A DNA stretch of 42,568 bases from a virus: IMG/VR virus record IMGVR_UViG_3300047550_000557, positions 1 through 42,568 of that record; one strand, written 5' to 3'. The notes under the pieces were generated by a model, which saw only the letters and a program-made list of their open reading frames with translations, was not told the DNA's origin and ran no database searches. The first letter of the stretch is position 1. Each line of letters begins with the position of its first letter. Made by a program: the position numbers and the translations under genes. Below, one piece after another: positions 1 to 42,568 of this stretch.

Positions 1-45
1 GGAGGGGGGTGGTGCTAAAAAAGGGTGGGGTTCAGCAGGGCGCGG

Positions 46-73
46 ACACAAAAAAAGCCCCACGAAGGGGCTT
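46..73 (-). terminator. intrinsic terminator of the leftward gene at 154-420
   Basis: Read on the minus strand there is a 7-bp stem AAGCCCC/GGGGCTT (plus positions 67-73 and 55-61) with a 5-base loop, followed by a T-run (plus A50-A56; seven T, the first two in the stem). This is a typical rho-independent terminator. It lies about 80 bases past the stop of the leftward gene and supports that gene being real. Confidence 0.85.
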
Positions 74-153
74 GACATTCGCGAAAAAATGTGGTAGGGG
101 GCATGCGAAAACCCCCGCGCCCATGAAGTGACGCGAGGGTGTCCGCTGACTAT

Positions 154-420
154 CTATAGCGCGATTCTCTTCATAACAACTCGAAGAGTTGAAGTGACGA
201 TAGAGAACTCCGCGACTCCGCGATTCTCCGCGACATCGAACACAACCCCGACGCGACCCTTGCCGACTGGAACTACATCACCAATCTGCGCGAACTGTAG
301 GGGAACTAACTCGAAATCGGGAACACAATCGAGAGAAGGAACGCCGTATTCCTCTTTCGCGTCCACGACATACGCCTTGAGGTCTACGAGTAAATCATCG
401 TGTGTCCATGCTGTTGCCAT
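154..420 (-). CDS. hypothetical protein, 88 aa
   Basis: I do not recognise the family. The protein starts MATAWTHDDL and is acidic, with alternating hydrophobic stretches compatible with a small beta-rich fold (segment GDVVPVGKGRVGVVFDV resembles a short beta-barrel turn). An ATG 18 bases upstream is in frame, but the AAAGG at about 8 bases before the ATG at 420 favours the shorter form. It is the only leftward gene at this end, is followed by an intrinsic terminator, and diverges from the early operon across a 315-base control region. A longer reading frame on the opposite strand covers the same bases but has no ribosome site or terminator. Confidence 0.65.
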   Translation of the reverse strand: MATAWTHDDLLVDLKAYVVDAKEEYGVPSLDCVPDFELVPLQFAQIGDVVPVGKGRVGVVFDVAENRGVAEFSIVTSTLRVVMKRIAL

Positions 421-544
421 TGTCTTGCCTTTCGTCATTGAGCCGAACCGAATGCTCGGCGTTGAGGAGAATAATACAGGAACGCTCCCCGAATGTCAAA
501 TCTGGCTGTATGGCTGAGCATACTTACGGCGTGTCTTGATGTGA

Positions 545-657
545 TGACACATGACACGATACGCCACACGATACGCAGTATGCGTGACACATGGGACGAG
601 TGATAGGCAGATGAGCATTTGGCAGGCTACGCAGGTGGGCTATGGGCAGGCTACGCA
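545..657. repeat. clustered short direct repeats (iteron-like)
   Basis: TGACACATG occurs at 545-553 and 585-593. ACACGATACGC occurs at 554-564 and 566-576, with a period of 12. GGCAGGCTACGCA occurs at 621-633 and 645-657, with a period of 24. All are exact. Such closely spaced repeats in a divergent intergenic region are typical of operator clusters or replication-initiator binding sites. No initiator gene is recognisable, so an operator role is as likely as an origin. Confidence 0.6.
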
Positions 658-661
658 TCTC

Positions 662-692
662 AAGATAGCAAATCAAAGATTTGCGTAATAAT
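662..692 (+). promoter_or_regulatory. conserved hairpin leader element, copy A
   Basis: AAGATA is followed by the stem GCAAATC (668-674), loop AAA, stem GATTTGC (678-684), then GTAATAAT. The same layout is found at 2795-2827 and 3917-3948, where both stem arms change together (C for A, G for T). It lies about 45 bases before the first gene of the early operon. It could be a phage-specific promoter or operator, or an RNA hairpin at the 5' end or a processing site; TAATAAT could serve as a -10 box. Confidence 0.6.
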
Positions 693-735
693 GTCGAGCC
701 GAATCGGAAAGTCCGAACGGCAGAAAGGAACCACC

Positions 736-984
736 ATGAGAAAAGTAGCAACCGAAACCCTGAATGCTGTCGTGAAGAACGGCAATGTTCACATCAGCAA
801 GGCGGACGACAAGCGAGTCTTCGCGAAGGTCCGCATCACCACTAACACCGCTAAATCTTCGAAGAAGATTGAGCAAATCCTCAAGGCAATGGGGCAATAC
901 CCCGACTTCAACAAGGTGCTTGACGCTGTGCTCAAGGTAGAGCCAAACGCCTATGTAACACTCAAAGGCGGAGCTCGCGCATGA
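736..984 (+). CDS. hypothetical protein, 82 aa, first gene of the early operon
   Basis: A basic small protein of unknown family, starting MRKVATETLNAVVKNGNV. AGAAAGGA 6-13 bases upstream of the ATG at 736 sets the start. An N-terminal extension to 619 would run through the repeats and hairpin and is rejected. The lysine-rich composition could suit nucleic-acid binding, but no motif supports it. The stop overlaps the start of the next gene (ATGA), so the two are probably translationally coupled. Confidence 0.7.
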   Translation: MRKVATETLNAVVKNGNVHISKADDKRVFAKVRITTNTAKSSKKIEQILKAMGQYPDFNKVLDAVLKVEPNAYVTLKGGARA

Positions 985-1166
985 GTAACGACACAGCACT
1001 GGCAATCCTCATACTTTGCCTATTGGCAATGTCATTCCTCACTGGAGCCCTTATGGGCTCACTTCGTCGCGATACCGAGTGGCGTAGACACATCAGACGC
1101 GAGCAATATATAGCAGACCAAAGGTCTGCTGATTTAGATAGCCACTGGGAAACGGCAATCAAGTGA
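981..1166 (+). CDS. small single-pass membrane protein, 61 aa
   Basis: The N-terminus is short and polar. One hydrophobic segment follows (about residues 6-26, ALAILILCLLAMSFLTGALM) and then a strongly basic, Arg-rich tail (RRDTEWRRHIRREQ). By the positive-inside rule the tail would be cytoplasmic. No family is recognised; small early membrane proteins of phages often act on host envelope functions, but that is only analogy. The gene overlaps both neighbours by 4 bases, and its 3' part contains the in-gene copy of the hairpin element (1113-1129). Confidence 0.7.
   Translation: MSNDTALAILILCLLAMSFLTGALMGSLRRDTEWRRHIRREQYIADQRSADLDSHWETAIK
1113..1129 (+). promoter_or_regulatory. in-gene relative of the hairpin leader element, copy B
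   Basis: ATATATA overlaps the stem GCAGACC (1113-1119), followed by loop AAA, stem GGTCTGC (1123-1129) and then TGATTTA. Geometry and flanks match the intergenic copies, but the stem bases differ and still pair. It sits inside the membrane-protein gene, about 35 bases before the GTG of the zinc-ribbon gene. Confidence 0.4.
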
Positions 1167-1318
1167 CCCAATCAAAGTTCCAGAAATGCCCGCACTGCGG
1201 GCGACTCAATCTCGGCGCATGGTGTGTGTGTCCTGATTGGAGAAAGCCAACCACGACTGAGGCAGTCATCACCTGCGGTGACTGCCTTCGTCCCGACTGT
1301 AAAGGATGCGAATACTAA
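1163..1318 (+). CDS. small zinc-ribbon protein, 51 aa, GTG start
   Basis: The frame from GTG at 1163 to TAA at 1316 encodes a protein with eight Cys or His candidates: CPHC (residues 9-12), CVC near 21-23, CGDC near 39-42 and CKGC near 46-49. The spacing suggests one zinc ribbon made of two CxxC pairs plus an extra pair. The GTG overlaps the upstream stop (GTGA) and the stop overlaps the next ATG (TAATG), which fits the tight packing of this operon. Family unknown; it could bind nucleic acid or host RNA polymerase. Confidence 0.6.
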   Translation: MTQSKFQKCPHCGRLNLGAWCVCPDWRKPTTTEAVITCGDCLRPDCKGCEY

Positions 1319-1647
1319 TGCCAATGAAAACACTATCAACCAGCGACATAGTCGCTAACCAGTTCGTAAACGACTGGCTATTGGTCATTGAGAATGACCA
1401 AGATTCATGGAATCAACTCGTTGACGATGTCAAAAAGTTGAACTATGACCCAATCGCAACGACCGCATACCTGCGCGAAGAGTGGGATGTGCTGGTCGAC
1501 CAAATGGCTGGCGCTGTCGAAGACAAAGTGTCAGACATCGGCGCTTTACTACTGCGACAAATGCTCGCAGGGTATGGCGACTACGCACACCAACTCATTG
1601 CTAATCATGTGATTAGCAGCATCAAAGAAACGGAGGCAATAGCATGA
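1318..1647 (+). CDS. hypothetical protein, 109 aa
   Basis: Starts MPMKTLSTSD. AAAGGA about 11 bases upstream and the TAATG overlap with the previous stop favour the ATG at 1318; ATG at 1306 or 1324 are alternatives. It is predicted helical and acidic, and resembles small uncharacterised actinophage proteins in composition only. Its gene carries two of the strongest internal hairpins (1381-1401 with a 9-bp stem, and 1599-1618). The end overlaps the next gene by 4 bases. Confidence 0.7.
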   Translation: MPMKTLSTSDIVANQFVNDWLLVIENDQDSWNQLVDDVKKLNYDPIATTAYLREEWDVLVDQMAGAVEDKVSDIGALLLRQMLAGYGDYAHQLIANHVISSIKETEAIA

Positions 1648-1988
1648 AACTCAAGGCAATCAACGAACCATTCATAGACGTGAGTGGAACTTCCCTATGT
1701 GACTACATCACAACCACCAAGCGTGAGCTCACACGTGTATTCGGTGAGCCAACGGAAAACTGGGGTGACAAAGTCAACTTCGAATGGACACTGCTATTCG
1801 AAGATGAAACCGACACAATCGTAGCAACAGTCTACGACTGGAAGAACTACGACTACCGACTCGGAGATGACGAAGTCTACGAGTGGCACATCGGCGGACA
1901 CAGACAGGCTGCCGTAAAAGCAGTGTATGAAGCCTTCGCAAAGCGCGGAGGTCAATCAGAAAAGGAGGAAGCACGTGAAGGGGTATAA
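1644..1988 (+). CDS. hypothetical protein, 114 aa
   Basis: An acidic protein with many aromatic residues in the middle (TVYDWKNYDYRL, VYEWHIGG), looking like a small alpha/beta fold. The segment HIGGHRQAAVKAVYEAF probably forms a C-terminal helix. No family is recognised with confidence. ATGA overlap with the upstream gene and a 14-base overlap with the next gene show it belongs to the same operon. Confidence 0.75.
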   Translation: MKLKAINEPFIDVSGTSLCDYITTTKRELTRVFGEPTENWGDKVNFEWTLLFEDETDTIVATVYDWKNYDYRLGDDEVYEWHIGGHRQAAVKAVYEAFAKRGGQSEKEEAREGV

Positions 1989-2124
1989 GTTCAGAACCGA
2001 ACTCGCAAAGATTTGCCCTAACTATCAGTTAGAAGAAGACAATGATGGGCAAATAATTATCTACACCAATCTCAAAGAGATTGACAACGACGAATATGTG
2101 GACTGGGAGGAGAGCAATGACTAA
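1975..2124 (+). CDS. hypothetical protein, 49 aa, GTG start
   Basis: AGGAGG lies 6 bases before GTG 1975, the best ribosome site in the neighbourhood; an upstream in-frame start at 1927 would sit deep in the previous gene and is rejected. The product is a small acidic protein (KGYKFRTELAKICPNYQLEE) with no recognised domain. It overlaps the next gene by 8 bases. Confidence 0.7.
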   Translation: MKGYKFRTELAKICPNYQLEEDNDGQIIIYTNLKEIDNDEYVDWEESND

Positions 2125-2287
2125 GTATCTCGTATGGCAGAAGCGCGAGTTCATGTTCTACCAAGAGGTAGAAGCGGACTCAAAAGAAAAAGCAATCGAA
2201 GTTGCTTTTGAATACGGCGAATGGGAACAAGACCAGAACTATGCCGAACATTACTACGAAGTAGAGGAGGTTCCTGTAAATGGGTAA
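2117..2287 (+). CDS. hypothetical protein, 56 aa
   Basis: Starts MTKYLVWQKREF after GAGGAG 6-7 bases upstream. The protein is acidic and aromatic-rich (MFYQEVEADSKEKAIEVAF). The layout (strand, acidic helix, EYGEW) recalls small DpnD/PcfM-like or DUF-type phage proteins, but the match is not good enough to name. An 8-bp inverted repeat (2188-2209) lies within it. Confidence 0.65.
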   Translation: MTKYLVWQKREFMFYQEVEADSKEKAIEVAFEYGEWEQDQNYAEHYYEVEEVPVNG

Positions 2288-2537
2288 CAATCTATCGCAA
2301 GACCTAGCAGAGAATGTCACTGACATTCGGCAATCAATCGCAATCCAATTGCGAAGCAATCACTATCCCCCAGTTCCACTTACGATGGTGGAACCATGCA
2401 TCGAAGCCATCTATGCATGCAGTGACGAGGACTACGACAAGAGAATCACACTCCCAGAGGGAGTGACATGGCGTGGCTCAGTGACAGCGCCCGCATGGGC
2501 AATAGTCGAGGGTCATCACTTGGAGCCATGGCTATGA
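2280..2537 (+). CDS. hypothetical protein, 85 aa
   Basis: ATG 2280 follows GAGGAGG by about 8 bases and overlaps the previous stop. The protein begins MGNNLSQDLAENVTDIRQ and looks helical in its first half, with a Trp/Pro-rich end (WRGSVTAPAWAIVEGHHLEPWL). A segment like PPVPLTMVEPCIEAI is seen in small phage proteins of unknown role. It carries three separate 7-bp hairpins (2312-2328, 2338-2354, 2449-2465), the densest group in the operon. Confidence 0.7.
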   Translation: MGNNLSQDLAENVTDIRQSIAIQLRSNHYPPVPLTMVEPCIEAIYACSDEDYDKRITLPEGVTWRGSVTAPAWAIVEGHHLEPWL

Positions 2538-2797
2538 CAAGCGTGACTCTATACAACTGGATAACAGTTGACGGCGTTGAGTGGGGTGTTCACCTATGGG
2601 GTGAACTAGAAGAGTACGAAGATGGTACTCGCCAAGTAGTTGACATCGAGGCGCGTTATCTGCTACCCGATGGTGCGGAACAACTCAGCACCGATGGCAA
2701 CTTGTCCATACCTCAAGAGGTACAAGACCTAGCACAAGCCCTGCTCGACGACCATCGCACAAGCGATGACATGCTGGAGCATGGCGCGATTCATTAG
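2534..2797 (+). CDS. hypothetical protein, 87 aa
   Basis: ATG 2534 overlaps the previous stop (ATGA) and has GGAG about 8 bases upstream; ATG 2528 is an alternative and the longer form from 2468 is rejected. The product is acidic (DGVEWGVHLWGELEEYEDG) and likely beta-rich in the first half and helical at the end. Family unknown. It is the last gene before the second copy of the hairpin leader element. Confidence 0.65.
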   Translation: MTSVTLYNWITVDGVEWGVHLWGELEEYEDGTRQVVDIEARYLLPDGAEQLSTDGNLSIPQEVQDLAQALLDDHRTSDDMLEHGAIH

Positions 2798-2827
2798 ATA
2801 GCACATCTTTGATGTGCTTATTTATAG
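2795..2827 (+). promoter_or_regulatory. conserved hairpin leader element, copy C
   Basis: TAGATA is followed by the stem GCACATC (2801-2807), loop TTT, stem GATGTGC (2811-2817) and then TTATTTATAG. It lies between two genes, 30-60 bases before an ATG with a strong GAAAGGAG ribosome site. It shares stem and flanks with the copy at 3917-3948. TATTTATA could be a -10 box, but there is no matching -35, so a phage-specific promoter, operator or RNA element are all open. Confidence 0.65.
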
Positions 2828-2856
2828 TCGGCAACAATCAAACGAAAGGAGCAGTC

Positions 2857-3564
2857 ATGCCGAAACTCAAGCGGTCTAATGACCGCAAAGTAACCAACTT
2901 GGCTACGCCAAATGGCAAGCGGTCCGCAATCGCTAACACATTCGGTCTGCCTAGTGGCAAGCAATACTCATGTCCCTATGCAACAAGCATCTGCGAGCGC
3001 ATCTGTTATGCAGGCAAACTCGAAAAGATGTACACCTCAGTTCGTGAAGTATTACTTCACAACTGGAATGCACTTCGCAACGCCGACAAGTATGACACTT
3101 GGGCAATGCTCGACACCATGATTATCGAATTCAAAACTGAATGCGATACCAAAGGTATCGAGAAACTATTCCGCATCCATTGGGATGGTGATTTCTTCTC
3201 CGATGACTATACATGGGCATGGAAAGTAACAATCGAGAATCATCCAGACGTACAGTTCTGGGTGTACACACGTAACCCACACGCAGCTCGTGCGTTACGT
3301 GGTATTGACAACCTCTCGCTGTACTACTCAGCAGACAACGAGAACTGGGAGTCTGCGCCTGAAGGTGTGAAGATTGCATACCTATCAGACACATTCGCTC
3401 AAGCCAAGCAAGCAATGCTTGGCATGACAGGCAAGGCGGGAGCCTCATGTCCCGAACAACTCAAGCGGATTCCACTCATCTCCGAAAAGGGTGGAGCCTG
3501 TGCGGTGTGCCGTCTATGTGTAGATGGTAAGTCCGACATTCGATTCAGCATCTCAAAGAGATAG
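2857..3564 (+). CDS. GP88-like cysteine protein, 235 aa
   Basis: The N-terminal region has CPYATSICERICYAG (Cys 39, 46, 50), which resembles the GP88 family of actinophage proteins, where C...C...CYA marks the domain. Near the C-terminus is a second cluster (SCPEQ, then CAVCRLC). Seven Cys could hold an iron-sulfur cluster or zinc; the spacing is not the radical-SAM CxxxCxxC. The middle (FWVYTRNP, LSLYYSADNENW) looks like an alpha/beta barrel. ATG 2857 follows GAAAGGAG; an upstream start at 2809 would include the hairpin and is rejected. The function of the family is not established. Confidence 0.7.
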   Translation: MPKLKRSNDRKVTNLATPNGKRSAIANTFGLPSGKQYSCPYATSICERICYAGKLEKMYTSVREVLLHNWNALRNADKYDTWAMLDTMIIEFKTECDTKGIEKLFRIHWDGDFFSDDYTWAWKVTIENHPDVQFWVYTRNPHAARALRGIDNLSLYYSADNENWESAPEGVKIAYLSDTFAQAKQAMLGMTGKAGASCPEQLKRIPLISEKGGACAVCRLCVDGKSDIRFSISKR

Positions 3565-3572
3565 GAGAAAAC

Positions 3573-3902
3573 ATGGAAGCATCATTCTTGATAGCGCAGG
3601 TAGAAACTACGCTATCCAATTACACAAGCCAATACCACAGACGTGGTATGCAAGACCTTGCCATATGGCAAGCACTAGATATGTACTATCAAAGACCAGA
3701 TGACTGGGACTTAGTACTCACATCCACTAAGGAAGAAGCCTTCGACCGCATGGTCAAGGATGGGTGGGATGTAAACATGGGCGACCACTTCTTCGGTATC
3801 GACTATGAAACAACCGATGAACTTGTACTTGAGTACCTCAAGGACAATAAGTTAGTAACGGATATCAACGAAGTTGATGAGCCAGACGAAAGCAATGACT
3901 AA
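3573..3902 (+). CDS. hypothetical acidic protein, 109 aa
   Basis: Starts MEASFLIAQVETTLSNYT after AGGAGAAAAC. It is strongly acidic toward the end (DINEVDEPDESND) and rich in aromatics, probably helical in the first half. No family is recognised. The gene contains a 7-bp inverted repeat (3632-3649), a fully self-complementary 16-mer near 3659 and two 6-bp hairpins close to the end, then the third leader element follows. Confidence 0.7.
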   Translation: MEASFLIAQVETTLSNYTSQYHRRGMQDLAIWQALDMYYQRPDDWDLVLTSTKEEAFDRMVKDGWDVNMGDHFFGIDYETTDELVLEYLKDNKLVTDINEVDEPDESND

Positions 3903-3916
3903 CCACGCACGTAATC

Positions 3917-3948
3917 AAGATAGCACATCAAAGATGTGCTTATTTATA
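3917..3948 (+). promoter_or_regulatory. conserved hairpin leader element, copy D
   Basis: AAGATA is followed by the stem GCACATC (3923-3929), loop AAA, stem GATGTGC (3933-3939) and then TTATTTATAC. The stem is identical to the copy at 2801-2817, with the loop inverted. It lies in the intergenic leader 40-70 bases before the ATG at 3988, which has a GAAAGGAG ribosome site, the same arrangement as copy C. Confidence 0.65.
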
Positions 3949-3987
3949 CGAAGCAAAACCAAACCCAACCGAAAGGAGCAACACCAA

Positions 3988-4446
3988 ATGACAATGATAG
4001 ACCCAGTAACATCCGTTGATGAGTCACCAAAGGTAGCCGTCGACGAAATCAAAGAGCAAATCTCTACGCTCGAAGCACAAATCAACACACTTCGCGATAG
4101 CCTCTATCGTGAACGCCAACTTGTTCGCAACTTGTACTCAGAAATCCACAGCGTTATCGAGGACAATGAGTACACACCAGAAGACACCATCACTTTCAGT
4201 GAACTAAGCGACATCCTCGCTACTGTATTCAGCAACCCTCTCACATTCCAGAAGGAATACCAAGCATGGGTTGAGTTCAAAGTTCGTGTCACCGTTGATT
4301 ACAAGGCATCACCTGATGATGCTCAGTCAATCGCAGATTCAATCGGGCTTGACATCAGTGATGACATCGTTACCTACGATGGTGAAGCAGAAGTATCCGA
4401 AGTCTATGTTGAAGACACTCGTGTTATCAGCGTAGAAGAACAGTAA
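3988..4446 (+). CDS. hypothetical coiled-coil protein, 152 aa
   Basis: Residues about 15-55 form a heptad-like charged helix (IKEQISTLEAQINTLRDSLY), a likely coiled coil. The second half is acidic and probably alpha/beta (YQAWVEFKVRVTVDYKASP, then DISDDIVTYDGEAEVSEVYV). The pattern of a leading coiled coil and a beta-rich tail is common in small phage regulators and scaffolds, but I cannot name the family. GAAAGGAG about 12 bases upstream and the hairpin leader support the start. Confidence 0.7.
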   Translation: MTMIDPVTSVDESPKVAVDEIKEQISTLEAQINTLRDSLYRERQLVRNLYSEIHSVIEDNEYTPEDTITFSELSDILATVFSNPLTFQKEYQAWVEFKVRVTVDYKASPDDAQSIADSIGLDISDDIVTYDGEAEVSEVYVEDTRVISVEEQ

Positions 4447-4456
4447 AGGAGCACAC

Positions 4457-4702
4457 ATGACAGACGTAATTGTATCTACCCCGAAGCGAGGTGATGTCTG
4501 CGCTAACGGCGCAGTCATCCTCGATATCAAGAAGACAATCGGCGATGGCTGGATTGTCCTCTGTCTATACACACAATCCCAGTACCACCCATTCGTAACA
4601 TGGTGGGCGTACTGGTCACAGACAGGCGAGCTAGCCTGCTCGATGGGTCATTACCATGACCAACTCTCCGAAGCAATTGTTGACTTCGACAAACGTTCGT
4701 GA
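4457..4702 (+). CDS. hypothetical protein, 81 aa
   Basis: Starts MTDVIVSTPKRGDVCANG after AAAGGAG. It is Trp/Tyr/His-rich in the middle (YTQSQYHPFVTWWAYWSQTG, followed by ACSMGHYHDQLSEA), suggesting a small beta-rich domain. No family is recognised. It stands 10 bases after the coiled-coil gene and about 40 before the DUF932 gene. Confidence 0.65.
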   Translation: MTDVIVSTPKRGDVCANGAVILDIKKTIGDGWIVLCLYTQSQYHPFVTWWAYWSQTGELACSMGHYHDQLSEAIVDFDKRS

Positions 4703-4743
4703 GATACTTCCTCCCAACCAACCAACAAACGAAAGGAATACAC

Positions 4744-5712
4744 ATGACAACAACACGCAGAATGTCAGCGTCAATCGCTGGCTCAGCAGTAACCGCAACA
4801 TCCGCACAAGATGCAGCCCAGCAAGCAGGTCTTGACTGGCATGTATCTCTCGCTGAACTAGAGGCTATCTCTGTCAGTGATAATGGAGTCAGTAGACTCG
4901 AAGTGCCAGACACATTCGGCACTGTCCGTACTAACAAGGATGGTAGCCAGTCAGTACTAGGTACTGTCGGCTCACGTTACAAGGTATTCCAGAATGGTGA
5001 GATGTTCTCCGCACTGGATGCACTGGTCGACTCAGGCGAAGCACGCTATGCCAACGCAGGTGAACTGCGTGGTGGTGCTCAAGTCTGGATGCTCCTTGAA
5101 CTACCTCGTGAGGTCAAGATTGCTAATGACCCACATGCTGCATACCTACTAGCTCGCACATCACACGATGGTTCCTGCTCGTTAGGTGTTAGTCCACTGG
5201 TCAACAGACTCTTCTGCTCTAACCAAATCAGTGGCATCTTCCGCAAGGATACAAAGTATTCCTTGCACCACACCACTAACGCTAGGTTACAAGTGGAGCA
5301 GATGCGTACCATGCTTGAGGTAATCTACACTGGCATCGAAACATACGAAGTCATTGCAGATAAGTTACTCAACGAATCAGTATCTGATTACCAAGTAGAA
5401 GGAATCTTCCGCAGAATGTGGACGCTGCCATCTACTATTGAGCATACTCCGTACAACAAACTCACCACTGGCGAGCGCCGTACATACAACCGAGTGATGG
5501 ACTCACGCAACACAGCACTCAACATCTACCAGAACTCCAGCACACAGGAGAATATCCGAGGTACTAAGTTCGGTGCGTTCCAAGCAATCGTCGAGTACCT
5601 CGACTGGAACTCACACAAGTCAGAGGCTACTCGTGCAGAGCGAGTAATCGCTGGCAAGTATGACCGACTCAAGAGCAAAGCTCTTGATGTAGTCCAAATG
5701 ATTAGCAAGTAA
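4744..5712 (+). CDS. DUF932-family (phage/plasmid-like) protein, 322 aa
   Basis: The sequence matches the DUF932 / TIGR03299 pattern. There is an N-terminal helix (AGLDWHVSLAEL), then VLGTVGSRYKVFQNGEMF, GARVWMLLELP-like (GAQVWMLLELP), LLARTSHDGSCSLGVSPLVNRLFCSN, and a helical C-terminal half with IYTGIETYEVIADKLLN. Length fits the family. The family is common on phages and plasmids and its biochemical role is unknown. ATG 4744 has AAAGGAA 6-12 bases upstream; an upstream start at 4699 would overlap the previous gene. It is the largest gene of the early operon. A bulged 10-bp hairpin (5243-5266) lies within it. Confidence 0.88.
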   Translation: MTTTRRMSASIAGSAVTATSAQDAAQQAGLDWHVSLAELEAISVSDNGVSRLEVPDTFGTVRTNKDGSQSVLGTVGSRYKVFQNGEMFSALDALVDSGEARYANAGELRGGAQVWMLLELPREVKIANDPHAAYLLARTSHDGSCSLGVSPLVNRLFCSNQISGIFRKDTKYSLHHTTNARLQVEQMRTMLEVIYTGIETYEVIADKLLNESVSDYQVEGIFRRMWTLPSTIEHTPYNKLTTGERRTYNRVMDSRNTALNIYQNSSTQENIRGTKFGAFQAIVEYLDWNSHKSEATRAERVIAGKYDRLKSKALDVVQMISK

Positions 5713-5721
5713 GGAGGCGTA

Positions 5722-5949
5722 ATGACAAACCCGCTAAGCAAGTACCTTGACCAGTCGTATGTGCAACCGCCACTCAAGCCACGAGTGGCGCAGTACATAC
5801 TCAAAGCACTGGATTACCTACATATCTACTCGCAGAAGAACAATGAACCTGCTCTTATTGAGCAGGAACTGCACGAGGAAGCAGAAGGATTGATTACAGA
5901 TGTAATCATCTATGCACCAGAGGAAGACGATGGGAAAACTCAAGACTAA
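5722..5949 (+). CDS. hypothetical protein, 75 aa
   Basis: Starts MTNPLSKYLDQSYVQPPLKP after a strong AAGGAGG. Helical, acidic C-terminus (EEDDGKTQD). Unknown family. Inverted repeats with 8-bp (5768-5790) and 7-bp (5848-5866) stems lie inside. It overlaps the next gene by 20 bases. Confidence 0.7.
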   Translation: MTNPLSKYLDQSYVQPPLKPRVAQYILKALDYLHIYSQKNNEPALIEQELHEEAEGLITDVIIYAPEEDDGKTQD

Positions 5950-6160
5950 TCACGTACTAGAAACAAACAATGCCACGCTACTCGTAGTACCTAAGGCTGG
6001 CTGGTCTTGGTACTGCGGGTATCACGACACCGCTGGCTCAGGCGATGACAAGGACGAAGTCCAGTTCATGGCAGGAGCACACGTTCATTACCACGCAGTT
6101 GATGGTGAGGTATGTGAACTGTATTATCGACATCACAAAGTAAGAAAGGAAAAGAAATGA
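5930..6160 (+). CDS. hypothetical protein, 76 aa
   Basis: Starts MGKLKTNHVLETNNATLLVV; GAGGAAG lies about 5 bases before the ATG, and the upstream in-frame start at 5912 is disfavoured. The protein is His/Tyr-rich (YCGYHDTAGSGDD, HVHYHAVDGEVCELYYRHH) with Cys and His that could bind a metal. It ends in a very basic tail (HKVRKEKK). Family unknown. It overlaps the next ATG by 4 bases. Confidence 0.65.
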   Translation: MGKLKTNHVLETNNATLLVVPKAGWSWYCGYHDTAGSGDDKDEVQFMAGAHVHYHAVDGEVCELYYRHHKVRKEKK

Positions 6161-6312
6161 AAGTGTATGACACTTGGGTCAAGTACATAGACGGATGGTT
6201 CATCCACTACTGTGAACTCTGCAATGCAGAGATTGCAGGCAAGACACCACAAGAACTGCATGACCAACTTGATAAACACAAGTTGTTTGTTGCCTGTTCT
6301 AAGGGGTACTGA
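6157..6312 (+). CDS. hypothetical protein with a possible zinc site, 51 aa
   Basis: The frame from ATG 6157 (AGAAAGGAAAAGAA upstream) to TGA 6310 encodes a protein beginning MKVYDTWVKYIDGWF. It contains CELC (residues 19-22), then HDQLDKHK and a later Cys: a CxxC...H...H arrangement like a C2H2 finger (HYCELCNAEIAGKTPQELHD). The stop overlaps the next start (TGATG). Probably a small zinc finger of unknown target. Confidence 0.6.
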   Translation: MKVYDTWVKYIDGWFIHYCELCNAEIAGKTPQELHDQLDKHKLFVACSKGY

Positions 6313-6629
6313 TGCCACGTCCACGTCCAACTGAGGTCAAGTTGGTAGCCAACTTGCTTGACCCTGACAATACTAACTCCGAAAGTGCTGCGGAACTTGC
6401 GGTGGAAATCATCGAGGCTCTTGATGAATCAAGAGGCAAGCGTGAATCCTACGTACTCGTAGCACAGCTAGCGTCATGGGCTCCTGTTCAGGCGTGGGGT
6501 GAGTTCAGTACCAAACTGCAGGCTGAGAAGTTCGTCAAGCACCTTGCCTCCCCTGATGGGGGAGGTAAGGCTGCAGTCTGCCGAATGGAACTACCAGAAA
6601 AATTTTTAGAAAGAATGGGAGGTAAGTGA
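6312..6629 (+). CDS. hypothetical protein, 105 aa
   Basis: Basic N-terminus (MPRPRPTEVKL), then an acidic helix and a segment like YVLVAQLASWAPVQAWGEF. No family is recognised, though the middle part resembles small proteins found beside early genes in actinophages. The gene carries two perfect 8-bp hairpins (6338-6356, 6418-6435) and a 12-pair stem with one G-U (6542-6570), whose coding sequence reads LASPDGGGKAA. Confidence 0.7.
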   Translation: MPRPRPTEVKLVANLLDPDNTNSESAAELAVEIIEALDESRGKRESYVLVAQLASWAPVQAWGEFSTKLQAEKFVKHLASPDGGGKAAVCRMELPEKFLERMGGK

Positions 6630-6772
6630 TGCTGACTGTACTACTAGGTGCATGCATTGCATACGTTGCTTACAGAATTGGTAAGCGTCGTGGTGCAGAT
6701 GAGATGTACTACCTATGCAGAAGTGCTGACCAAGCGCAGCGAGAGTTCTTCTCTCGTGTCAGTTTGAACTAG
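6629..6772 (+). CDS. small membrane protein, 47 aa, last gene of the early operon
   Basis: ATG 6629 overlaps the previous stop and has GGGAGG 9-14 bases upstream. The N-terminal segment MLTVLLGACIAYVAYRIG is a likely membrane helix, followed by the basic KRRG and a polar tail. Family unknown. Its last 14 bases overlap the convergent glycosyltransferase gene, and a terminator for the operon follows inside that gene. Confidence 0.6.
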   Translation: MLTVLLGACIAYVAYRIGKRRGADEMYYLCRSADQAQREFFSRVSLN

Positions 6773-7583
6773 AAGTATCAGGGGCGGGGGCTTGTGCCTC
6801 CGCCTCTTTTTCTTTTCGCGCCTGCACCTGTGAGTTAGCCATCGTAATCCAGTACAACTTATAGAACTCTTCATCGAATGCAAATCTCTTCATGTGTTTG
6901 ACTGTCGCACCAGTGTGAACATGAAGTGGAATGCCAGCCTCTTTCATCTTCATAAAGAACTGGATGTCCTCACCAATGAATGTATCTTTTTCTCGGTTCG
7001 CCTCATCCATAGACTCAATAAAGAATGAGATATCACCATGAAACTTACGCATCTTGTCAGCCACTGACCGATGCATAAGCAAGAATCCAAACCCAGCGTA
7101 GTCCACCTTCATCAATGCGTTAGGTGGTAGCGGATGTACATAAGTCATAAGGTACTTATCATCTTCATGTGCCATGAACACAGCTGGGTATGGCTCCATG
7201 ATTGAAGACTCCATCTGCTTGGAGATGAAGTAAGTTCCGCTAATGATAGGTCTGTCTTGTATGTGACGAGAGTTCCATACTTTCTGCAACGATTCGTTTG
7301 TAAGAACGATGTCGCTATCTACCCACAACAACCAATCAAAATCTGTCTGCTTATGCCAGACATCAAAGGCTGTCTGCCTTTGTCTACCTATCTGATTACC
7401 TTGCACACGCTGTGCGCTAGTGATAGGCAAGCCACTGGTCAACATGGTATAGACCACGCCTTCCATAAACTTTCCATCCACTGTTCCGCTGTCACACCAG
7501 ACCACCATTATCTGGTCATTAGCTGTGCTATTGGCAGGCTTCACTTGGTCTGCTCGCTTAGCTGGATTGCCTGACTTACCCAC
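6759..7583 (-). CDS. glycosyltransferase-like protein (GT-A type), 274 aa, GTG start
   Basis: After a polar, Lys-rich N-terminus the protein reads as a GT-A nucleotide-sugar fold. It has a first strand IMVVWCDSGTVDGKFM, the helix and RNQ-like region NQIGRQRQTAFD, and the metal-binding DxD motif in LLWVDSDIVL (Asp 89 and Asp 91). Later motifs are ISGTYF, DYAGFGFLLMHRSVAD, and GEDIQFFMKMKEAGIPLHVH. It could glycosylate modified DNA bases, capsid or tail proteins, or a host target; the sequence does not decide. The last residues (QAPAPDTSSSN) are low-complexity, and the early-operon terminator lies within this part of the gene. GTG 7583 overlaps the FmdB stop. Confidence 0.8.
   Translation of the reverse strand: MGKSGNPAKRADQVKPANSTANDQIMVVWCDSGTVDGKFMEGVVYTMLTSGLPITSAQRVQGNQIGRQRQTAFDVWHKQTDFDWLLWVDSDIVLTNESLQKVWNSRHIQDRPIISGTYFISKQMESSIMEPYPAVFMAHEDDKYLMTYVHPLPPNALMKVDYAGFGFLLMHRSVADKMRKFHGDISFFIESMDEANREKDTFIGEDIQFFMKMKEAGIPLHVHTGATVKHMKRFAFDEEFYKLYWITMANSQVQARKEKEAEAQAPAPDTSSSN
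6783..6816 (+). terminator. intrinsic terminator of the early operon, inside the convergent gene
   Basis: Stem GGCGGGGGC (6783-6791) pairs with GCCTCCGCC (6796-6804) with one G-U pair and a 4-base loop, followed by TCTTTTTCTTTT. It ends rightward transcription just after the last early gene. It lies in the C-terminal coding sequence of the leftward glycosyltransferase, so the protein end is shaped by it (Ala/Glu/Pro-rich). Confidence 0.8.
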
Positions 7584-7746
7584 TATAACTGCCTCCCCAT
7601 CCAGTTCCTTTGAACTGTATACCTGGTGCTGTCCACACTCTGGTCATTGTTCGAAAACATTTCTCACAATCTGGACCTACTTCAAATCGTATTTGATATT
7701 CCTGTCTATGGTTGCAATCTTTGCATTCATATTCGTATGTTGGCAT
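7576..7746 (-). CDS. FmdB-family zinc ribbon, 56 aa
   Basis: The product starts MPTYEYECKDCNHRQEY and has CxxC at 8-11 and CEKC at 27-30, then RVWTAPGIQFKGTGWGGSY. This is the full pattern of the FmdB-type putative regulatory zinc ribbon. It begins at the sigma-factor stop (TAATG) and its end overlaps the glycosyltransferase start, so it is co-transcribed. The family is widespread in bacteria and phages; its molecular role is uncertain. Confidence 0.85.
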   Translation of the reverse strand: MPTYEYECKDCNHRQEYQIRFEVGPDCEKCFRTMTRVWTAPGIQFKGTGWGGSYSG

Positions 7747-8384
7747 TAGTACGGCGATGCCCCTCCGAGATATTCAGATATATCCCTTAGTCCTTTGTTT
7801 ACTATTTGTTCTACTCGCTGCGGAGATATCTCCCACTCGGTTGCTATCTCTGATAGCGGTAAGTCAGCAGCAAATCTTAAGTTGAGTATGCCAGCGGTAC
7901 GTGGGTCAAGCTTCTTCATAGCCTTGTCCACATCTGACAGCATTGCCAAGAGATTGTTTCCCTCGCTTGCTTGCTTCTTAGCTTTAACACCATGCACATC
8001 TGGGTCCAACACTTGGTTAGATAGGTGTGCATCTTCGGAGCCGAGCACTTTGATTAGGTTCTCAATCATTGCAGTCTTGTAGAAGTACTCATCACCCAGC
8101 TCAAAGCCAAGCGCACGTGCCTTCTCTTTGCGAGCGTAGCGCTCGCCAGCCCTACGCATGAACGTAGTGAATGCCTTGCATCCTGCACGGAATTCATTCT
8201 CATCCTCACGGATAAGATACTCAGCTACTTTGTCTTTACGTTTCCAAGCGTACTCACTCATTGCTTGCTTGATATCATCAAGCTCAGCAAACCGATGATA
8301 CTTCTTGGATAAACCCCAGGCTATACTTGAGGTGATGTCATCTACCATTCCCCAAATAGAATGGTCGCGGTCGAGTTCAGTCAC
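7746..8384 (-). CDS. RNA polymerase sigma factor-like protein, 212 aa, GTG start
   Basis: Residues about 155-205 form a sigma region-4-like helix-turn-helix: DKAMKKLDPRTAGILNLRF, then LPLSEIATEWEISPQRVEQIV. In sigma factors this fold contacts the -35 element. The N-terminal half is helical (DLTSSIAWGL-like, YHRFAELDDIKQAMSEYAW) and could be a diverged region 2, without clear promoter-melting residues. It may direct host RNA polymerase to phage promoters; the repeated hairpin leaders of the early operon are a possible target, which is inference. GTG 8384 overlaps the endonuclease VII stop. Confidence 0.8.
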   Translation of the reverse strand: MTELDRDHSIWGMVDDITSSIAWGLSKKYHRFAELDDIKQAMSEYAWKRKDKVAEYLIREDENEFRAGCKAFTTFMRRAGERYARKEKARALGFELGDEYFYKTAMIENLIKVLGSEDAHLSNQVLDPDVHGVKAKKQASEGNNLLAMLSDVDKAMKKLDPRTAGILNLRFAADLPLSEIATEWEISPQRVEQIVNKGLRDISEYLGGASPY

Positions 8385-8667
8385 GTTGCTTCACCAAGTA
8401 TAAGAATGTTTTAGCGATTAGTTCTGGGTCATCATTGAGCAGACCGAGAGCTCTGTTATGTACGGAGCAGAGCAAGCCACGCACCTTGCCAGTCTTGTGG
8501 TCGTGGTCTATATCAAGAGCTCGCTTCTCTGTTGGTTCCTTACCACAGATATAACAGCCACCGTTTTGTTCTTCGAGCATACGCTCATAGTCAGGGACAT
8601 CTATCCCATACATACGGATGCGCGAGATGCGCTGCTCTTCGTAAGTTTTATTTCTGTTTCTCGGCAT
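8377..8667 (-). CDS. recombination endonuclease VII (HNH-type), 96 aa
   Basis: The sequence has the endonuclease VII pattern: a YGIDVPDYERMLEEQNG lead, CYIC (Cys 38, 41), the catalytic DIDHDH (54-57 region), TGKVRGLLCSVHNRALG (Cys 67, His 70, Asn 71) and a helical tail. Four Cys/His bind zinc and His 55/57 with Asn 71 form the betabeta-alpha metal site. The family resolves branched DNA in T4 and recurs in actinophages. I chose the ATG at 8667; the GTG at 8685 is an alternative. Overlaps the Nmad1 gene end. Confidence 0.9.
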   Translation of the reverse strand: MPRNRNKTYEEQRISRIRMYGIDVPDYERMLEEQNGGCYICGKEPTEKRALDIDHDHKTGKVRGLLCSVHNRALGLLNDDPELIAKTFLYLVKQRD

Positions 8668-8962
8668 ACTTAGCCCACACTCCACGCTGTACCATTAAAG
8701 CGATGATGGCATAGTTAGCCATATCAATAAACGAATCTTCAAGAGATTCGTTATTGGGCTCTATCTTTTTGTATATCAGATTCTTCAAGCGTTCAAGCTT
8801 GTCTGACATACGTACCATCAGCCCATTGGTTGCGCCACCTGGTGCATGCCAGATGTTGTATGGACCGTAGTCGATTTGTTTCTTTACTAGAATTGATAAC
8901 AGTTCATCGTAGATTTTTTGTGCATCTTCTTCGAACTGCAGGATGGTCGTATCTTCAGACAA
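8648..8962 (-). CDS. nucleotide modification associated domain 1 (DUF1599) protein, 104 aa, TTG start
   Basis: The protein has the DUF1599/Nmad1 layout: KIYDELLSILVKKQIDYGP, then GLMVRMSDKLERLKNLI and EDSFIDMANYAIIALMVQRG. The conserved acidic residues (E/D in helix 2 and 3) resemble MazG-type nucleotide hydrolases. The family is proposed to act on modified nucleotides. TTG 8962 has AAGGGG 5 bases upstream; no ATG or GTG fits. Together with the glycosyltransferase it might indicate a base modification, but no dedicated modifying enzyme is visible. Confidence 0.8.
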   Translation of the reverse strand: MSEDTTILQFEEDAQKIYDELLSILVKKQIDYGPYNIWHAPGGATNGLMVRMSDKLERLKNLIYKKIEPNNESLEDSFIDMANYAIIALMVQRGVWAKYAEKQK

Positions 8963-8973
8963 CGGAGCCCCTT

Positions 8974-9621
8974 CTATTCATCCAGTGCGCTAATCAACTT
9001 AGTTAACGCTTGAGCTCCTTGGTCTACAATTATACTATTGATGTCACTGTTAGGCGGAAGCGACACGCGGACAGCTTGAGGGATTGCATCTTGCAATCGA
9101 CGAGCTAACTCTTGTCCAGGGTTAGAGCCATCCTCTTTAGAATCATTATCGGTTGCTATAACAACGCGACCAATGCCGTCAAAACAACGGCTAAAGTGAG
9201 GCTTCCAAGCATTAACGCCAGCCACAGCGACAGCAGGATGACCAGCAAGGGTCGCAGATATCGCATCGATTTCTCCTTCCACAATCAGCACCTCACGTAC
9301 TGCATGGATGATGGCGCTTACGTTATATAGGTGGTGCTTCTGACCAGTAGGAATCATATACTTAGGGTCACCATCGTCAATGCGACGGAACTTAAACCCA
9401 ACTACACCAGCCTCAGTTATATACGGTATAGATAGGTGGTGCTTGAGTCTGTCCTCATGACCAGGCGCTACCTCTTCAACGTAGCCAAGCATGAATCTCT
9501 CAGCCCCATCTAGGATGCCACGCTTTTCTAGGTACGCCTCAGCTGGTGAGCCAGCAAGACTAGCGTGATAAGACTTAGCAGCCTTGGTCCAAAGGTCTAT
9601 GAGTTTCTGATTTGGTTTCAT
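8974..9621 (-). CDS. DnaG-type primase, core and TOPRIM half, 215 aa
   Basis: Residues 30-105 match the primase N-core (EKRGILDGAERFMLGYV, LSIPYITEAGVVGFKFRRI, PKYMIP). The TOPRIM domain has VLIVEGEIDAISA (Glu 115, Glu 117, Asp 119) and VVIATDNDSKEDGSNPGQ (Asp 158, Asp 160). All metal-binding acids are present, so it should be catalytic. It lacks the CHC2 zinc finger, which is encoded two genes upstream. ATG 9621 has AGGAGA upstream and overlaps the stop of the Ntn hydrolase gene. Confidence 0.88.
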   Translation of the reverse strand: MKPNQKLIDLWTKAAKSYHASLAGSPAEAYLEKRGILDGAERFMLGYVEEVAPGHEDRLKHHLSIPYITEAGVVGFKFRRIDDGDPKYMIPTGQKHHLYNVSAIIHAVREVLIVEGEIDAISATLAGHPAVAVAGVNAWKPHFSRCFDGIGRVVIATDNDSKEDGSNPGQELARRLQDAIPQAVRVSLPPNSDINSIIVDQGAQALTKLISALDE

Positions 9622-10151
9622 CTTTTCTCCTGCCTATGAACAATGAAAGGAGGAGCAGTGTACACGTCATTCTTTGCTGCAATCTGCAATGCCTTCTTCC
9701 AGTTAGCACCTGATGCGATAGCACCTATGGCATAGGAAGACCCAGAACCTAAACCATAGATGCCATCATCGCGAAGGAAGACTGAGTACGTATCATCTAC
9801 TTCATAGATGGTTCCGTTCACAGCCATTAAAAATAAAAACTCATACTCATCAGCTTTCTCATCATGAACAAATCCATTGTCACGCAAGCAGTCACGCATA
9901 CTTGGTATCACAGTTGTAATCATGAAGTGATAAGTGTCTTTAATGTTAGCTGGTATGGCAGGTGGTTTCCATATGTGCTGCACTATGTCGCATGGTTGGG
10001 TAGTGCCAGCGCCAGCAATAAGGAACTTGCCACGCTTTGTAATCTTAGTTGTAATCGGGTGCGAGTAAGGTCGACCCTTCTCGGTTGTAGTTCTGCTATC
10101 GGCTGCAATGATGCAGCCGTCTGGTTCTTGAATACCAATAATAGTTGTCAC
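9618..10151 (-). CDS. proteasome beta-type (Ntn) hydrolase, 177 aa, GTG start
   Basis: After removal of the initiator Met the N-terminus is Thr1: TTIIGIQEPDGCIIAADSRTT. Asp17, the Lys at position 35 (TTKITKRG) and a GSGSSYAIGA motif fit the catalytic Thr, Asp, Lys and Ser-loop of 20S proteasome beta subunits and HslV. The length (about 176 residues mature) is near HslV rather than full beta subunits. It has no propeptide. It lies exactly between the two halves of the primase, with GTGA and ATGA overlaps on both sides. It might degrade host or virion proteins, or act as a proteasome-like ring; no ATPase partner is seen. Confidence 0.82.
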   Translation of the reverse strand: MTTIIGIQEPDGCIIAADSRTTTEKGRPYSHPITTKITKRGKFLIAGAGTTQPCDIVQHIWKPPAIPANIKDTYHFMITTVIPSMRDCLRDNGFVHDEKADEYEFLFLMAVNGTIYEVDDTYSVFLRDDGIYGLGSGSSYAIGAIASGANWKKALQIAAKNDVYTAPPFIVHRQEKR

Positions 10152-10477
10152 AGTGAAGCTCTCAATCTAGGTGGAGTCCAGCGACCGCTGGACTTGCGAC
10201 CACGACTAGGTGTTTGCTTCTTGGTTTCTTTGCCAATGTTTTTCTCTGCCCACTTGCGGGCTTCTGGGTATGTTAGATGTTCACGTGCCATGACTATGTG
10301 AATACCAGAGCCACGTCCGTTGCATGCGTAACATACCCAGACACCCTTGTCTGAATTCACTGATGCAGATTTGTGCGAGTCATCATGTACAGGACAAAGG
10401 ATGGACTTCTCACCGCCAAGCGGTAGGTCCAATCCGTAATGACTAAATACTGCTTCAAGGAATTCAGACTGATTCAT
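10148..10477 (-). CDS. primase CHC2-type zinc finger half, 109 aa
   Basis: The zinc finger is complete: CPVH (Cys 28, His 31), then WVCYAC (Cys 49, Cys 52), with SASVN and GRGSGIHIVM around it as in DnaG and phage primases. It gives template recognition. After residue 80 the protein becomes a basic tail (KETKKQTPSRGRKSSGRW). It ends where the catalytic half would begin, and the catalytic half is a separate gene behind the Ntn hydrolase. The zinc-finger and TOPRIM proteins presumably act together. Confidence 0.88.
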   Translation of the reverse strand: MNQSEFLEAVFSHYGLDLPLGGEKSILCPVHDDSHKSASVNSDKGVWVCYACNGRGSGIHIVMAREHLTYPEARKWAEKNIGKETKKQTPSRGRKSSGRWTPPRLRASL

Positions 10478-10480
10478 TTG

Positions 10481-10861
10481 TTAATACCAATTCCTTTCCT
10501 GGTGGAACCTGTACGCATCGCACCAAGTTTCATAACGATGTAGCACATACTTGTGTGCTTCTTCTGTTTGTTTGAGTAATGACCAATCTGGTTTCGCCCA
10601 GAGTAATTGCCATACTCCACGTGCTCCACTCGACTTGTTGTAGGAGTCCACGTTGTATCGGCTCTCTTTGTACGCTATCTCTAACGCACAACGAACCTCG
10701 CGTTTGTTGTCGGTGAACTGAGTTATCGCAAACTCCACTCGGTCCCTCTTGTCCATGATTACAGACAATCGTTTCTCGACCGTGAGTTCTGGTGATAACG
10801 CTAGGGCTGGTGTTGCCAATGGCAATACCATTCCAATCAGTGTCACTAGCACTAACCGCAT
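10481..10861 (-). CDS. secreted lytic transglycosylase-like protein, 126 aa
   Basis: A signal peptide is clear: MRLVLVTLIGMVLPLATPALA, with a cleavage site near residue 21-22. The mature part is an SLT-type fold: ALEIAYKESRYNVDSYNKSS with the catalytic Glu 66, GARGVWQL, and a C-terminal YETWCDAYRFHQERNWY that matches short actinobacterial transglycosylases. It would cut peptidoglycan glycan strands outside the membrane. It lies in the replication block, not next to the holins. It may aid lysis or be a superinfection or envelope function. AGAGG precedes the ATG. Confidence 0.82.
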   Translation of the reverse strand: MRLVLVTLIGMVLPLATPALALSPELTVEKRLSVIMDKRDRVEFAITQFTDNKREVRCALEIAYKESRYNVDSYNKSSGARGVWQLLWAKPDWSLLKQTEEAHKYVLHRYETWCDAYRFHQERNWY

Positions 10862-10899
10862 AGTTACCTCTTTTCATTTCGTGAGGCACTGTCACTGCT

Positions 10900-11253
10900 T
10901 CACTGATGTCCATTGTAACCTGCCTGTTTTAGCAGATTCACCCAGAGTTCCGCAGGCATTACTGCATACGACTCTGAGATATTAGATGTGCCACGCTTCT
11001 TGATGAGGACCACGCCTGTTTCCGCATCAGCGTTTATCATTTCATCCTCTAGCTCTTGGAGATAGCCAGGGATATTAATTCTCTTTTCGTTCTTACATTC
11101 TATAACTACACCATCGATACCGTCTATGTCACCGACATCGTCGTGACGACCAGCTCCGTATGCTCGCTCTGCACATGGGTAACCCATACTGATGAGCCAC
11201 TTAACTACATCACGCTCGTACTGTGAACCCTTGCGTTTGGATGGTGTTGTCAT
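10900..11253 (-). CDS. Hjc-like PD-(D/E)XK nuclease (Holliday junction resolvase type), 117 aa
   Basis: Motifs in order: KGSQYERDVVKWL (Glu 13), GRHDDVGDIDGIDGVVIECKNEK with the Asp, then Glu 52-x-Lys 54 catalytic pair, and a helical C-terminus (GYLQELEDEMINAD, ETGVVLIKKRG). This is the archaeal-Hjc/VRR-like nuclease pattern common in actinophages; it would cut branched DNA. The block thus has endonuclease VII and this protein, two candidate resolvases. The gene abuts the 49-aa gene upstream. Confidence 0.85.
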   Translation of the reverse strand: MTTPSKRKGSQYERDVVKWLISMGYPCAERAYGAGRHDDVGDIDGIDGVVIECKNEKRINIPGYLQELEDEMINADAETGVVLIKKRGTSNISESYAVMPAELWVNLLKQAGYNGHQ

Positions 11254-11402
11254 TAGAACTCAATCGAAAACCAGAATGGTCCGAGGTCAATGTTAAGACC
11301 CCATCTATCAATACTGAATCCAATTGCAAATCTCTTTAGGTTATAACCACAATGTAGCCACAGTTTGAACAACCTATATTCTGTTGAACCAAAGTATTTC
11401 AT
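11253..11402 (-). CDS. hypothetical protein, 49 aa
   Basis: The ATG at 11402 has AGGGAG upstream; a longer reading to 11489 lies within the WhiB gene and is rejected. The C-terminus (FAIGFSIDRWGLNIDLGPFWFSIEF) is a hydrophobic beta-like segment. Small proteins ending in LNxxLGPFWxSxEF are seen in actinophages, role unknown. It sits between the WhiB and Hjc-like genes in the same operon. Confidence 0.65.
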   Translation of the reverse strand: MKYFGSTEYRLFKLWLHCGYNLKRFAIGFSIDRWGLNIDLGPFWFSIEF

Positions 11403-11659
11403 ACATACTCCCTTACATATATCTCTTGAAGAATAATCTTTCTTTGTCGCCTGATTGCCCGACGTTCTGTTGGAGTTGTACCGCCCCACATTCCGTGGTC
11501 CTCATGTTTCACTGCCCACTCTAAACATTCCTGCTTAACTACACAGCCAGAACAAATCTTTCTGGCAAAGCTGTAGAGTTCAACCGTTGATTCATCTGGG
11601 AAAAACGGTTCAATCCCTATCTCTCTACATAGCCCCTTCGTTAAGTCTGGAAAGTTCAT
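11399..11659 (-). CDS. whiB: WhiB-family transcriptional regulator, 86 aa
   Basis: All four Fe-S ligands are present: Cys 11, Cys 36, Cys 39 and Cys 45 (CSGCVVKQEC), with the turn GMWGGTTPTERR (56-67) that binds the sigma factor or DNA. Length fits the family. In actinobacteria WhiB proteins bind the primary sigma factor and change promoter choice; phage copies regulate host genes. It identifies an actinobacterial host. ATG 11659 has AAAGGA upstream. Its 5' end overlaps the preceding nuclease gene by 35 bases. Confidence 0.95.
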   Translation of the reverse strand: MNFPDLTKGLCREIGIEPFFPDESTVELYSFARKICSGCVVKQECLEWAVKHEDHGMWGGTTPTERRAIRRQRKIILQEIYVREYV

Positions 11660-12050
11660 TGGTTTCCTTTCGCAATGTTTTAGTTGTAAGAAGTAAATCT
11701 TCTACTTGTATTAAGTAGCCTTTACTTCTATTCGGTGGTATCTCGCAAGTTATCTCGCGACCGAAGTTCTTAACCGCGTACCATACATGGTCAGTAGGAA
11801 CCATGACAATACTTTGTTCAAGAACAAATGCCCAATACTCAGCTTTTGTGACAGACAATCCAGACAATTCCCAGGACTGTGACTTCATAAACCAACACTC
11901 AATCTCTACATAGACATTGTTAGTCTGATGCCACTTGCGGTCGCGCTTTACTTCTACTGTCTTACCATTAGTTAGAAGTTGTTCAACCAACTTCTCACCT
12001 TCACGACCGTAGGTGAAATCTAAATCAAAACTGGACTTGGTTATTTCCAT
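11625..12050 (-). CDS. PD-(D/E)XK nuclease-like protein, 141 aa
   Basis: Motifs: DLDFTYGREGEKLVEQLL (Glu 18) and then TVEVKRDRKWHQTNNVYVEIECW, giving Glu 33-x-Lys 35, with a further acid (Glu 49/51) in the third strand. The order fits a PD-(D/E)XK fold of the phage type annotated as uncharacterised endonuclease or resolvase-like. No C-terminal domain beyond the fold. It overlaps the RecA-like gene by 10 bases and the WhiB gene by 35. Catalytic capacity is likely but not certain, since the first Asp is not fixed. Confidence 0.7.
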   Translation of the reverse strand: MEITKSSFDLDFTYGREGEKLVEQLLTNGKTVEVKRDRKWHQTNNVYVEIECWFMKSQSWELSGLSVTKAEYWAFVLEQSIVMVPTDHVWYAVKNFGREITCEIPPNRSKGYLIQVEDLLLTTKTLRKETNELSRLNEGAM

Positions 12051-12874
12051 TGGCTGACAGTCCTTGCTCTAAACAAATCAGCCGATGTGTTATAGAGAAT
12101 CATCTTGCTTGCTTCTGCTGCTAAAGTTACATACTCCTCAGCATTCGGGTCTGCCTTGCCATGACGATTCTTAACTACCGCAACGCGGTAGACATTAGCA
12201 GTGCTATCCAGCGCCACAGATAAAACTAATTCTGGTAGGGCAGCAACCTTGCCCATCAGAGCTTTACGTGGCGCTGGGTAGTTTGGCTTACTCATCTTTT
12301 CATTCTCACTTACGTGATGCAGGACGATGAATGCTGTTTCGTATTCACGAGCCATGTAGTGAAAGGCGGACATTGCGTCGCGTAACGCTGTCCATTCGTT
12401 GTCGCTGGCTGCTGCGACGTTCATTAAGTTGTCTACATATACTGCAACAGGTGGAGCACCGTGCAATTCAATCCACGCTTCTATCTCTTCCTCGATGTCC
12501 TGCAAGGATGGAGCAGGGTCAAAGGCAAATCGAACGTGTGCTGCGCCTTCGGCTAGTGCATCTTCCAAGAGAACACTAGCTTCGGTATCCATGATTCTCT
12601 CAACATCGGACACATCTCTGTTCATAATTATTGCGCCTGCACGAGTCGCGATTGTTCTGGAATCAGAGTCAGCTGAGATGTATAACGCTGGAACCTTAGA
12701 TGTAACTGCATACCACAGTGCAAGTAGGGTCTTACCGCCACCTGGTTGTCCTGCAATTAAATGCAGTTGTGCCTGACGAAAGGTAACTTGACTAGCAGTA
12801 AGTAGCGGTAAGACCTCTGGCAATTGCTTGCCAGCTGGTGATTCTACACCAACTACTTGCAACAGTGAACGCAT
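12041..12874 (-). CDS. RecA/DnaB-type ATPase (helicase or recombinase), 277 aa
   Basis: Walker A is AGQPGGGKT (41-49). Walker B is VAVYVDNLMNV (Asp 148), followed by IVLHHVSENE near 183, a RecA-type sensor or motif with His. The N-terminal part (VVGVESPAGKQLPE, ASQVTFRQAQLHLI) resembles the lead-in of phage helicases, and the core is about 230 residues. In many actinophages this protein replaces DnaB-type helicase or RecA beside a Cas4-like nuclease. It has no DnaB-type N-terminal domain or Toprim. Helicase versus recombinase cannot be told apart here. Confidence 0.82.
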   Translation of the reverse strand: MRSLLQVVGVESPAGKQLPEVLPLLTASQVTFRQAQLHLIAGQPGGGKTLLALWYAVTSKVPALYISADSDSRTIATRAGAIIMNRDVSDVERIMDTEASVLLEDALAEGAAHVRFAFDPAPSLQDIEEEIEAWIELHGAPPVAVYVDNLMNVAAASDNEWTALRDAMSAFHYMAREYETAFIVLHHVSENEKMSKPNYPAPRKALMGKVAALPELVLSVALDSTANVYRVAVVKNRHGKADPNAEEYVTLAAEASKMILYNTSADLFRARTVSQWK

Positions 12875-13332
12875 TACTTAGTCCAGATTGTTTCTGCTTC
12901 TACAGCACCTGGCTTAAAAGGCTTTGGACCTTTTGCTGGGTCGAACCAGCCAACGTAAGTTTTACCTGCCTTAGATACGCCCTTCTTCTTGGCGTAGTTG
13001 CCACGACCATCTGGTAGTAATGGAGCATCTGGGTGTCCATATGTCCACTCATTACCGTACTTGTCTTTGACTACCTCAATTGCTTGAGCAGTAGCAGGTT
13101 GTGTAGATACAGGTTCAGCCAGCATTCCAGCTTCCTGTAGTGCAGTGATTGCTCGGTCCATACCTGACGGATTGGAACGGCTAAGCAACTGTGTATGTAG
13201 GTCTGTCGCTGATGCGATAGCAAGCAGCGCAGCTTGTAGGTTTGCAGTGAACTCAGCAACTGTATTACCTCGGACGGTAAACAAGTCCTGACCGTTCAAC
13301 TTGCCAGTGTATGAGAACGTAGACTCAGTCAT
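12874..13332 (-). CDS. hypothetical protein, 152 aa, recombination block
   Basis: The N-terminus (TGKLNGQDLFTVRGNTVAEFTANLQAAL) recalls a small strand-turn-strand domain; the middle is Ala/Pro-rich and a glycine/lysine-rich end (GRGNYAKKKGVSKAGKTYVGWF) looks like a nucleic-acid-binding tail. Its place between the nuclease and RecA-like genes suggests a role as single-strand binding or annealing protein, but no OB-fold or annealing motif is clear, so this is inference. GGAAAG precedes the ATG at 13332. Confidence 0.65.
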   Translation of the reverse strand: MTESTFSYTGKLNGQDLFTVRGNTVAEFTANLQAALLAIASATDLHTQLLSRSNPSGMDRAITALQEAGMLAEPVSTQPATAQAIEVVKDKYGNEWTYGHPDAPLLPDGRGNYAKKKGVSKAGKTYVGWFDPAKGPKPFKPGAVEAETIWTK

Positions 13333-13998
13333 CTACTTTCCTTTCTTTCCCTTTGTTGTAGGTATTTGCAATGGGAAATCTTTTGAACCCATGGCTGGGC
13401 ATTTATCTTGGAACGAGCACATCTTGCAGTTCTCTCCGACGGATGGTGGGAACCATCCCTGCTGTACGCTGTCGTTCATGGCTCCGAATACATAATCAAA
13501 ATAATCCATTGTTAAATGCGATAAGTCAATGAGGTCATCAAGTTGACCTTGGCGTGTCATAAAGAAAGCGCCCCACTTTGGGCGGATGCCATACATACGT
13601 TCAATACCGCTGGCGTATAAGCCAGCCTGAATCATGCCAAACGGTGTCCTAGCACCTGTCTTGTAGTCGACGATGACAAGGTCTTCCCCTACCTTGTACA
13701 CCACGTCTATGACAAAGCGCACAGGTGTGCCTCCGAAATGCACACTTGCGTCCCATTCAATGCCAGGACGACCGTCGGGCATAGTAGCGATTTTCCAACC
13801 AGATTGTTTGTACCATGTTTGGTACGCCTCAACCTGCTTGAGTCCATCGCTTTGCCAGAACGCTAGGTCTTCACCGTCTGGGCGGGCTGCAGTCTTGCGA
13901 CCGCTAGTCTTCCACTCAGAGCTCTGAATCCCCGATTGTTCTTCGGCAATTCTAACCGCTTCATTAAATACGTCAAGCCACTTCTCAGCTAAAGTCAT
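13333..13998 (-). CDS. Fe-S PD-(D/E)XK exonuclease, catalytic part, 221 aa
   Basis: Core motifs: FVIDVV (Asp 98), then LVIVDYKTG (Asp 111, Lys 113) and IQAGLYASGI (Gln 124, Tyr 128) of RecB/Cas4-type nucleases. At the end is CKMCSFQDKCPAMG (Cys 191, 194, 200), the last three ligands of an AddB/Cas4-like iron-sulfur cluster. The first ligand and the N-terminal GSAVH helix of such enzymes are missing and occur in the separate gene at 14181-14387. Thus the enzyme is split. The ATG at 13998 overlaps the zinc-ribbon gene by 14 bases. Confidence 0.85.
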   Translation of the reverse strand: MTLAEKWLDVFNEAVRIAEEQSGIQSSEWKTSGRKTAARPDGEDLAFWQSDGLKQVEAYQTWYKQSGWKIATMPDGRPGIEWDASVHFGGTPVRFVIDVVYKVGEDLVIVDYKTGARTPFGMIQAGLYASGIERMYGIRPKWGAFFMTRQGQLDDLIDLSHLTMDYFDYVFGAMNDSVQQGWFPPSVGENCKMCSFQDKCPAMGSKDFPLQIPTTKGKKGK

Positions 13999-14215
13999 CT
14001 TCGTCCTTCGGAGTATAGTCGGGGTTATCCACAGGGGTGGGAGTTGTCATCGGCGAACCACAGGTGGCACAGAAGCTATCCGTAAACCACATGACCAGTT
14101 CATAGTCTTGGAACACTGCCCTGATAATCTGTATGTTTGAGCCACAGTTGATACACTCATTGCTGGGTATACCTCGCTGGTCAATTAGATTCTTGTTGGG
14201 CTCTGTAGAAGTCAT
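13985..14215 (-). CDS. zinc-ribbon protein between the nuclease halves, 76 aa
   Basis: CINC (Cys 21, 24) and CATC (Cys 49, 52) form a classical two-knuckle zinc ribbon, with VMWFTDS between; the tail is acidic and Pro-rich. Family unknown. It overlaps the upstream gene by 35 bases and the downstream one by 14 in successive frames, so translation of all three is likely coupled. It may have been inserted into an ancestral single nuclease gene, or may be a subunit of it. Confidence 0.7.
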   Translation of the reverse strand: MTSTEPNKNLIDQRGIPSNECINCGSNIQIIRAVFQDYELVMWFTDSFCATCGSPMTTPTPVDNPDYTPKDEDDFS

Positions 14216-14387
14216 GGTTCAACCATTCCAGCATAGAGTGGACAGCGGAACCAGCAGCCAAATAGACTGCAGGTTTCTCTGGAACCATAGCTACTTTGCT
14301 AAGATAGTATTTCTGTGGGCAGGATTGCCAAGTAGATAACTGACTGTACGACCTATGAGGGGGAAGTTTTTCCATACCAGGAATCAT
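14181..14387 (-). CDS. Fe-S PD-(D/E)XK exonuclease, N-terminal part, 68 aa
   Basis: SYSQLSTWQSCPQKYYLSKV with Cys 23 and AAGSAVHSMLEWL (GSAVH) are the two N-terminal marks of RecB/Cas4-like actinophage nucleases. The stop codon ends the frame at 14181, long before the catalytic motifs. I choose ATG 14387, with AAAG about 9 bases upstream (weak). It is the first gene of the leftward block, beyond a 97-base spacer facing the small rightward gene. Together with the 221-aa protein it rebuilds a normal family member. Confidence 0.78.
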   Translation of the reverse strand: MIPGMEKLPPHRSYSQLSTWQSCPQKYYLSKVAMVPEKPAVYLAAGSAVHSMLEWLNHDFYRAQQESN

Positions 14388-14484
14388 AGTGCCAACTTTC
14401 TAACCGAGCGTGTAGCGACACGCCGATTCTTGTGATAGGGTTGAGGGGTGGTGGGCGGGAAAGGCTCGCCCTGAAAGGCGAGCC
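14388..14484. promoter_or_regulatory. divergent spacer between the replication block and a small rightward gene
   Basis: 97 bases with a 6-bp hairpin GCGTGT/ACACGC (14408-14423) and a G-rich stretch on the plus strand, then the 8-bp hairpin just before the small gene. It must carry the promoter of the leftward replication block and that of the small gene, but no convincing -35/-10 pair is visible. Confidence 0.5.
14463..14484 (+). promoter_or_regulatory. 8-bp hairpin covering the ribosome site of the small gene
   Basis: GGCTCGCC (14463-14470), loop CTGAAA, GGCGAGCC (14477-14484), ending directly at the GTG of the next gene. The only ribosome site, AAAGG at 14474-14478, lies in the loop and the second stem, so folding would hide part of it. 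This suggests translational control, or a very stable leader. Confidence 0.6.
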
Positions 14485-14634
14485 GTGAAAGATATAGATA
14501 AATTTATTCAAAAGATTGAAGAGGCTAAAACTTATTTAGCCGATGACCATAGAGATAAAGAGTGGATGGATGGATTCAATGCTGGTCTTGATTGGGCTAT
14601 CCGAATATTAGTTAAAGATAAATCAGCCTACTAA
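14485..14634 (+). CDS. small protein, 49 aa, GTG start
   Basis: The frame from GTG 14485 to TAA encodes a helical protein: VKDIDKFIQKIEEAKTYLAD, then WMDGFNAGLDWAIRILV. The WxxGFxAGLxWAI pattern is seen in small actinophage proteins without assigned role. It is the only rightward gene amid the leftward block, bounded by its own leader hairpin and a terminator. Codon use fits the neighbours. It is likely a real, separately regulated gene. Confidence 0.65.
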   Translation: MKDIDKFIQKIEEAKTYLADDHRDKEWMDGFNAGLDWAIRILVKDKSAY

Positions 14635-14680
14635 AAACAAAAAGAGGGGGAACCATTTACGGTTCCCCCTTCTCTTTGGC
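14634..14680. terminator. bidirectional intrinsic terminator
   Basis: A 9-bp stem GGGGGAACC (14646-14654) and GGTTCCCCC (14661-14669) with loop ATTTAC. On the plus side TTCTCTTT follows; on the minus side the tract reads TCTTTTTGTTTTT. It ends the small rightward gene and the long leftward late operon, whose last gene stops at 14684. Confidence 0.9.
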
Positions 14681-14683
14681 TCC

Positions 14684-14902
14684 CTACCATTCAGGCGGAG
14701 CAACTGCGAGCGCATCCAGCGTGGCTAAGTTGATGCACCCGACTGCTGGGATGGAAAGACGATGCTGCAAACCTCTAAGCACTTCAGCTAGGGGAGCATC
14801 TAACACATCATCGCCAGCTATATTCAGCGCCACTCGTACTGCTGTTACCAATGGGTGGCGCTCACCTGGAGATACCAGGGATATTAGTTTGTTTTCTTCC
14901 AT
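14684..14902 (-). CDS. possible peptidoglycan-binding-like protein, 72 aa, last late gene
   Basis: The middle HPLVTAVRVALNIAGDDVLD, with EVLRGLQHRLSIPAVGCINLATLDAL, resembles the PG-binding-domain pattern (Q..L..G..VD..T...L). The match is loose, so the name is tentative. The gene overlaps the upstream 638-aa tail gene stop (TAATG) and is followed by a bidirectional terminator. Its position after the tail gene could suit a lysis accessory or a virion-associated murein binder. Confidence 0.5.
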   Translation of the reverse strand: MEENKLISLVSPGERHPLVTAVRVALNIAGDDVLDAPLAEVLRGLQHRLSIPAVGCINLATLDALAVAPPEW

Positions 14903-16818
14903 TACTGGATAGGTAGTTCGGTATCAATAGTTTGTAACTGGATAGTTACGATTCCACCGAATCCCGACGCAAAAGAGGGAGGTGCTGTCTGCTCGAATTG
15001 AATAGCGCGGATAGTACAGACTCTTTCTTCTCCTGAAGAAAAGTCTTGGAATAGTACCGCTCCTCCATTTTGTTCAATGCGTTCCAAATAGTTAATGCGT
15101 TCCCATGGGTTTGATACTCGTGTAACTCCATTTGGGTCACGCTCCTCTTCATAGCAAAGCAAAGGTATCGTAAGTGTACGAGAACGAAGTGGTGCAGGTA
15201 GAGCACGACACTGCCATTCTTCAACCTTTGGTCCAATAGTTACATCAGATGAACTGCGTTCTAAAGTTAGCTGAACTTCAAAGTGGTCAGCTGGTTGAAG
15301 ACCAGCAGACAATTGGAATTCTGTTGCGCCAGTAAGCGGAATAGCATCAATCAAAGTTGTATTTAATTCTTGGTCATAGACTGAGAAGCCGACACGTCCG
15401 CCACCTTCGCAGCGAACCGACAATGAAACAGGCTGCTTCTTCTCTGCAGTACCCCAACGAATCCAGCCAGACTTAATAACGCCAGAGGTTGCTAGCGTGG
15501 TTGCTGATTCAATCCATACACCTGATGCACCAACCATAAATTTTCTAGCACCAGTTCCAAGGAATGCTATACCAATAACATCAGAGGCATCTGTTTCTAA
15601 ATCGGCTGCGTATGCATAACCATTATCTATAGTTTGACCAAGGTCAATCTTCCATAAACCTTTTTTGTTATTGATATCTTTAGACCTTGTTGCGTATACA
15701 AATCTATCAGTGAATGCAATGTCTTGGACATTGCCAGTAACGTTCAGTGGTCCATATGTAAACGATAAACCATCCGTACTTTGCTGACCAATTCGAATAC
15801 CAGCGGTTGTTGCCATAACAACAAACTCATTGAGGTATGTTCTAATCTGGTGAAGGGTTTCACCGCGGGGAAGTTCTGCAATAACAATTGGGTCTTTGAT
15901 TGCAGCAAGCGGTGAAGTTTCATCGATAGCAAATGACAATACGCGGGAGATAGCGCCGAGGGTATAACCCACAATGATGGCGCTGTTGAGTTCACCAACA
16001 GAGTTCCATACTAGGTTAGGGTCTTTGAACGTATAACGTTCTTCGGTGTTTCCGATTGTTGTAGGAGGTGTGCTAGGAAACCTTGACAACTCATATACAA
16101 CAGACTGGGTATTGTTTTCATTTACACCAATAACTATACGGTCCTTGACGAACCCAATAGCCTGAACTGTAAAAGATGTAGTCGCTGTGTTCGGCTTGTT
16201 CCAAATCTTGGAAACAACCATTGAAGTGCTGACTGTATATACACCTTCGTTGCTACCAACAATTGCGCTGTTGCCGTCACTGGCTAGAACCTGCGCTGTT
16301 ACAGATGTAGCTAAAGATGTGGATGTTGCCGTGTTGGTCGAAGCGTTGTAATAATAAACGTTGCCACCTTGGATGTAGAACGCTCCGCCGTTTGTGGTTG
16401 CTGGCTTAGCGGTAATACCTACGGTTGAGAACTGAGTGGTTGCTTTAATAAGGGTAATAGAACCAGTGTCAGAAAATACATCTATGTTATTTGATTCATA
16501 GAATCTGAATGTATCTGATGCATCAGCATCATAATAACGTTCGCCTGCGCCATGATGCCATGAGGTTGCAGACCGAAGCCACCAGTTAGATAGAGAGTTT
16601 TCACCAGCGGTTGTACCTTGGTCAATACGTTCCTTCTGGTATGTCGTAGTGATACGACTGATACGGTTCTGGTCGGAAGCAGCCGACAACCATGGTGTAT
16701 TACCAATGGCATAGCTTGCAGCAAAATCCTCACGCTGGTACTTGACCAGCGCGGTAGGGATTGCTTGGCTAAGGATGATTGGTAAATCGCCAACAATCTT
16801 TTTATTATCTGTTGCCAC
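14902..16818 (-). CDS. large tail protein, beta-rich, 638 aa, GTG start
   Basis: The N-terminal part (residues 1-120) looks like a tail adaptor; residues about 120-460 consist of repeated beta segments (SIVGSNEGVYTVSTS, RIVIGVNENNTQS, FVYATRSKDINNKKGLWKI), compatible with a beta-propeller. The last 200 residues (SLSVRCEGGGRVGFSVYD, ERINYLERIEQNGGAVLFQD) contain other strands. In short-tailed phages the nozzle (gp12-like) is a protein of this sort. GTG 16818 has AGAGG upstream. No sequence family is recognised with certainty; tail nozzle is the best guess. Confidence 0.6.
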   Translation of the reverse strand: MATDNKKIVGDLPIILSQAIPTALVKYQREDFAASYAIGNTPWLSAASDQNRISRITTTYQKERIDQGTTAGENSLSNWWLRSATSWHHGAGERYYDADASDTFRFYESNNIDVFSDTGSITLIKATTQFSTVGITAKPATTNGGAFYIQGGNVYYYNASTNTATSTSLATSVTAQVLASDGNSAIVGSNEGVYTVSTSMVVSKIWNKPNTATTSFTVQAIGFVKDRIVIGVNENNTQSVVYELSRFPSTPPTTIGNTEERYTFKDPNLVWNSVGELNSAIIVGYTLGAISRVLSFAIDETSPLAAIKDPIVIAELPRGETLHQIRTYLNEFVVMATTAGIRIGQQSTDGLSFTYGPLNVTGNVQDIAFTDRFVYATRSKDINNKKGLWKIDLGQTIDNGYAYAADLETDASDVIGIAFLGTGARKFMVGASGVWIESATTLATSGVIKSGWIRWGTAEKKQPVSLSVRCEGGGRVGFSVYDQELNTTLIDAIPLTGATEFQLSAGLQPADHFEVQLTLERSSSDVTIGPKVEEWQCRALPAPLRSRTLTIPLLCYEEERDPNGVTRVSNPWERINYLERIEQNGGAVLFQDFSSGEERVCTIRAIQFEQTAPPSFASGFGGIVTIQLQTIDTELPIQ

Positions 16819-16828
16819 GGTTTAACCT

Positions 16829-17335
16829 CTATTTCTTAGGGCAGTGCTGACAGCACTTAGATGTATCTTCCTTTGGATAAGGTTTCTTATCAGGTAATGG
16901 TTTAACCACAGCCTTAACTTGATTGATTAACTTAGGTTGGTTTAGCCACCAGAACCAAGGGCTAGTGTCATCACCGCAACCATCATTAATAGAAATATGA
17001 AGGTGCTTATTGTGAGGATTACTACCACTGTACTGTCTGTTGCCTTGCTTAGCTTTTTCTTTAGACCAAATCTTTCCTTGAAAGATAAGATACTTAACGC
17101 GCTTATCTTCTTTAAGTTTTTCAAAGATGACTGCACAGTCAATACCATTGACTGGGTCATGGGTGAGGTCGACTGCTAGCCCAGTATTGTGGTCCGAAGT
17201 TGGACTCGCCTTCAGGTGAGCTGCACTTGGCAACAATCCGTCCGACAACTTCTTTCGCTTCGGCGACAACGCCGTCGCCTGACGGAGAACAGCAATAGCA
17301 GCAGGCGTGGCTTTCTTGGCAACAACTGGTTTCAT
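16829..17335 (-). CDS. M15-family peptidoglycan endopeptidase (endolysin), 168 aa
   Basis: The zinc site is visible: TSDHNTGLAVDL (His 49, Asp 56) and NPHNKHLHISI (His 111/113), the SxHxxGxAxD...HxH layout of M15/VanY-type peptidases. It would cut peptide bonds in the cell-wall crosslink. The C-terminus (KPYPKEDTSKCCQHCPKK) has four Cys/His-like residues and might be a small metal-bound tail, or a cell-wall anchor. It directly follows two small membrane genes typical of holin function, a complete lysis cassette. Confidence 0.88.
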   Translation of the reverse strand: MKPVVAKKATPAAIAVLRQATALSPKRKKLSDGLLPSAAHLKASPTSDHNTGLAVDLTHDPVNGIDCAVIFEKLKEDKRVKYLIFQGKIWSKEKAKQGNRQYSGSNPHNKHLHISINDGCGDDTSPWFWWLNQPKLINQVKAVVKPLPDKKPYPKEDTSKCCQHCPKK

Positions 17336-17539
17336 TCATTTCCTTAGTGATTCCTTAACCAAGTCGGTGAGAAGTTCTACCTTCTCCTCTAATCGGTTGA
17401 CCTTGTCTTTAATGCTTGAGCCACCATTGGGCTTGAGTTCAGTGAGGTAGTGCTTGACTAACCAGCGAACGGAACCAGCAAAGCTGGCGACTATTGTGGT
17501 GACTGCGACTGCAACACCAGCCCATTCGTTGGCACTCAT
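17336..17539 (-). CDS. small membrane protein with coiled coil, possible holin partner, 67 aa
   Basis: One N-terminal hydrophobic segment (WAGVAVAVTTIVASFAGSVRWLV) followed by a charged helix IKDKVNRLEEKVELLTDLV. This single-pass plus coiled-coil layout is common beside phage endolysins (holin or antiholin). It sits between the 2-TM protein and the M15 endolysin with overlapping ends (TAATG), so it is very likely part of the lysis cassette. Confidence 0.65.
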   Translation of the reverse strand: MSANEWAGVAVAVTTIVASFAGSVRWLVKHYLTELKPNGGSSIKDKVNRLEEKVELLTDLVKESLRK

Positions 17540-17748
17540 TACTCTGTCTTACCGAACGCTGAATCGGATGTATCTAAAGCGCGGAGCAAGACGGGCAACA
17601 CAGCCACGACTCCCGCTGTGATGATTGCTTTGAATCCTTCGGCATTAAGAGCGAAGATATCCCCGCCAGCAACAGCAAAGGCAGCAAGGCAAGCACCGAG
17701 AAAATGGCGAGCATAGCTCTTAATAGCTGCAAAAGTTTTTTCATTCAT
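17539..17748 (-). CDS. holin-like membrane protein, 69 aa
   Basis: Two hydrophobic segments are visible: residues 13-32 (HFLGACLAAFAVAGGDIFAL) and 38-57 (FKAIITAGVVAVLPVLLRAL), with a charged end. Size, two membrane helices and position next to the endolysin fit a class II holin. Two start codons in frame (ATGAATG) after GGAGA could allow dual products. Confidence 0.75.
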   Translation of the reverse strand: MNEKTFAAIKSYARHFLGACLAAFAVAGGDIFALNAEGFKAIITAGVVAVLPVLLRALDTSDSAFGKTE

Positions 17749-17760
17749 ATATATCTCCTA

Positions 17761-17988
17761 TTAAAGTGCAGCAATTTCTTCTGCAGTTAGACCAAGAGCT
17801 GCAAGCTTTGCTTCTGCAGAAGCTTTTGCTTCTGCTTTAGCTGAAGCTTCAGCTTCTTCAAGAGCTTTGCGATTTTCAAATTCAATACGCATGGCTTCAA
17901 GTTCTGTAATTTCTTGAGGTGTTAATTCAACTTCTTCTACTGTTCCACTGATAGCATCTACTACCAGCTTAGTTAATTTCTCTGTCAT
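17761..17988 (-). CDS. small charged helical protein, 75 aa
   Basis: Very rich in Ala, Glu and Lys: repeated EAEASAKAEAKASAEAKLAAL, preceded by LTPQEITELEAMRIEFENR. It looks like a coiled-coil helix. Similar small proteins follow tail-fibre genes in aquatic phages and are sometimes fibre chaperones or assembly factors. Name not justified. The gene has several near-palindromic CTTCTG runs from codon repeats. Confidence 0.6.
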   Translation of the reverse strand: MTEKLTKLVVDAISGTVEEVELTPQEITELEAMRIEFENRKALEEAEASAKAEAKASAEAKLAALGLTAEEIAAL

Positions 17989-17997
17989 TTATTCTCC

Positions 17998-19146
17998 TTA
18001 GATTGTGTACCTAACAATTACAACTCCCTTACCACCAGAGCCTGAAGCGTTTGAAGCGTCGTTGCCTCCACCTCCGCCACCTCCAGTAAAGTCCCAACCA
18101 GAGATTCCGTTTACAACTCCAGAGCCAGCACCTTTACCGCCACCGCCTAGACCACCACTATAAATTGGTGTTCCACCAGATGTGTTTCCAGTTCCGCCTT
18201 GACCTCCGAAGTAACCACTTTCTCCGAATGCTGAGAAATTTGCTACATATGTACCAGCAGCACCATTACCAGAAATGTTTTGTTCGGCTAAACCACCAGT
18301 AGCGGTAACTCCAAACGCACTTGATGGGTTTCCAGGATTGGCTGGCTGACTTGTCCAGCCGTAACCACCAGCGCCTACAACAATTGGGTATGTAGTGCCA
18401 GATGTTACGTTGGTAGTTCCAGTTTGAACTTGTCCACCATTTCCACCACGACGACCGTTATCGTTTCCGAAGTCGCCACCACCGCCACCACCTACAATTA
18501 AATAGTTAAGTCCAGTAATGTTTTGATTAGGAATAAAATTAGTATTTTCATAAAAGAAATGATAGGCATATCCATTAAAGTAATAGATATCTCCACCAGT
18601 AGCTTTAAATGAAGAAGCATATTTAGTGCTATAGTTTTGAATACCATATATTGCAACAGTAGTTCCAACAGCAAATGAACCAAGCTCAGGAGTTAAAGTA
18701 AAATATGGCTTATTAAGATAAGCAGTATTATTTGAACTAGCAGAAAAAGATAATGCATTATCTGTCGTAGAGTTATTTGGTGCAGTACCATCTGCAAGTA
18801 CAGTTTGATACGCTCTAAGCTCGTCTTGTGTAATATTACATAAATATATTTCGCTATTACTAAATACGTTACTTGTATAACTAGCATTTGTCATATGACC
18901 AGCATGAACTGTATATGCTGTCGATACAGTTGAAGTGCCAGTAGAGCCATTAAGCTCTAGTTTTCTATAATAGTAATTCGTTGTTACGTTTGAAAAATTA
19001 AGATTTATTCTAGTTGCACTTGCAGTTGTTGTTGTGCTTCTAGCAGATATCTTTATTAAGATATCATCATAACCACTTGGTATAGTATAAACTATGCTTG
19101 CTTGAGATGATGTTAATATAATTCTTTTAATAAGTTTCATTGACAT
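17998..19146 (-). CDS. tail fibre with glycine-rich tip, 382 aa
   Basis: The N-terminal half shares the strand pattern of the two following fibre genes (VYTIPSGYDDILIKISARS versus VTNIPSTYTDLFIVVEFS; VGTTVAIYGI versus GTKINIFGI). The C-terminal part is a glycine-rich module (VGGGGGGDFGNDNGRRGG, GGQGGTGNTSGGTP, GGGGGGGNDASNASGSGG) ending VVIVRYTI, as in the Gly_rich receptor-binding tips of phage fibres. ATG 19146 has GGAGG 9 bases upstream; the TTG at 19170 is disfavoured. A likely host-receptor-binding protein. Confidence 0.75.
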   Translation of the reverse strand: MSMKLIKRIILTSSQASIVYTIPSGYDDILIKISARSTTTTASATRINLNFSNVTTNYYYRKLELNGSTGTSTVSTAYTVHAGHMTNASYTSNVFSNSEIYLCNITQDELRAYQTVLADGTAPNNSTTDNALSFSASSNNTAYLNKPYFTLTPELGSFAVGTTVAIYGIQNYSTKYASSFKATGGDIYYFNGYAYHFFYENTNFIPNQNITGLNYLIVGGGGGGDFGNDNGRRGGNGGQVQTGTTNVTSGTTYPIVVGAGGYGWTSQPANPGNPSSAFGVTATGGLAEQNISGNGAAGTYVANFSAFGESGYFGGQGGTGNTSGGTPIYSGGLGGGGKGAGSGVVNGISGWDFTGGGGGGGNDASNASGSGGKGVVIVRYTI

Positions 19147-19150
19147 AACA

Positions 19151-19672
19151 TCATGCCTCCGCAATTCCAAATATATTTATTTTTGTGCCGTAATTTACGG
19201 TACTAGAAAATTGTCTACCGCCAGTCCATAAAAATTTTATGCTAGTAATTGCAGCAGTATTTCTCCATGTTCCACCATATATATCTGTATATGCATAAGC
19301 AGTAGATTCCCAACCACCGCTACGAGAAACCCAACTTTTATATTTACCAGTATCTTTATATCTTGGAATCCATATTAATGCAAGGCTTCCGCGCCATCCG
19401 CCATTTAAAGAAAAATAACCACTTGTTTGACTATTCGCTCCACCAGTAATAGCGCTTGCGCTATTTTGGTTAGCTCTAATATAACTATGTCCATAGTTTG
19501 CACCAGTGTCACCATTAAATTGCATGACAACATCGCCATCCCTATCGCCAGAAAATTCAACAACTATAAACAAATCAGTATATGTAGATGGTATGTTAGT
19601 TACATCTATTGAATATGGGGATGATAGTTGACCAAAAGAAACTATAGGTACAAAAGTATTTCCAGCAGCCAT
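19151..19672 (-). CDS. tail fibre/receptor-binding domain protein, paralogue 2, 173 aa
   Basis: Beta-rich throughout. VVMQFNGDTGANYGHSYIRA and the end GTWRNTAAITSIKFLWTGG...NIFGIAEA match the 205-aa neighbour closely (LRFNGDTGANYTRQYMFTD; GTWLNNSAISSIQVI). The shared block implies tandem duplication. It is probably a receptor-binding or decoration domain. Five bases separate it from the glycine-rich fibre. Confidence 0.7.
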   Translation of the reverse strand: MAAGNTFVPIVSFGQLSSPYSIDVTNIPSTYTDLFIVVEFSGDRDGDVVMQFNGDTGANYGHSYIRANQNSASAITGGANSQTSGYFSLNGGWRGSLALIWIPRYKDTGKYKSWVSRSGGWESTAYAYTDIYGGTWRNTAAITSIKFLWTGGRQFSSTVNYGTKINIFGIAEA

Positions 19673-19675
19673 GAC

Positions 19676-20293
19676 TTAACCCTTCAATCCATAGATAGAT
19701 ATAGTTGTTCCAGATACAAAATATGTATCTCCAGGAATTACTTGTATTGAACTAATAGCACTGTTGTTTAACCAAGTTCCAGTTTGATATCCAATTGATG
19801 AATCAGAGGCATTACCCCTATCATAAAATTGTATTGATTTCCAGGTTTTATTTTTAGTACCAATTGTATAATCTAAAATATCAATTAATGCATAGCCAAA
19901 ACAACTGCCTTGGGATGCACCACTTTTTGGTAATCTTCCAACATATGCAGCAGATAGTGATGATGCTAATTGTGAACCAAATGTTGTTCCAGTTTTATTA
20001 TCCGTGAACATATATTGTCTTGTGTAGTTTGCGCCAGTATCACCGTTAAATCTAAGTGTAAAATTTTCAATAGCATCCGCTACTGTATTTGTTTTACCAG
20101 CAATATGTAAACGTAAATGACCATATGTTTGTGGTACGGATATTGTTACGCTTGTAACGTTTGCTGTTACAGTTGTGGTTGAGATTGAATCCCAAGCATC
20201 GGGGGTTTGTGGGGCATTGCCAGCTAGAAAACTTTGATAAGTTCTCTTACTACCGTTTGCCGTAAGCGAATCAGATAGTTTTGATACAGGCAT
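19676..20293 (-). CDS. tail fibre/receptor-binding domain protein, paralogue 1, 205 aa
   Basis: Starts MPVSKLSDSLTANGSKRTYQ and shares LRFNGDTGANY and the closing GTWLNNSAISSIQV...TTISIYGLKG with the 173-aa gene, showing a common fold. The extra N-terminus (SFLAGNAPQTPDAWDSIS) may attach it to the fibre base. Beta-sandwich folds of this kind are typical of receptor-binding domains. No known family can be named from sequence. Confidence 0.7.
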   Translation of the reverse strand: MPVSKLSDSLTANGSKRTYQSFLAGNAPQTPDAWDSISTTTVTANVTSVTISVPQTYGHLRLHIAGKTNTVADAIENFTLRFNGDTGANYTRQYMFTDNKTGTTFGSQLASSLSAAYVGRLPKSGASQGSCFGYALIDILDYTIGTKNKTWKSIQFYDRGNASDSSIGYQTGTWLNNSAISSIQVIPGDTYFVSGTTISIYGLKG

Positions 20294-20595
20294 TAAGCAA
20301 TCTCCACTCCAGCGATGTGGAAGTTTACAGATGTCGAAGATGCCAGACCTGCGATTGTTTGAGTTGCTGTCAATACCTGCTTCAAGTCAATAACGGTTGA
20401 GTCGTTGTTGGCAACAGTTACTGTGTCAGCTAGTGTTACCCCACCCATTGTTAACGTGAATGTCTGTGGAGATACGGTTGTATTGGTTACAACAATGTTT
20501 GTTACAACAGTAGTTGTACCAGCTGGTACTGTGTATAGGGTTGTGCTTGATGTTGCTGCTGCTGTGCGAGCTAGCTCTTTAGTTGTTGTAGCCAT
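20293..20595 (-). CDS. small beta-sandwich virion protein, 100 aa
   Basis: Ser/Thr/Val-rich: TTLYTVPAGTTTVVTNIVVTN then TVSPQTFTLTMGGVTLADTVTV, the alternation of a two-sheet domain; residues 60-100 repeat it. Proteins of this kind act as fibre collar or decoration proteins. It overlaps its neighbours by a single base (TAATG). Role inferred from context only. Confidence 0.6.
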   Translation of the reverse strand: MATTTKELARTAAATSSTTLYTVPAGTTTVVTNIVVTNTTVSPQTFTLTMGGVTLADTVTVANNDSTVIDLKQVLTATQTIAGLASSTSVNFHIAGVEIA

Positions 20596-20735
20596 TAGTT
20601 ACTACCTTCTTCTAGATATTTTAGATATTCTTGATAATCAGAATTGCTTGGTTCATTAGGAATTGTTACAGTTGTATCTCCGTCTTGAATAAAGATATAA
20701 CCATTATCTCTTACTATTGCCTTTGAAAAATCCAT
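20595..20735 (-). CDS. hypothetical protein, 46 aa
   Basis: The frame MDFSKAIVRDNGYIFIQDGD to a tail EYLKYLEEGSN has a GAGGAG ribosome site before the ATG. Acidic, probably with a beta hairpin and a helix; no family is recognised. It lies in the fibre cluster and could be a small structural or chaperone piece. Confidence 0.6.
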   Translation of the reverse strand: MDFSKAIVRDNGYIFIQDGDTTVTIPNEPSNSDYQEYLKYLEEGSN

Positions 20736-20743
20736 TATTACTC

Positions 20744-21838
20744 CTAAAGTTCTGCATGTAAATTAATATAACCATTGCTGGTGTTTGCATACCCAACACT
20801 TGATGTCCAAGAACCAGACGATTTATCAAATCTAAATCCAATATTTCGTGGGTTAGAAGCTTCAAGTGATAATGTTCCAGTTGCACCATGGTTTGCAAAA
20901 GCATATGCAGCAAATGTTCCAGTTGTTGTAAGTGTTGGCGCTACTCTCATTTGCACTGGTAATATCATTGGACCTTCAGCAACAGTTGTGCCAAAGTATG
21001 AACCGTCTGCATAGCTAAACAAATGTGGTAATACATATGTTGAACCAGCATTATTGTAAGATTGAAAGTAACGCATACATGCAGCAAGTTCACCCTGGTA
21101 TGTACCCATTGCTCTTGAAAATGCTGTTGCTGTTGTTCCTTCTTCTAATTGAAGACCAGTAATTTCCATGTAGTCATTTGCTCCAGCAGTTCCTACTGGC
21201 TCGACAAACATCTCTAGACCAATTTCGGTTGCGTTGGAAGGTATACTTGCAGTATATGTAAATCTAGTCCAAGTTGATGTTAAGGTAGCAGTTGAATTTA
21301 CTACATTTGTAAAACCTGTAAATGAATGTACTACTTGGTCGGTTCCAGTTCCATAAGGTAAGTAAACTCTAAGCAAGCTTCCAGTTGGTGAGTAATCGGC
21401 ACCTTTGCGAGCATAGAAAGAAAATGTTATGGACTTGCCAGCAAACCTTAAACTATCTGCTGTTTCAAGCGTATACCGCAAACCTAGTGCTTGAGTTGAA
21501 GTATTGCCAGAGTTTCTTTGTATTCTCATACAATAATTAAATCCAGTCAGACCAGCTGACTGACGTGTCAATGTTGCACCGACGTCGTTGCCACCTCTAT
21601 ACCAGTGCCACCTATCTGCAGAATAAACAACAGATGCACCAAGACCGACACCGCTTGGAAAACTTGTTCCGCGTTGCCAAATTTCACAAGCTCCATTAAT
21701 CAGTGCATTTTTTCCAGCGACAGTTGGCGCTGCATCAATACCATTGGTTCCATTAGTACCGTTGCTACCTGGTGCACCAGTTACTCCAGCTCCTGCTACG
21801 ACATCCCATGACGAACCGTTATATCTTTTTACTGGCAT
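20744..21838 (-). CDS. tail fibre with collagen-like neck and CBM-like domain, 364 aa
   Basis: Residues 18-34 are a short collagen-like run (GVTGAPGSNGTNGTNGID). Residues about 40-240 fit a carbohydrate-binding beta-sandwich: ALINGACEIWQRGTSFPSG, KSITFSFYARKGADYSP, TGLQLEEGTTATAFS. The C-terminal part (ACMRYFQSYNNAG, SNPRNIGFRFDKSSGSW) is seen in many phage fibres of aquatic phages. It likely binds host-surface glycans. Confidence 0.8.
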   Translation of the reverse strand: MPVKRYNGSSWDVVAGAGVTGAPGSNGTNGTNGIDAAPTVAGKNALINGACEIWQRGTSFPSGVGLGASVVYSADRWHWYRGGNDVGATLTRQSAGLTGFNYCMRIQRNSGNTSTQALGLRYTLETADSLRFAGKSITFSFYARKGADYSPTGSLLRVYLPYGTGTDQVVHSFTGFTNVVNSTATLTSTWTRFTYTASIPSNATEIGLEMFVEPVGTAGANDYMEITGLQLEEGTTATAFSRAMGTYQGELAACMRYFQSYNNAGSTYVLPHLFSYADGSYFGTTVAEGPMILPVQMRVAPTLTTTGTFAAYAFANHGATGTLSLEASNPRNIGFRFDKSSGSWTSSVGYANTSNGYINLHAEL

Positions 21839-21839
21839 A

Positions 21840-23645
21840 TTAGTACGCTCCCATAATTACCATGTTTGTTAAATCTGGTGTTGTGTCTACTGTTGTGTCA
21901 ACCCACAAGTCACCAGCAACTGGTGACGATGGTGTAGTTGAACCTGTATAAATTCTTTTACCAGCATTGGCGCCAGTGTTAGTTAAAGGCTGAACCTTTA
22001 CTGTGCCAGCGGTTCCAGTATCAGTACCCATGCCAACAAAGTCAATGTATGTGTAAGTTGAACCAGCACCGCTATCAATTTTTACTTGTGAACCAGCTTG
22101 GATTGTTTGCCAAGTAGCACTGGTTCCGTCGCTTTGAAGGTACTTACCGTTTGCAGTTGATTGGCTTGGCAATACATATACGCTTGATGTATCTAGATTG
22201 AGTGTGGCACTACCAGTTGTCGCACCACCTGTTAATCCTGTGCCAGCTACAACAGCTGTGATATCACCAGTGGTAGTAAATACTTGCCATGATGATGTTC
22301 CACTATTCCAGACATACATGTTTTTGTCTGTCGAGTTGTAATAAATTACGCCCTCGGTTAGAGGGTCACCATCATTATCTACCGTAGGTGGTGTTGCCTT
22401 GGCACCAAGGTATCTATCATCAAATAAATCATAAGTTGCTGCAGCTGAAGACGCTGACGTTGCTGCCGAGCTTGCACTAGTTGCTGCAGATGAAGCACTT
22501 GTTGCTGCAGATGAAGCACTTGTTGCTGCCTGTGATGCACTAGTGGTTGCAGTAGCTGCTGAGTTAGCAGCCGATGTTGCACTTGCTGCAGCTGAAGTTG
22601 CAGATGTTGCTGCAGCGGTAGCGCTTGCAGCAGCTGAGGTAGCACTGGTAGCAGCAGCAGTTGCTGATGCAGCAGCGGAGGTTGCGCTAGTTGCAGCAGC
22701 TGATGCAGAGTTTGAAGCAGAGGTTGCATAACCAGCAATTGTTGCTACAGATGCTGCAGCAGTTGTTGCGCTATTGGCTGCCGATGTAGCGGAAGTAGCT
22801 GCTGCGGTTGCACTTGCTGCTGCGCTTGTAGCGCTAGTTGCTGCTGCAGTTTGTGACGCAAGAGCAGATGTAGCAGAAGTTGCAGCAGCGGTTTGAGAAG
22901 CCAACGCTGATGTAGCAGAAGTGGCTGCTGCTGTTTGGCTTGCCAATGCAGATGCTGCCGAGGTTGCAGCAGCAGTGGCTGAGGTAGCAGCACTGGCTGC
23001 GGATGTCGCAGCAGCAGTTGCTGAAGTAGCAGCGGATGATGCTGATACAGCAGCAGACCCTTGTGAAGTTAAAGCACTTGATGCTGAGGTAGCAGCAGAG
23101 CTGGCAGAGATAGCAGCGCTAGATGCAGAGGCTGCAGCAGATGCTGTCTGCGTATCAATGTATGCCTTGGTTGCAGCATCAGAAGAAGATGTTGGTGTAG
23201 CAAGACCAGTAATCTTGTATCCACCAGCAGCAAGGTCAGAACCTAGTGTTGCTGTAGTTAATGTCTTGCCAGTAAGAGTTTGTGCTCCACCTGTACCGAC
23301 CACGCTTCCAGTAACACCGTGTGCAGTAGTTGCATCTTCGTGTGAACGAGATTCGGCAAAGTCGCGGGCAGATACACCATGCTCTACCGTTGCACCGATT
23401 GAGTGTGACTTAGATGTTGAACCATCTTCACCGCGGATAACGGTGTATGAGTTACCAACCTTGCCAGTTACCGTTACGATTTCTTCGTTAGCGGTATCCT
23501 TTTCAATAATAAGTGTGAATGGGTACTGCGAAGGCAGACCTGTGGCAGCAGCCAGCGAGAAGTTGGTGCTGGTAGTGCTGGAGTCAACAGCGCTAGAGAG
23601 CGTAGTCTTAGCAGCGGTTGAGCTGTAATAACGTGTGATTGCCAT
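21840..23645 (-). CDS. long tail fibre with Ala/Ser repeats, 601 aa
   Basis: The N-terminus (AITRYYSSTAAKTTLSSAVD, FTLIIEKDTANEEIVTVTG) is a baseplate-attachment domain of a kind seen in many phage fibres. Residues about 160-390 are a long Ala-Ser-Thr repeat (22450-23150). The C-terminus (YYNSTDKNMYVWNSGTSSWQ, VKIDSGAGSTYTYIDF) is a phage-fibre tip domain. A trimeric coiled or beta-helical shaft is likely. It is the first gene of the fibre cluster in transcription order. Confidence 0.8.
   Translation of the reverse strand: MAITRYYSSTAAKTTLSSAVDSSTTSTNFSLAAATGLPSQYPFTLIIEKDTANEEIVTVTGKVGNSYTVIRGEDGSTSKSHSIGATVEHGVSARDFAESRSHEDATTAHGVTGSVVGTGGAQTLTGKTLTTATLGSDLAAGGYKITGLATPTSSSDAATKAYIDTQTASAAASASSAAISASSAATSASSALTSQGSAAVSASSAATSATAAATSAASAATSATAAATSAASALASQTAAATSATSALASQTAAATSATSALASQTAAATSATSAAASATAAATSATSAANSATTAAASVATIAGYATSASNSASAAATSATSAAASATAAATSATSAAASATAAATSATSAAASATSAANSAATATTSASQAATSASSAATSASSAATSASSAATSASSAAATYDLFDDRYLGAKATPPTVDNDGDPLTEGVIYYNSTDKNMYVWNSGTSSWQVFTTTGDITAVVAGTGLTGGATTGSATLNLDTSSVYVLPSQSTANGKYLQSDGTSATWQTIQAGSQVKIDSGAGSTYTYIDFVGMGTDTGTAGTVKVQPLTNTGANAGKRIYTGSTTPSSPVAGDLWVDTTVDTTPDLTNMVIMGAY
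22450..23150 (-). repeat. alanine/serine-rich codon repeat region of the long fibre
   Basis: Imperfect direct repeats of about 21-42 bases encode ATSATSAAASATAAATS-like units in the 601-aa fibre. They are likely to recombine and vary in number, altering fibre length. Confidence 0.75.
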
Positions 23646-23648
23646 TTA

Positions 23649-24548
23649 TTACCTCGTATACTGTATGGTGTTTAGGAAGTTTGCTTGCTGCTTTGCAATT
23701 TCTTCGGATAGTCGTACTGTGTATAACTGGAAGATATACTTTGCAGCAGTGGTTGATGCTCCAGCTTGAACTGGTTGGTCGAGCGCATCAGCAGATACCG
23801 ATACAGCACTGACCTTTCCAGGGTCTACTGTTGACAATAGGCGATACATAGCACCAAGACGTACAACATCTTCGCAAGAAGATGGCAGCCCTGACACTGT
23901 TAATTCTTGATTATCTGTGATTGTGCTTGGGTACTTTGTATACTGAACACGCACATCACGACCAGGCATTGGTGATTCTTTTAGTACCAAAGCTTGTTTG
24001 GTTGTTGCTGTTGTTGGGTCGTAATAGTTGGTATCTAATCTCCAGCCTTTGATTATCTGCCATACGCCAGTTGAGTCTGGTACATCCCATGAGATGCCAG
24101 TAATATCTACTAGCGAGTCTGGCATGATGTATGAATAATCAGAGCCGTTAAAAGTAAATGTTTCATTAGCAATGCAAGGAAAGTTCATTCCCTTGATTGT
24201 TTCTAGGATAGCCCGCTTGACCTGAGTCCGCGGGAAAATTGGATTGTTGCGTACTACTGAACCAGATGGATGGCTTGTTGCTGTTGTACCACGCCAACCA
24301 CGTCCTACTGGATTACCTTCAGTGCCAAGGATTTGAATAGTACCGCTGGCTGCAATTGCTTTCTTAGCGTAAAGCAATTCATCATCAATCTCGACTATAC
24401 CTTTGCTTAGTGAAGTGACATCATCTACGGAGATGGTAACAGCGCTAGATGAAATTGCGCTTGTGATGATTGTGACCGATTCCTGGTTCTTCACATAGGA
24501 ATTGATTTCAGCAATGGTCTGCTCGGTCAGTTGGTTTAGCGTTGCCAT
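23649..24548 (-). CDS. head-tail connector or tail tubular-like protein, 299 aa
   Basis: The N-terminal half is helical then beta (SVTIITSAISSSAVTISVDDV, ELLYAKKAIAASGTIQILG). The second half contains TQVKRAILETIKGMNFPCIA and LVLKESPMPGRDVRVQYTK, ending in a long helix with LYTVRLSEEIAKQQ. This order resembles gp11-like gatekeeper proteins of podoviruses, though similarity is by layout only. Its location between capsid-side small genes and the fibres supports a connector. Confidence 0.6.
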   Translation of the reverse strand: MATLNQLTEQTIAEINSYVKNQESVTIITSAISSSAVTISVDDVTSLSKGIVEIDDELLYAKKAIAASGTIQILGTEGNPVGRGWRGTTATSHPSGSVVRNNPIFPRTQVKRAILETIKGMNFPCIANETFTFNGSDYSYIMPDSLVDITGISWDVPDSTGVWQIIKGWRLDTNYYDPTTATTKQALVLKESPMPGRDVRVQYTKYPSTITDNQELTVSGLPSSCEDVVRLGAMYRLLSTVDPGKVSAVSVSADALDQPVQAGASTTAAKYIFQLYTVRLSEEIAKQQANFLNTIQYTR

Positions 24549-24802
24549 TATGCTTTCGCTGCCCTTCCGATAGTGTCAGATACTCTGACTGCCTTTTGTA
24601 TATCTCTCATTTTGGTTGACGCTGGCTGTATACCAAGCTTGCGAGCGTCACGGTATGCACTTAATTCTTTGTCTGTATTCTTAATAGCAGCAGCGACTGG
24701 TTCATTACTGATAGCAATATTTGATGCTCTTAGGCATTCACCCCATGACTCATGGTCTTGGGTCTTGCATCCACTTCTACACTTCGACAATGTATTCACC
24801 AT
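24548..24802 (-). CDS. small Cys-containing virion-region protein, 84 aa
   Basis: N-terminal CRSGCKTQDHESWGECLRA has three Cys and one His that may bind zinc or form a disulfide; the rest is helical and basic (KNTDKELSAYRDARKLGIQ). Small proteins with CxxxC...HxSWGEC at the start recur beside capsid genes of aquatic actinophages. Function unknown. It overlaps the upstream gene by 26 bases. Confidence 0.65.
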   Translation of the reverse strand: MVNTLSKCRSGCKTQDHESWGECLRASNIAISNEPVAAAIKNTDKELSAYRDARKLGIQPASTKMRDIQKAVRVSDTIGRAAKA

Positions 24803-25034
24803 ATCCAGCAGCAGTTAACTCTGCTGCTTCTGCATCTGTAATTGGATTGTCATAACCGCCACGCAATACTCGTGCATAGTCAGCAAGCGAGCTGTCTTGT
24901 GGTGAAACAATTGTTGACCAAGTGCCACTGGTGCTTTTAACAACTGTCTTGCCCCACGGATATGAAACAAACCAAAGGTCATTTTGCATACCAAGTTTGA
25001 TTCTCATGGTTGGTCCACGAAATATCTTCGTCAT
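24777..25034 (-). CDS. hypothetical protein, 85 aa
   Basis: Begins MTKIFRGPTMRIKLGMQNDL; an ATG two codons upstream is in frame, but AGGTGA fits the one at 25034 better. Beta-rich then helical (PITDAEAAELTAAGYGEYIV). No family recognised. TAATG overlap with the DUF6321-like gene upstream. Confidence 0.65.
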   Translation of the reverse strand: MTKIFRGPTMRIKLGMQNDLWFVSYPWGKTVVKSTSGTWSTIVSPQDSSLADYARVLRGGYDNPITDAEAAELTAAGYGEYIVEV

Positions 25035-25309
25035 TACCATTTCACCTTGTCTGCCCAGTACGCTGCTGACATGGCTCCCTTGGCAATGTTCTTGGCATGG
25101 CGAGCCTTAAAAGATTGACGACGCTGGCGATAGGCTTTGCCTTCGCCTGCTTTTTGTGGTGAACCACTAACGCCTTGTTGACCAAAGCGAATAGTCTTTA
25201 CTTGTGAGCCAGACTTGGCTACAACCACATGAGATTTAGTCGGATGGTTCGGAGTGCGCTTAGGCTTGTTGTAGCCCGCTACCCCTGCCCTCTTTAGTCT
25301 TGGGTCCAT
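25034..25309 (-). CDS. DUF6321-like basic protein, 91 aa
   Basis: Basic protein with GYNKPKRTPNHPTKSHVVVA, VKTIRFGQQGVSGS, and KARHAKNIAKGAMSAAYWAD, the three segments of a protein common in aquatic phages (DUF6321-like). ATG 25309 is preferred over the TTG at 25327, with GGAGAG about 9 bases upstream. It overlaps the 59-aa gene by 50 bases. Function unknown; the pI suggests DNA binding or capsid packing. Confidence 0.75.
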   Translation of the reverse strand: MDPRLKRAGVAGYNKPKRTPNHPTKSHVVVAKSGSQVKTIRFGQQGVSGSPQKAGEGKAYRQRRQSFKARHAKNIAKGAMSAAYWADKVKW

Positions 25310-25439
25310 TCTTTTTATACTCTCCAACTTTTCCTAGTACCGATTGGATTCGTCCATCTTTTCGGAGGCGTACCACCATGCCATCCTTAATCTGTATTGG
25401 GTTAAAGCCATGGTGTGACTTGTACTTACCCGATGACAT
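25260..25439 (-). CDS. small basic protein, 59 aa
   Basis: The frame MSSGKYKSHHGFNPIQIKDG to GSGLQQA* has its ATG overlapping the previous stop (TAATG). Lys/Arg-rich. The last 17 codons overlap the next gene in another frame. No family. Its overlap on both sides and the basic composition match the other tiny genes of this cluster. Confidence 0.6.
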   Translation of the reverse strand: MSSGKYKSHHGFNPIQIKDGMVVRLRKDGRIQSVLGKVGEYKKNGPKTKEGRGSGLQQA

Positions 25440-25636
25440 TACTTCTTCTTTACTTTAGGGCGCTTTACCTTTGGCTTAGCTTTTCCTGTCATAGACAAAG
25501 CAATAGCAACTGCTTGCTTAGGATTCTTTACTACAGGTCCGCCTTTGCCTGAATGTAATCCGCCAGCCTTAAATTCACGCATTACTGCTTTTACTGATTT
25601 CTTTGGCATATCAGCACTTGCACTTCGCTTTGCCAC
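25439..25636 (-). CDS. DUF6496-like basic protein, 65 aa, GTG start
   Basis: The pattern SVKAVMREFKAGGLHSGKGG, PVVKNPKQAVAIALS and a KAKPKVKRPKVKKK tail matches a small basic protein family (DUF6496-like) widespread on phages. GTG 25636 lies inside the 16-aa peptide gene. Its highly charged C-terminus suggests DNA binding or assembly, not proven. Confidence 0.75.
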   Translation of the reverse strand: MAKRSASADMPKKSVKAVMREFKAGGLHSGKGGPVVKNPKQAVAIALSMTGKAKPKVKRPKVKKK

Positions 25637-25661
25637 ACTTCTTGCACTTTTTTGCTGGCAT
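25611..25661 (-). CDS. tiny Cys/Lys-rich peptide, 16 aa
   Basis: The frame MPAKKCKKCGKAKCKC has two C-x2-C-like pairs (Cys 6, 9 and 14, 16) in a run of Lys. AGG about 9 bases upstream gives a usable ribosome site, and its stop overlaps the next gene start by 26 bases. Such tiny genes are easily missed. It may chelate zinc or iron, or be a leader peptide; peptides of this composition recur near capsid genes of aquatic phages. Confidence 0.5.
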   Translation of the reverse strand: MPAKKCKKCGKAKCKC

Positions 25662-25662
25662 G

Positions 25663-25791
25663 TTACTTACCTTTCTTTTTCAACTTAGGCTTCTTAACGC
25701 CATATTCCATCTTGCGTTCTTTAGCACCTTCTGTCTTTTCGTGCTTCTTCATTGCCTTAAGTGATTTATATTTTTCACCTTTTACTGACAT
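25663..25791 (-). CDS. small basic protein, 42 aa
   Basis: MSVKGEKYKSLKAMKKHEKTE followed by GVKKPKLKKKGK: extremely Lys-rich. ATG at 25791 overlaps the previous stop (TAATG). No known family. Like its neighbours it may help pack or stabilise DNA or virion proteins. Confidence 0.6.
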   Translation of the reverse strand: MSVKGEKYKSLKAMKKHEKTEGAKERKMEYGVKKPKLKKKGK

Positions 25792-25991
25792 TATTCTGTA
25801 TCCTTTTCCATGAACTCTGGTTCATCTAGTTCCCAATCAGGAAGGTGACGGACCATGAGTTCCCACGCTTCACCTTCTGTAAAACCTGCCGAAGCAAACG
25901 AGTTGTATAACTCGTGTGCTTGTATTGCGTACTCTTCTAATGGCGTGAAGAAATCAAGTGGTAACTCTTCAGCCTTTTTCTTCTTTGCCAT
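25791..25991 (-). CDS. small acidic protein, 66 aa
   Basis: Starts with MAKKKKAEELPLDFFTPLEE, then a helical segment EYAIQAHELYNSFASAGF and a Trp-containing acidic end (WELMVRHLPDWELDEPEF). Unknown. It begins 52 bases after the major capsid gene and is the first of the tiny-gene cluster. Confidence 0.65.
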   Translation of the reverse strand: MAKKKKAEELPLDFFTPLEEYAIQAHELYNSFASAGFTEGEAWELMVRHLPDWELDEPEFMEKDTE

Positions 25992-26007
25992 TTAACTCCT
26001 TACATGA

Positions 26008-26030
26008 GAAGGGGCGGTTGCCCGCCCCCT
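26008..26030 (-). terminator. hairpin after the capsid gene, weak terminator or attenuator
   Basis: Stem of 7 bp with loop of 4: on the minus strand GGGGCGG, GCAA, CCGCCCC then TTCTC. Only a short T tract, so it probably slows or processes rather than stops transcription, giving more capsid than downstream products. Confidence 0.5.
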
Positions 26031-26042
26031 CTACTAAGTAAA

Positions 26043-27020
26043 CTACGCAGTTGCGATGCTTGACTTGGTCTGAATGACGTAACGTGCTTCCTTGCGGTAG
26101 ACGTTCCATCCGAGTAGACCCTTCCAACCTGCTGGGCGGAAGCGCATCAACTTGTCAGTTACAGGACCGATAACAGTCTTTGGCTCGTAAGAAACAGCCT
26201 CAACAAGAGCCTGCTTTCCGAGAAGAACTGTTGCGTATACCTTTGAAGTACCAGAACCAGAAATGGATTCTGCACGTGGGGTTTCGATATAACGAACCTG
26301 GTCGTAGATACCGATTTCACCATTCCAGAGGTTAGCTACGCCAGCCTCAGTGTAGGTGTGTGGGAGCTGCCATGAAACGTTTCCAGCAGTTGCTGCTTCC
26401 GAACGTAGGTCGAAAGATACATCTGGGTGGATAAGCGCTGTATAGAAGCCACCTTCACGTGGTTGTACAGATGCACCGCGTAGCTTTGCAACACCCTTAC
26501 GAGCAAGAGCTGCAGAGATGTATGGAGCTGTGGTGCTTGAAGATACGTTCTCACCGTTGATGGTTGTTTCATCAGCAGAGGTTGTACCTGTATAACGCAT
26601 TGTTGCAAGAGAGGTGAGCTTGCTCCAGACTAGAGAGTCAAGAGAGTCACGCATGTTGAATGACAACATGTCTGCAACAGCTGGGTCGATAGCTGAGATT
26701 GACTCAAGAGCCAAACGCTCAGTTGTGATTACGGCATTGCCGTACTCATCTACAACAACGTTGACCTTGTCAGTGTTGTTGAGTGTTACTGCGTCTGGGT
26801 CCTGTGTCTGGGTTAGTGCGGTTGTCGCACGTGATAGGTCCTTGTAGACCTGGAAGACGACGGTGTTACCTGGGTTTGTCACATCGACTGGGCGCTTGTC
26901 CGCAAACTTACGGAACATTGGCTCAGAGCGAAGGTTAAACTCAATGTACTTGTCATACGCCGTCTGAATCAAGTTCGACATCGTTGATGTCGTAGTTGAT
27001 GTTGCGGGTGTAGTAGGCAT
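26043..27020 (-). CDS. major capsid protein, 325 aa
   Basis: Residues reading MSNLIQTAYDKYIEFNLRSEP, then VVFQVYKDLSRATTALTQTQD, VVVDEYGNAVITTERLALE, GGFYTALIHPDVSFDLRSEA, and RPAGWKGLLGWNVYRKEARY have the order of HK97-fold major capsid proteins of the N4_gp56/P22-like group. It lies downstream of the scaffold gene, and a hairpin follows. Size (about 35 kDa) is normal. It would form the icosahedral head. ATG 27020 has AAGGAA upstream. Confidence 0.85.
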   Translation of the reverse strand: MPTTPATSTTTSTMSNLIQTAYDKYIEFNLRSEPMFRKFADKRPVDVTNPGNTVVFQVYKDLSRATTALTQTQDPDAVTLNNTDKVNVVVDEYGNAVITTERLALESISAIDPAVADMLSFNMRDSLDSLVWSKLTSLATMRYTGTTSADETTINGENVSSSTTAPYISAALARKGVAKLRGASVQPREGGFYTALIHPDVSFDLRSEAATAGNVSWQLPHTYTEAGVANLWNGEIGIYDQVRYIETPRAESISGSGTSKVYATVLLGKQALVEAVSYEPKTVIGPVTDKLMRFRPAGWKGLLGWNVYRKEARYVIQTKSSIATA

Positions 27021-27054
27021 GATTTCCTTCTAATTAGGTTGACTTGTGGACGTG

Positions 27055-27507
27055 TCAGCCTTTGAGTAGTTTTGATAACTCCTCTGGAGAACCAGCATTC
27101 GCAATTCGCGAAGCTAAGTCGTTGCCCACGTATGGGTCAACTTCTCCATCATCAAAGCCTGACATTTGCTCAAATGCTTGAGCATCGGGGGACGGTGTCC
27201 CCTCTTCTTCAACGGCTTCAATACCGAAAGCCTCACCGTATTCGTTTAGCCATTCGGCTACAGCATCCTCATCTGCTTCAATATCATCTGGGATGAATTG
27301 AGCAATTCGTGGATTGAGTCCGAAACTTTCCAAGATTTCCCCTACAGATGCTTCGTGACTTAGTGTTGTGTACTCTGCAAGAATTTCATCGCGTTCCTTA
27401 ACTTGCTTCTGGAGCGCATCGATTTGCTTGCGAAGTTTCTTAACTAGGTCAGTTCCGCTGCCGTAGTCTTCATCTTCCATTTCGTACTCGTTGTATTCTT
27501 CAGCCAT
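27055..27507 (-). CDS. scaffolding-like protein, 150 aa
   Basis: Very acidic N-terminus (MAEEYNEYEMEDEDYG), a long heptad helix LVKKLRKQIDALQKQVKERDEIL, then acidic GTPSPDAQAFEQMSG and a short end (EELSKLLKG). The acidic-helical composition and its place directly before the capsid gene fit a phage scaffolding protein. ATG 27507 has AAGGGAG upstream; an extension to 27612 is rejected because it runs through the intergenic spacer. Confidence 0.7.
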   Translation of the reverse strand: MAEEYNEYEMEDEDYGSGTDLVKKLRKQIDALQKQVKERDEILAEYTTLSHEASVGEILESFGLNPRIAQFIPDDIEADEDAVAEWLNEYGEAFGIEAVEEEGTPSPDAQAFEQMSGFDDGEVDPYVGNDLASRIANAGSPEELSKLLKG

Positions 27508-27647
27508 TGTTTCTCCCTTATTAGTAGTTAAACCCTCTTCGGGTTCTGCACCACACGTACTCCTCAGCAGGGGTACTGATTCGTAGACGTGATGACTTCC
27601 AGACTTATACACATCACCAGGGCTGGACGGTCTGGGACGGATTCTTA
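27508..27647. other. 140-base spacer before the scaffold gene
   Basis: No gene seen. A 5-bp hairpin (AACCC/GGGTT near 27532-27546) lies close to the scaffold start. It probably carries a promoter or processing site for the capsid genes; no -35/-10 pair is convincing. It is one of the few true gaps in the late operon. Confidence 0.4.
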
Positions 27648-29312
27648 TTAAACGTCAGGGCTTCTTAGTCTTGAACCCAACGATGTCTTGTCAATAGCGC
27701 TGCGTTGCTGGAACTTAGCGCGTTCTTTAGATGCAAGCTTCTTGGTCTTGATACCAACTTCTGCTCCACCAGCAAGCGCTAGTGCTTCACGAGCTAAGTC
27801 TTCTGTGCCAGCTGTTTCGCCATATAGACCCATCAAACGACGGTAATCTTCTTGGTCACGAGCTGCGCCTTGGAAGGCGCGTTCTGCTGCATCAGCCTTA
27901 CCTGCTGCTCGGATTTCCTCACCGAATTTTTCAGTGATACCAGTCATGCCAGCACGTGTAGCTGCGCCACCAATTTCAGCAACACTGTAACGGCGCTGTA
28001 GTTCTGGTGTGGTGTATGTAAACCTAGAGTCAATTGCTCGGAATGCTTTCTCTGGGTCAAGCAGATAGGCGACCATGTCGCCTTCCGACCAACCATAATA
28101 TGATTTCAAAGCATCTTTAATGTTCTGGTCTGCGTCTTGCAAAGCACGCTTTGCTATGTTGACACGCTCGCTAACCTCAGCAACTGAAGTTCCAAGCTCA
28201 CCAATTAACTTAGTAAAGTCTTCTTGTTGGTCATAGAAATAACTAGGTAGACCAGCCTCAGACATAATCTCTTTGTATGCATTTTCTGTCTGGATATATT
28301 CTGCTGGCTTGAGAAGTCTATCTCCTGGCAATCCCTTGCCTTCTGCCATACGCTTTCTAATAATCTCATTAGCAGCAAATCTTGTTTTATATGCGTCGCT
28401 TGTATAGATACTATTAAGAACCTGTGCCTCAGTTGGCATAATATTGTCTTCATAAACTTTATCTACAGTATCCATTAATGATTTGATAAAGTCATCACCA
28501 AGACCAGTATTCTCAAACATCTTCATTACTGAGTCACGAGCGCCAAAGTCTTTATATGATTCAATAGTTTTACCAGTTGAACCATCTGACATAACTTCAA
28601 CAACGTCAACAACGCCACCAGTTTTACGGACTGTGCGAGTTCCAACAACTTTTGGCTTAGCAGCCTCAGCTGCAGCAAGTTCTTGCTGTTTTGCTAACTG
28701 TTCTGTAAGCGCTTTGATTTGGTCAAGGATTGCTTGTTGCGCTGCATCGACTGGACCTTTACCACCAGCGCCTGCGCCAACATTAGTACCAGTTATGGTT
28801 GTATCTGTGCCAGCACTTTTATTGCCAGTTCCTGTATTTCCAGTACCAGTATCACCAGCGCCAGTATCTCCAGTGCCATCATCGCCAGTACCGTCATCTC
28901 CAGTACCGTCACCTTTTGCTTTGGCAGCAGCAGCTGCCTCTTCTTGTAATCTATAGTATTCGGCAATAGCTTCAGCTTTAGCAGTAGCAGCATCTTTTTG
29001 CGCTTGGAGCGCTTCTACTTGTGCTGGAGATAAACCAGTAATTGGGTCCCTCATGTAATAAGGGTCTGTTGCTATATCGTAATCTTTTTCATCTTTAGAT
29101 GTTTGGGTTGTGCCAGTTGATTGTGCAGCTTTAGCAGCAGCTTGAGCTTGTTCATCTATCTGGTCAATCTTTGCAGCTTTGGCAGCAGCAGCATTCTGTT
29201 CTTTTTCAGTTGCTCCAGCTGGCTTGCCACTGACAGTAGTCTGCACGTCTTGCACTGCAGAGTAGAAGCTATCGCCCCCACCATCAATCATCATTCTGTC
29301 ATATATCGGCAT
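27648..29312 (-). CDS. internal virion protein candidate with Gly-Thr-Asp repeats, 554 aa
   Basis: The N-terminal third is Ala/Gln-rich helical (AAKAAKIDQIDEQAQAAAKA), residues about 135-185 are a low-complexity GDGTGDDGTGDDGTGDTGAG run, and the rest is helical (DNIMPTEAQVLNSIYTSDA, AKRALQDADQNIKDALKSYYG). Late position between scaffold and another large virion gene suggests an ejection or core protein; no family is recognised. Confidence 0.6.
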   Translation of the reverse strand: MPIYDRMMIDGGGDSFYSAVQDVQTTVSGKPAGATEKEQNAAAAKAAKIDQIDEQAQAAAKAAQSTGTTQTSKDEKDYDIATDPYYMRDPITGLSPAQVEALQAQKDAATAKAEAIAEYYRLQEEAAAAAKAKGDGTGDDGTGDDGTGDTGAGDTGTGNTGTGNKSAGTDTTITGTNVGAGAGGKGPVDAAQQAILDQIKALTEQLAKQQELAAAEAAKPKVVGTRTVRKTGGVVDVVEVMSDGSTGKTIESYKDFGARDSVMKMFENTGLGDDFIKSLMDTVDKVYEDNIMPTEAQVLNSIYTSDAYKTRFAANEIIRKRMAEGKGLPGDRLLKPAEYIQTENAYKEIMSEAGLPSYFYDQQEDFTKLIGELGTSVAEVSERVNIAKRALQDADQNIKDALKSYYGWSEGDMVAYLLDPEKAFRAIDSRFTYTTPELQRRYSVAEIGGAATRAGMTGITEKFGEEIRAAGKADAAERAFQGAARDQEDYRRLMGLYGETAGTEDLAREALALAGGAEVGIKTKKLASKERAKFQQRSAIDKTSLGSRLRSPDV

Positions 29313-29316
29313 TTAT

Positions 29317-30681
29317 TTACCCCAAGTATCCAAAGTCACGGAGAATTGCTTGAGCAATTCCAGTCTTCTCTTCTTTTGCTTGTTGCGTTCTATCAAACAT
29401 ATCTTTATTACGGCGAGCTAACTTCTTTGTGTCATAAAGATTCATGGTTGTGAAGTTGCCCTTTTCATCTTGGGCATTAATTGCTCGCTGAACATAATCA
29501 TTATTTAGGTCAAGAGAATCTGGGTCTACTTCCCATGTCATAGCAACTGCATTGAGCCATGGGTTAGCAGCTTGACGAAGAGTCTGACCTTGGTCGATAA
29601 ACTTAGCCAGACCAGGCGCAAATGACTTTGCGCGTTCTTGAAGTAGGTTATCTACATCTTCTGGGTTGGTAGTGCCAGCAACAAGACCTCTAATGTTTCC
29701 CTCAAACCACTGACCAAATGCCTCATTTGACATTGTCTGTGGGAATCCATAGTCCCATGCTCGCTTATACAGCTCGCTAGCCATAGTTTCTAACTTGCCA
29801 GCTAAGCCATTATACGTAACTCGACCATCAATAGTTCCTGTTTTCTCAAACTTAATTGAGTCAGCCATTAATTTATTTAGATAATCTTGGTCGAATCTAA
29901 CAACCTTGCCATCTTTGATGACTACTTGCTTCATCATATTCTCGGCATATTCAATAGCCTGTTGTGCTGTAAGGTTAAGACCCATAGAAGCATATTGCTT
30001 GACAATATTGCTTGCGTTCTTTTGTAGGTCTGCAGCAAACTGACCAGGGTTAGTTGCTTTGAAATAATCGTATGTACGTTGAGTATCAGTCTGGTCACGA
30101 TACCAAGATGTACCTTTGATGATTGCTTCCTGCAATGCAGGGTCAGTAATCATTGGTCCACCACCGACACCAAGAATCTTATTGAGCGCTTCAACCAAAC
30201 TTGGGTTGTTAGCTAATACGGCAGCAGCAATACCAAACTGAGCTTGAAGCTGAGCCATCGATAATGTATCTCTACCAGTTGGGTATACCGATGAAACATC
30301 ACCGCTTACTGGATTGTTGCCATACCCTGGGTCGTATTGAGATGTGCTTGGAAAAGCCCATGATGTGCTTGGTGTTGTAGTAGCTGGTGTTGTTGGAGTA
30401 AACGGAGTGTTTGGAACCGTGCCAACATTTGGTCTAGGAGTAGTAATTTTTGGTAAATCTTTAGATTCGCCAGCACGCCATTTAGCTACATCAAAGTTTC
30501 CACCTAACGGTCTATTGCCAAGATTAGGTGATGTTGGCTTACTTGCTGTTTTTTTTACAGGAGTAGGAGTTGGTTTAGGCTTTGGTGGAATAATTGACTT
30601 ACCGCCAAATGGTCTACTTGTAACTGGTACAGTATTGCCACCTGTGTTCTTAGGTTTTGGCGCTGGTTTCTTAGCAGGCAT
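29317..30681 (-). CDS. internal virion protein candidate with Pro/Lys N-terminus, 454 aa
   Basis: N-terminal Pro/Lys tract (MPAKKPAPKPKNTGG, KPKPTPTPVKKTA) then the block SPNLGNRPLGG at 52-61, shared with the next protein, and a helical C-terminal half (AVLANNPSLVEALNKIL, NNDYVQRAINAQDEKGNFTT). Likely a DNA-ejection or core protein that is packaged in the head; Pro/Lys tails fit DNA contact. Inference from position. Confidence 0.6.
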   Translation of the reverse strand: MPAKKPAPKPKNTGGNTVPVTSRPFGGKSIIPPKPKPTPTPVKKTASKPTSPNLGNRPLGGNFDVAKWRAGESKDLPKITTPRPNVGTVPNTPFTPTTPATTTPSTSWAFPSTSQYDPGYGNNPVSGDVSSVYPTGRDTLSMAQLQAQFGIAAAVLANNPSLVEALNKILGVGGGPMITDPALQEAIIKGTSWYRDQTDTQRTYDYFKATNPGQFAADLQKNASNIVKQYASMGLNLTAQQAIEYAENMMKQVVIKDGKVVRFDQDYLNKLMADSIKFEKTGTIDGRVTYNGLAGKLETMASELYKRAWDYGFPQTMSNEAFGQWFEGNIRGLVAGTTNPEDVDNLLQERAKSFAPGLAKFIDQGQTLRQAANPWLNAVAMTWEVDPDSLDLNNDYVQRAINAQDEKGNFTTMNLYDTKKLARRNKDMFDRTQQAKEEKTGIAQAILRDFGYLG

Positions 30682-31565
30682 TATTGAACCACCTCACCAA
30701 TTGCGTTAGGGTCTTTCAAGATACGATTGATTAGTCCCAATACAGTCTTAGTTGCAAATGATTCTGCAAAGTCGGGACGACTTCTAGCAAAGTTAAGTGC
30801 ATACATTGATGGGTCAAATGAACCACTTGTCATTGATTCAGTTGTAGTTGAACCAAGGTTAGGGCTTGTTGCCTTAGCGCCAGCAGCTGCACCAGCAGGA
30901 ACTAGGTTTCCTTTACCTTGCGTGGTTGTAACCTTTTGGGTTGTGACAGTTGGTGATGCTTTAGCTGCAGCATTTACTCCAGCAAGATAAGCGTCGACTT
31001 CTTCCTTGGTAGCAGTTCTACCAACTTCAGATTCGATATATCTATTGACTGTGCTTCCAGCCTCAGAAGGGCTGTATTGGGTTGTAGAAATTTGTTTGTT
31101 AATGCTGGTTCCATACTTAGGACCAGTGCTGCTACCTGCATAATCAGATGGGTCTAATATCCCAAGGTAACCTGATGGGTCAGCCATGCCATTGATAAGC
31201 GGTGGATTAGAACCAATTGTTTGAGTCCAGTCAACAGCATCTTTCCATACAGAGTTCCACTTTGATTTTGGAATACCAAGCGCTGTTAATCGTGCAGTAA
31301 ATAAATCATATGCCTTACGTGCAGGAGTTCCTTTAGGAGCTTTAGCTGCTACAAGTTTGAACCAACCATACGCTTCTGATGCTTGAACGCCACGATTATT
31401 AAATCCTGGTAATCCAATAGGAGGAATGTCCATGCTTGGATTAAAGACTGGCGATGGATTCTTTACACCAAGCGGTCTATTCCCAAGGTTAGTGCTTGCT
31501 GCTTTGGCAGGCGTTGTCTTTGGAGTAGGTGTTGGCTTTGGTGTAGGTTTTTTAGTTTCAGCCAT
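30681..31565 (-). CDS. internal virion protein candidate with the same N-terminal block, 294 aa
   Basis: The N-terminus MAETKKPTPKPTPTPKTTPA and STNLGNRPLGVKNP (25-38) mirror the 454-aa protein, and a further SPNLGS occurs later. The rest is helical (EAYGWFKLVAAKAPKG, KAYDLFTARLTALGIPKSKW). Start at 31565 overlaps the 1641-aa stop; the in-frame extension is rejected. Together with the 454- and 1641-aa proteins it probably forms the internal core. Confidence 0.6.
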   Translation of the reverse strand: MAETKKPTPKPTPTPKTTPAKAASTNLGNRPLGVKNPSPVFNPSMDIPPIGLPGFNNRGVQASEAYGWFKLVAAKAPKGTPARKAYDLFTARLTALGIPKSKWNSVWKDAVDWTQTIGSNPPLINGMADPSGYLGILDPSDYAGSSTGPKYGTSINKQISTTQYSPSEAGSTVNRYIESEVGRTATKEEVDAYLAGVNAAAKASPTVTTQKVTTTQGKGNLVPAGAAAGAKATSPNLGSTTTESMTSGSFDPSMYALNFARSRPDFAESFATKTVLGLINRILKDPNAIGEVVQ

Positions 31566-34500
31566 TATCTCTTCACCACAATCTCTTCGTTTAATTCGGG
31601 TATGTTGTTCAACCATCTATAAGAAAACGCAGCGAACTCATCCGATGCGGTCTGCAAGAAGTCATAATGGAACTGAGAGAACTGAGCTTTCAGCGAAAAC
31701 TTTCTCTCATCCGTGTTTCCTGGTTGGTCATATGCGGTTTTGAATCGACGCGCTGCGTCGACCCAGTAGGCAATTTCTTCCCACTTGTCACCGCTCTTAT
31801 AGGCGTGTGTACGCCAGTTAGTATCTGCAACAATCTTTTCTACTGTTGGGATTAAACCTCTCCAGTAGTCTTCACGATTGTTGTTGTATGCATCTGTCCA
31901 TCCAGGGAAATCCTTAGAAATGGAATCAATCATCTTGTCGTACTCTGCCTTGATACCACTACGTTCGTACATAACTGATTGAGTAGATGGGATTCCATAT
32001 TGATACATCAAAGCATCGCGCCATTCCTGCGCCTTTTGATACTCAGCCCAACCACGACGTGCTTCGGTTTCTGACTGGATTCCTCCAACGCCAGAGATTT
32101 TCTTACGCTCGGTGATTGGTAAATCTACAGTTCCAGGGAAATCTAATCTCTTGTAGATTGCTGCGATTTCCGTTGAGTATTCTGTATTGGTTGTTAAATC
32201 GCTGTCGTATCCAGAGGAAAGCATCCCTGCATACTTAGAGTTTGCTCGCCCTAAAGTTTCAAGCAATCCTTGAAAGTTGCGAATAATCTTTATATCTTTT
32301 TGTGTGGCAGCAAGTCCTGCGTTGTTACGCTGGCTAGAACCAATCAAGGCTAGGGAGTCAATGCCCCAATCTTCAACCATCTTCTTCTGCGCTAAATCGT
32401 AATCGCCCTTGTATTCATCTACCAAGTCTGCATAGTAGGTGGTTGCTGCGCGAGTAACTGGGTCAAAGGCAACTGATATAGGTGCGCTGAACTGCGTTAC
32501 GGCGCGAATAAACATCATAACGCCAGCTGCTTTAGCAGCTTGTCTTGGTGTCGGAGGATTACCTACACGACCATTTCTATCCCATTCGGCGTAAGCAGTC
32601 TTCCATTGAGCCATGATTTCATCGGCTGCTCTATCAGAACCATCTTTACCAAACATTAATTTAAGACTGTCAGATAAAGACTTGCCATACCCTGGGAAGA
32701 TTGTGTTAAGTGCTGTGTCTACGTAACCGCCACCCTGGGTTGGATAACCACCATAGATAACGCTTGACTCAAATACGTCATCACCAAGAACATTACGCAT
32801 TCCTTGCGCTAGTTCTTCGCCATAAATCTTCCATGGTCCTACGCCAAAGCCATCTTTGATTAGCTCTGAGATTGTTACAGAACCAAACCATGATACTGAT
32901 GGGTCGGCAACCATAAACTCTAATTGCTTAGGATTGATGCGAATTCCGCCACCACGTACATCTGTGTATGGTTTAAGGGCTCCTTTTAGCCAGCCAGGTA
33001 CTTTGTCATGCAATGGGAACTTAACGCTTACAGGAGTTCCTGGCGGAACATCCTTAATGCTTGAGTAGGTATTTCCATCCTGGTCTTCATAAGCCTGGAA
33101 CTTATCCATTGCTGTAGCAATGCTGTTGTACCAGTAAGCATTCATTGGGTTGCGAGCCATTAGGCGAAGCGCAACTGCTTGGCTGTTGAAAAAAGCCAAA
33201 GGGAAGCTCATAGCGTAACGCGCCACGTACATACCATTGGTTAGGCGACGTGAAGAGTAAAGAGTTCTTTCTACGCGAGCAAGTGCATTTCTATACGCAA
33301 TCTGACGAAGTTCATTGTTTACAACAATATCCGTAGGGCTCATGCCAGCACGTTCTGCTGCATTGATTAGCGTCTTCATTTCATCACGAGCATATGCAAG
33401 GAAGAGCGGGTTACGAGCCATTCTGTTTTCAGAATAAGCAAGAACCTTCCATGCTGTATCTAATGCGCCTGATGCTTTAGCTAACCCTTTTTCAAGATTG
33501 TTCAAATCGCTAAGCTTTAAGCTTGGTCCATCAATAGACTCAAGTAGGTCTAGTCTGCCTTCTAATGCAGCTGACACTTCTTTAGGCGTTACGTTCCTAC
33601 TTAGAATCACATTACGTAATTCTTCGCTTGGATACATACGCATCAACTTGTCTTGAGTTTCATCAATCCATGCTGCAAAGTCATCTTTGCTCATTGGTCT
33701 GCCATAGCGAGATTCCATACGGCGACGGTATTCTTTACCTGCTGGGCTATATAACCACTTAAGTACATCACCTTGTGAATCACCACGAAGCATCATGCCA
33801 ACAGGCATATCTAGTTCGTTACGAATTTGGCGGTTTGCTATGTGGGCAAGCGCGTTCCAGTATTCATCGCCATCGCTTCGCTTAATTTTTACGAATCGTG
33901 ACCCATCGTATCTAACACGGCGAGCAATCTCTGATTGCATAGAGGCTGAATAGAAGTTTTGGCTGCTATCCACCTCTGCCATATAAGCACCAACACCACG
34001 TTGGTTAGGGTCTGCAAGCCCTTTGATTGTATATTGTTTACCGCTTGCGCTGGTGATTACTTCATCTTCCATGCCAAGCGCTTTGGTTTTGGTAAGGTCG
34101 CCCTCTTCAAAAGCAATAGGTAGAAGCTTCTCACGTTCTAATTCAATAAGCTTGGCATAACCATTTATCTCATCAGCAACTTTATTTAATGCATTATCTG
34201 CAGCGGTAAAGTCATTCAATGCTGCAAAGTATTCATCCTCAGCTGCATGATATGCAGCGTGGACATCTGGATTATCGCTTTTAGCAGCACGCGCTTTTAG
34301 TCTGTCGCGCTTTGCAGTTGCCTGCTTTAGCAGTTTTTCAGCATCGTCGGCAGTCTGTTCTGCTGCTTCTTTAATAGCAATCTTTGGTTCTAAATCACTG
34401 CGGAACTTCTTAATGTTGTAGCGAGTTTGTTTAGCAATCTTGCGCTCATTAAATTTAGGGCTCCAAGGAACAAACTTCTTAAGTCTTTCAGTTCTAAGTG

Positions 34501-36490
34501 AACTATTGTAAAGGAAGTTAGACATTCCTGGTAGTGAGTTACGAACAATCTCTGTTGACTCAAGAGCCATACTTGCACGTGCAATAGGGTCGACCATTGA
34601 GTTTTTTGGAATGTAAGCAAGGCGTAGCAAGTTTAAGTTGCTAAATGCCATATTAGCCAAGTCTAGGAACTCACCTAACTTAACACCGCCTGCTGCAAAA
34701 CGAGCTCTGCGAACATCAGCTGGCTTCACCAATCCTTCGCCAGTTCCGCGCAAATGCATAATAACGTCGCGTTCTAACTTGGCAAAGTCAAGCATGGGAA
34801 GGGTCTGTGCTTCGTTAGCAACAGAAATAAAGTTTTGGTGGTTAAGCGCACCATCTTCTGGAATGTAGCCGTTCTTTGCAGCGTATGACTTTAGCGTTGA
34901 GCGGTTATCACTAATACGTGAATGCCAACTCTTCATACGCTTGATGGCATCATCGGTTGTCCGAACATCCATCATCTCAGTAACGCCATAGCGTTTAGCC
35001 AAACGCTGTAGAATTTCTTGTTCAATCTCTGTCAATACAATGGCACGAGTTGTGTCATCTTGAGCACGAAGAAACTTATTAACCATATCGCGCTTGAATG
35101 CAGCACCTTCTGCTCCCTTAAGAAACAGAACGCGGTTTAGGTCAGAACGTAAATCGTTAGCTGCCTCAAAGCGACGTGGGTTAGAAATGTTAATATGACC
35201 CTGTGGACGACCTGACCCTGTCCATGCAATGACTCGAATCAATCTGTCGTAAGGCTCAGACTGGTAAACTTTTACCTTCCAAGCGCTATTGCCATCTTTA
35301 CCAAATAACTTTAGGTCACCAAACTGTGCTTGGTTTGTTATCTTCTTGCGGGCAAGATTGAGTGACTCAATTGATGCATACTTACCTGGGGTATAACTTT
35401 CAAGCACACCCATCTTAGTCTTATTTAAGAAGTCATCAAGTGCGTTAGCAAAATCTCTATCAGTTGCTTTCTTAGCATCAATTACTCTTTGATAACGCTC
35501 GGTTAGCTTTGGGCTAAGTTCATCAAGATTTAGGTCTTCAAAACTAGATATTGGCTTAGTAAGCTGAATTCCATAATTATCTAAATGGTCAGCTTTAAGC
35601 GGATTCTTTTCAAAGAATCTTAAAAATGCTGCTGTATCGCCACGCTCAGCAAGCAAATAATCTGCAACATCTTGGTGGTTATCTAACCTAGATACAATTG
35701 TTGCAGTACGGTATGGGTTAGCGGTTTCGCTAACCAATGGGTTTGAAGATAACTTGCTGACATCTTTTTCTTTTACTAAGTCATCTACAAGTACGCTAAG
35801 CCCAGAGCGGGTACGCTGCTCAACAGGCAAAGCTTGGTCAGCAACAATGTCATTTAGTTGTGAACGAAAAGCGTTCATATCTTCAGGTGTTACTAGCTTG
35901 CTAGGACCAACAACCTTTTTGGCTCCAGCGCGAACAACTGTCCCCATGCCTTTGCTTCCAATAGCAGCTAGTGCAAGGTCAGTTGCGCCAGATGCAAAGA
36001 TGCCTAACCATTCATCGCGGAACGCTTTATCACGTTTCTTGTCATCAAAGATGTCAAAGTTGCTATCCATAAAGGATGGCGTAATTTGGTCTGGTAGCAA
36101 TCTACCAGCTGCTTGACCTACGGTTGTGGCAAGAGCCTGACCCATAGAAATCTTTTTAGATTGTTCTTTTGCATAGCGAAAAGACTGAACTGGATTACCT
36201 TTACCAGCAAGCATAGCTTGCGGTGTAAGCAACGCAGTTGATACACCTTGAGTTAAAGGTTGTACAACTTTCTGTCCAAAGAATTCAAGAGCACGCATTG
36301 CTGGATTTAGCACAGCGCCAAGTATTGGCTTCTTGCTTCCAGCTTCAAGAGCACCAGCAACCTTTGGAAGAATTGCTTGCTCTACTTTACCAACTTTAGA
36401 TTCGTCAGTTTGTTGTTTCTTAAACTTGTCTATCTTAGATGTTGGACGAGATACAGGAGTGTCTTCGTATAAATCAGCCCATAGACTCAT
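31565..36490 (-). CDS. very large internal virion (ejection-type) protein, 1641 aa
   Basis: One reading frame of 4.9 kb with charged helices (IAIKEAAEQTADDAEKLLKQ, AYHAAEDEYFAALNDFTAAD), PKNSMVDPIARASMALESTE, and a C-terminal half rich in Trp/Tyr (WRTHAYKSGDKWEEIAYWVD). Length and location after the portal fit giant virion-associated RNA polymerase- or ejection-type proteins of podoviruses. I see no polymerase or peptidase motif. No frameshift visible. It overlaps the 56-aa gene start by 17 bases. Confidence 0.65.
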   Translation of the reverse strand: MSLWADLYEDTPVSRPTSKIDKFKKQQTDESKVGKVEQAILPKVAGALEAGSKKPILGAVLNPAMRALEFFGQKVVQPLTQGVSTALLTPQAMLAGKGNPVQSFRYAKEQSKKISMGQALATTVGQAAGRLLPDQITPSFMDSNFDIFDDKKRDKAFRDEWLGIFASGATDLALAAIGSKGMGTVVRAGAKKVVGPSKLVTPEDMNAFRSQLNDIVADQALPVEQRTRSGLSVLVDDLVKEKDVSKLSSNPLVSETANPYRTATIVSRLDNHQDVADYLLAERGDTAAFLRFFEKNPLKADHLDNYGIQLTKPISSFEDLNLDELSPKLTERYQRVIDAKKATDRDFANALDDFLNKTKMGVLESYTPGKYASIESLNLARKKITNQAQFGDLKLFGKDGNSAWKVKVYQSEPYDRLIRVIAWTGSGRPQGHINISNPRRFEAANDLRSDLNRVLFLKGAEGAAFKRDMVNKFLRAQDDTTRAIVLTEIEQEILQRLAKRYGVTEMMDVRTTDDAIKRMKSWHSRISDNRSTLKSYAAKNGYIPEDGALNHQNFISVANEAQTLPMLDFAKLERDVIMHLRGTGEGLVKPADVRRARFAAGGVKLGEFLDLANMAFSNLNLLRLAYIPKNSMVDPIARASMALESTEIVRNSLPGMSNFLYNSSLRTERLKKFVPWSPKFNERKIAKQTRYNIKKFRSDLEPKIAIKEAAEQTADDAEKLLKQATAKRDRLKARAAKSDNPDVHAAYHAAEDEYFAALNDFTAADNALNKVADEINGYAKLIELEREKLLPIAFEEGDLTKTKALGMEDEVITSASGKQYTIKGLADPNQRGVGAYMAEVDSSQNFYSASMQSEIARRVRYDGSRFVKIKRSDGDEYWNALAHIANRQIRNELDMPVGMMLRGDSQGDVLKWLYSPAGKEYRRRMESRYGRPMSKDDFAAWIDETQDKLMRMYPSEELRNVILSRNVTPKEVSAALEGRLDLLESIDGPSLKLSDLNNLEKGLAKASGALDTAWKVLAYSENRMARNPLFLAYARDEMKTLINAAERAGMSPTDIVVNNELRQIAYRNALARVERTLYSSRRLTNGMYVARYAMSFPLAFFNSQAVALRLMARNPMNAYWYNSIATAMDKFQAYEDQDGNTYSSIKDVPPGTPVSVKFPLHDKVPGWLKGALKPYTDVRGGGIRINPKQLEFMVADPSVSWFGSVTISELIKDGFGVGPWKIYGEELAQGMRNVLGDDVFESSVIYGGYPTQGGGYVDTALNTIFPGYGKSLSDSLKLMFGKDGSDRAADEIMAQWKTAYAEWDRNGRVGNPPTPRQAAKAAGVMMFIRAVTQFSAPISVAFDPVTRAATTYYADLVDEYKGDYDLAQKKMVEDWGIDSLALIGSSQRNNAGLAATQKDIKIIRNFQGLLETLGRANSKYAGMLSSGYDSDLTTNTEYSTEIAAIYKRLDFPGTVDLPITERKKISGVGGIQSETEARRGWAEYQKAQEWRDALMYQYGIPSTQSVMYERSGIKAEYDKMIDSISKDFPGWTDAYNNNREDYWRGLIPTVEKIVADTNWRTHAYKSGDKWEEIAYWVDAARRFKTAYDQPGNTDERKFSLKAQFSQFHYDFLQTASDEFAAFSYRWLNNIPELNEEIVVKR

Positions 36491-36644
36491 TTGGCGCAGC
36501 CTCCTCTTTATCCGTCAATTCCTGTAACATTGCATATCGGTCATCGTCGGATTCAAAAGGAAACTTGGCTAGGTCCCATGCCAACGGAGCCATTTCAAAA
36601 CCAAGGGCTTCGAGATTCTCCTCGAACTTCCTTAGTATTTTCAT
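36474..36644 (-). CDS. small acidic protein, 56 aa
   Basis: The frame MKILRKFEENLEALGFEMAP to EEAAPNESMG* has ATGA overlap with the previous stop and a 17-base overlap with the 1641-aa gene. Helical and acidic. No family. It could be a chaperone for the giant protein. Confidence 0.55.
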   Translation of the reverse strand: MKILRKFEENLEALGFEMAPLAWDLAKFPFESDDDRYAMLQELTDKEEAAPNESMG

Positions 36645-37057
36645 TGTGTTTGACTCCGTAGATATTTAACAAAAGCTTTCATGGTTCCTGAAGATTGTGA
36701 TGAATCTGCAAACTGCATCATCATTGGCATGTACTTAGCAATACGCGCTAAATCTTCTAGTTGAGCATCCGTCGGTGATTTAAGTCCTAAGACTTCGCGA
36801 CCTGGTCCTGGACCAGCATCTACGCCAGCAGTAACTGGTTCATCTGGTCTACGTGTAGGCGCATTTAATGGAACGATGTTAGCCATCAGGTCGCTAGCAG
36901 CAGGGCGTGGTCCTTGGCTTTTAGCCATAGGAGCACCCGCTTGCTGTTCCTGAAATTGCTTTTGCTCACCATAGGCAGCATTAGGAAGGCGTTTTGCACC
37001 TTGACGGTCAGTCCTTTTTGCAAAAGGACCAGGACCTGACGGCTGCATCATTGACAT
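36641..37057 (-). CDS. hypothetical virion-region protein, 138 aa
   Basis: Pro/Gly/Gln-rich and low complexity N-terminal half (MQPSGPGPFAKRTDRQGAKR, QKQFQEQQAGAPMAKS) and a helical end (QLEDLARIAKYMPMMMQF). Unknown. Its location between the LysM protein and the giant virion gene suggests a structural or assembly role. Confidence 0.6.
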   Translation of the reverse strand: MSMMQPSGPGPFAKRTDRQGAKRLPNAAYGEQKQFQEQQAGAPMAKSQGPRPAASDLMANIVPLNAPTRRPDEPVTAGVDAGPGPGREVLGLKSPTDAQLEDLARIAKYMPMMMQFADSSQSSGTMKAFVKYLRSQTQ

Positions 37058-37065
37058 TTAGTTAC

Positions 37066-38484
37066 CTACTTCTTTGGAATACGTACTTTCGTTCCTGACC
37101 AAATCATTGCACCCTGCTTATATTTCTTTTTCTTCATGATTTCAGGGTTTGCTTCACGAATTGCTGCAAGTGTTGTTTGGTTTGCCTTAGCAATTCCAGA
37201 AAGGGTGTCACCTTTCTTAACGGTATACGTGCTACCGCCAGCTCCAACAGTTGTTGCAGGTGCTGGAGTGCGACCTTTTGCCATAGCTTCTTTCTTAACG
37301 CTATAGTCTTTACCAATTGGTTTAGGTGCAGTAGCTTTTCTTGCGCCTGCTGGTTGCTTTGTTAAAGCTCTTAATACTGGTTCACCTAATAGTGATGCAG
37401 CAGTAACTGCTAAACCAACACGACCAGTAACAGCTTTACCAGCTAGACGTGCTGCTCCTTTAAGGAAACCAGCTTTGCCAGCTTTCTTTGCGCCTTCTTT
37501 AGCAACTGTAGCTACAGCGCCTTTAGGACGAATAGCAACTGCTTTACTGGTAGATGGTTTAACTGCAGCTTTCTTTACAGCTGCTTTCTTTTGTATAAAC
37601 TTAGCTGGTTTAGCACCTTTAGATGCTTTTTCTGGCTGAGCAGTTGTAATGTTATATGTAGGTGTTTTTACTTTTTCACCTAATGCGTTTGCTGCTCTAT
37701 TGCTTGCTCCTGGCATACGCTTTTTAACTGCTTCACCTTTTGCGGTTAACTTAGTTTCTACCTTAGAGGCTTTAGCAGCTTTAGCTTTTTCAGTATCAGC
37801 TTTGGTAATTACAATTTTTTTGCCAGCAGTTGGTTTATTAGCTGACCAGTTTTTACGTTCTGCTGGAGTCATTGACTTCCATGCTGCTTTATTAGCAGCA
37901 GATTTTTCAGCACGAGTCATTTTTCCAGAAAGCGGAGTTCCTGGTACATTAACTGGTTTCTTTAATGACTTTACCATTGACTGCTTAGGCGCTTCTGGTT
38001 TAGCTGGGCGCTTACGCTCTTTAATAGTTGCTGCAGCAGCCTTCTTTACAGGACGGCTAAGTGGCTTTTCTTTTGGAGCAGACTGCAATAAGCCAGGTGC
38101 TGGCTTGCCTTTACGTGCAGCTTTAGCTGCTTCGTTTCTTGCTTTAACATCAGCTTCTTTAGCAGCCATACGCTTATCGCGAGCTGTTTGTTTTTCAGTA
38201 TCTGTTTCCTCGCGAAACTTACGCAAAGCAGCTTGACGCTCGCGTGCAATACGCTCTCTGGCAGTTTCATCAGGCTTTACTTGAATCTTGTTGCCTCTAT
38301 CATCAGTGATGTAGCGACCTTTAGATTCTTTTGAAATCTCCTTGAAAACTTCACGGTCTTCAGCAGAATACTTTGCCATGGGGTCACGGCGTGCTGCTTT
38401 AGTCTTACCAGAAAACGCTTCTTTAGCAGCAGGTCTTGCTGCTCTTTTCGCTTGGCGATACTTTTTTGGTGTCTTCTTCGCCAT
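37066..38484 (-). CDS. very basic protein with C-terminal LysM domain, 472 aa
   Basis: Most of it is a Lys/Ala-rich repetitive helix resembling histone-like tails (KEAFSGKTKAARRDPMAKYS, PKEKPLSRPVKKAAAATIKE). Residues about 415-472 are a LysM domain: STYTVKKGDTLSGIAKANQT, TLAAIREANPEI and WSGTKVRIPKK. The LysM would bind peptidoglycan; the basic stretch could bind packaged DNA. The combination fits a virion protein that contacts the cell wall during DNA entry. Confidence 0.75.
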   Translation of the reverse strand: MAKKTPKKYRQAKRAARPAAKEAFSGKTKAARRDPMAKYSAEDREVFKEISKESKGRYITDDRGNKIQVKPDETARERIARERQAALRKFREETDTEKQTARDKRMAAKEADVKARNEAAKAARKGKPAPGLLQSAPKEKPLSRPVKKAAAATIKERKRPAKPEAPKQSMVKSLKKPVNVPGTPLSGKMTRAEKSAANKAAWKSMTPAERKNWSANKPTAGKKIVITKADTEKAKAAKASKVETKLTAKGEAVKKRMPGASNRAANALGEKVKTPTYNITTAQPEKASKGAKPAKFIQKKAAVKKAAVKPSTSKAVAIRPKGAVATVAKEGAKKAGKAGFLKGAARLAGKAVTGRVGLAVTAASLLGEPVLRALTKQPAGARKATAPKPIGKDYSVKKEAMAKGRTPAPATTVGAGGSTYTVKKGDTLSGIAKANQTTLAAIREANPEIMKKKKYKQGAMIWSGTKVRIPKK

Positions 38485-38494
38485 TTAGTTTTCC

Positions 38495-38647
38495 TTACTT
38501 AAGCTTGTTCTTGTTGCCCTTGATACCTTTTGGTGTTGGGGCTTTTGCTACCTGACCAAGTCCAACGCCCTTGCCACCATTCTTCTTGCCCTGGTGTCCT
38601 GGGTGTACTGGAGCCTTAGCAGCTTTTCCTTGCTTTCCAAATGCCAT
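38495..38647 (-). CDS. small Gly/Lys-rich protein, 50 aa
   Basis: The frame MAFGKQGKAAKAPVHPGHQG to GIKGNKNKLK* starts after GGAGAAATAG. All Gly, Lys, Pro and Ala, no hydrophobic core; a basic linker or DNA-binding peptide. Between portal and LysM gene. Confidence 0.6.
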   Translation of the reverse strand: MAFGKQGKAAKAPVHPGHQGKKNGGKGVGLGQVAKAPTPKGIKGNKNKLK

Positions 38648-38659
38648 TTCTATTTCTCC

Positions 38660-40423
38660 TTATGCTGGGATTTGACGAGTTACTCGACCTGCGAGAACTG
38701 GATTACCTGAACCAGTTAGACCTGCTAGCAGTTCCTGCATTGCTGGTCTACCGCCCTGCTGCATCTGTGGCATACCGCCACCCATGCCCATAGGCTCTTC
38801 TGGTTGCGCCATTTCTGGTGCTTGTCCTTCTGTTTGTGGTGCTGGTTCTGGCTTGAACGCTTTGGCTACCGCATTTTCAAGCGGTGTACCTTTCTTGCGT
38901 TCATCAATAACAGTTGCCATTTTTTCAACAAGTGACATCGGGTCTTGACCTTGCGAAACCATTTGAGGTATTGCTTGTGCAAGTGATGATATAGAAGCTT
39001 TAAGGCTATCTCTCATCTCTTCGATATCAATTGCTCGCTCTTCTTCTCCAGCATTGAGCGAAATCGGTAGATTGCGACGTAGCATTCCTCGTGAGATTAG
39101 CTTGTCGCCACGTGCTTGTAGACCCCATACCAATGCACGGTTAGGGTCAAGTCCAGCCATCAAGCCATATTCAACTGTTACTCCGTAGTTGCCGTTGATA
39201 TCGCTTGATGGTTTGTATTTTAATTTGTATGGAACACCATTGGCGGTTGCAGATACTTCGCGAGATACTTCAGCAAAGTACGCTTCATCGGTAGCGAATG
39301 CCATTGAGATAGCTTCACCGATTGCTTCACCAAGGATTGATTGAATAACTTTGATTTGTGAATCGAATCCAGCCATAAGTGCCTTGACACCTTGACCAGT
39401 AACGATAGAACCCTCTGCTTGACCTGCACGTGCTTGCGGGAAGCGGGTTCCTAACTTCATTTCATCTGCGAGAACATTGTTCTCGGCAAATGCAAACTGT
39501 GGTACGTCTAGGTTTACACGACGTATTTTCTCAGGACTGTTCGAACGAATGACCGAATCTGGACCAACGGATAGCTGAGTAACATCAGTGGGAAGAGCAA
39601 GAGGAGCTTCAACAGACTTTTGCACAGCCTCCATAGTAAGTAGGGCAAGACGCGCCTTTGCTGCGTACACTGGCAGAACATCATCGAATGAGCCTCGGAC
39701 TTCGCCGTCAAGCGAAGGACGCTGAGCAATCGCAACTGGGACTCGACCGATTTTGTTTGGTGCTTCGGCAAGTACAACACCTCCACGTTCTGGAATGAAC
39801 ATAACGCTACGGCGCTTATCAGTCCAACGTACTACTTCAAGTAATTGGTTCTCATCAGTACGGTGACCGAATGCGTTTGCTTGCAGAATCTTGTCTGCGA
39901 CTTCAGGGAACTTGGCTGCTAAATCGCCAGCCTTGCGATAGTAAGAACGGCAGTAAACAGATACTTCCCCGAATCTGTCCATGTCATAATACGCACCCAT
40001 GGAATTCTCAACATGGATATGCGGTCTTTTTTCTTTGAAGTTTGGTTCAATACGGAATGCACAGAAACCGTATGTTCCAAGCTGGTCTGCGCCACGCAGT
40101 AGCTCTGTACCAAGTCTGGAAGATGCGACGTAGTAATTCGCAATCTTAGTTCTCTTATCAGCCTTGGTGCGCTGGGAATCATCAAGTGATGAATCACCAG
40201 CTGCTGTTATGGTAGGTAGTACACCTGCCTGCTCAGCAACATCGCGGGCAACCACATCAATCAGGTTGGCGATAATAGGCTTTGACCATGTTCCCTCTGG
40301 GAACAGACCACGGAATACCTGGTCGGCATTGCCAGCACGTACCATGGCAACGTCGCGCATACGCTTGTCGCGTTCTGCATTACGAGCTTTTAATTGCTCA
40401 TATGCTTGTACAAGTTCTCTCAT
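38660..40423 (-). CDS. portal protein, 587 aa
   Basis: A portal-type layout: helical N-terminus (ELVQAYEQLKARNAERDKRM), ASSRLGTELLRGADQLGTYG, wing strands (FCAFRIEPNFKEKRPHIHVE, VEVVRWTDKRRSV-like), stem helices (DEMKLGTRFPQARAGQAEGS, VTGQGVKALMAGFDSQIKVI) and a Met/Gln-rich tail (GMGGGMPQMQQGG). It would form the dodecameric channel for DNA packaging. ATG 40423 is chosen; a GTG at 40429 overlapping the TerL stop is possible. Confidence 0.85.
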   Translation of the reverse strand: MRELVQAYEQLKARNAERDKRMRDVAMVRAGNADQVFRGLFPEGTWSKPIIANLIDVVARDVAEQAGVLPTITAAGDSSLDDSQRTKADKRTKIANYYVASSRLGTELLRGADQLGTYGFCAFRIEPNFKEKRPHIHVENSMGAYYDMDRFGEVSVYCRSYYRKAGDLAAKFPEVADKILQANAFGHRTDENQLLEVVRWTDKRRSVMFIPERGGVVLAEAPNKIGRVPVAIAQRPSLDGEVRGSFDDVLPVYAAKARLALLTMEAVQKSVEAPLALPTDVTQLSVGPDSVIRSNSPEKIRRVNLDVPQFAFAENNVLADEMKLGTRFPQARAGQAEGSIVTGQGVKALMAGFDSQIKVIQSILGEAIGEAISMAFATDEAYFAEVSREVSATANGVPYKLKYKPSSDINGNYGVTVEYGLMAGLDPNRALVWGLQARGDKLISRGMLRRNLPISLNAGEEERAIDIEEMRDSLKASISSLAQAIPQMVSQGQDPMSLVEKMATVIDERKKGTPLENAVAKAFKPEPAPQTEGQAPEMAQPEEPMGMGGGMPQMQQGGRPAMQELLAGLTGSGNPVLAGRVTRQIPA

Positions 40424-40425
40424 TA

Positions 40426-42372
40426 TCACAATCTCGCTATTCGCTGGGCAGCAGCTAAATCATCTAGGTTAACAATGTACCTGTCATCAATCGCCTTGCG
40501 CGGAGTGAATTCATTACTTAAGAAGTTGGGTACATTGGTCGCTGTTAGTAGAACGTCACGAGCTACAATTTCGCAGAACCAAAGCGCCATGACAGCGTCC
40601 ATCTTTAGTTTCTTGCCTTGTACTCCTGGTTGCCAAACAACCAATTGTTCTATCAGCTTCTTTACATGTTCGTTTCGTGAAGAGTCTGGTAACTCAATCA
40701 TGTTGTCACCAGCATGCTTCAGGTTGTTGTTATTGCCATCGCGTTTAACGATAGTGCCAAACAACGGAGCCAGAGAAGCTACACCAAACTCTGGGTCTTG
40801 TTTATTATTACCTGTGTAGTGTGGGCGGTAGTTAATACCGCGAGTTGACAAGAAGTTTCTAATCTCCTCGTCCTGGGTCAAGAAAAGCTGGAAAGCATTT
40901 GACTCAACGATAACGGTATGCGGTTTATACGCATCGGTCCATTCCCGAATCAAAGAGCGAATCGCTGCAGGTGTGGGGCTGCTCATGACGTGAACGTCCA
41001 TGACATAGCGCTTGTGTGTTCTGCGGTCGACTGCGTAAGCAACTGCTGCGGTGTCACCAGACATCGCGGGGTCAATACCAATAATGCGATAAAAGTTCTG
41101 AGCATTATCAGGATGACCAGCAGCGCCTGCAACCAGCGCACCCGATTTTCTCATTCCGTTTACTGCGCCTCTAACGCACATCGGGTCGAAGATTGCATTC
41201 TCTGCGATATCGAGATTCTGGTAAACCAAAGACCATTTGGATGGACCAGCCTCGTTACGGACCGCAGTAAGACGCGGTCCTGTCCATCGGTCAAAGTAGC
41301 CATTCTCATCTGGGGTATCATCCTCAGTGAGCGGTTGCTCTGATTTACCCCAAAGAGTTTTCCAGTCTTTAGGGTCATCTGCGTACTCAAGTACGGCAGG
41401 CATGGACAAATATGACCACGGTACGATTCCGTCCGTGTAGTGCTGTGGGTTACGAAGTTCTTTATATAAGTCGGTAGCAGAAACGCGAGTACCTACCACA
41501 AGAAGCTGACCGCCTCCAGGCGGTAGACGAGAAGCAACTTCTTGCCTAATCCATTCTTGCTGCTTAGCCCACTCTCCAGCGTTAGAGAGAGTGACCACGT
41601 CGTCAAGTACGATTAAATCAGCACGAGCACCGTAGACTTGACCGCCCATACCAATAGCTTCAATGGTTGGGTCTTTAGCATCTGATTCGCGGACATCCGC
41701 TCCCAGATAAATCTTGTTTGCCGACCACATGTCGGCTGTAGCTTTGTAACCATCGGCAGGACCAAAGGCTGCTTGTAGGTCTGCGTACCGAGGATGAGTC
41801 AGGCGTTGCTTGATAGCGTATAAGAACTTCTTTGCCTGCTCTTGGGTCTTAGAGATAACGATGACATTGATGTTGGGATTTTTTACCACACGGTAAGTCA
41901 CGTAGTTAATCGTGATGGTCATGGTCTTGGCATGGTTTGGTGGAACATTTACCAAGAGGCGGGAGAGTCCCGCCGACCCTTTTTCGTAAGTCATCGCTTG
42001 GTGTATCCAGCGAGGTTCCTTACCTTCCAACATATCGACCACATTGAGCATATGGTCCCAAACTTTGGCTCCCAGGTATTTCTCAGAAAAGCTCGCGAAG
42101 TCGTTTAGACCAGAGCGAGCGTCTTCAGCCAGGTCTTGAGTTCTAAACCGAGCATTATCTATATAGGCAGCGAAGCCTTCAGCTTCGCGCCTCTGGGTGT
42201 CATACCAAGAACGACTACGACCAACAACCTTTAGTCCGTCGGCTATTGTGCGCCCTTGGCGCACCAGGTCAATCAATTCTTTTCTGGCTTCTTCTGGGGT
42301 TAAATTTCTTTCCAAGTCATCTCCAGGGTCTGTAGGGGTCCACAGGGGTCTGGACAAAGGTATCCCCACCAA
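40426..42372 (-). CDS. terminase large subunit with N-terminal HTH-like part, 648 aa
   Basis: ATPase motifs: Walker A NVPPNHAKTM (142-151), Walker B LIVLDD (253-258). Nuclease motifs: IIGIDPAMSGD (Asp 434), VIVESNAF (Glu 490) and KMDAVMALWF (Asp 592). Residues 25-70 (TPEEARKELIDLVRQGRTIA, DGLKVVGRSRSWYDTQRREA) resemble the DNA-binding helix-turn-helix of small terminase subunits, which is otherwise not found here. The start is TTG 42372 or GTG 42369; no ATG or strong ribosome site exists. First late gene. Confidence 0.88.
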   Translation of the reverse strand: MVGIPLSRPLWTPTDPGDDLERNLTPEEARKELIDLVRQGRTIADGLKVVGRSRSWYDTQRREAEGFAAYIDNARFRTQDLAEDARSGLNDFASFSEKYLGAKVWDHMLNVVDMLEGKEPRWIHQAMTYEKGSAGLSRLLVNVPPNHAKTMTITINYVTYRVVKNPNINVIVISKTQEQAKKFLYAIKQRLTHPRYADLQAAFGPADGYKATADMWSANKIYLGADVRESDAKDPTIEAIGMGGQVYGARADLIVLDDVVTLSNAGEWAKQQEWIRQEVASRLPPGGGQLLVVGTRVSATDLYKELRNPQHYTDGIVPWSYLSMPAVLEYADDPKDWKTLWGKSEQPLTEDDTPDENGYFDRWTGPRLTAVRNEAGPSKWSLVYQNLDIAENAIFDPMCVRGAVNGMRKSGALVAGAAGHPDNAQNFYRIIGIDPAMSGDTAAVAYAVDRRTHKRYVMDVHVMSSPTPAAIRSLIREWTDAYKPHTVIVESNAFQLFLTQDEEIRNFLSTRGINYRPHYTGNNKQDPEFGVASLAPLFGTIVKRDGNNNNLKHAGDNMIELPDSSRNEHVKKLIEQLVVWQPGVQGKKLKMDAVMALWFCEIVARDVLLTATNVPNFLSNEFTPRKAIDDRYIVNLDDLAAAQRIARL

Positions 42373-42568
42373 AGCATATAAGTTATCTCGGCAGGCATTT
42401 AGCCTGCCGTTTACGGCTCAGTGGAACTTCGCCGTTACACTTATATAGGGGGCTAGAGCATCGGCGTGTTTCAAGGGGTAAACCCAAACTTTTTTTATTT
42501 ATTTATAAAAGTCCTGGTCAGAGCCTACTTCTGGTGAAAATATTTTAGGAGATAGTGGGGGGTGGGAG
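42373..42568. promoter_or_regulatory. leader of the late operon and right end of the genome
   Basis: 196 bases without a gene. An 8-bp hairpin (42389-42409, CGGCAGGC/GCCTGCCG) precedes TerL. Farther out are TATATA (42442-42447) and TTTCAA (42469-42474), read on the minus strand as a possible TATATA box and TTGAAA with a 21-base gap, too long for a standard promoter. The end GTGGGGGGTGGGAG matches the G-rich start of the window and could be the cos/terminus region. Confidence 0.5.

What the first reader, a model, noticed from the sequence alone, without database searches (positions are those of the whole stretch)
31565..36490. A 1641-residue virion protein without a known domain
A protein of this size takes more than a tenth of the genome and carries no motif I can name. 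In podoviruses such giants are ejected RNA polymerases or core proteins; this phage has no RNA polymerase elsewhere. A diverged enzyme could be hidden in it.
Basis: inference. Interest (0 to 1): 0.5.

Follow-up and report, generated by a model that had tools for sequence, protein, structure and literature searches.

The report
Giant ejection protein, empty cargo slot
This 1641-residue phage protein is most likely part of the machinery that a short-tailed phage fires into its actinobacterial host together with its DNA; it holds no recognisable enzyme itself, but relatives in its family carry different enzyme-like domains plugged into one matching spot.

Summary
The ORF is real: 31565-36490, minus strand, 1641 aa, under purifying selection. 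It matches phrog_10618 (function unknown) end to end, the family of Streptomyces phage Manuel gp10. Nothing found supports a hidden RNA polymerase: no profile hits, a mostly helical (weak) model, and the phage encodes a sigma-70-like factor. Gene order, partner proteins that carry LysM, NlpC/P60 or SLT wall domains in relatives, and fast divergence point to an ejected internal protein of short-tailed actinobacteriophages (inferred; no virion data).

The surprise is in relatives. In Planktophila-phage-type giants one site takes an extra domain: of 57 distinct ORFs spanning it, 46 are empty, 5 carry an ADP-ribosyltransferase, 6 a weakly ParB-like domain. Backbones 98.1% identical carry different cargo; cargo is unlinked to the backbone tree. 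The site aligns, across about 22% identity, to the tip of a predicted helical hairpin in the window protein. The 81 distinct window-type ORFs tested are empty there. The published 8-kb 'island' between phages E7 and F5 is a swap of this giant and its neighbours.

The parts
31565..36490 (-). giant protein, 1641 aa, phrog_10618 family; proposed ejected internal virion protein
34088..34459 (-). residues 678-801: long antiparallel helical hairpin (helices 678-737 and 741-801), the best-predicted part of the N-terminal model (10-residue blocks: pLDDT 79-94 for residues 681-790, 64 for 791-800)
   Evidence: also in the overlapping model
34265..34288 (-). residues about 735-742, hairpin tip: aligned with the cargo insertion site of F5-type relatives; empty here
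34598..34615 (-). residues 626-631 YIPKNS, invariant in the window-type and F5-type giants aligned (15 and 39 sequences)
33179..33220 (-). residues 1091-1104 RYAMSFPLAFFNSQ, start of a hydrophobic stretch, well conserved in window-type giants
36641..37057 (-). 138-aa protein, phrog_8200, upstream neighbour also present in E7 and F5
37066..38484 (-). 472-aa basic protein with C-terminal LysM (peptidoglycan-binding) domain
   Evidence: PF01476, E 4.5e-10
30681..31616 (-). 311-aa partner, weak phrog_13037 match (E 0.0027; the family of Manuel gp11)
29317..30681 (-). 454-aa partner, phrog_6654 C-terminus; low-complexity N-terminus here, LysM-like motif in 48 of 60 distinct window-type homologues, NlpC/P60 or SLT in Streptomyces phages
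27648..29312 (-). 554-aa partner, phrog_8424 C-terminus
27055..27612 (-). 185-aa protein, phrog_7813, scaffold-like by position and by a weak scaffold match (E 0.0038) of its F5 homologue
26043..27020 (-). major capsid protein, phrog_1357
38660..40429 (-). portal protein, phrog_104; 39-43% identical to Streptomyces-phage portals
40426..42372 (-). terminase large subunit, phrog_38

Best explanation
The protein is the largest member of an ejection cassette in short-tailed phages of Actinobacteria. INFERRED: several copies are packed inside the head near the portal; on infection they are expelled in unfolded form with their partners (454 aa and 554 aa proteins, possibly the 311 aa and LysM proteins) and refold across the cell envelope into a path for DNA, while LysM, NlpC/P60 or SLT domains on the partners bind or open the wall. 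SHOWN by sequence: the giant lies between portal and capsid genes; giant and two partners belong to the same families in Streptomyces phages and in the cultured Planktophila phage F5; in phage E7 the giant is unrelated but the partners are of the same families, and between E7 and F5 this block is exchanged. SHOWN in F5-type relatives: one site, aligned to the tip of a predicted helical hairpin, takes an ADP-ribosyltransferase or a weakly ParB-like domain independently of backbone ancestry; one E7-type giant has a GNAT domain inserted in a charged, helical-looking stretch. INFERRED: the hairpin is a stalk that carries an enzyme into the host at the start of infection. The window's copy is the empty-slot form.
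For: Full-length family match; homology to Manuel gp10, hhalign 99.0%, E 8e-18, and a Foldseek match of the C-terminal model, prob 1.00, E 1.9e-14 but TM only 0.32-0.39. Same order terminase-portal-giant-partners-small protein-capsid in window, F5, E7, Manuel, FlowerPower, Kumquat, Abafar; giants and four downstream proteins of the four Streptomyces phages are homologous. Abafar is a podovirus with a 16-nm tail by electron microscopy (PMC11536984, passages). Partner family phrog_6654: Manuel gp12 carries NlpC/P60 (E 2.6e-29), the FlowerPower counterpart of gp13 an SLT domain (E 3.6e-5); 48 of 60 distinct window-type homologues have a LysM-like N-terminal motif. E7/F5 exchange with flanks 96.3% and 98.7% identical. 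L063/L117: portal 97.1, capsid 95.4, terminase 95.1, giant 51.1, partners 78.6 and 81.7%. Giant and partners diverge faster than portal (medians 56, 55, 63 vs 85%), as a review reports for T7 gp15-like proteins (PMC8954989, passages). Cargo.
Against: No virion proteomics for this phage or this protein in any source seen. No match to T7 or P22 ejection proteins (one search lists only phrog_10618 and a weak phrog_17469). Structure models are poor (mean pLDDT 68.0 and 57.7), so neither channel nor membrane segments can be claimed; the most hydrophobic 19-residue stretch scores only 1.44 on Kyte-Doolittle. The N-terminal model does not list Manuel among its 50 best BFVD rows. The review places ejection proteins in podoviruses of Gram-negative hosts (it lists Mycobacteria among them) and says that phi29-like phages lack them, so the analogy crosses envelope types. 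Absence of cysteine is only a hint: the capsid and one 601-aa protein lack it too, and the ten E7-type giants have 1-3. F5 and E7 partners show no LysM-like motif (0 of 24 distinct) and no Pfam wall domain was found in the three of them scanned. No cargo in 81 of 81 distinct window-type ORFs, so the delivery idea rests on relatives 20-24% identical, and the alignment of the site across that distance is uncertain.
Confidence: 0.67

Rival explanations
1. A virion-packaged, single-subunit RNA polymerase (N4-like), too diverged for profiles.
For: Size, position among virion genes, no PF00940 match in the window (the only RNA polymerase family searched there); Iyer et al. 2017 mention a podovirus vRNAP fused to an ART domain (PMC5512222, passages).
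Against: No RNA polymerase family in PHROGs, Pfam or NCBIfam scans of the window giant; models nearly all helical; phage sigma-70-like factor. One search is weak evidence because its controls were silent.
Confidence: 0.04
2. A structural tail or tail-hub protein that stays in the virion (tape-measure-like or short-tail scaffold) and is not ejected.
For: Streptomyces annotators call the two partners 'minor tail protein' in Manuel, Kumquat and FlowerPower; low-scoring helical matches to tape-measure models (E 3e-4 and worse).
Against: A studied relative is short-tailed; tape-measure matches have TM about 0.1, as expected of any long helical protein; inserted ART, ParB-like and GNAT domains make little sense in a part that never enters the cell.
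Confidence: 0.18
3. The giant with its inserts is a late-made effector or toxin rather than a virion part; ART acts on eukaryotic grazers (the 'Trojan horse' reading of freshwater phage ART in PMC6802176).
For: PMC6802176 reports ART in 24 freshwater phages, some predicted to infect Actinobacteria (passages); whether these are the same proteins was not checked.
Against: Here ART is embedded in the middle of a conserved giant among head genes, is absent from most copies, and alternates with a ParB-like domain at the same site, which I read as pointing to a bacterial target.
Confidence: 0.05

Closest known systems
Streptomyces phage Manuel gp10 and other Beephvirinae giants (phrog_10618)
   Same: Homologous over most of its length (hhalign columns 256-1632), same gene order and partner families
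   Different: About 21% identity; host Streptomyces; partners carry NlpC/P60 and SLT; annotated only as hypothetical
Planktophila phage LanE43AprF5 (OX376641) 1711-aa giant
   Same: 22% identical over the local match, same synteny
   Different: Some of its near relatives carry ART or ParB-like cargo at the site; no window-type ORF does in the set examined
Planktophila phage LanE43AprE7 (OX376640) 1764-aa giant
   Same: Same slot in the genome, same partner families; a relative (L212) has a GNAT insert
   Different: No detectable homology of the giant to the window's (hhalign 0.1-0.2%)
T7 gp14-gp15-gp16 ejection proteins (works like)
   Same: Very large helical protein, wall-degrading activity in the module, fast divergence (PMC8954989, passages)
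   Different: No sequence match; Gram-negative host; in T7 the wall enzyme is on gp16 itself
Polyvalent proteins and T4 Alt (works like, for cargo-bearing relatives)
   Same: ART or ParB-type domains proposed to be injected with phage DNA (PMC5512222, passages)
   Different: Here one interchangeable domain at one site of a conserved backbone, not a string of many domains

Membership tests
phrog_10618 | profile match over the whole length | tested here: met
   1302 bits, residues 2-1640, profile 3-1720 of 1722
podovirus internal virion / ejection proteins | encoded in the structural module of a short-tailed phage | tested here: inconclusive
   structural module yes; short tail only by relationship to Abafar
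podovirus internal virion / ejection proteins | largely alpha-helical | tested here: inconclusive
   predicted so, but mean pLDDT 57.7 and 68.0
podovirus internal virion / ejection proteins | sequence homology to T7 or P22 ejection proteins | tested here: inconclusive
   PHROGs scan lists none; the review matches most gp15-like ones by size and synteny rather than sequence
podovirus internal virion / ejection proteins | wall-degrading activity in the module | tested here: inconclusive
   NlpC/P60 and SLT in Streptomyces relatives, LysM binding domain in the window; no hydrolase found in the window's cassette
podovirus internal virion / ejection proteins | in the virion, expelled into the cell | not testable with these tools
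   needs proteomics and fractionation
N4-type virion RNA polymerase | T7-like polymerase palm and motifs | tested here: inconclusive
   no profile match, control silent; helical model of low confidence
polyvalent proteins (Iyer et al. 2017) | two or more domains of disparate activity in one polypeptide | tested here: not met
   window protein has no recognised domain; cargo-bearing relatives have one recognised domain each

The most novel reading that the evidence does not exclude
These phages use a giant ejected protein as a standardised delivery arm: a helical hairpin whose tip is a single mobile cargo slot, into which ART, ParB-like or other enzyme domains are swapped between near-identical backbones, so that each phage lineage injects a different early effector into its actinobacterial host; the whole arm is itself exchanged as a cassette for unrelated giants that have evolved the same trick.
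Probability: 0.45. Interest if true: 0.8.

Novelty: new variant of a known kind. Interest (0 to 1): 0.6.

Why it matters
To my knowledge (not searched for) little is known of how short-tailed phages cross the wall of Actinobacteria, and the review passages read here place ejection proteins in Gram-negative hosts. This cassette gives named genes to test, in two cultured Planktophila phages (E7, F5) and in a Streptomyces podovirus seen by microscopy (Abafar). It gives a reading of the published 8-kb island between E7 and F5, and offers a bacterial-target alternative to the reading of freshwater phage ART as a weapon against eukaryotic grazers. Cargo that differs between near-identical giants is a natural experiment on what phages need to inject first.

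Tried and rejected
Hidden RNA polymerase: Pfam, PHROGs, NCBIfam scans and a PF00940 search gave nothing. Hidden ART in the window: none (controls rang in 5 of 14, none over cut-off). PDB by sequence: nothing usable for the giant; a profile of three ART inserts and one ParB-like insert: none. PDB by fold: no Foldseek hit at E<=0.001 for the C-terminal model. VIA rows (Z about 9.5-12) lie mainly on the hairpin and match colicin E receptor domains, efflux adaptors, SMC arms and other long helices, which I read as a common arrangement, not kinship. Tape-measure and other weak BFVD rows discounted for TM about 0.1. The giant was not found in GTDB genomes (149 pattern stretches, none confirmed), so no host was named; a WhiB-like motif in the window points to Actinobacteria. 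E7-type giants as remote homologues of the window's: rejected at profile level; E7 against F5 giant by blastp, best E 0.092.

Limits of counts: loci from overlapping scans repeat contigs, so distinct ORFs are counted where stated. One search kept 80 of 197 relatives and one search kept 80 of 263. The 81 window-type ORFs are those caught by two anchor motifs. In one search the top three 'different cargo' pairs (L101) are label errors of mine, since L101 has the ART spacing; they were dropped. L101 (same contig as L219) and the fragment L102, both ART-bearing, are not in the 57: L101 was not in the script's list, L102 does not span the site. The E-type expression caught 5 loci of 10; one search gives 10 distinct E-type ORFs, L212 being the only long one. 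The output was cut. The ParB-like label is weak: ParB_N at E 0.018 and 0.029, under cut-off, in two of six inserts, no Pfam hit in the other four; the six are mutually similar in 15 of 15 BLAST pairs. GNAT is 22.2 bits against a cut-off of 20.7 when the insert is scanned alone, 17.5 bits within the whole protein, in one ORF. The tree used the quick method; L275 and L235 are long branches. In one search the three Streptomyces sequences labelled W by best match were left out of the 60.

Full report
OBSERVATION. The ORF at 31565-36490 exists on the minus strand and encodes 1641 aa. It is a conserved gene under purifying selection: versus L002, 445 silent and 93 replacement codons among 1641; versus L004, 570 and 305. 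PHROGs gives one end-to-end match, phrog_10618, function unknown (1302 bits), and one weak partial match; Pfam, NCBIfam and PDB sequence searches give nothing usable.

SURROUNDINGS. On the minus strand the order is terminase (40426-42372), portal (38660-40429), a basic protein with a C-terminal LysM (37066-38484), a 138-aa protein, the giant, 311-aa, 454-aa and 554-aa proteins, a scaffold-like 185-aa protein and the capsid protein. The window also encodes a sigma-70-like factor at 7746-8384 and a WhiB-like motif on the minus strand near 11480-11674 (regular expression only). A paper on Planktophila phages calls WhiB exclusive to and universal in Actinobacteriota and reports both whiB and a sigma-70 factor in those phages (PMC10202952, whole main text). 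So the host is probably an actinobacterium, and the phage probably steers host polymerase.

RELATIVES. In the phage collection tblastn of the giant hit one record, OX376641 (22% identity over the local match), whose description reads LanE43-AprF5, one of the first two cultured 'Ca. Nanopelagicales' phages. Its 1711-aa giant sits in the same order. By portal, 31 records match, 29 of them Streptomyces phages, at 39-43% identity in the rows shown. Manuel (MG518519) is placed in Beephvirinae; its 1646-aa gp10, annotated hypothetical, is itself a phrog_10618 protein, aligns to our family profile with 99.0% probability (E 8e-18), and is the fourth BFVD neighbour of the C-terminal model (E 1.9e-14, 15% identity, TM 0.32-0.39), though not among the 50 rows for the N-terminal model. 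Abafar, a Manuelvirus, has a 16-nm tail by electron microscopy (PMC11536984, passages) and the same order.

PARTNERS. Window p454 belongs to phrog_6654 and p554 to phrog_8424. Manuel has two phrog_6654 proteins; gp12 carries an N-terminal NlpC/P60 peptidase (E 2.6e-29) and the FlowerPower counterpart of gp13 an SLT transglycosylase domain (E 3.6e-5; Manuel gp13 itself had no Pfam hit). Among 60 distinct window-type p454 sequences, 48 have a LysM-like motif near the start and 12, the window's included, do not; none of 15 F5-type and 9 E7-type sequences does (regular expression). In the window LysM stands on the 472-aa protein instead. The module thus often pairs the giant with changeable wall-binding or wall-cutting domains, which is the main argument for a role in crossing the envelope; F5 and E7 are exceptions.

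CASSETTE EXCHANGE. Phages E7 and F5 are reported to share 96.8% average nucleotide identity but to differ over an 8-kb island of hypothetical genes without homologues in the other (PMC10202952). Alignment of L013 and L141 shows flanks 96.3% and 98.7% identical and no blastn match between them; the gap holds most of the phrog_8200 protein (160 and 147 aa), the giant and the two following genes (1711, 364, 482 aa in F5; 1764, 442, 530 aa in E7). The small proteins and partners belong to the same families in both and are faintly to clearly similar by blastp (phrog_8200 50%, 482/530 26% at E 9e-13, 364/442 E 0.002), so the paper's 'no homologues' holds at nucleotide level only; the giants are not similar (best E 0.092), and the window-type profile does not match the E7 type either (0.1%). 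In the window's own clade (34 distinct loci with all six genes) median pairwise identities are terminase 88.2, portal 84.9, capsid 88.1, giant 56.3, p454 54.6, p554 62.5; L063 and L117 share 97.1% portal, 95.4% capsid and 79-82% partner identity but only 51.1% in the giant, as if mainly the giant had been replaced.

CARGO SLOT. Several F5-type giants are about 150-225 aa longer than the rest. The extra part lies at one point. In three it is an ADP-ribosyltransferase (PF03496, E 2e-16 to 3e-18, cut-off passed); two more were found later (E 2e-16 and 6e-15). All five show TFRG, [SA]FSST and E-x-E-W motifs, which I recall as the R-S-E triad of arginine-type ARTs. In six others the insert is a different domain with a GNHRL motif, weakly ParB_N-like (E 0.018 and 0.029 in two, below cut-off) and mutually similar. 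Of 73 distinct F5-type ORFs aligned, 57 span the site: 46 empty, 5 ART, 6 ParB-like. Internal inserts of 35 aa or more occur only there (reference residues 819-829), apart from one 60-aa N-terminal case, L259. L098 (ART) and L097 (ParB-like) are 98.1% identical over 1714 backbone residues, and L092 (empty) is 95.4-95.6% identical to both. On a backbone tree without the insert region, three cargo states need 11 changes against 10.7 for shuffled labels. The ART of L275 is 75% identical to that of L093, although the L275 giant is 44% and the L093 giant 85% identical to the common reference L081. Cargo thus moves independently of the backbone. In an E7-type giant, L212, an inserted stretch matches GNAT acetyltransferase (22.2 bits alone, cut-off 20.7; 17.5 bits in the whole protein), 1 of 10 distinct E7-type ORFs by length.

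STRUCTURE. AlphaFold2 on 39-sequence alignments gave weak models (mean pLDDT 57.7 for residues 1-860, 68.0 for 590-1641). The longest well-modelled part of the N-terminal run is a hairpin of two long helices, 678-737 and 741-801. The cargo site of relatives aligns to window residues about 735-742, its tip; the aligned proteins are only 20-24% identical, so the place is approximate. All 81 distinct window-type ORFs caught by two anchor motifs have a near-constant spacing (190-196 residues) across this region, so none carries cargo. PDB look-ups returned only generic long-helix hairpins. The E7-type insert site was not modelled.

MECHANISM. I propose that the giant is expelled with its partners at infection, helps form the route for DNA through wall and membrane, and in cargo-bearing relatives presents an enzyme at the end of a stalk to the new host. 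Steps shown: family, synteny, wall domains on partners in relatives, cassette exchange, single cargo site, cargo mobility. Steps inferred: presence in the virion, ejection, channel role, cargo activity and its target. The lack of cysteine (0 of 1641 here; 0 in Manuel, FlowerPower, Kumquat and Abafar giants; 0 in 101 of 107 window-type and 21 of 21 F5-type rows, which contain duplicates) suits a protein that must unfold to pass a portal, but E7-type giants have 1-3 cysteines and the capsid and a 601-aa protein also lack them, so it is only a hint.

COMPARISON. It works like T7 gp16 and its partners, a group that also diverges faster than the portal (PMC8954989, passages), but there is no sequence tie and the envelope differs. 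The cargo-bearing relatives work like T4 Alt or polyvalent proteins (PMC5512222, passages), with a single exchangeable slot instead of a string of domains. The listings of my paper searches (in an open-licence library; five of the listed papers opened) showed no description of this giant's function or of the cargo slot; the main text of PMC10202952 describes the island without assigning it (its supplement was not read).

VERDICT. The window's protein is, by itself, an ordinary-looking member of an uncharacterised family with an empty slot. Its family context is the interesting part.

Noticed in passing
L013 18040-26306 and L141 5874-14422 (phages F5 and E7): The published 8-kb island between two cultured Planktophila phages is the giant, its two downstream partners and most of the small upstream protein, with unrelated giants in the two phages.
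   Followed up: yes
L093, L098, L100, L221, L275 (ART); L094, L096, L097, L265, L267, L270 (ParB-like): Different enzyme-like domains at one site of related giants, unlinked to backbone phylogeny.
   Followed up: yes
L212 2368-7941: GNAT-like domain inserted in an E7-type giant, whose sequence is unrelated to the window's.
   Followed up: partly
window 29317-30681 and 37066-38484: LysM sits on the 472-aa protein in the window but near the N-terminus of the 454-aa partner in 48 of 60 distinct window-type homologues; it seems to move between module genes.
   Followed up: partly
L222 12627-15235 (Streptomyces phage Manuel gp12, gp13): Two neighbouring phrog_6654 paralogues; gp12 has an N-terminal NlpC/P60 peptidase, gp13 is annotated glycosylase and its FlowerPower counterpart has an SLT domain.
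   Followed up: partly
window 7746-8384, minus: Sigma-70-like factor, suggesting that the phage redirects host RNA polymerase.
   Followed up: partly
window about 11480-11674, minus: WhiB-like cysteine motif ending in WGG, an actinobacteriophage hallmark.
   Followed up: no
L060 6034-11021: Giant split into two overlapping reading frames in this contig; sequencing error or a broken gene was not resolved.
   Followed up: no
PMC6802176 against L093 and relatives: ART in 24 freshwater phages was read as an anti-grazer toxin; here ART lies inside a probable virion protein. Whether these are the same phages was not checked.
   Followed up: no
residues 1183-1263 of the giant (window 32702-32944, minus): Weak match to phrog_17469 (E 0.0085), unexplained.
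   Followed up: no
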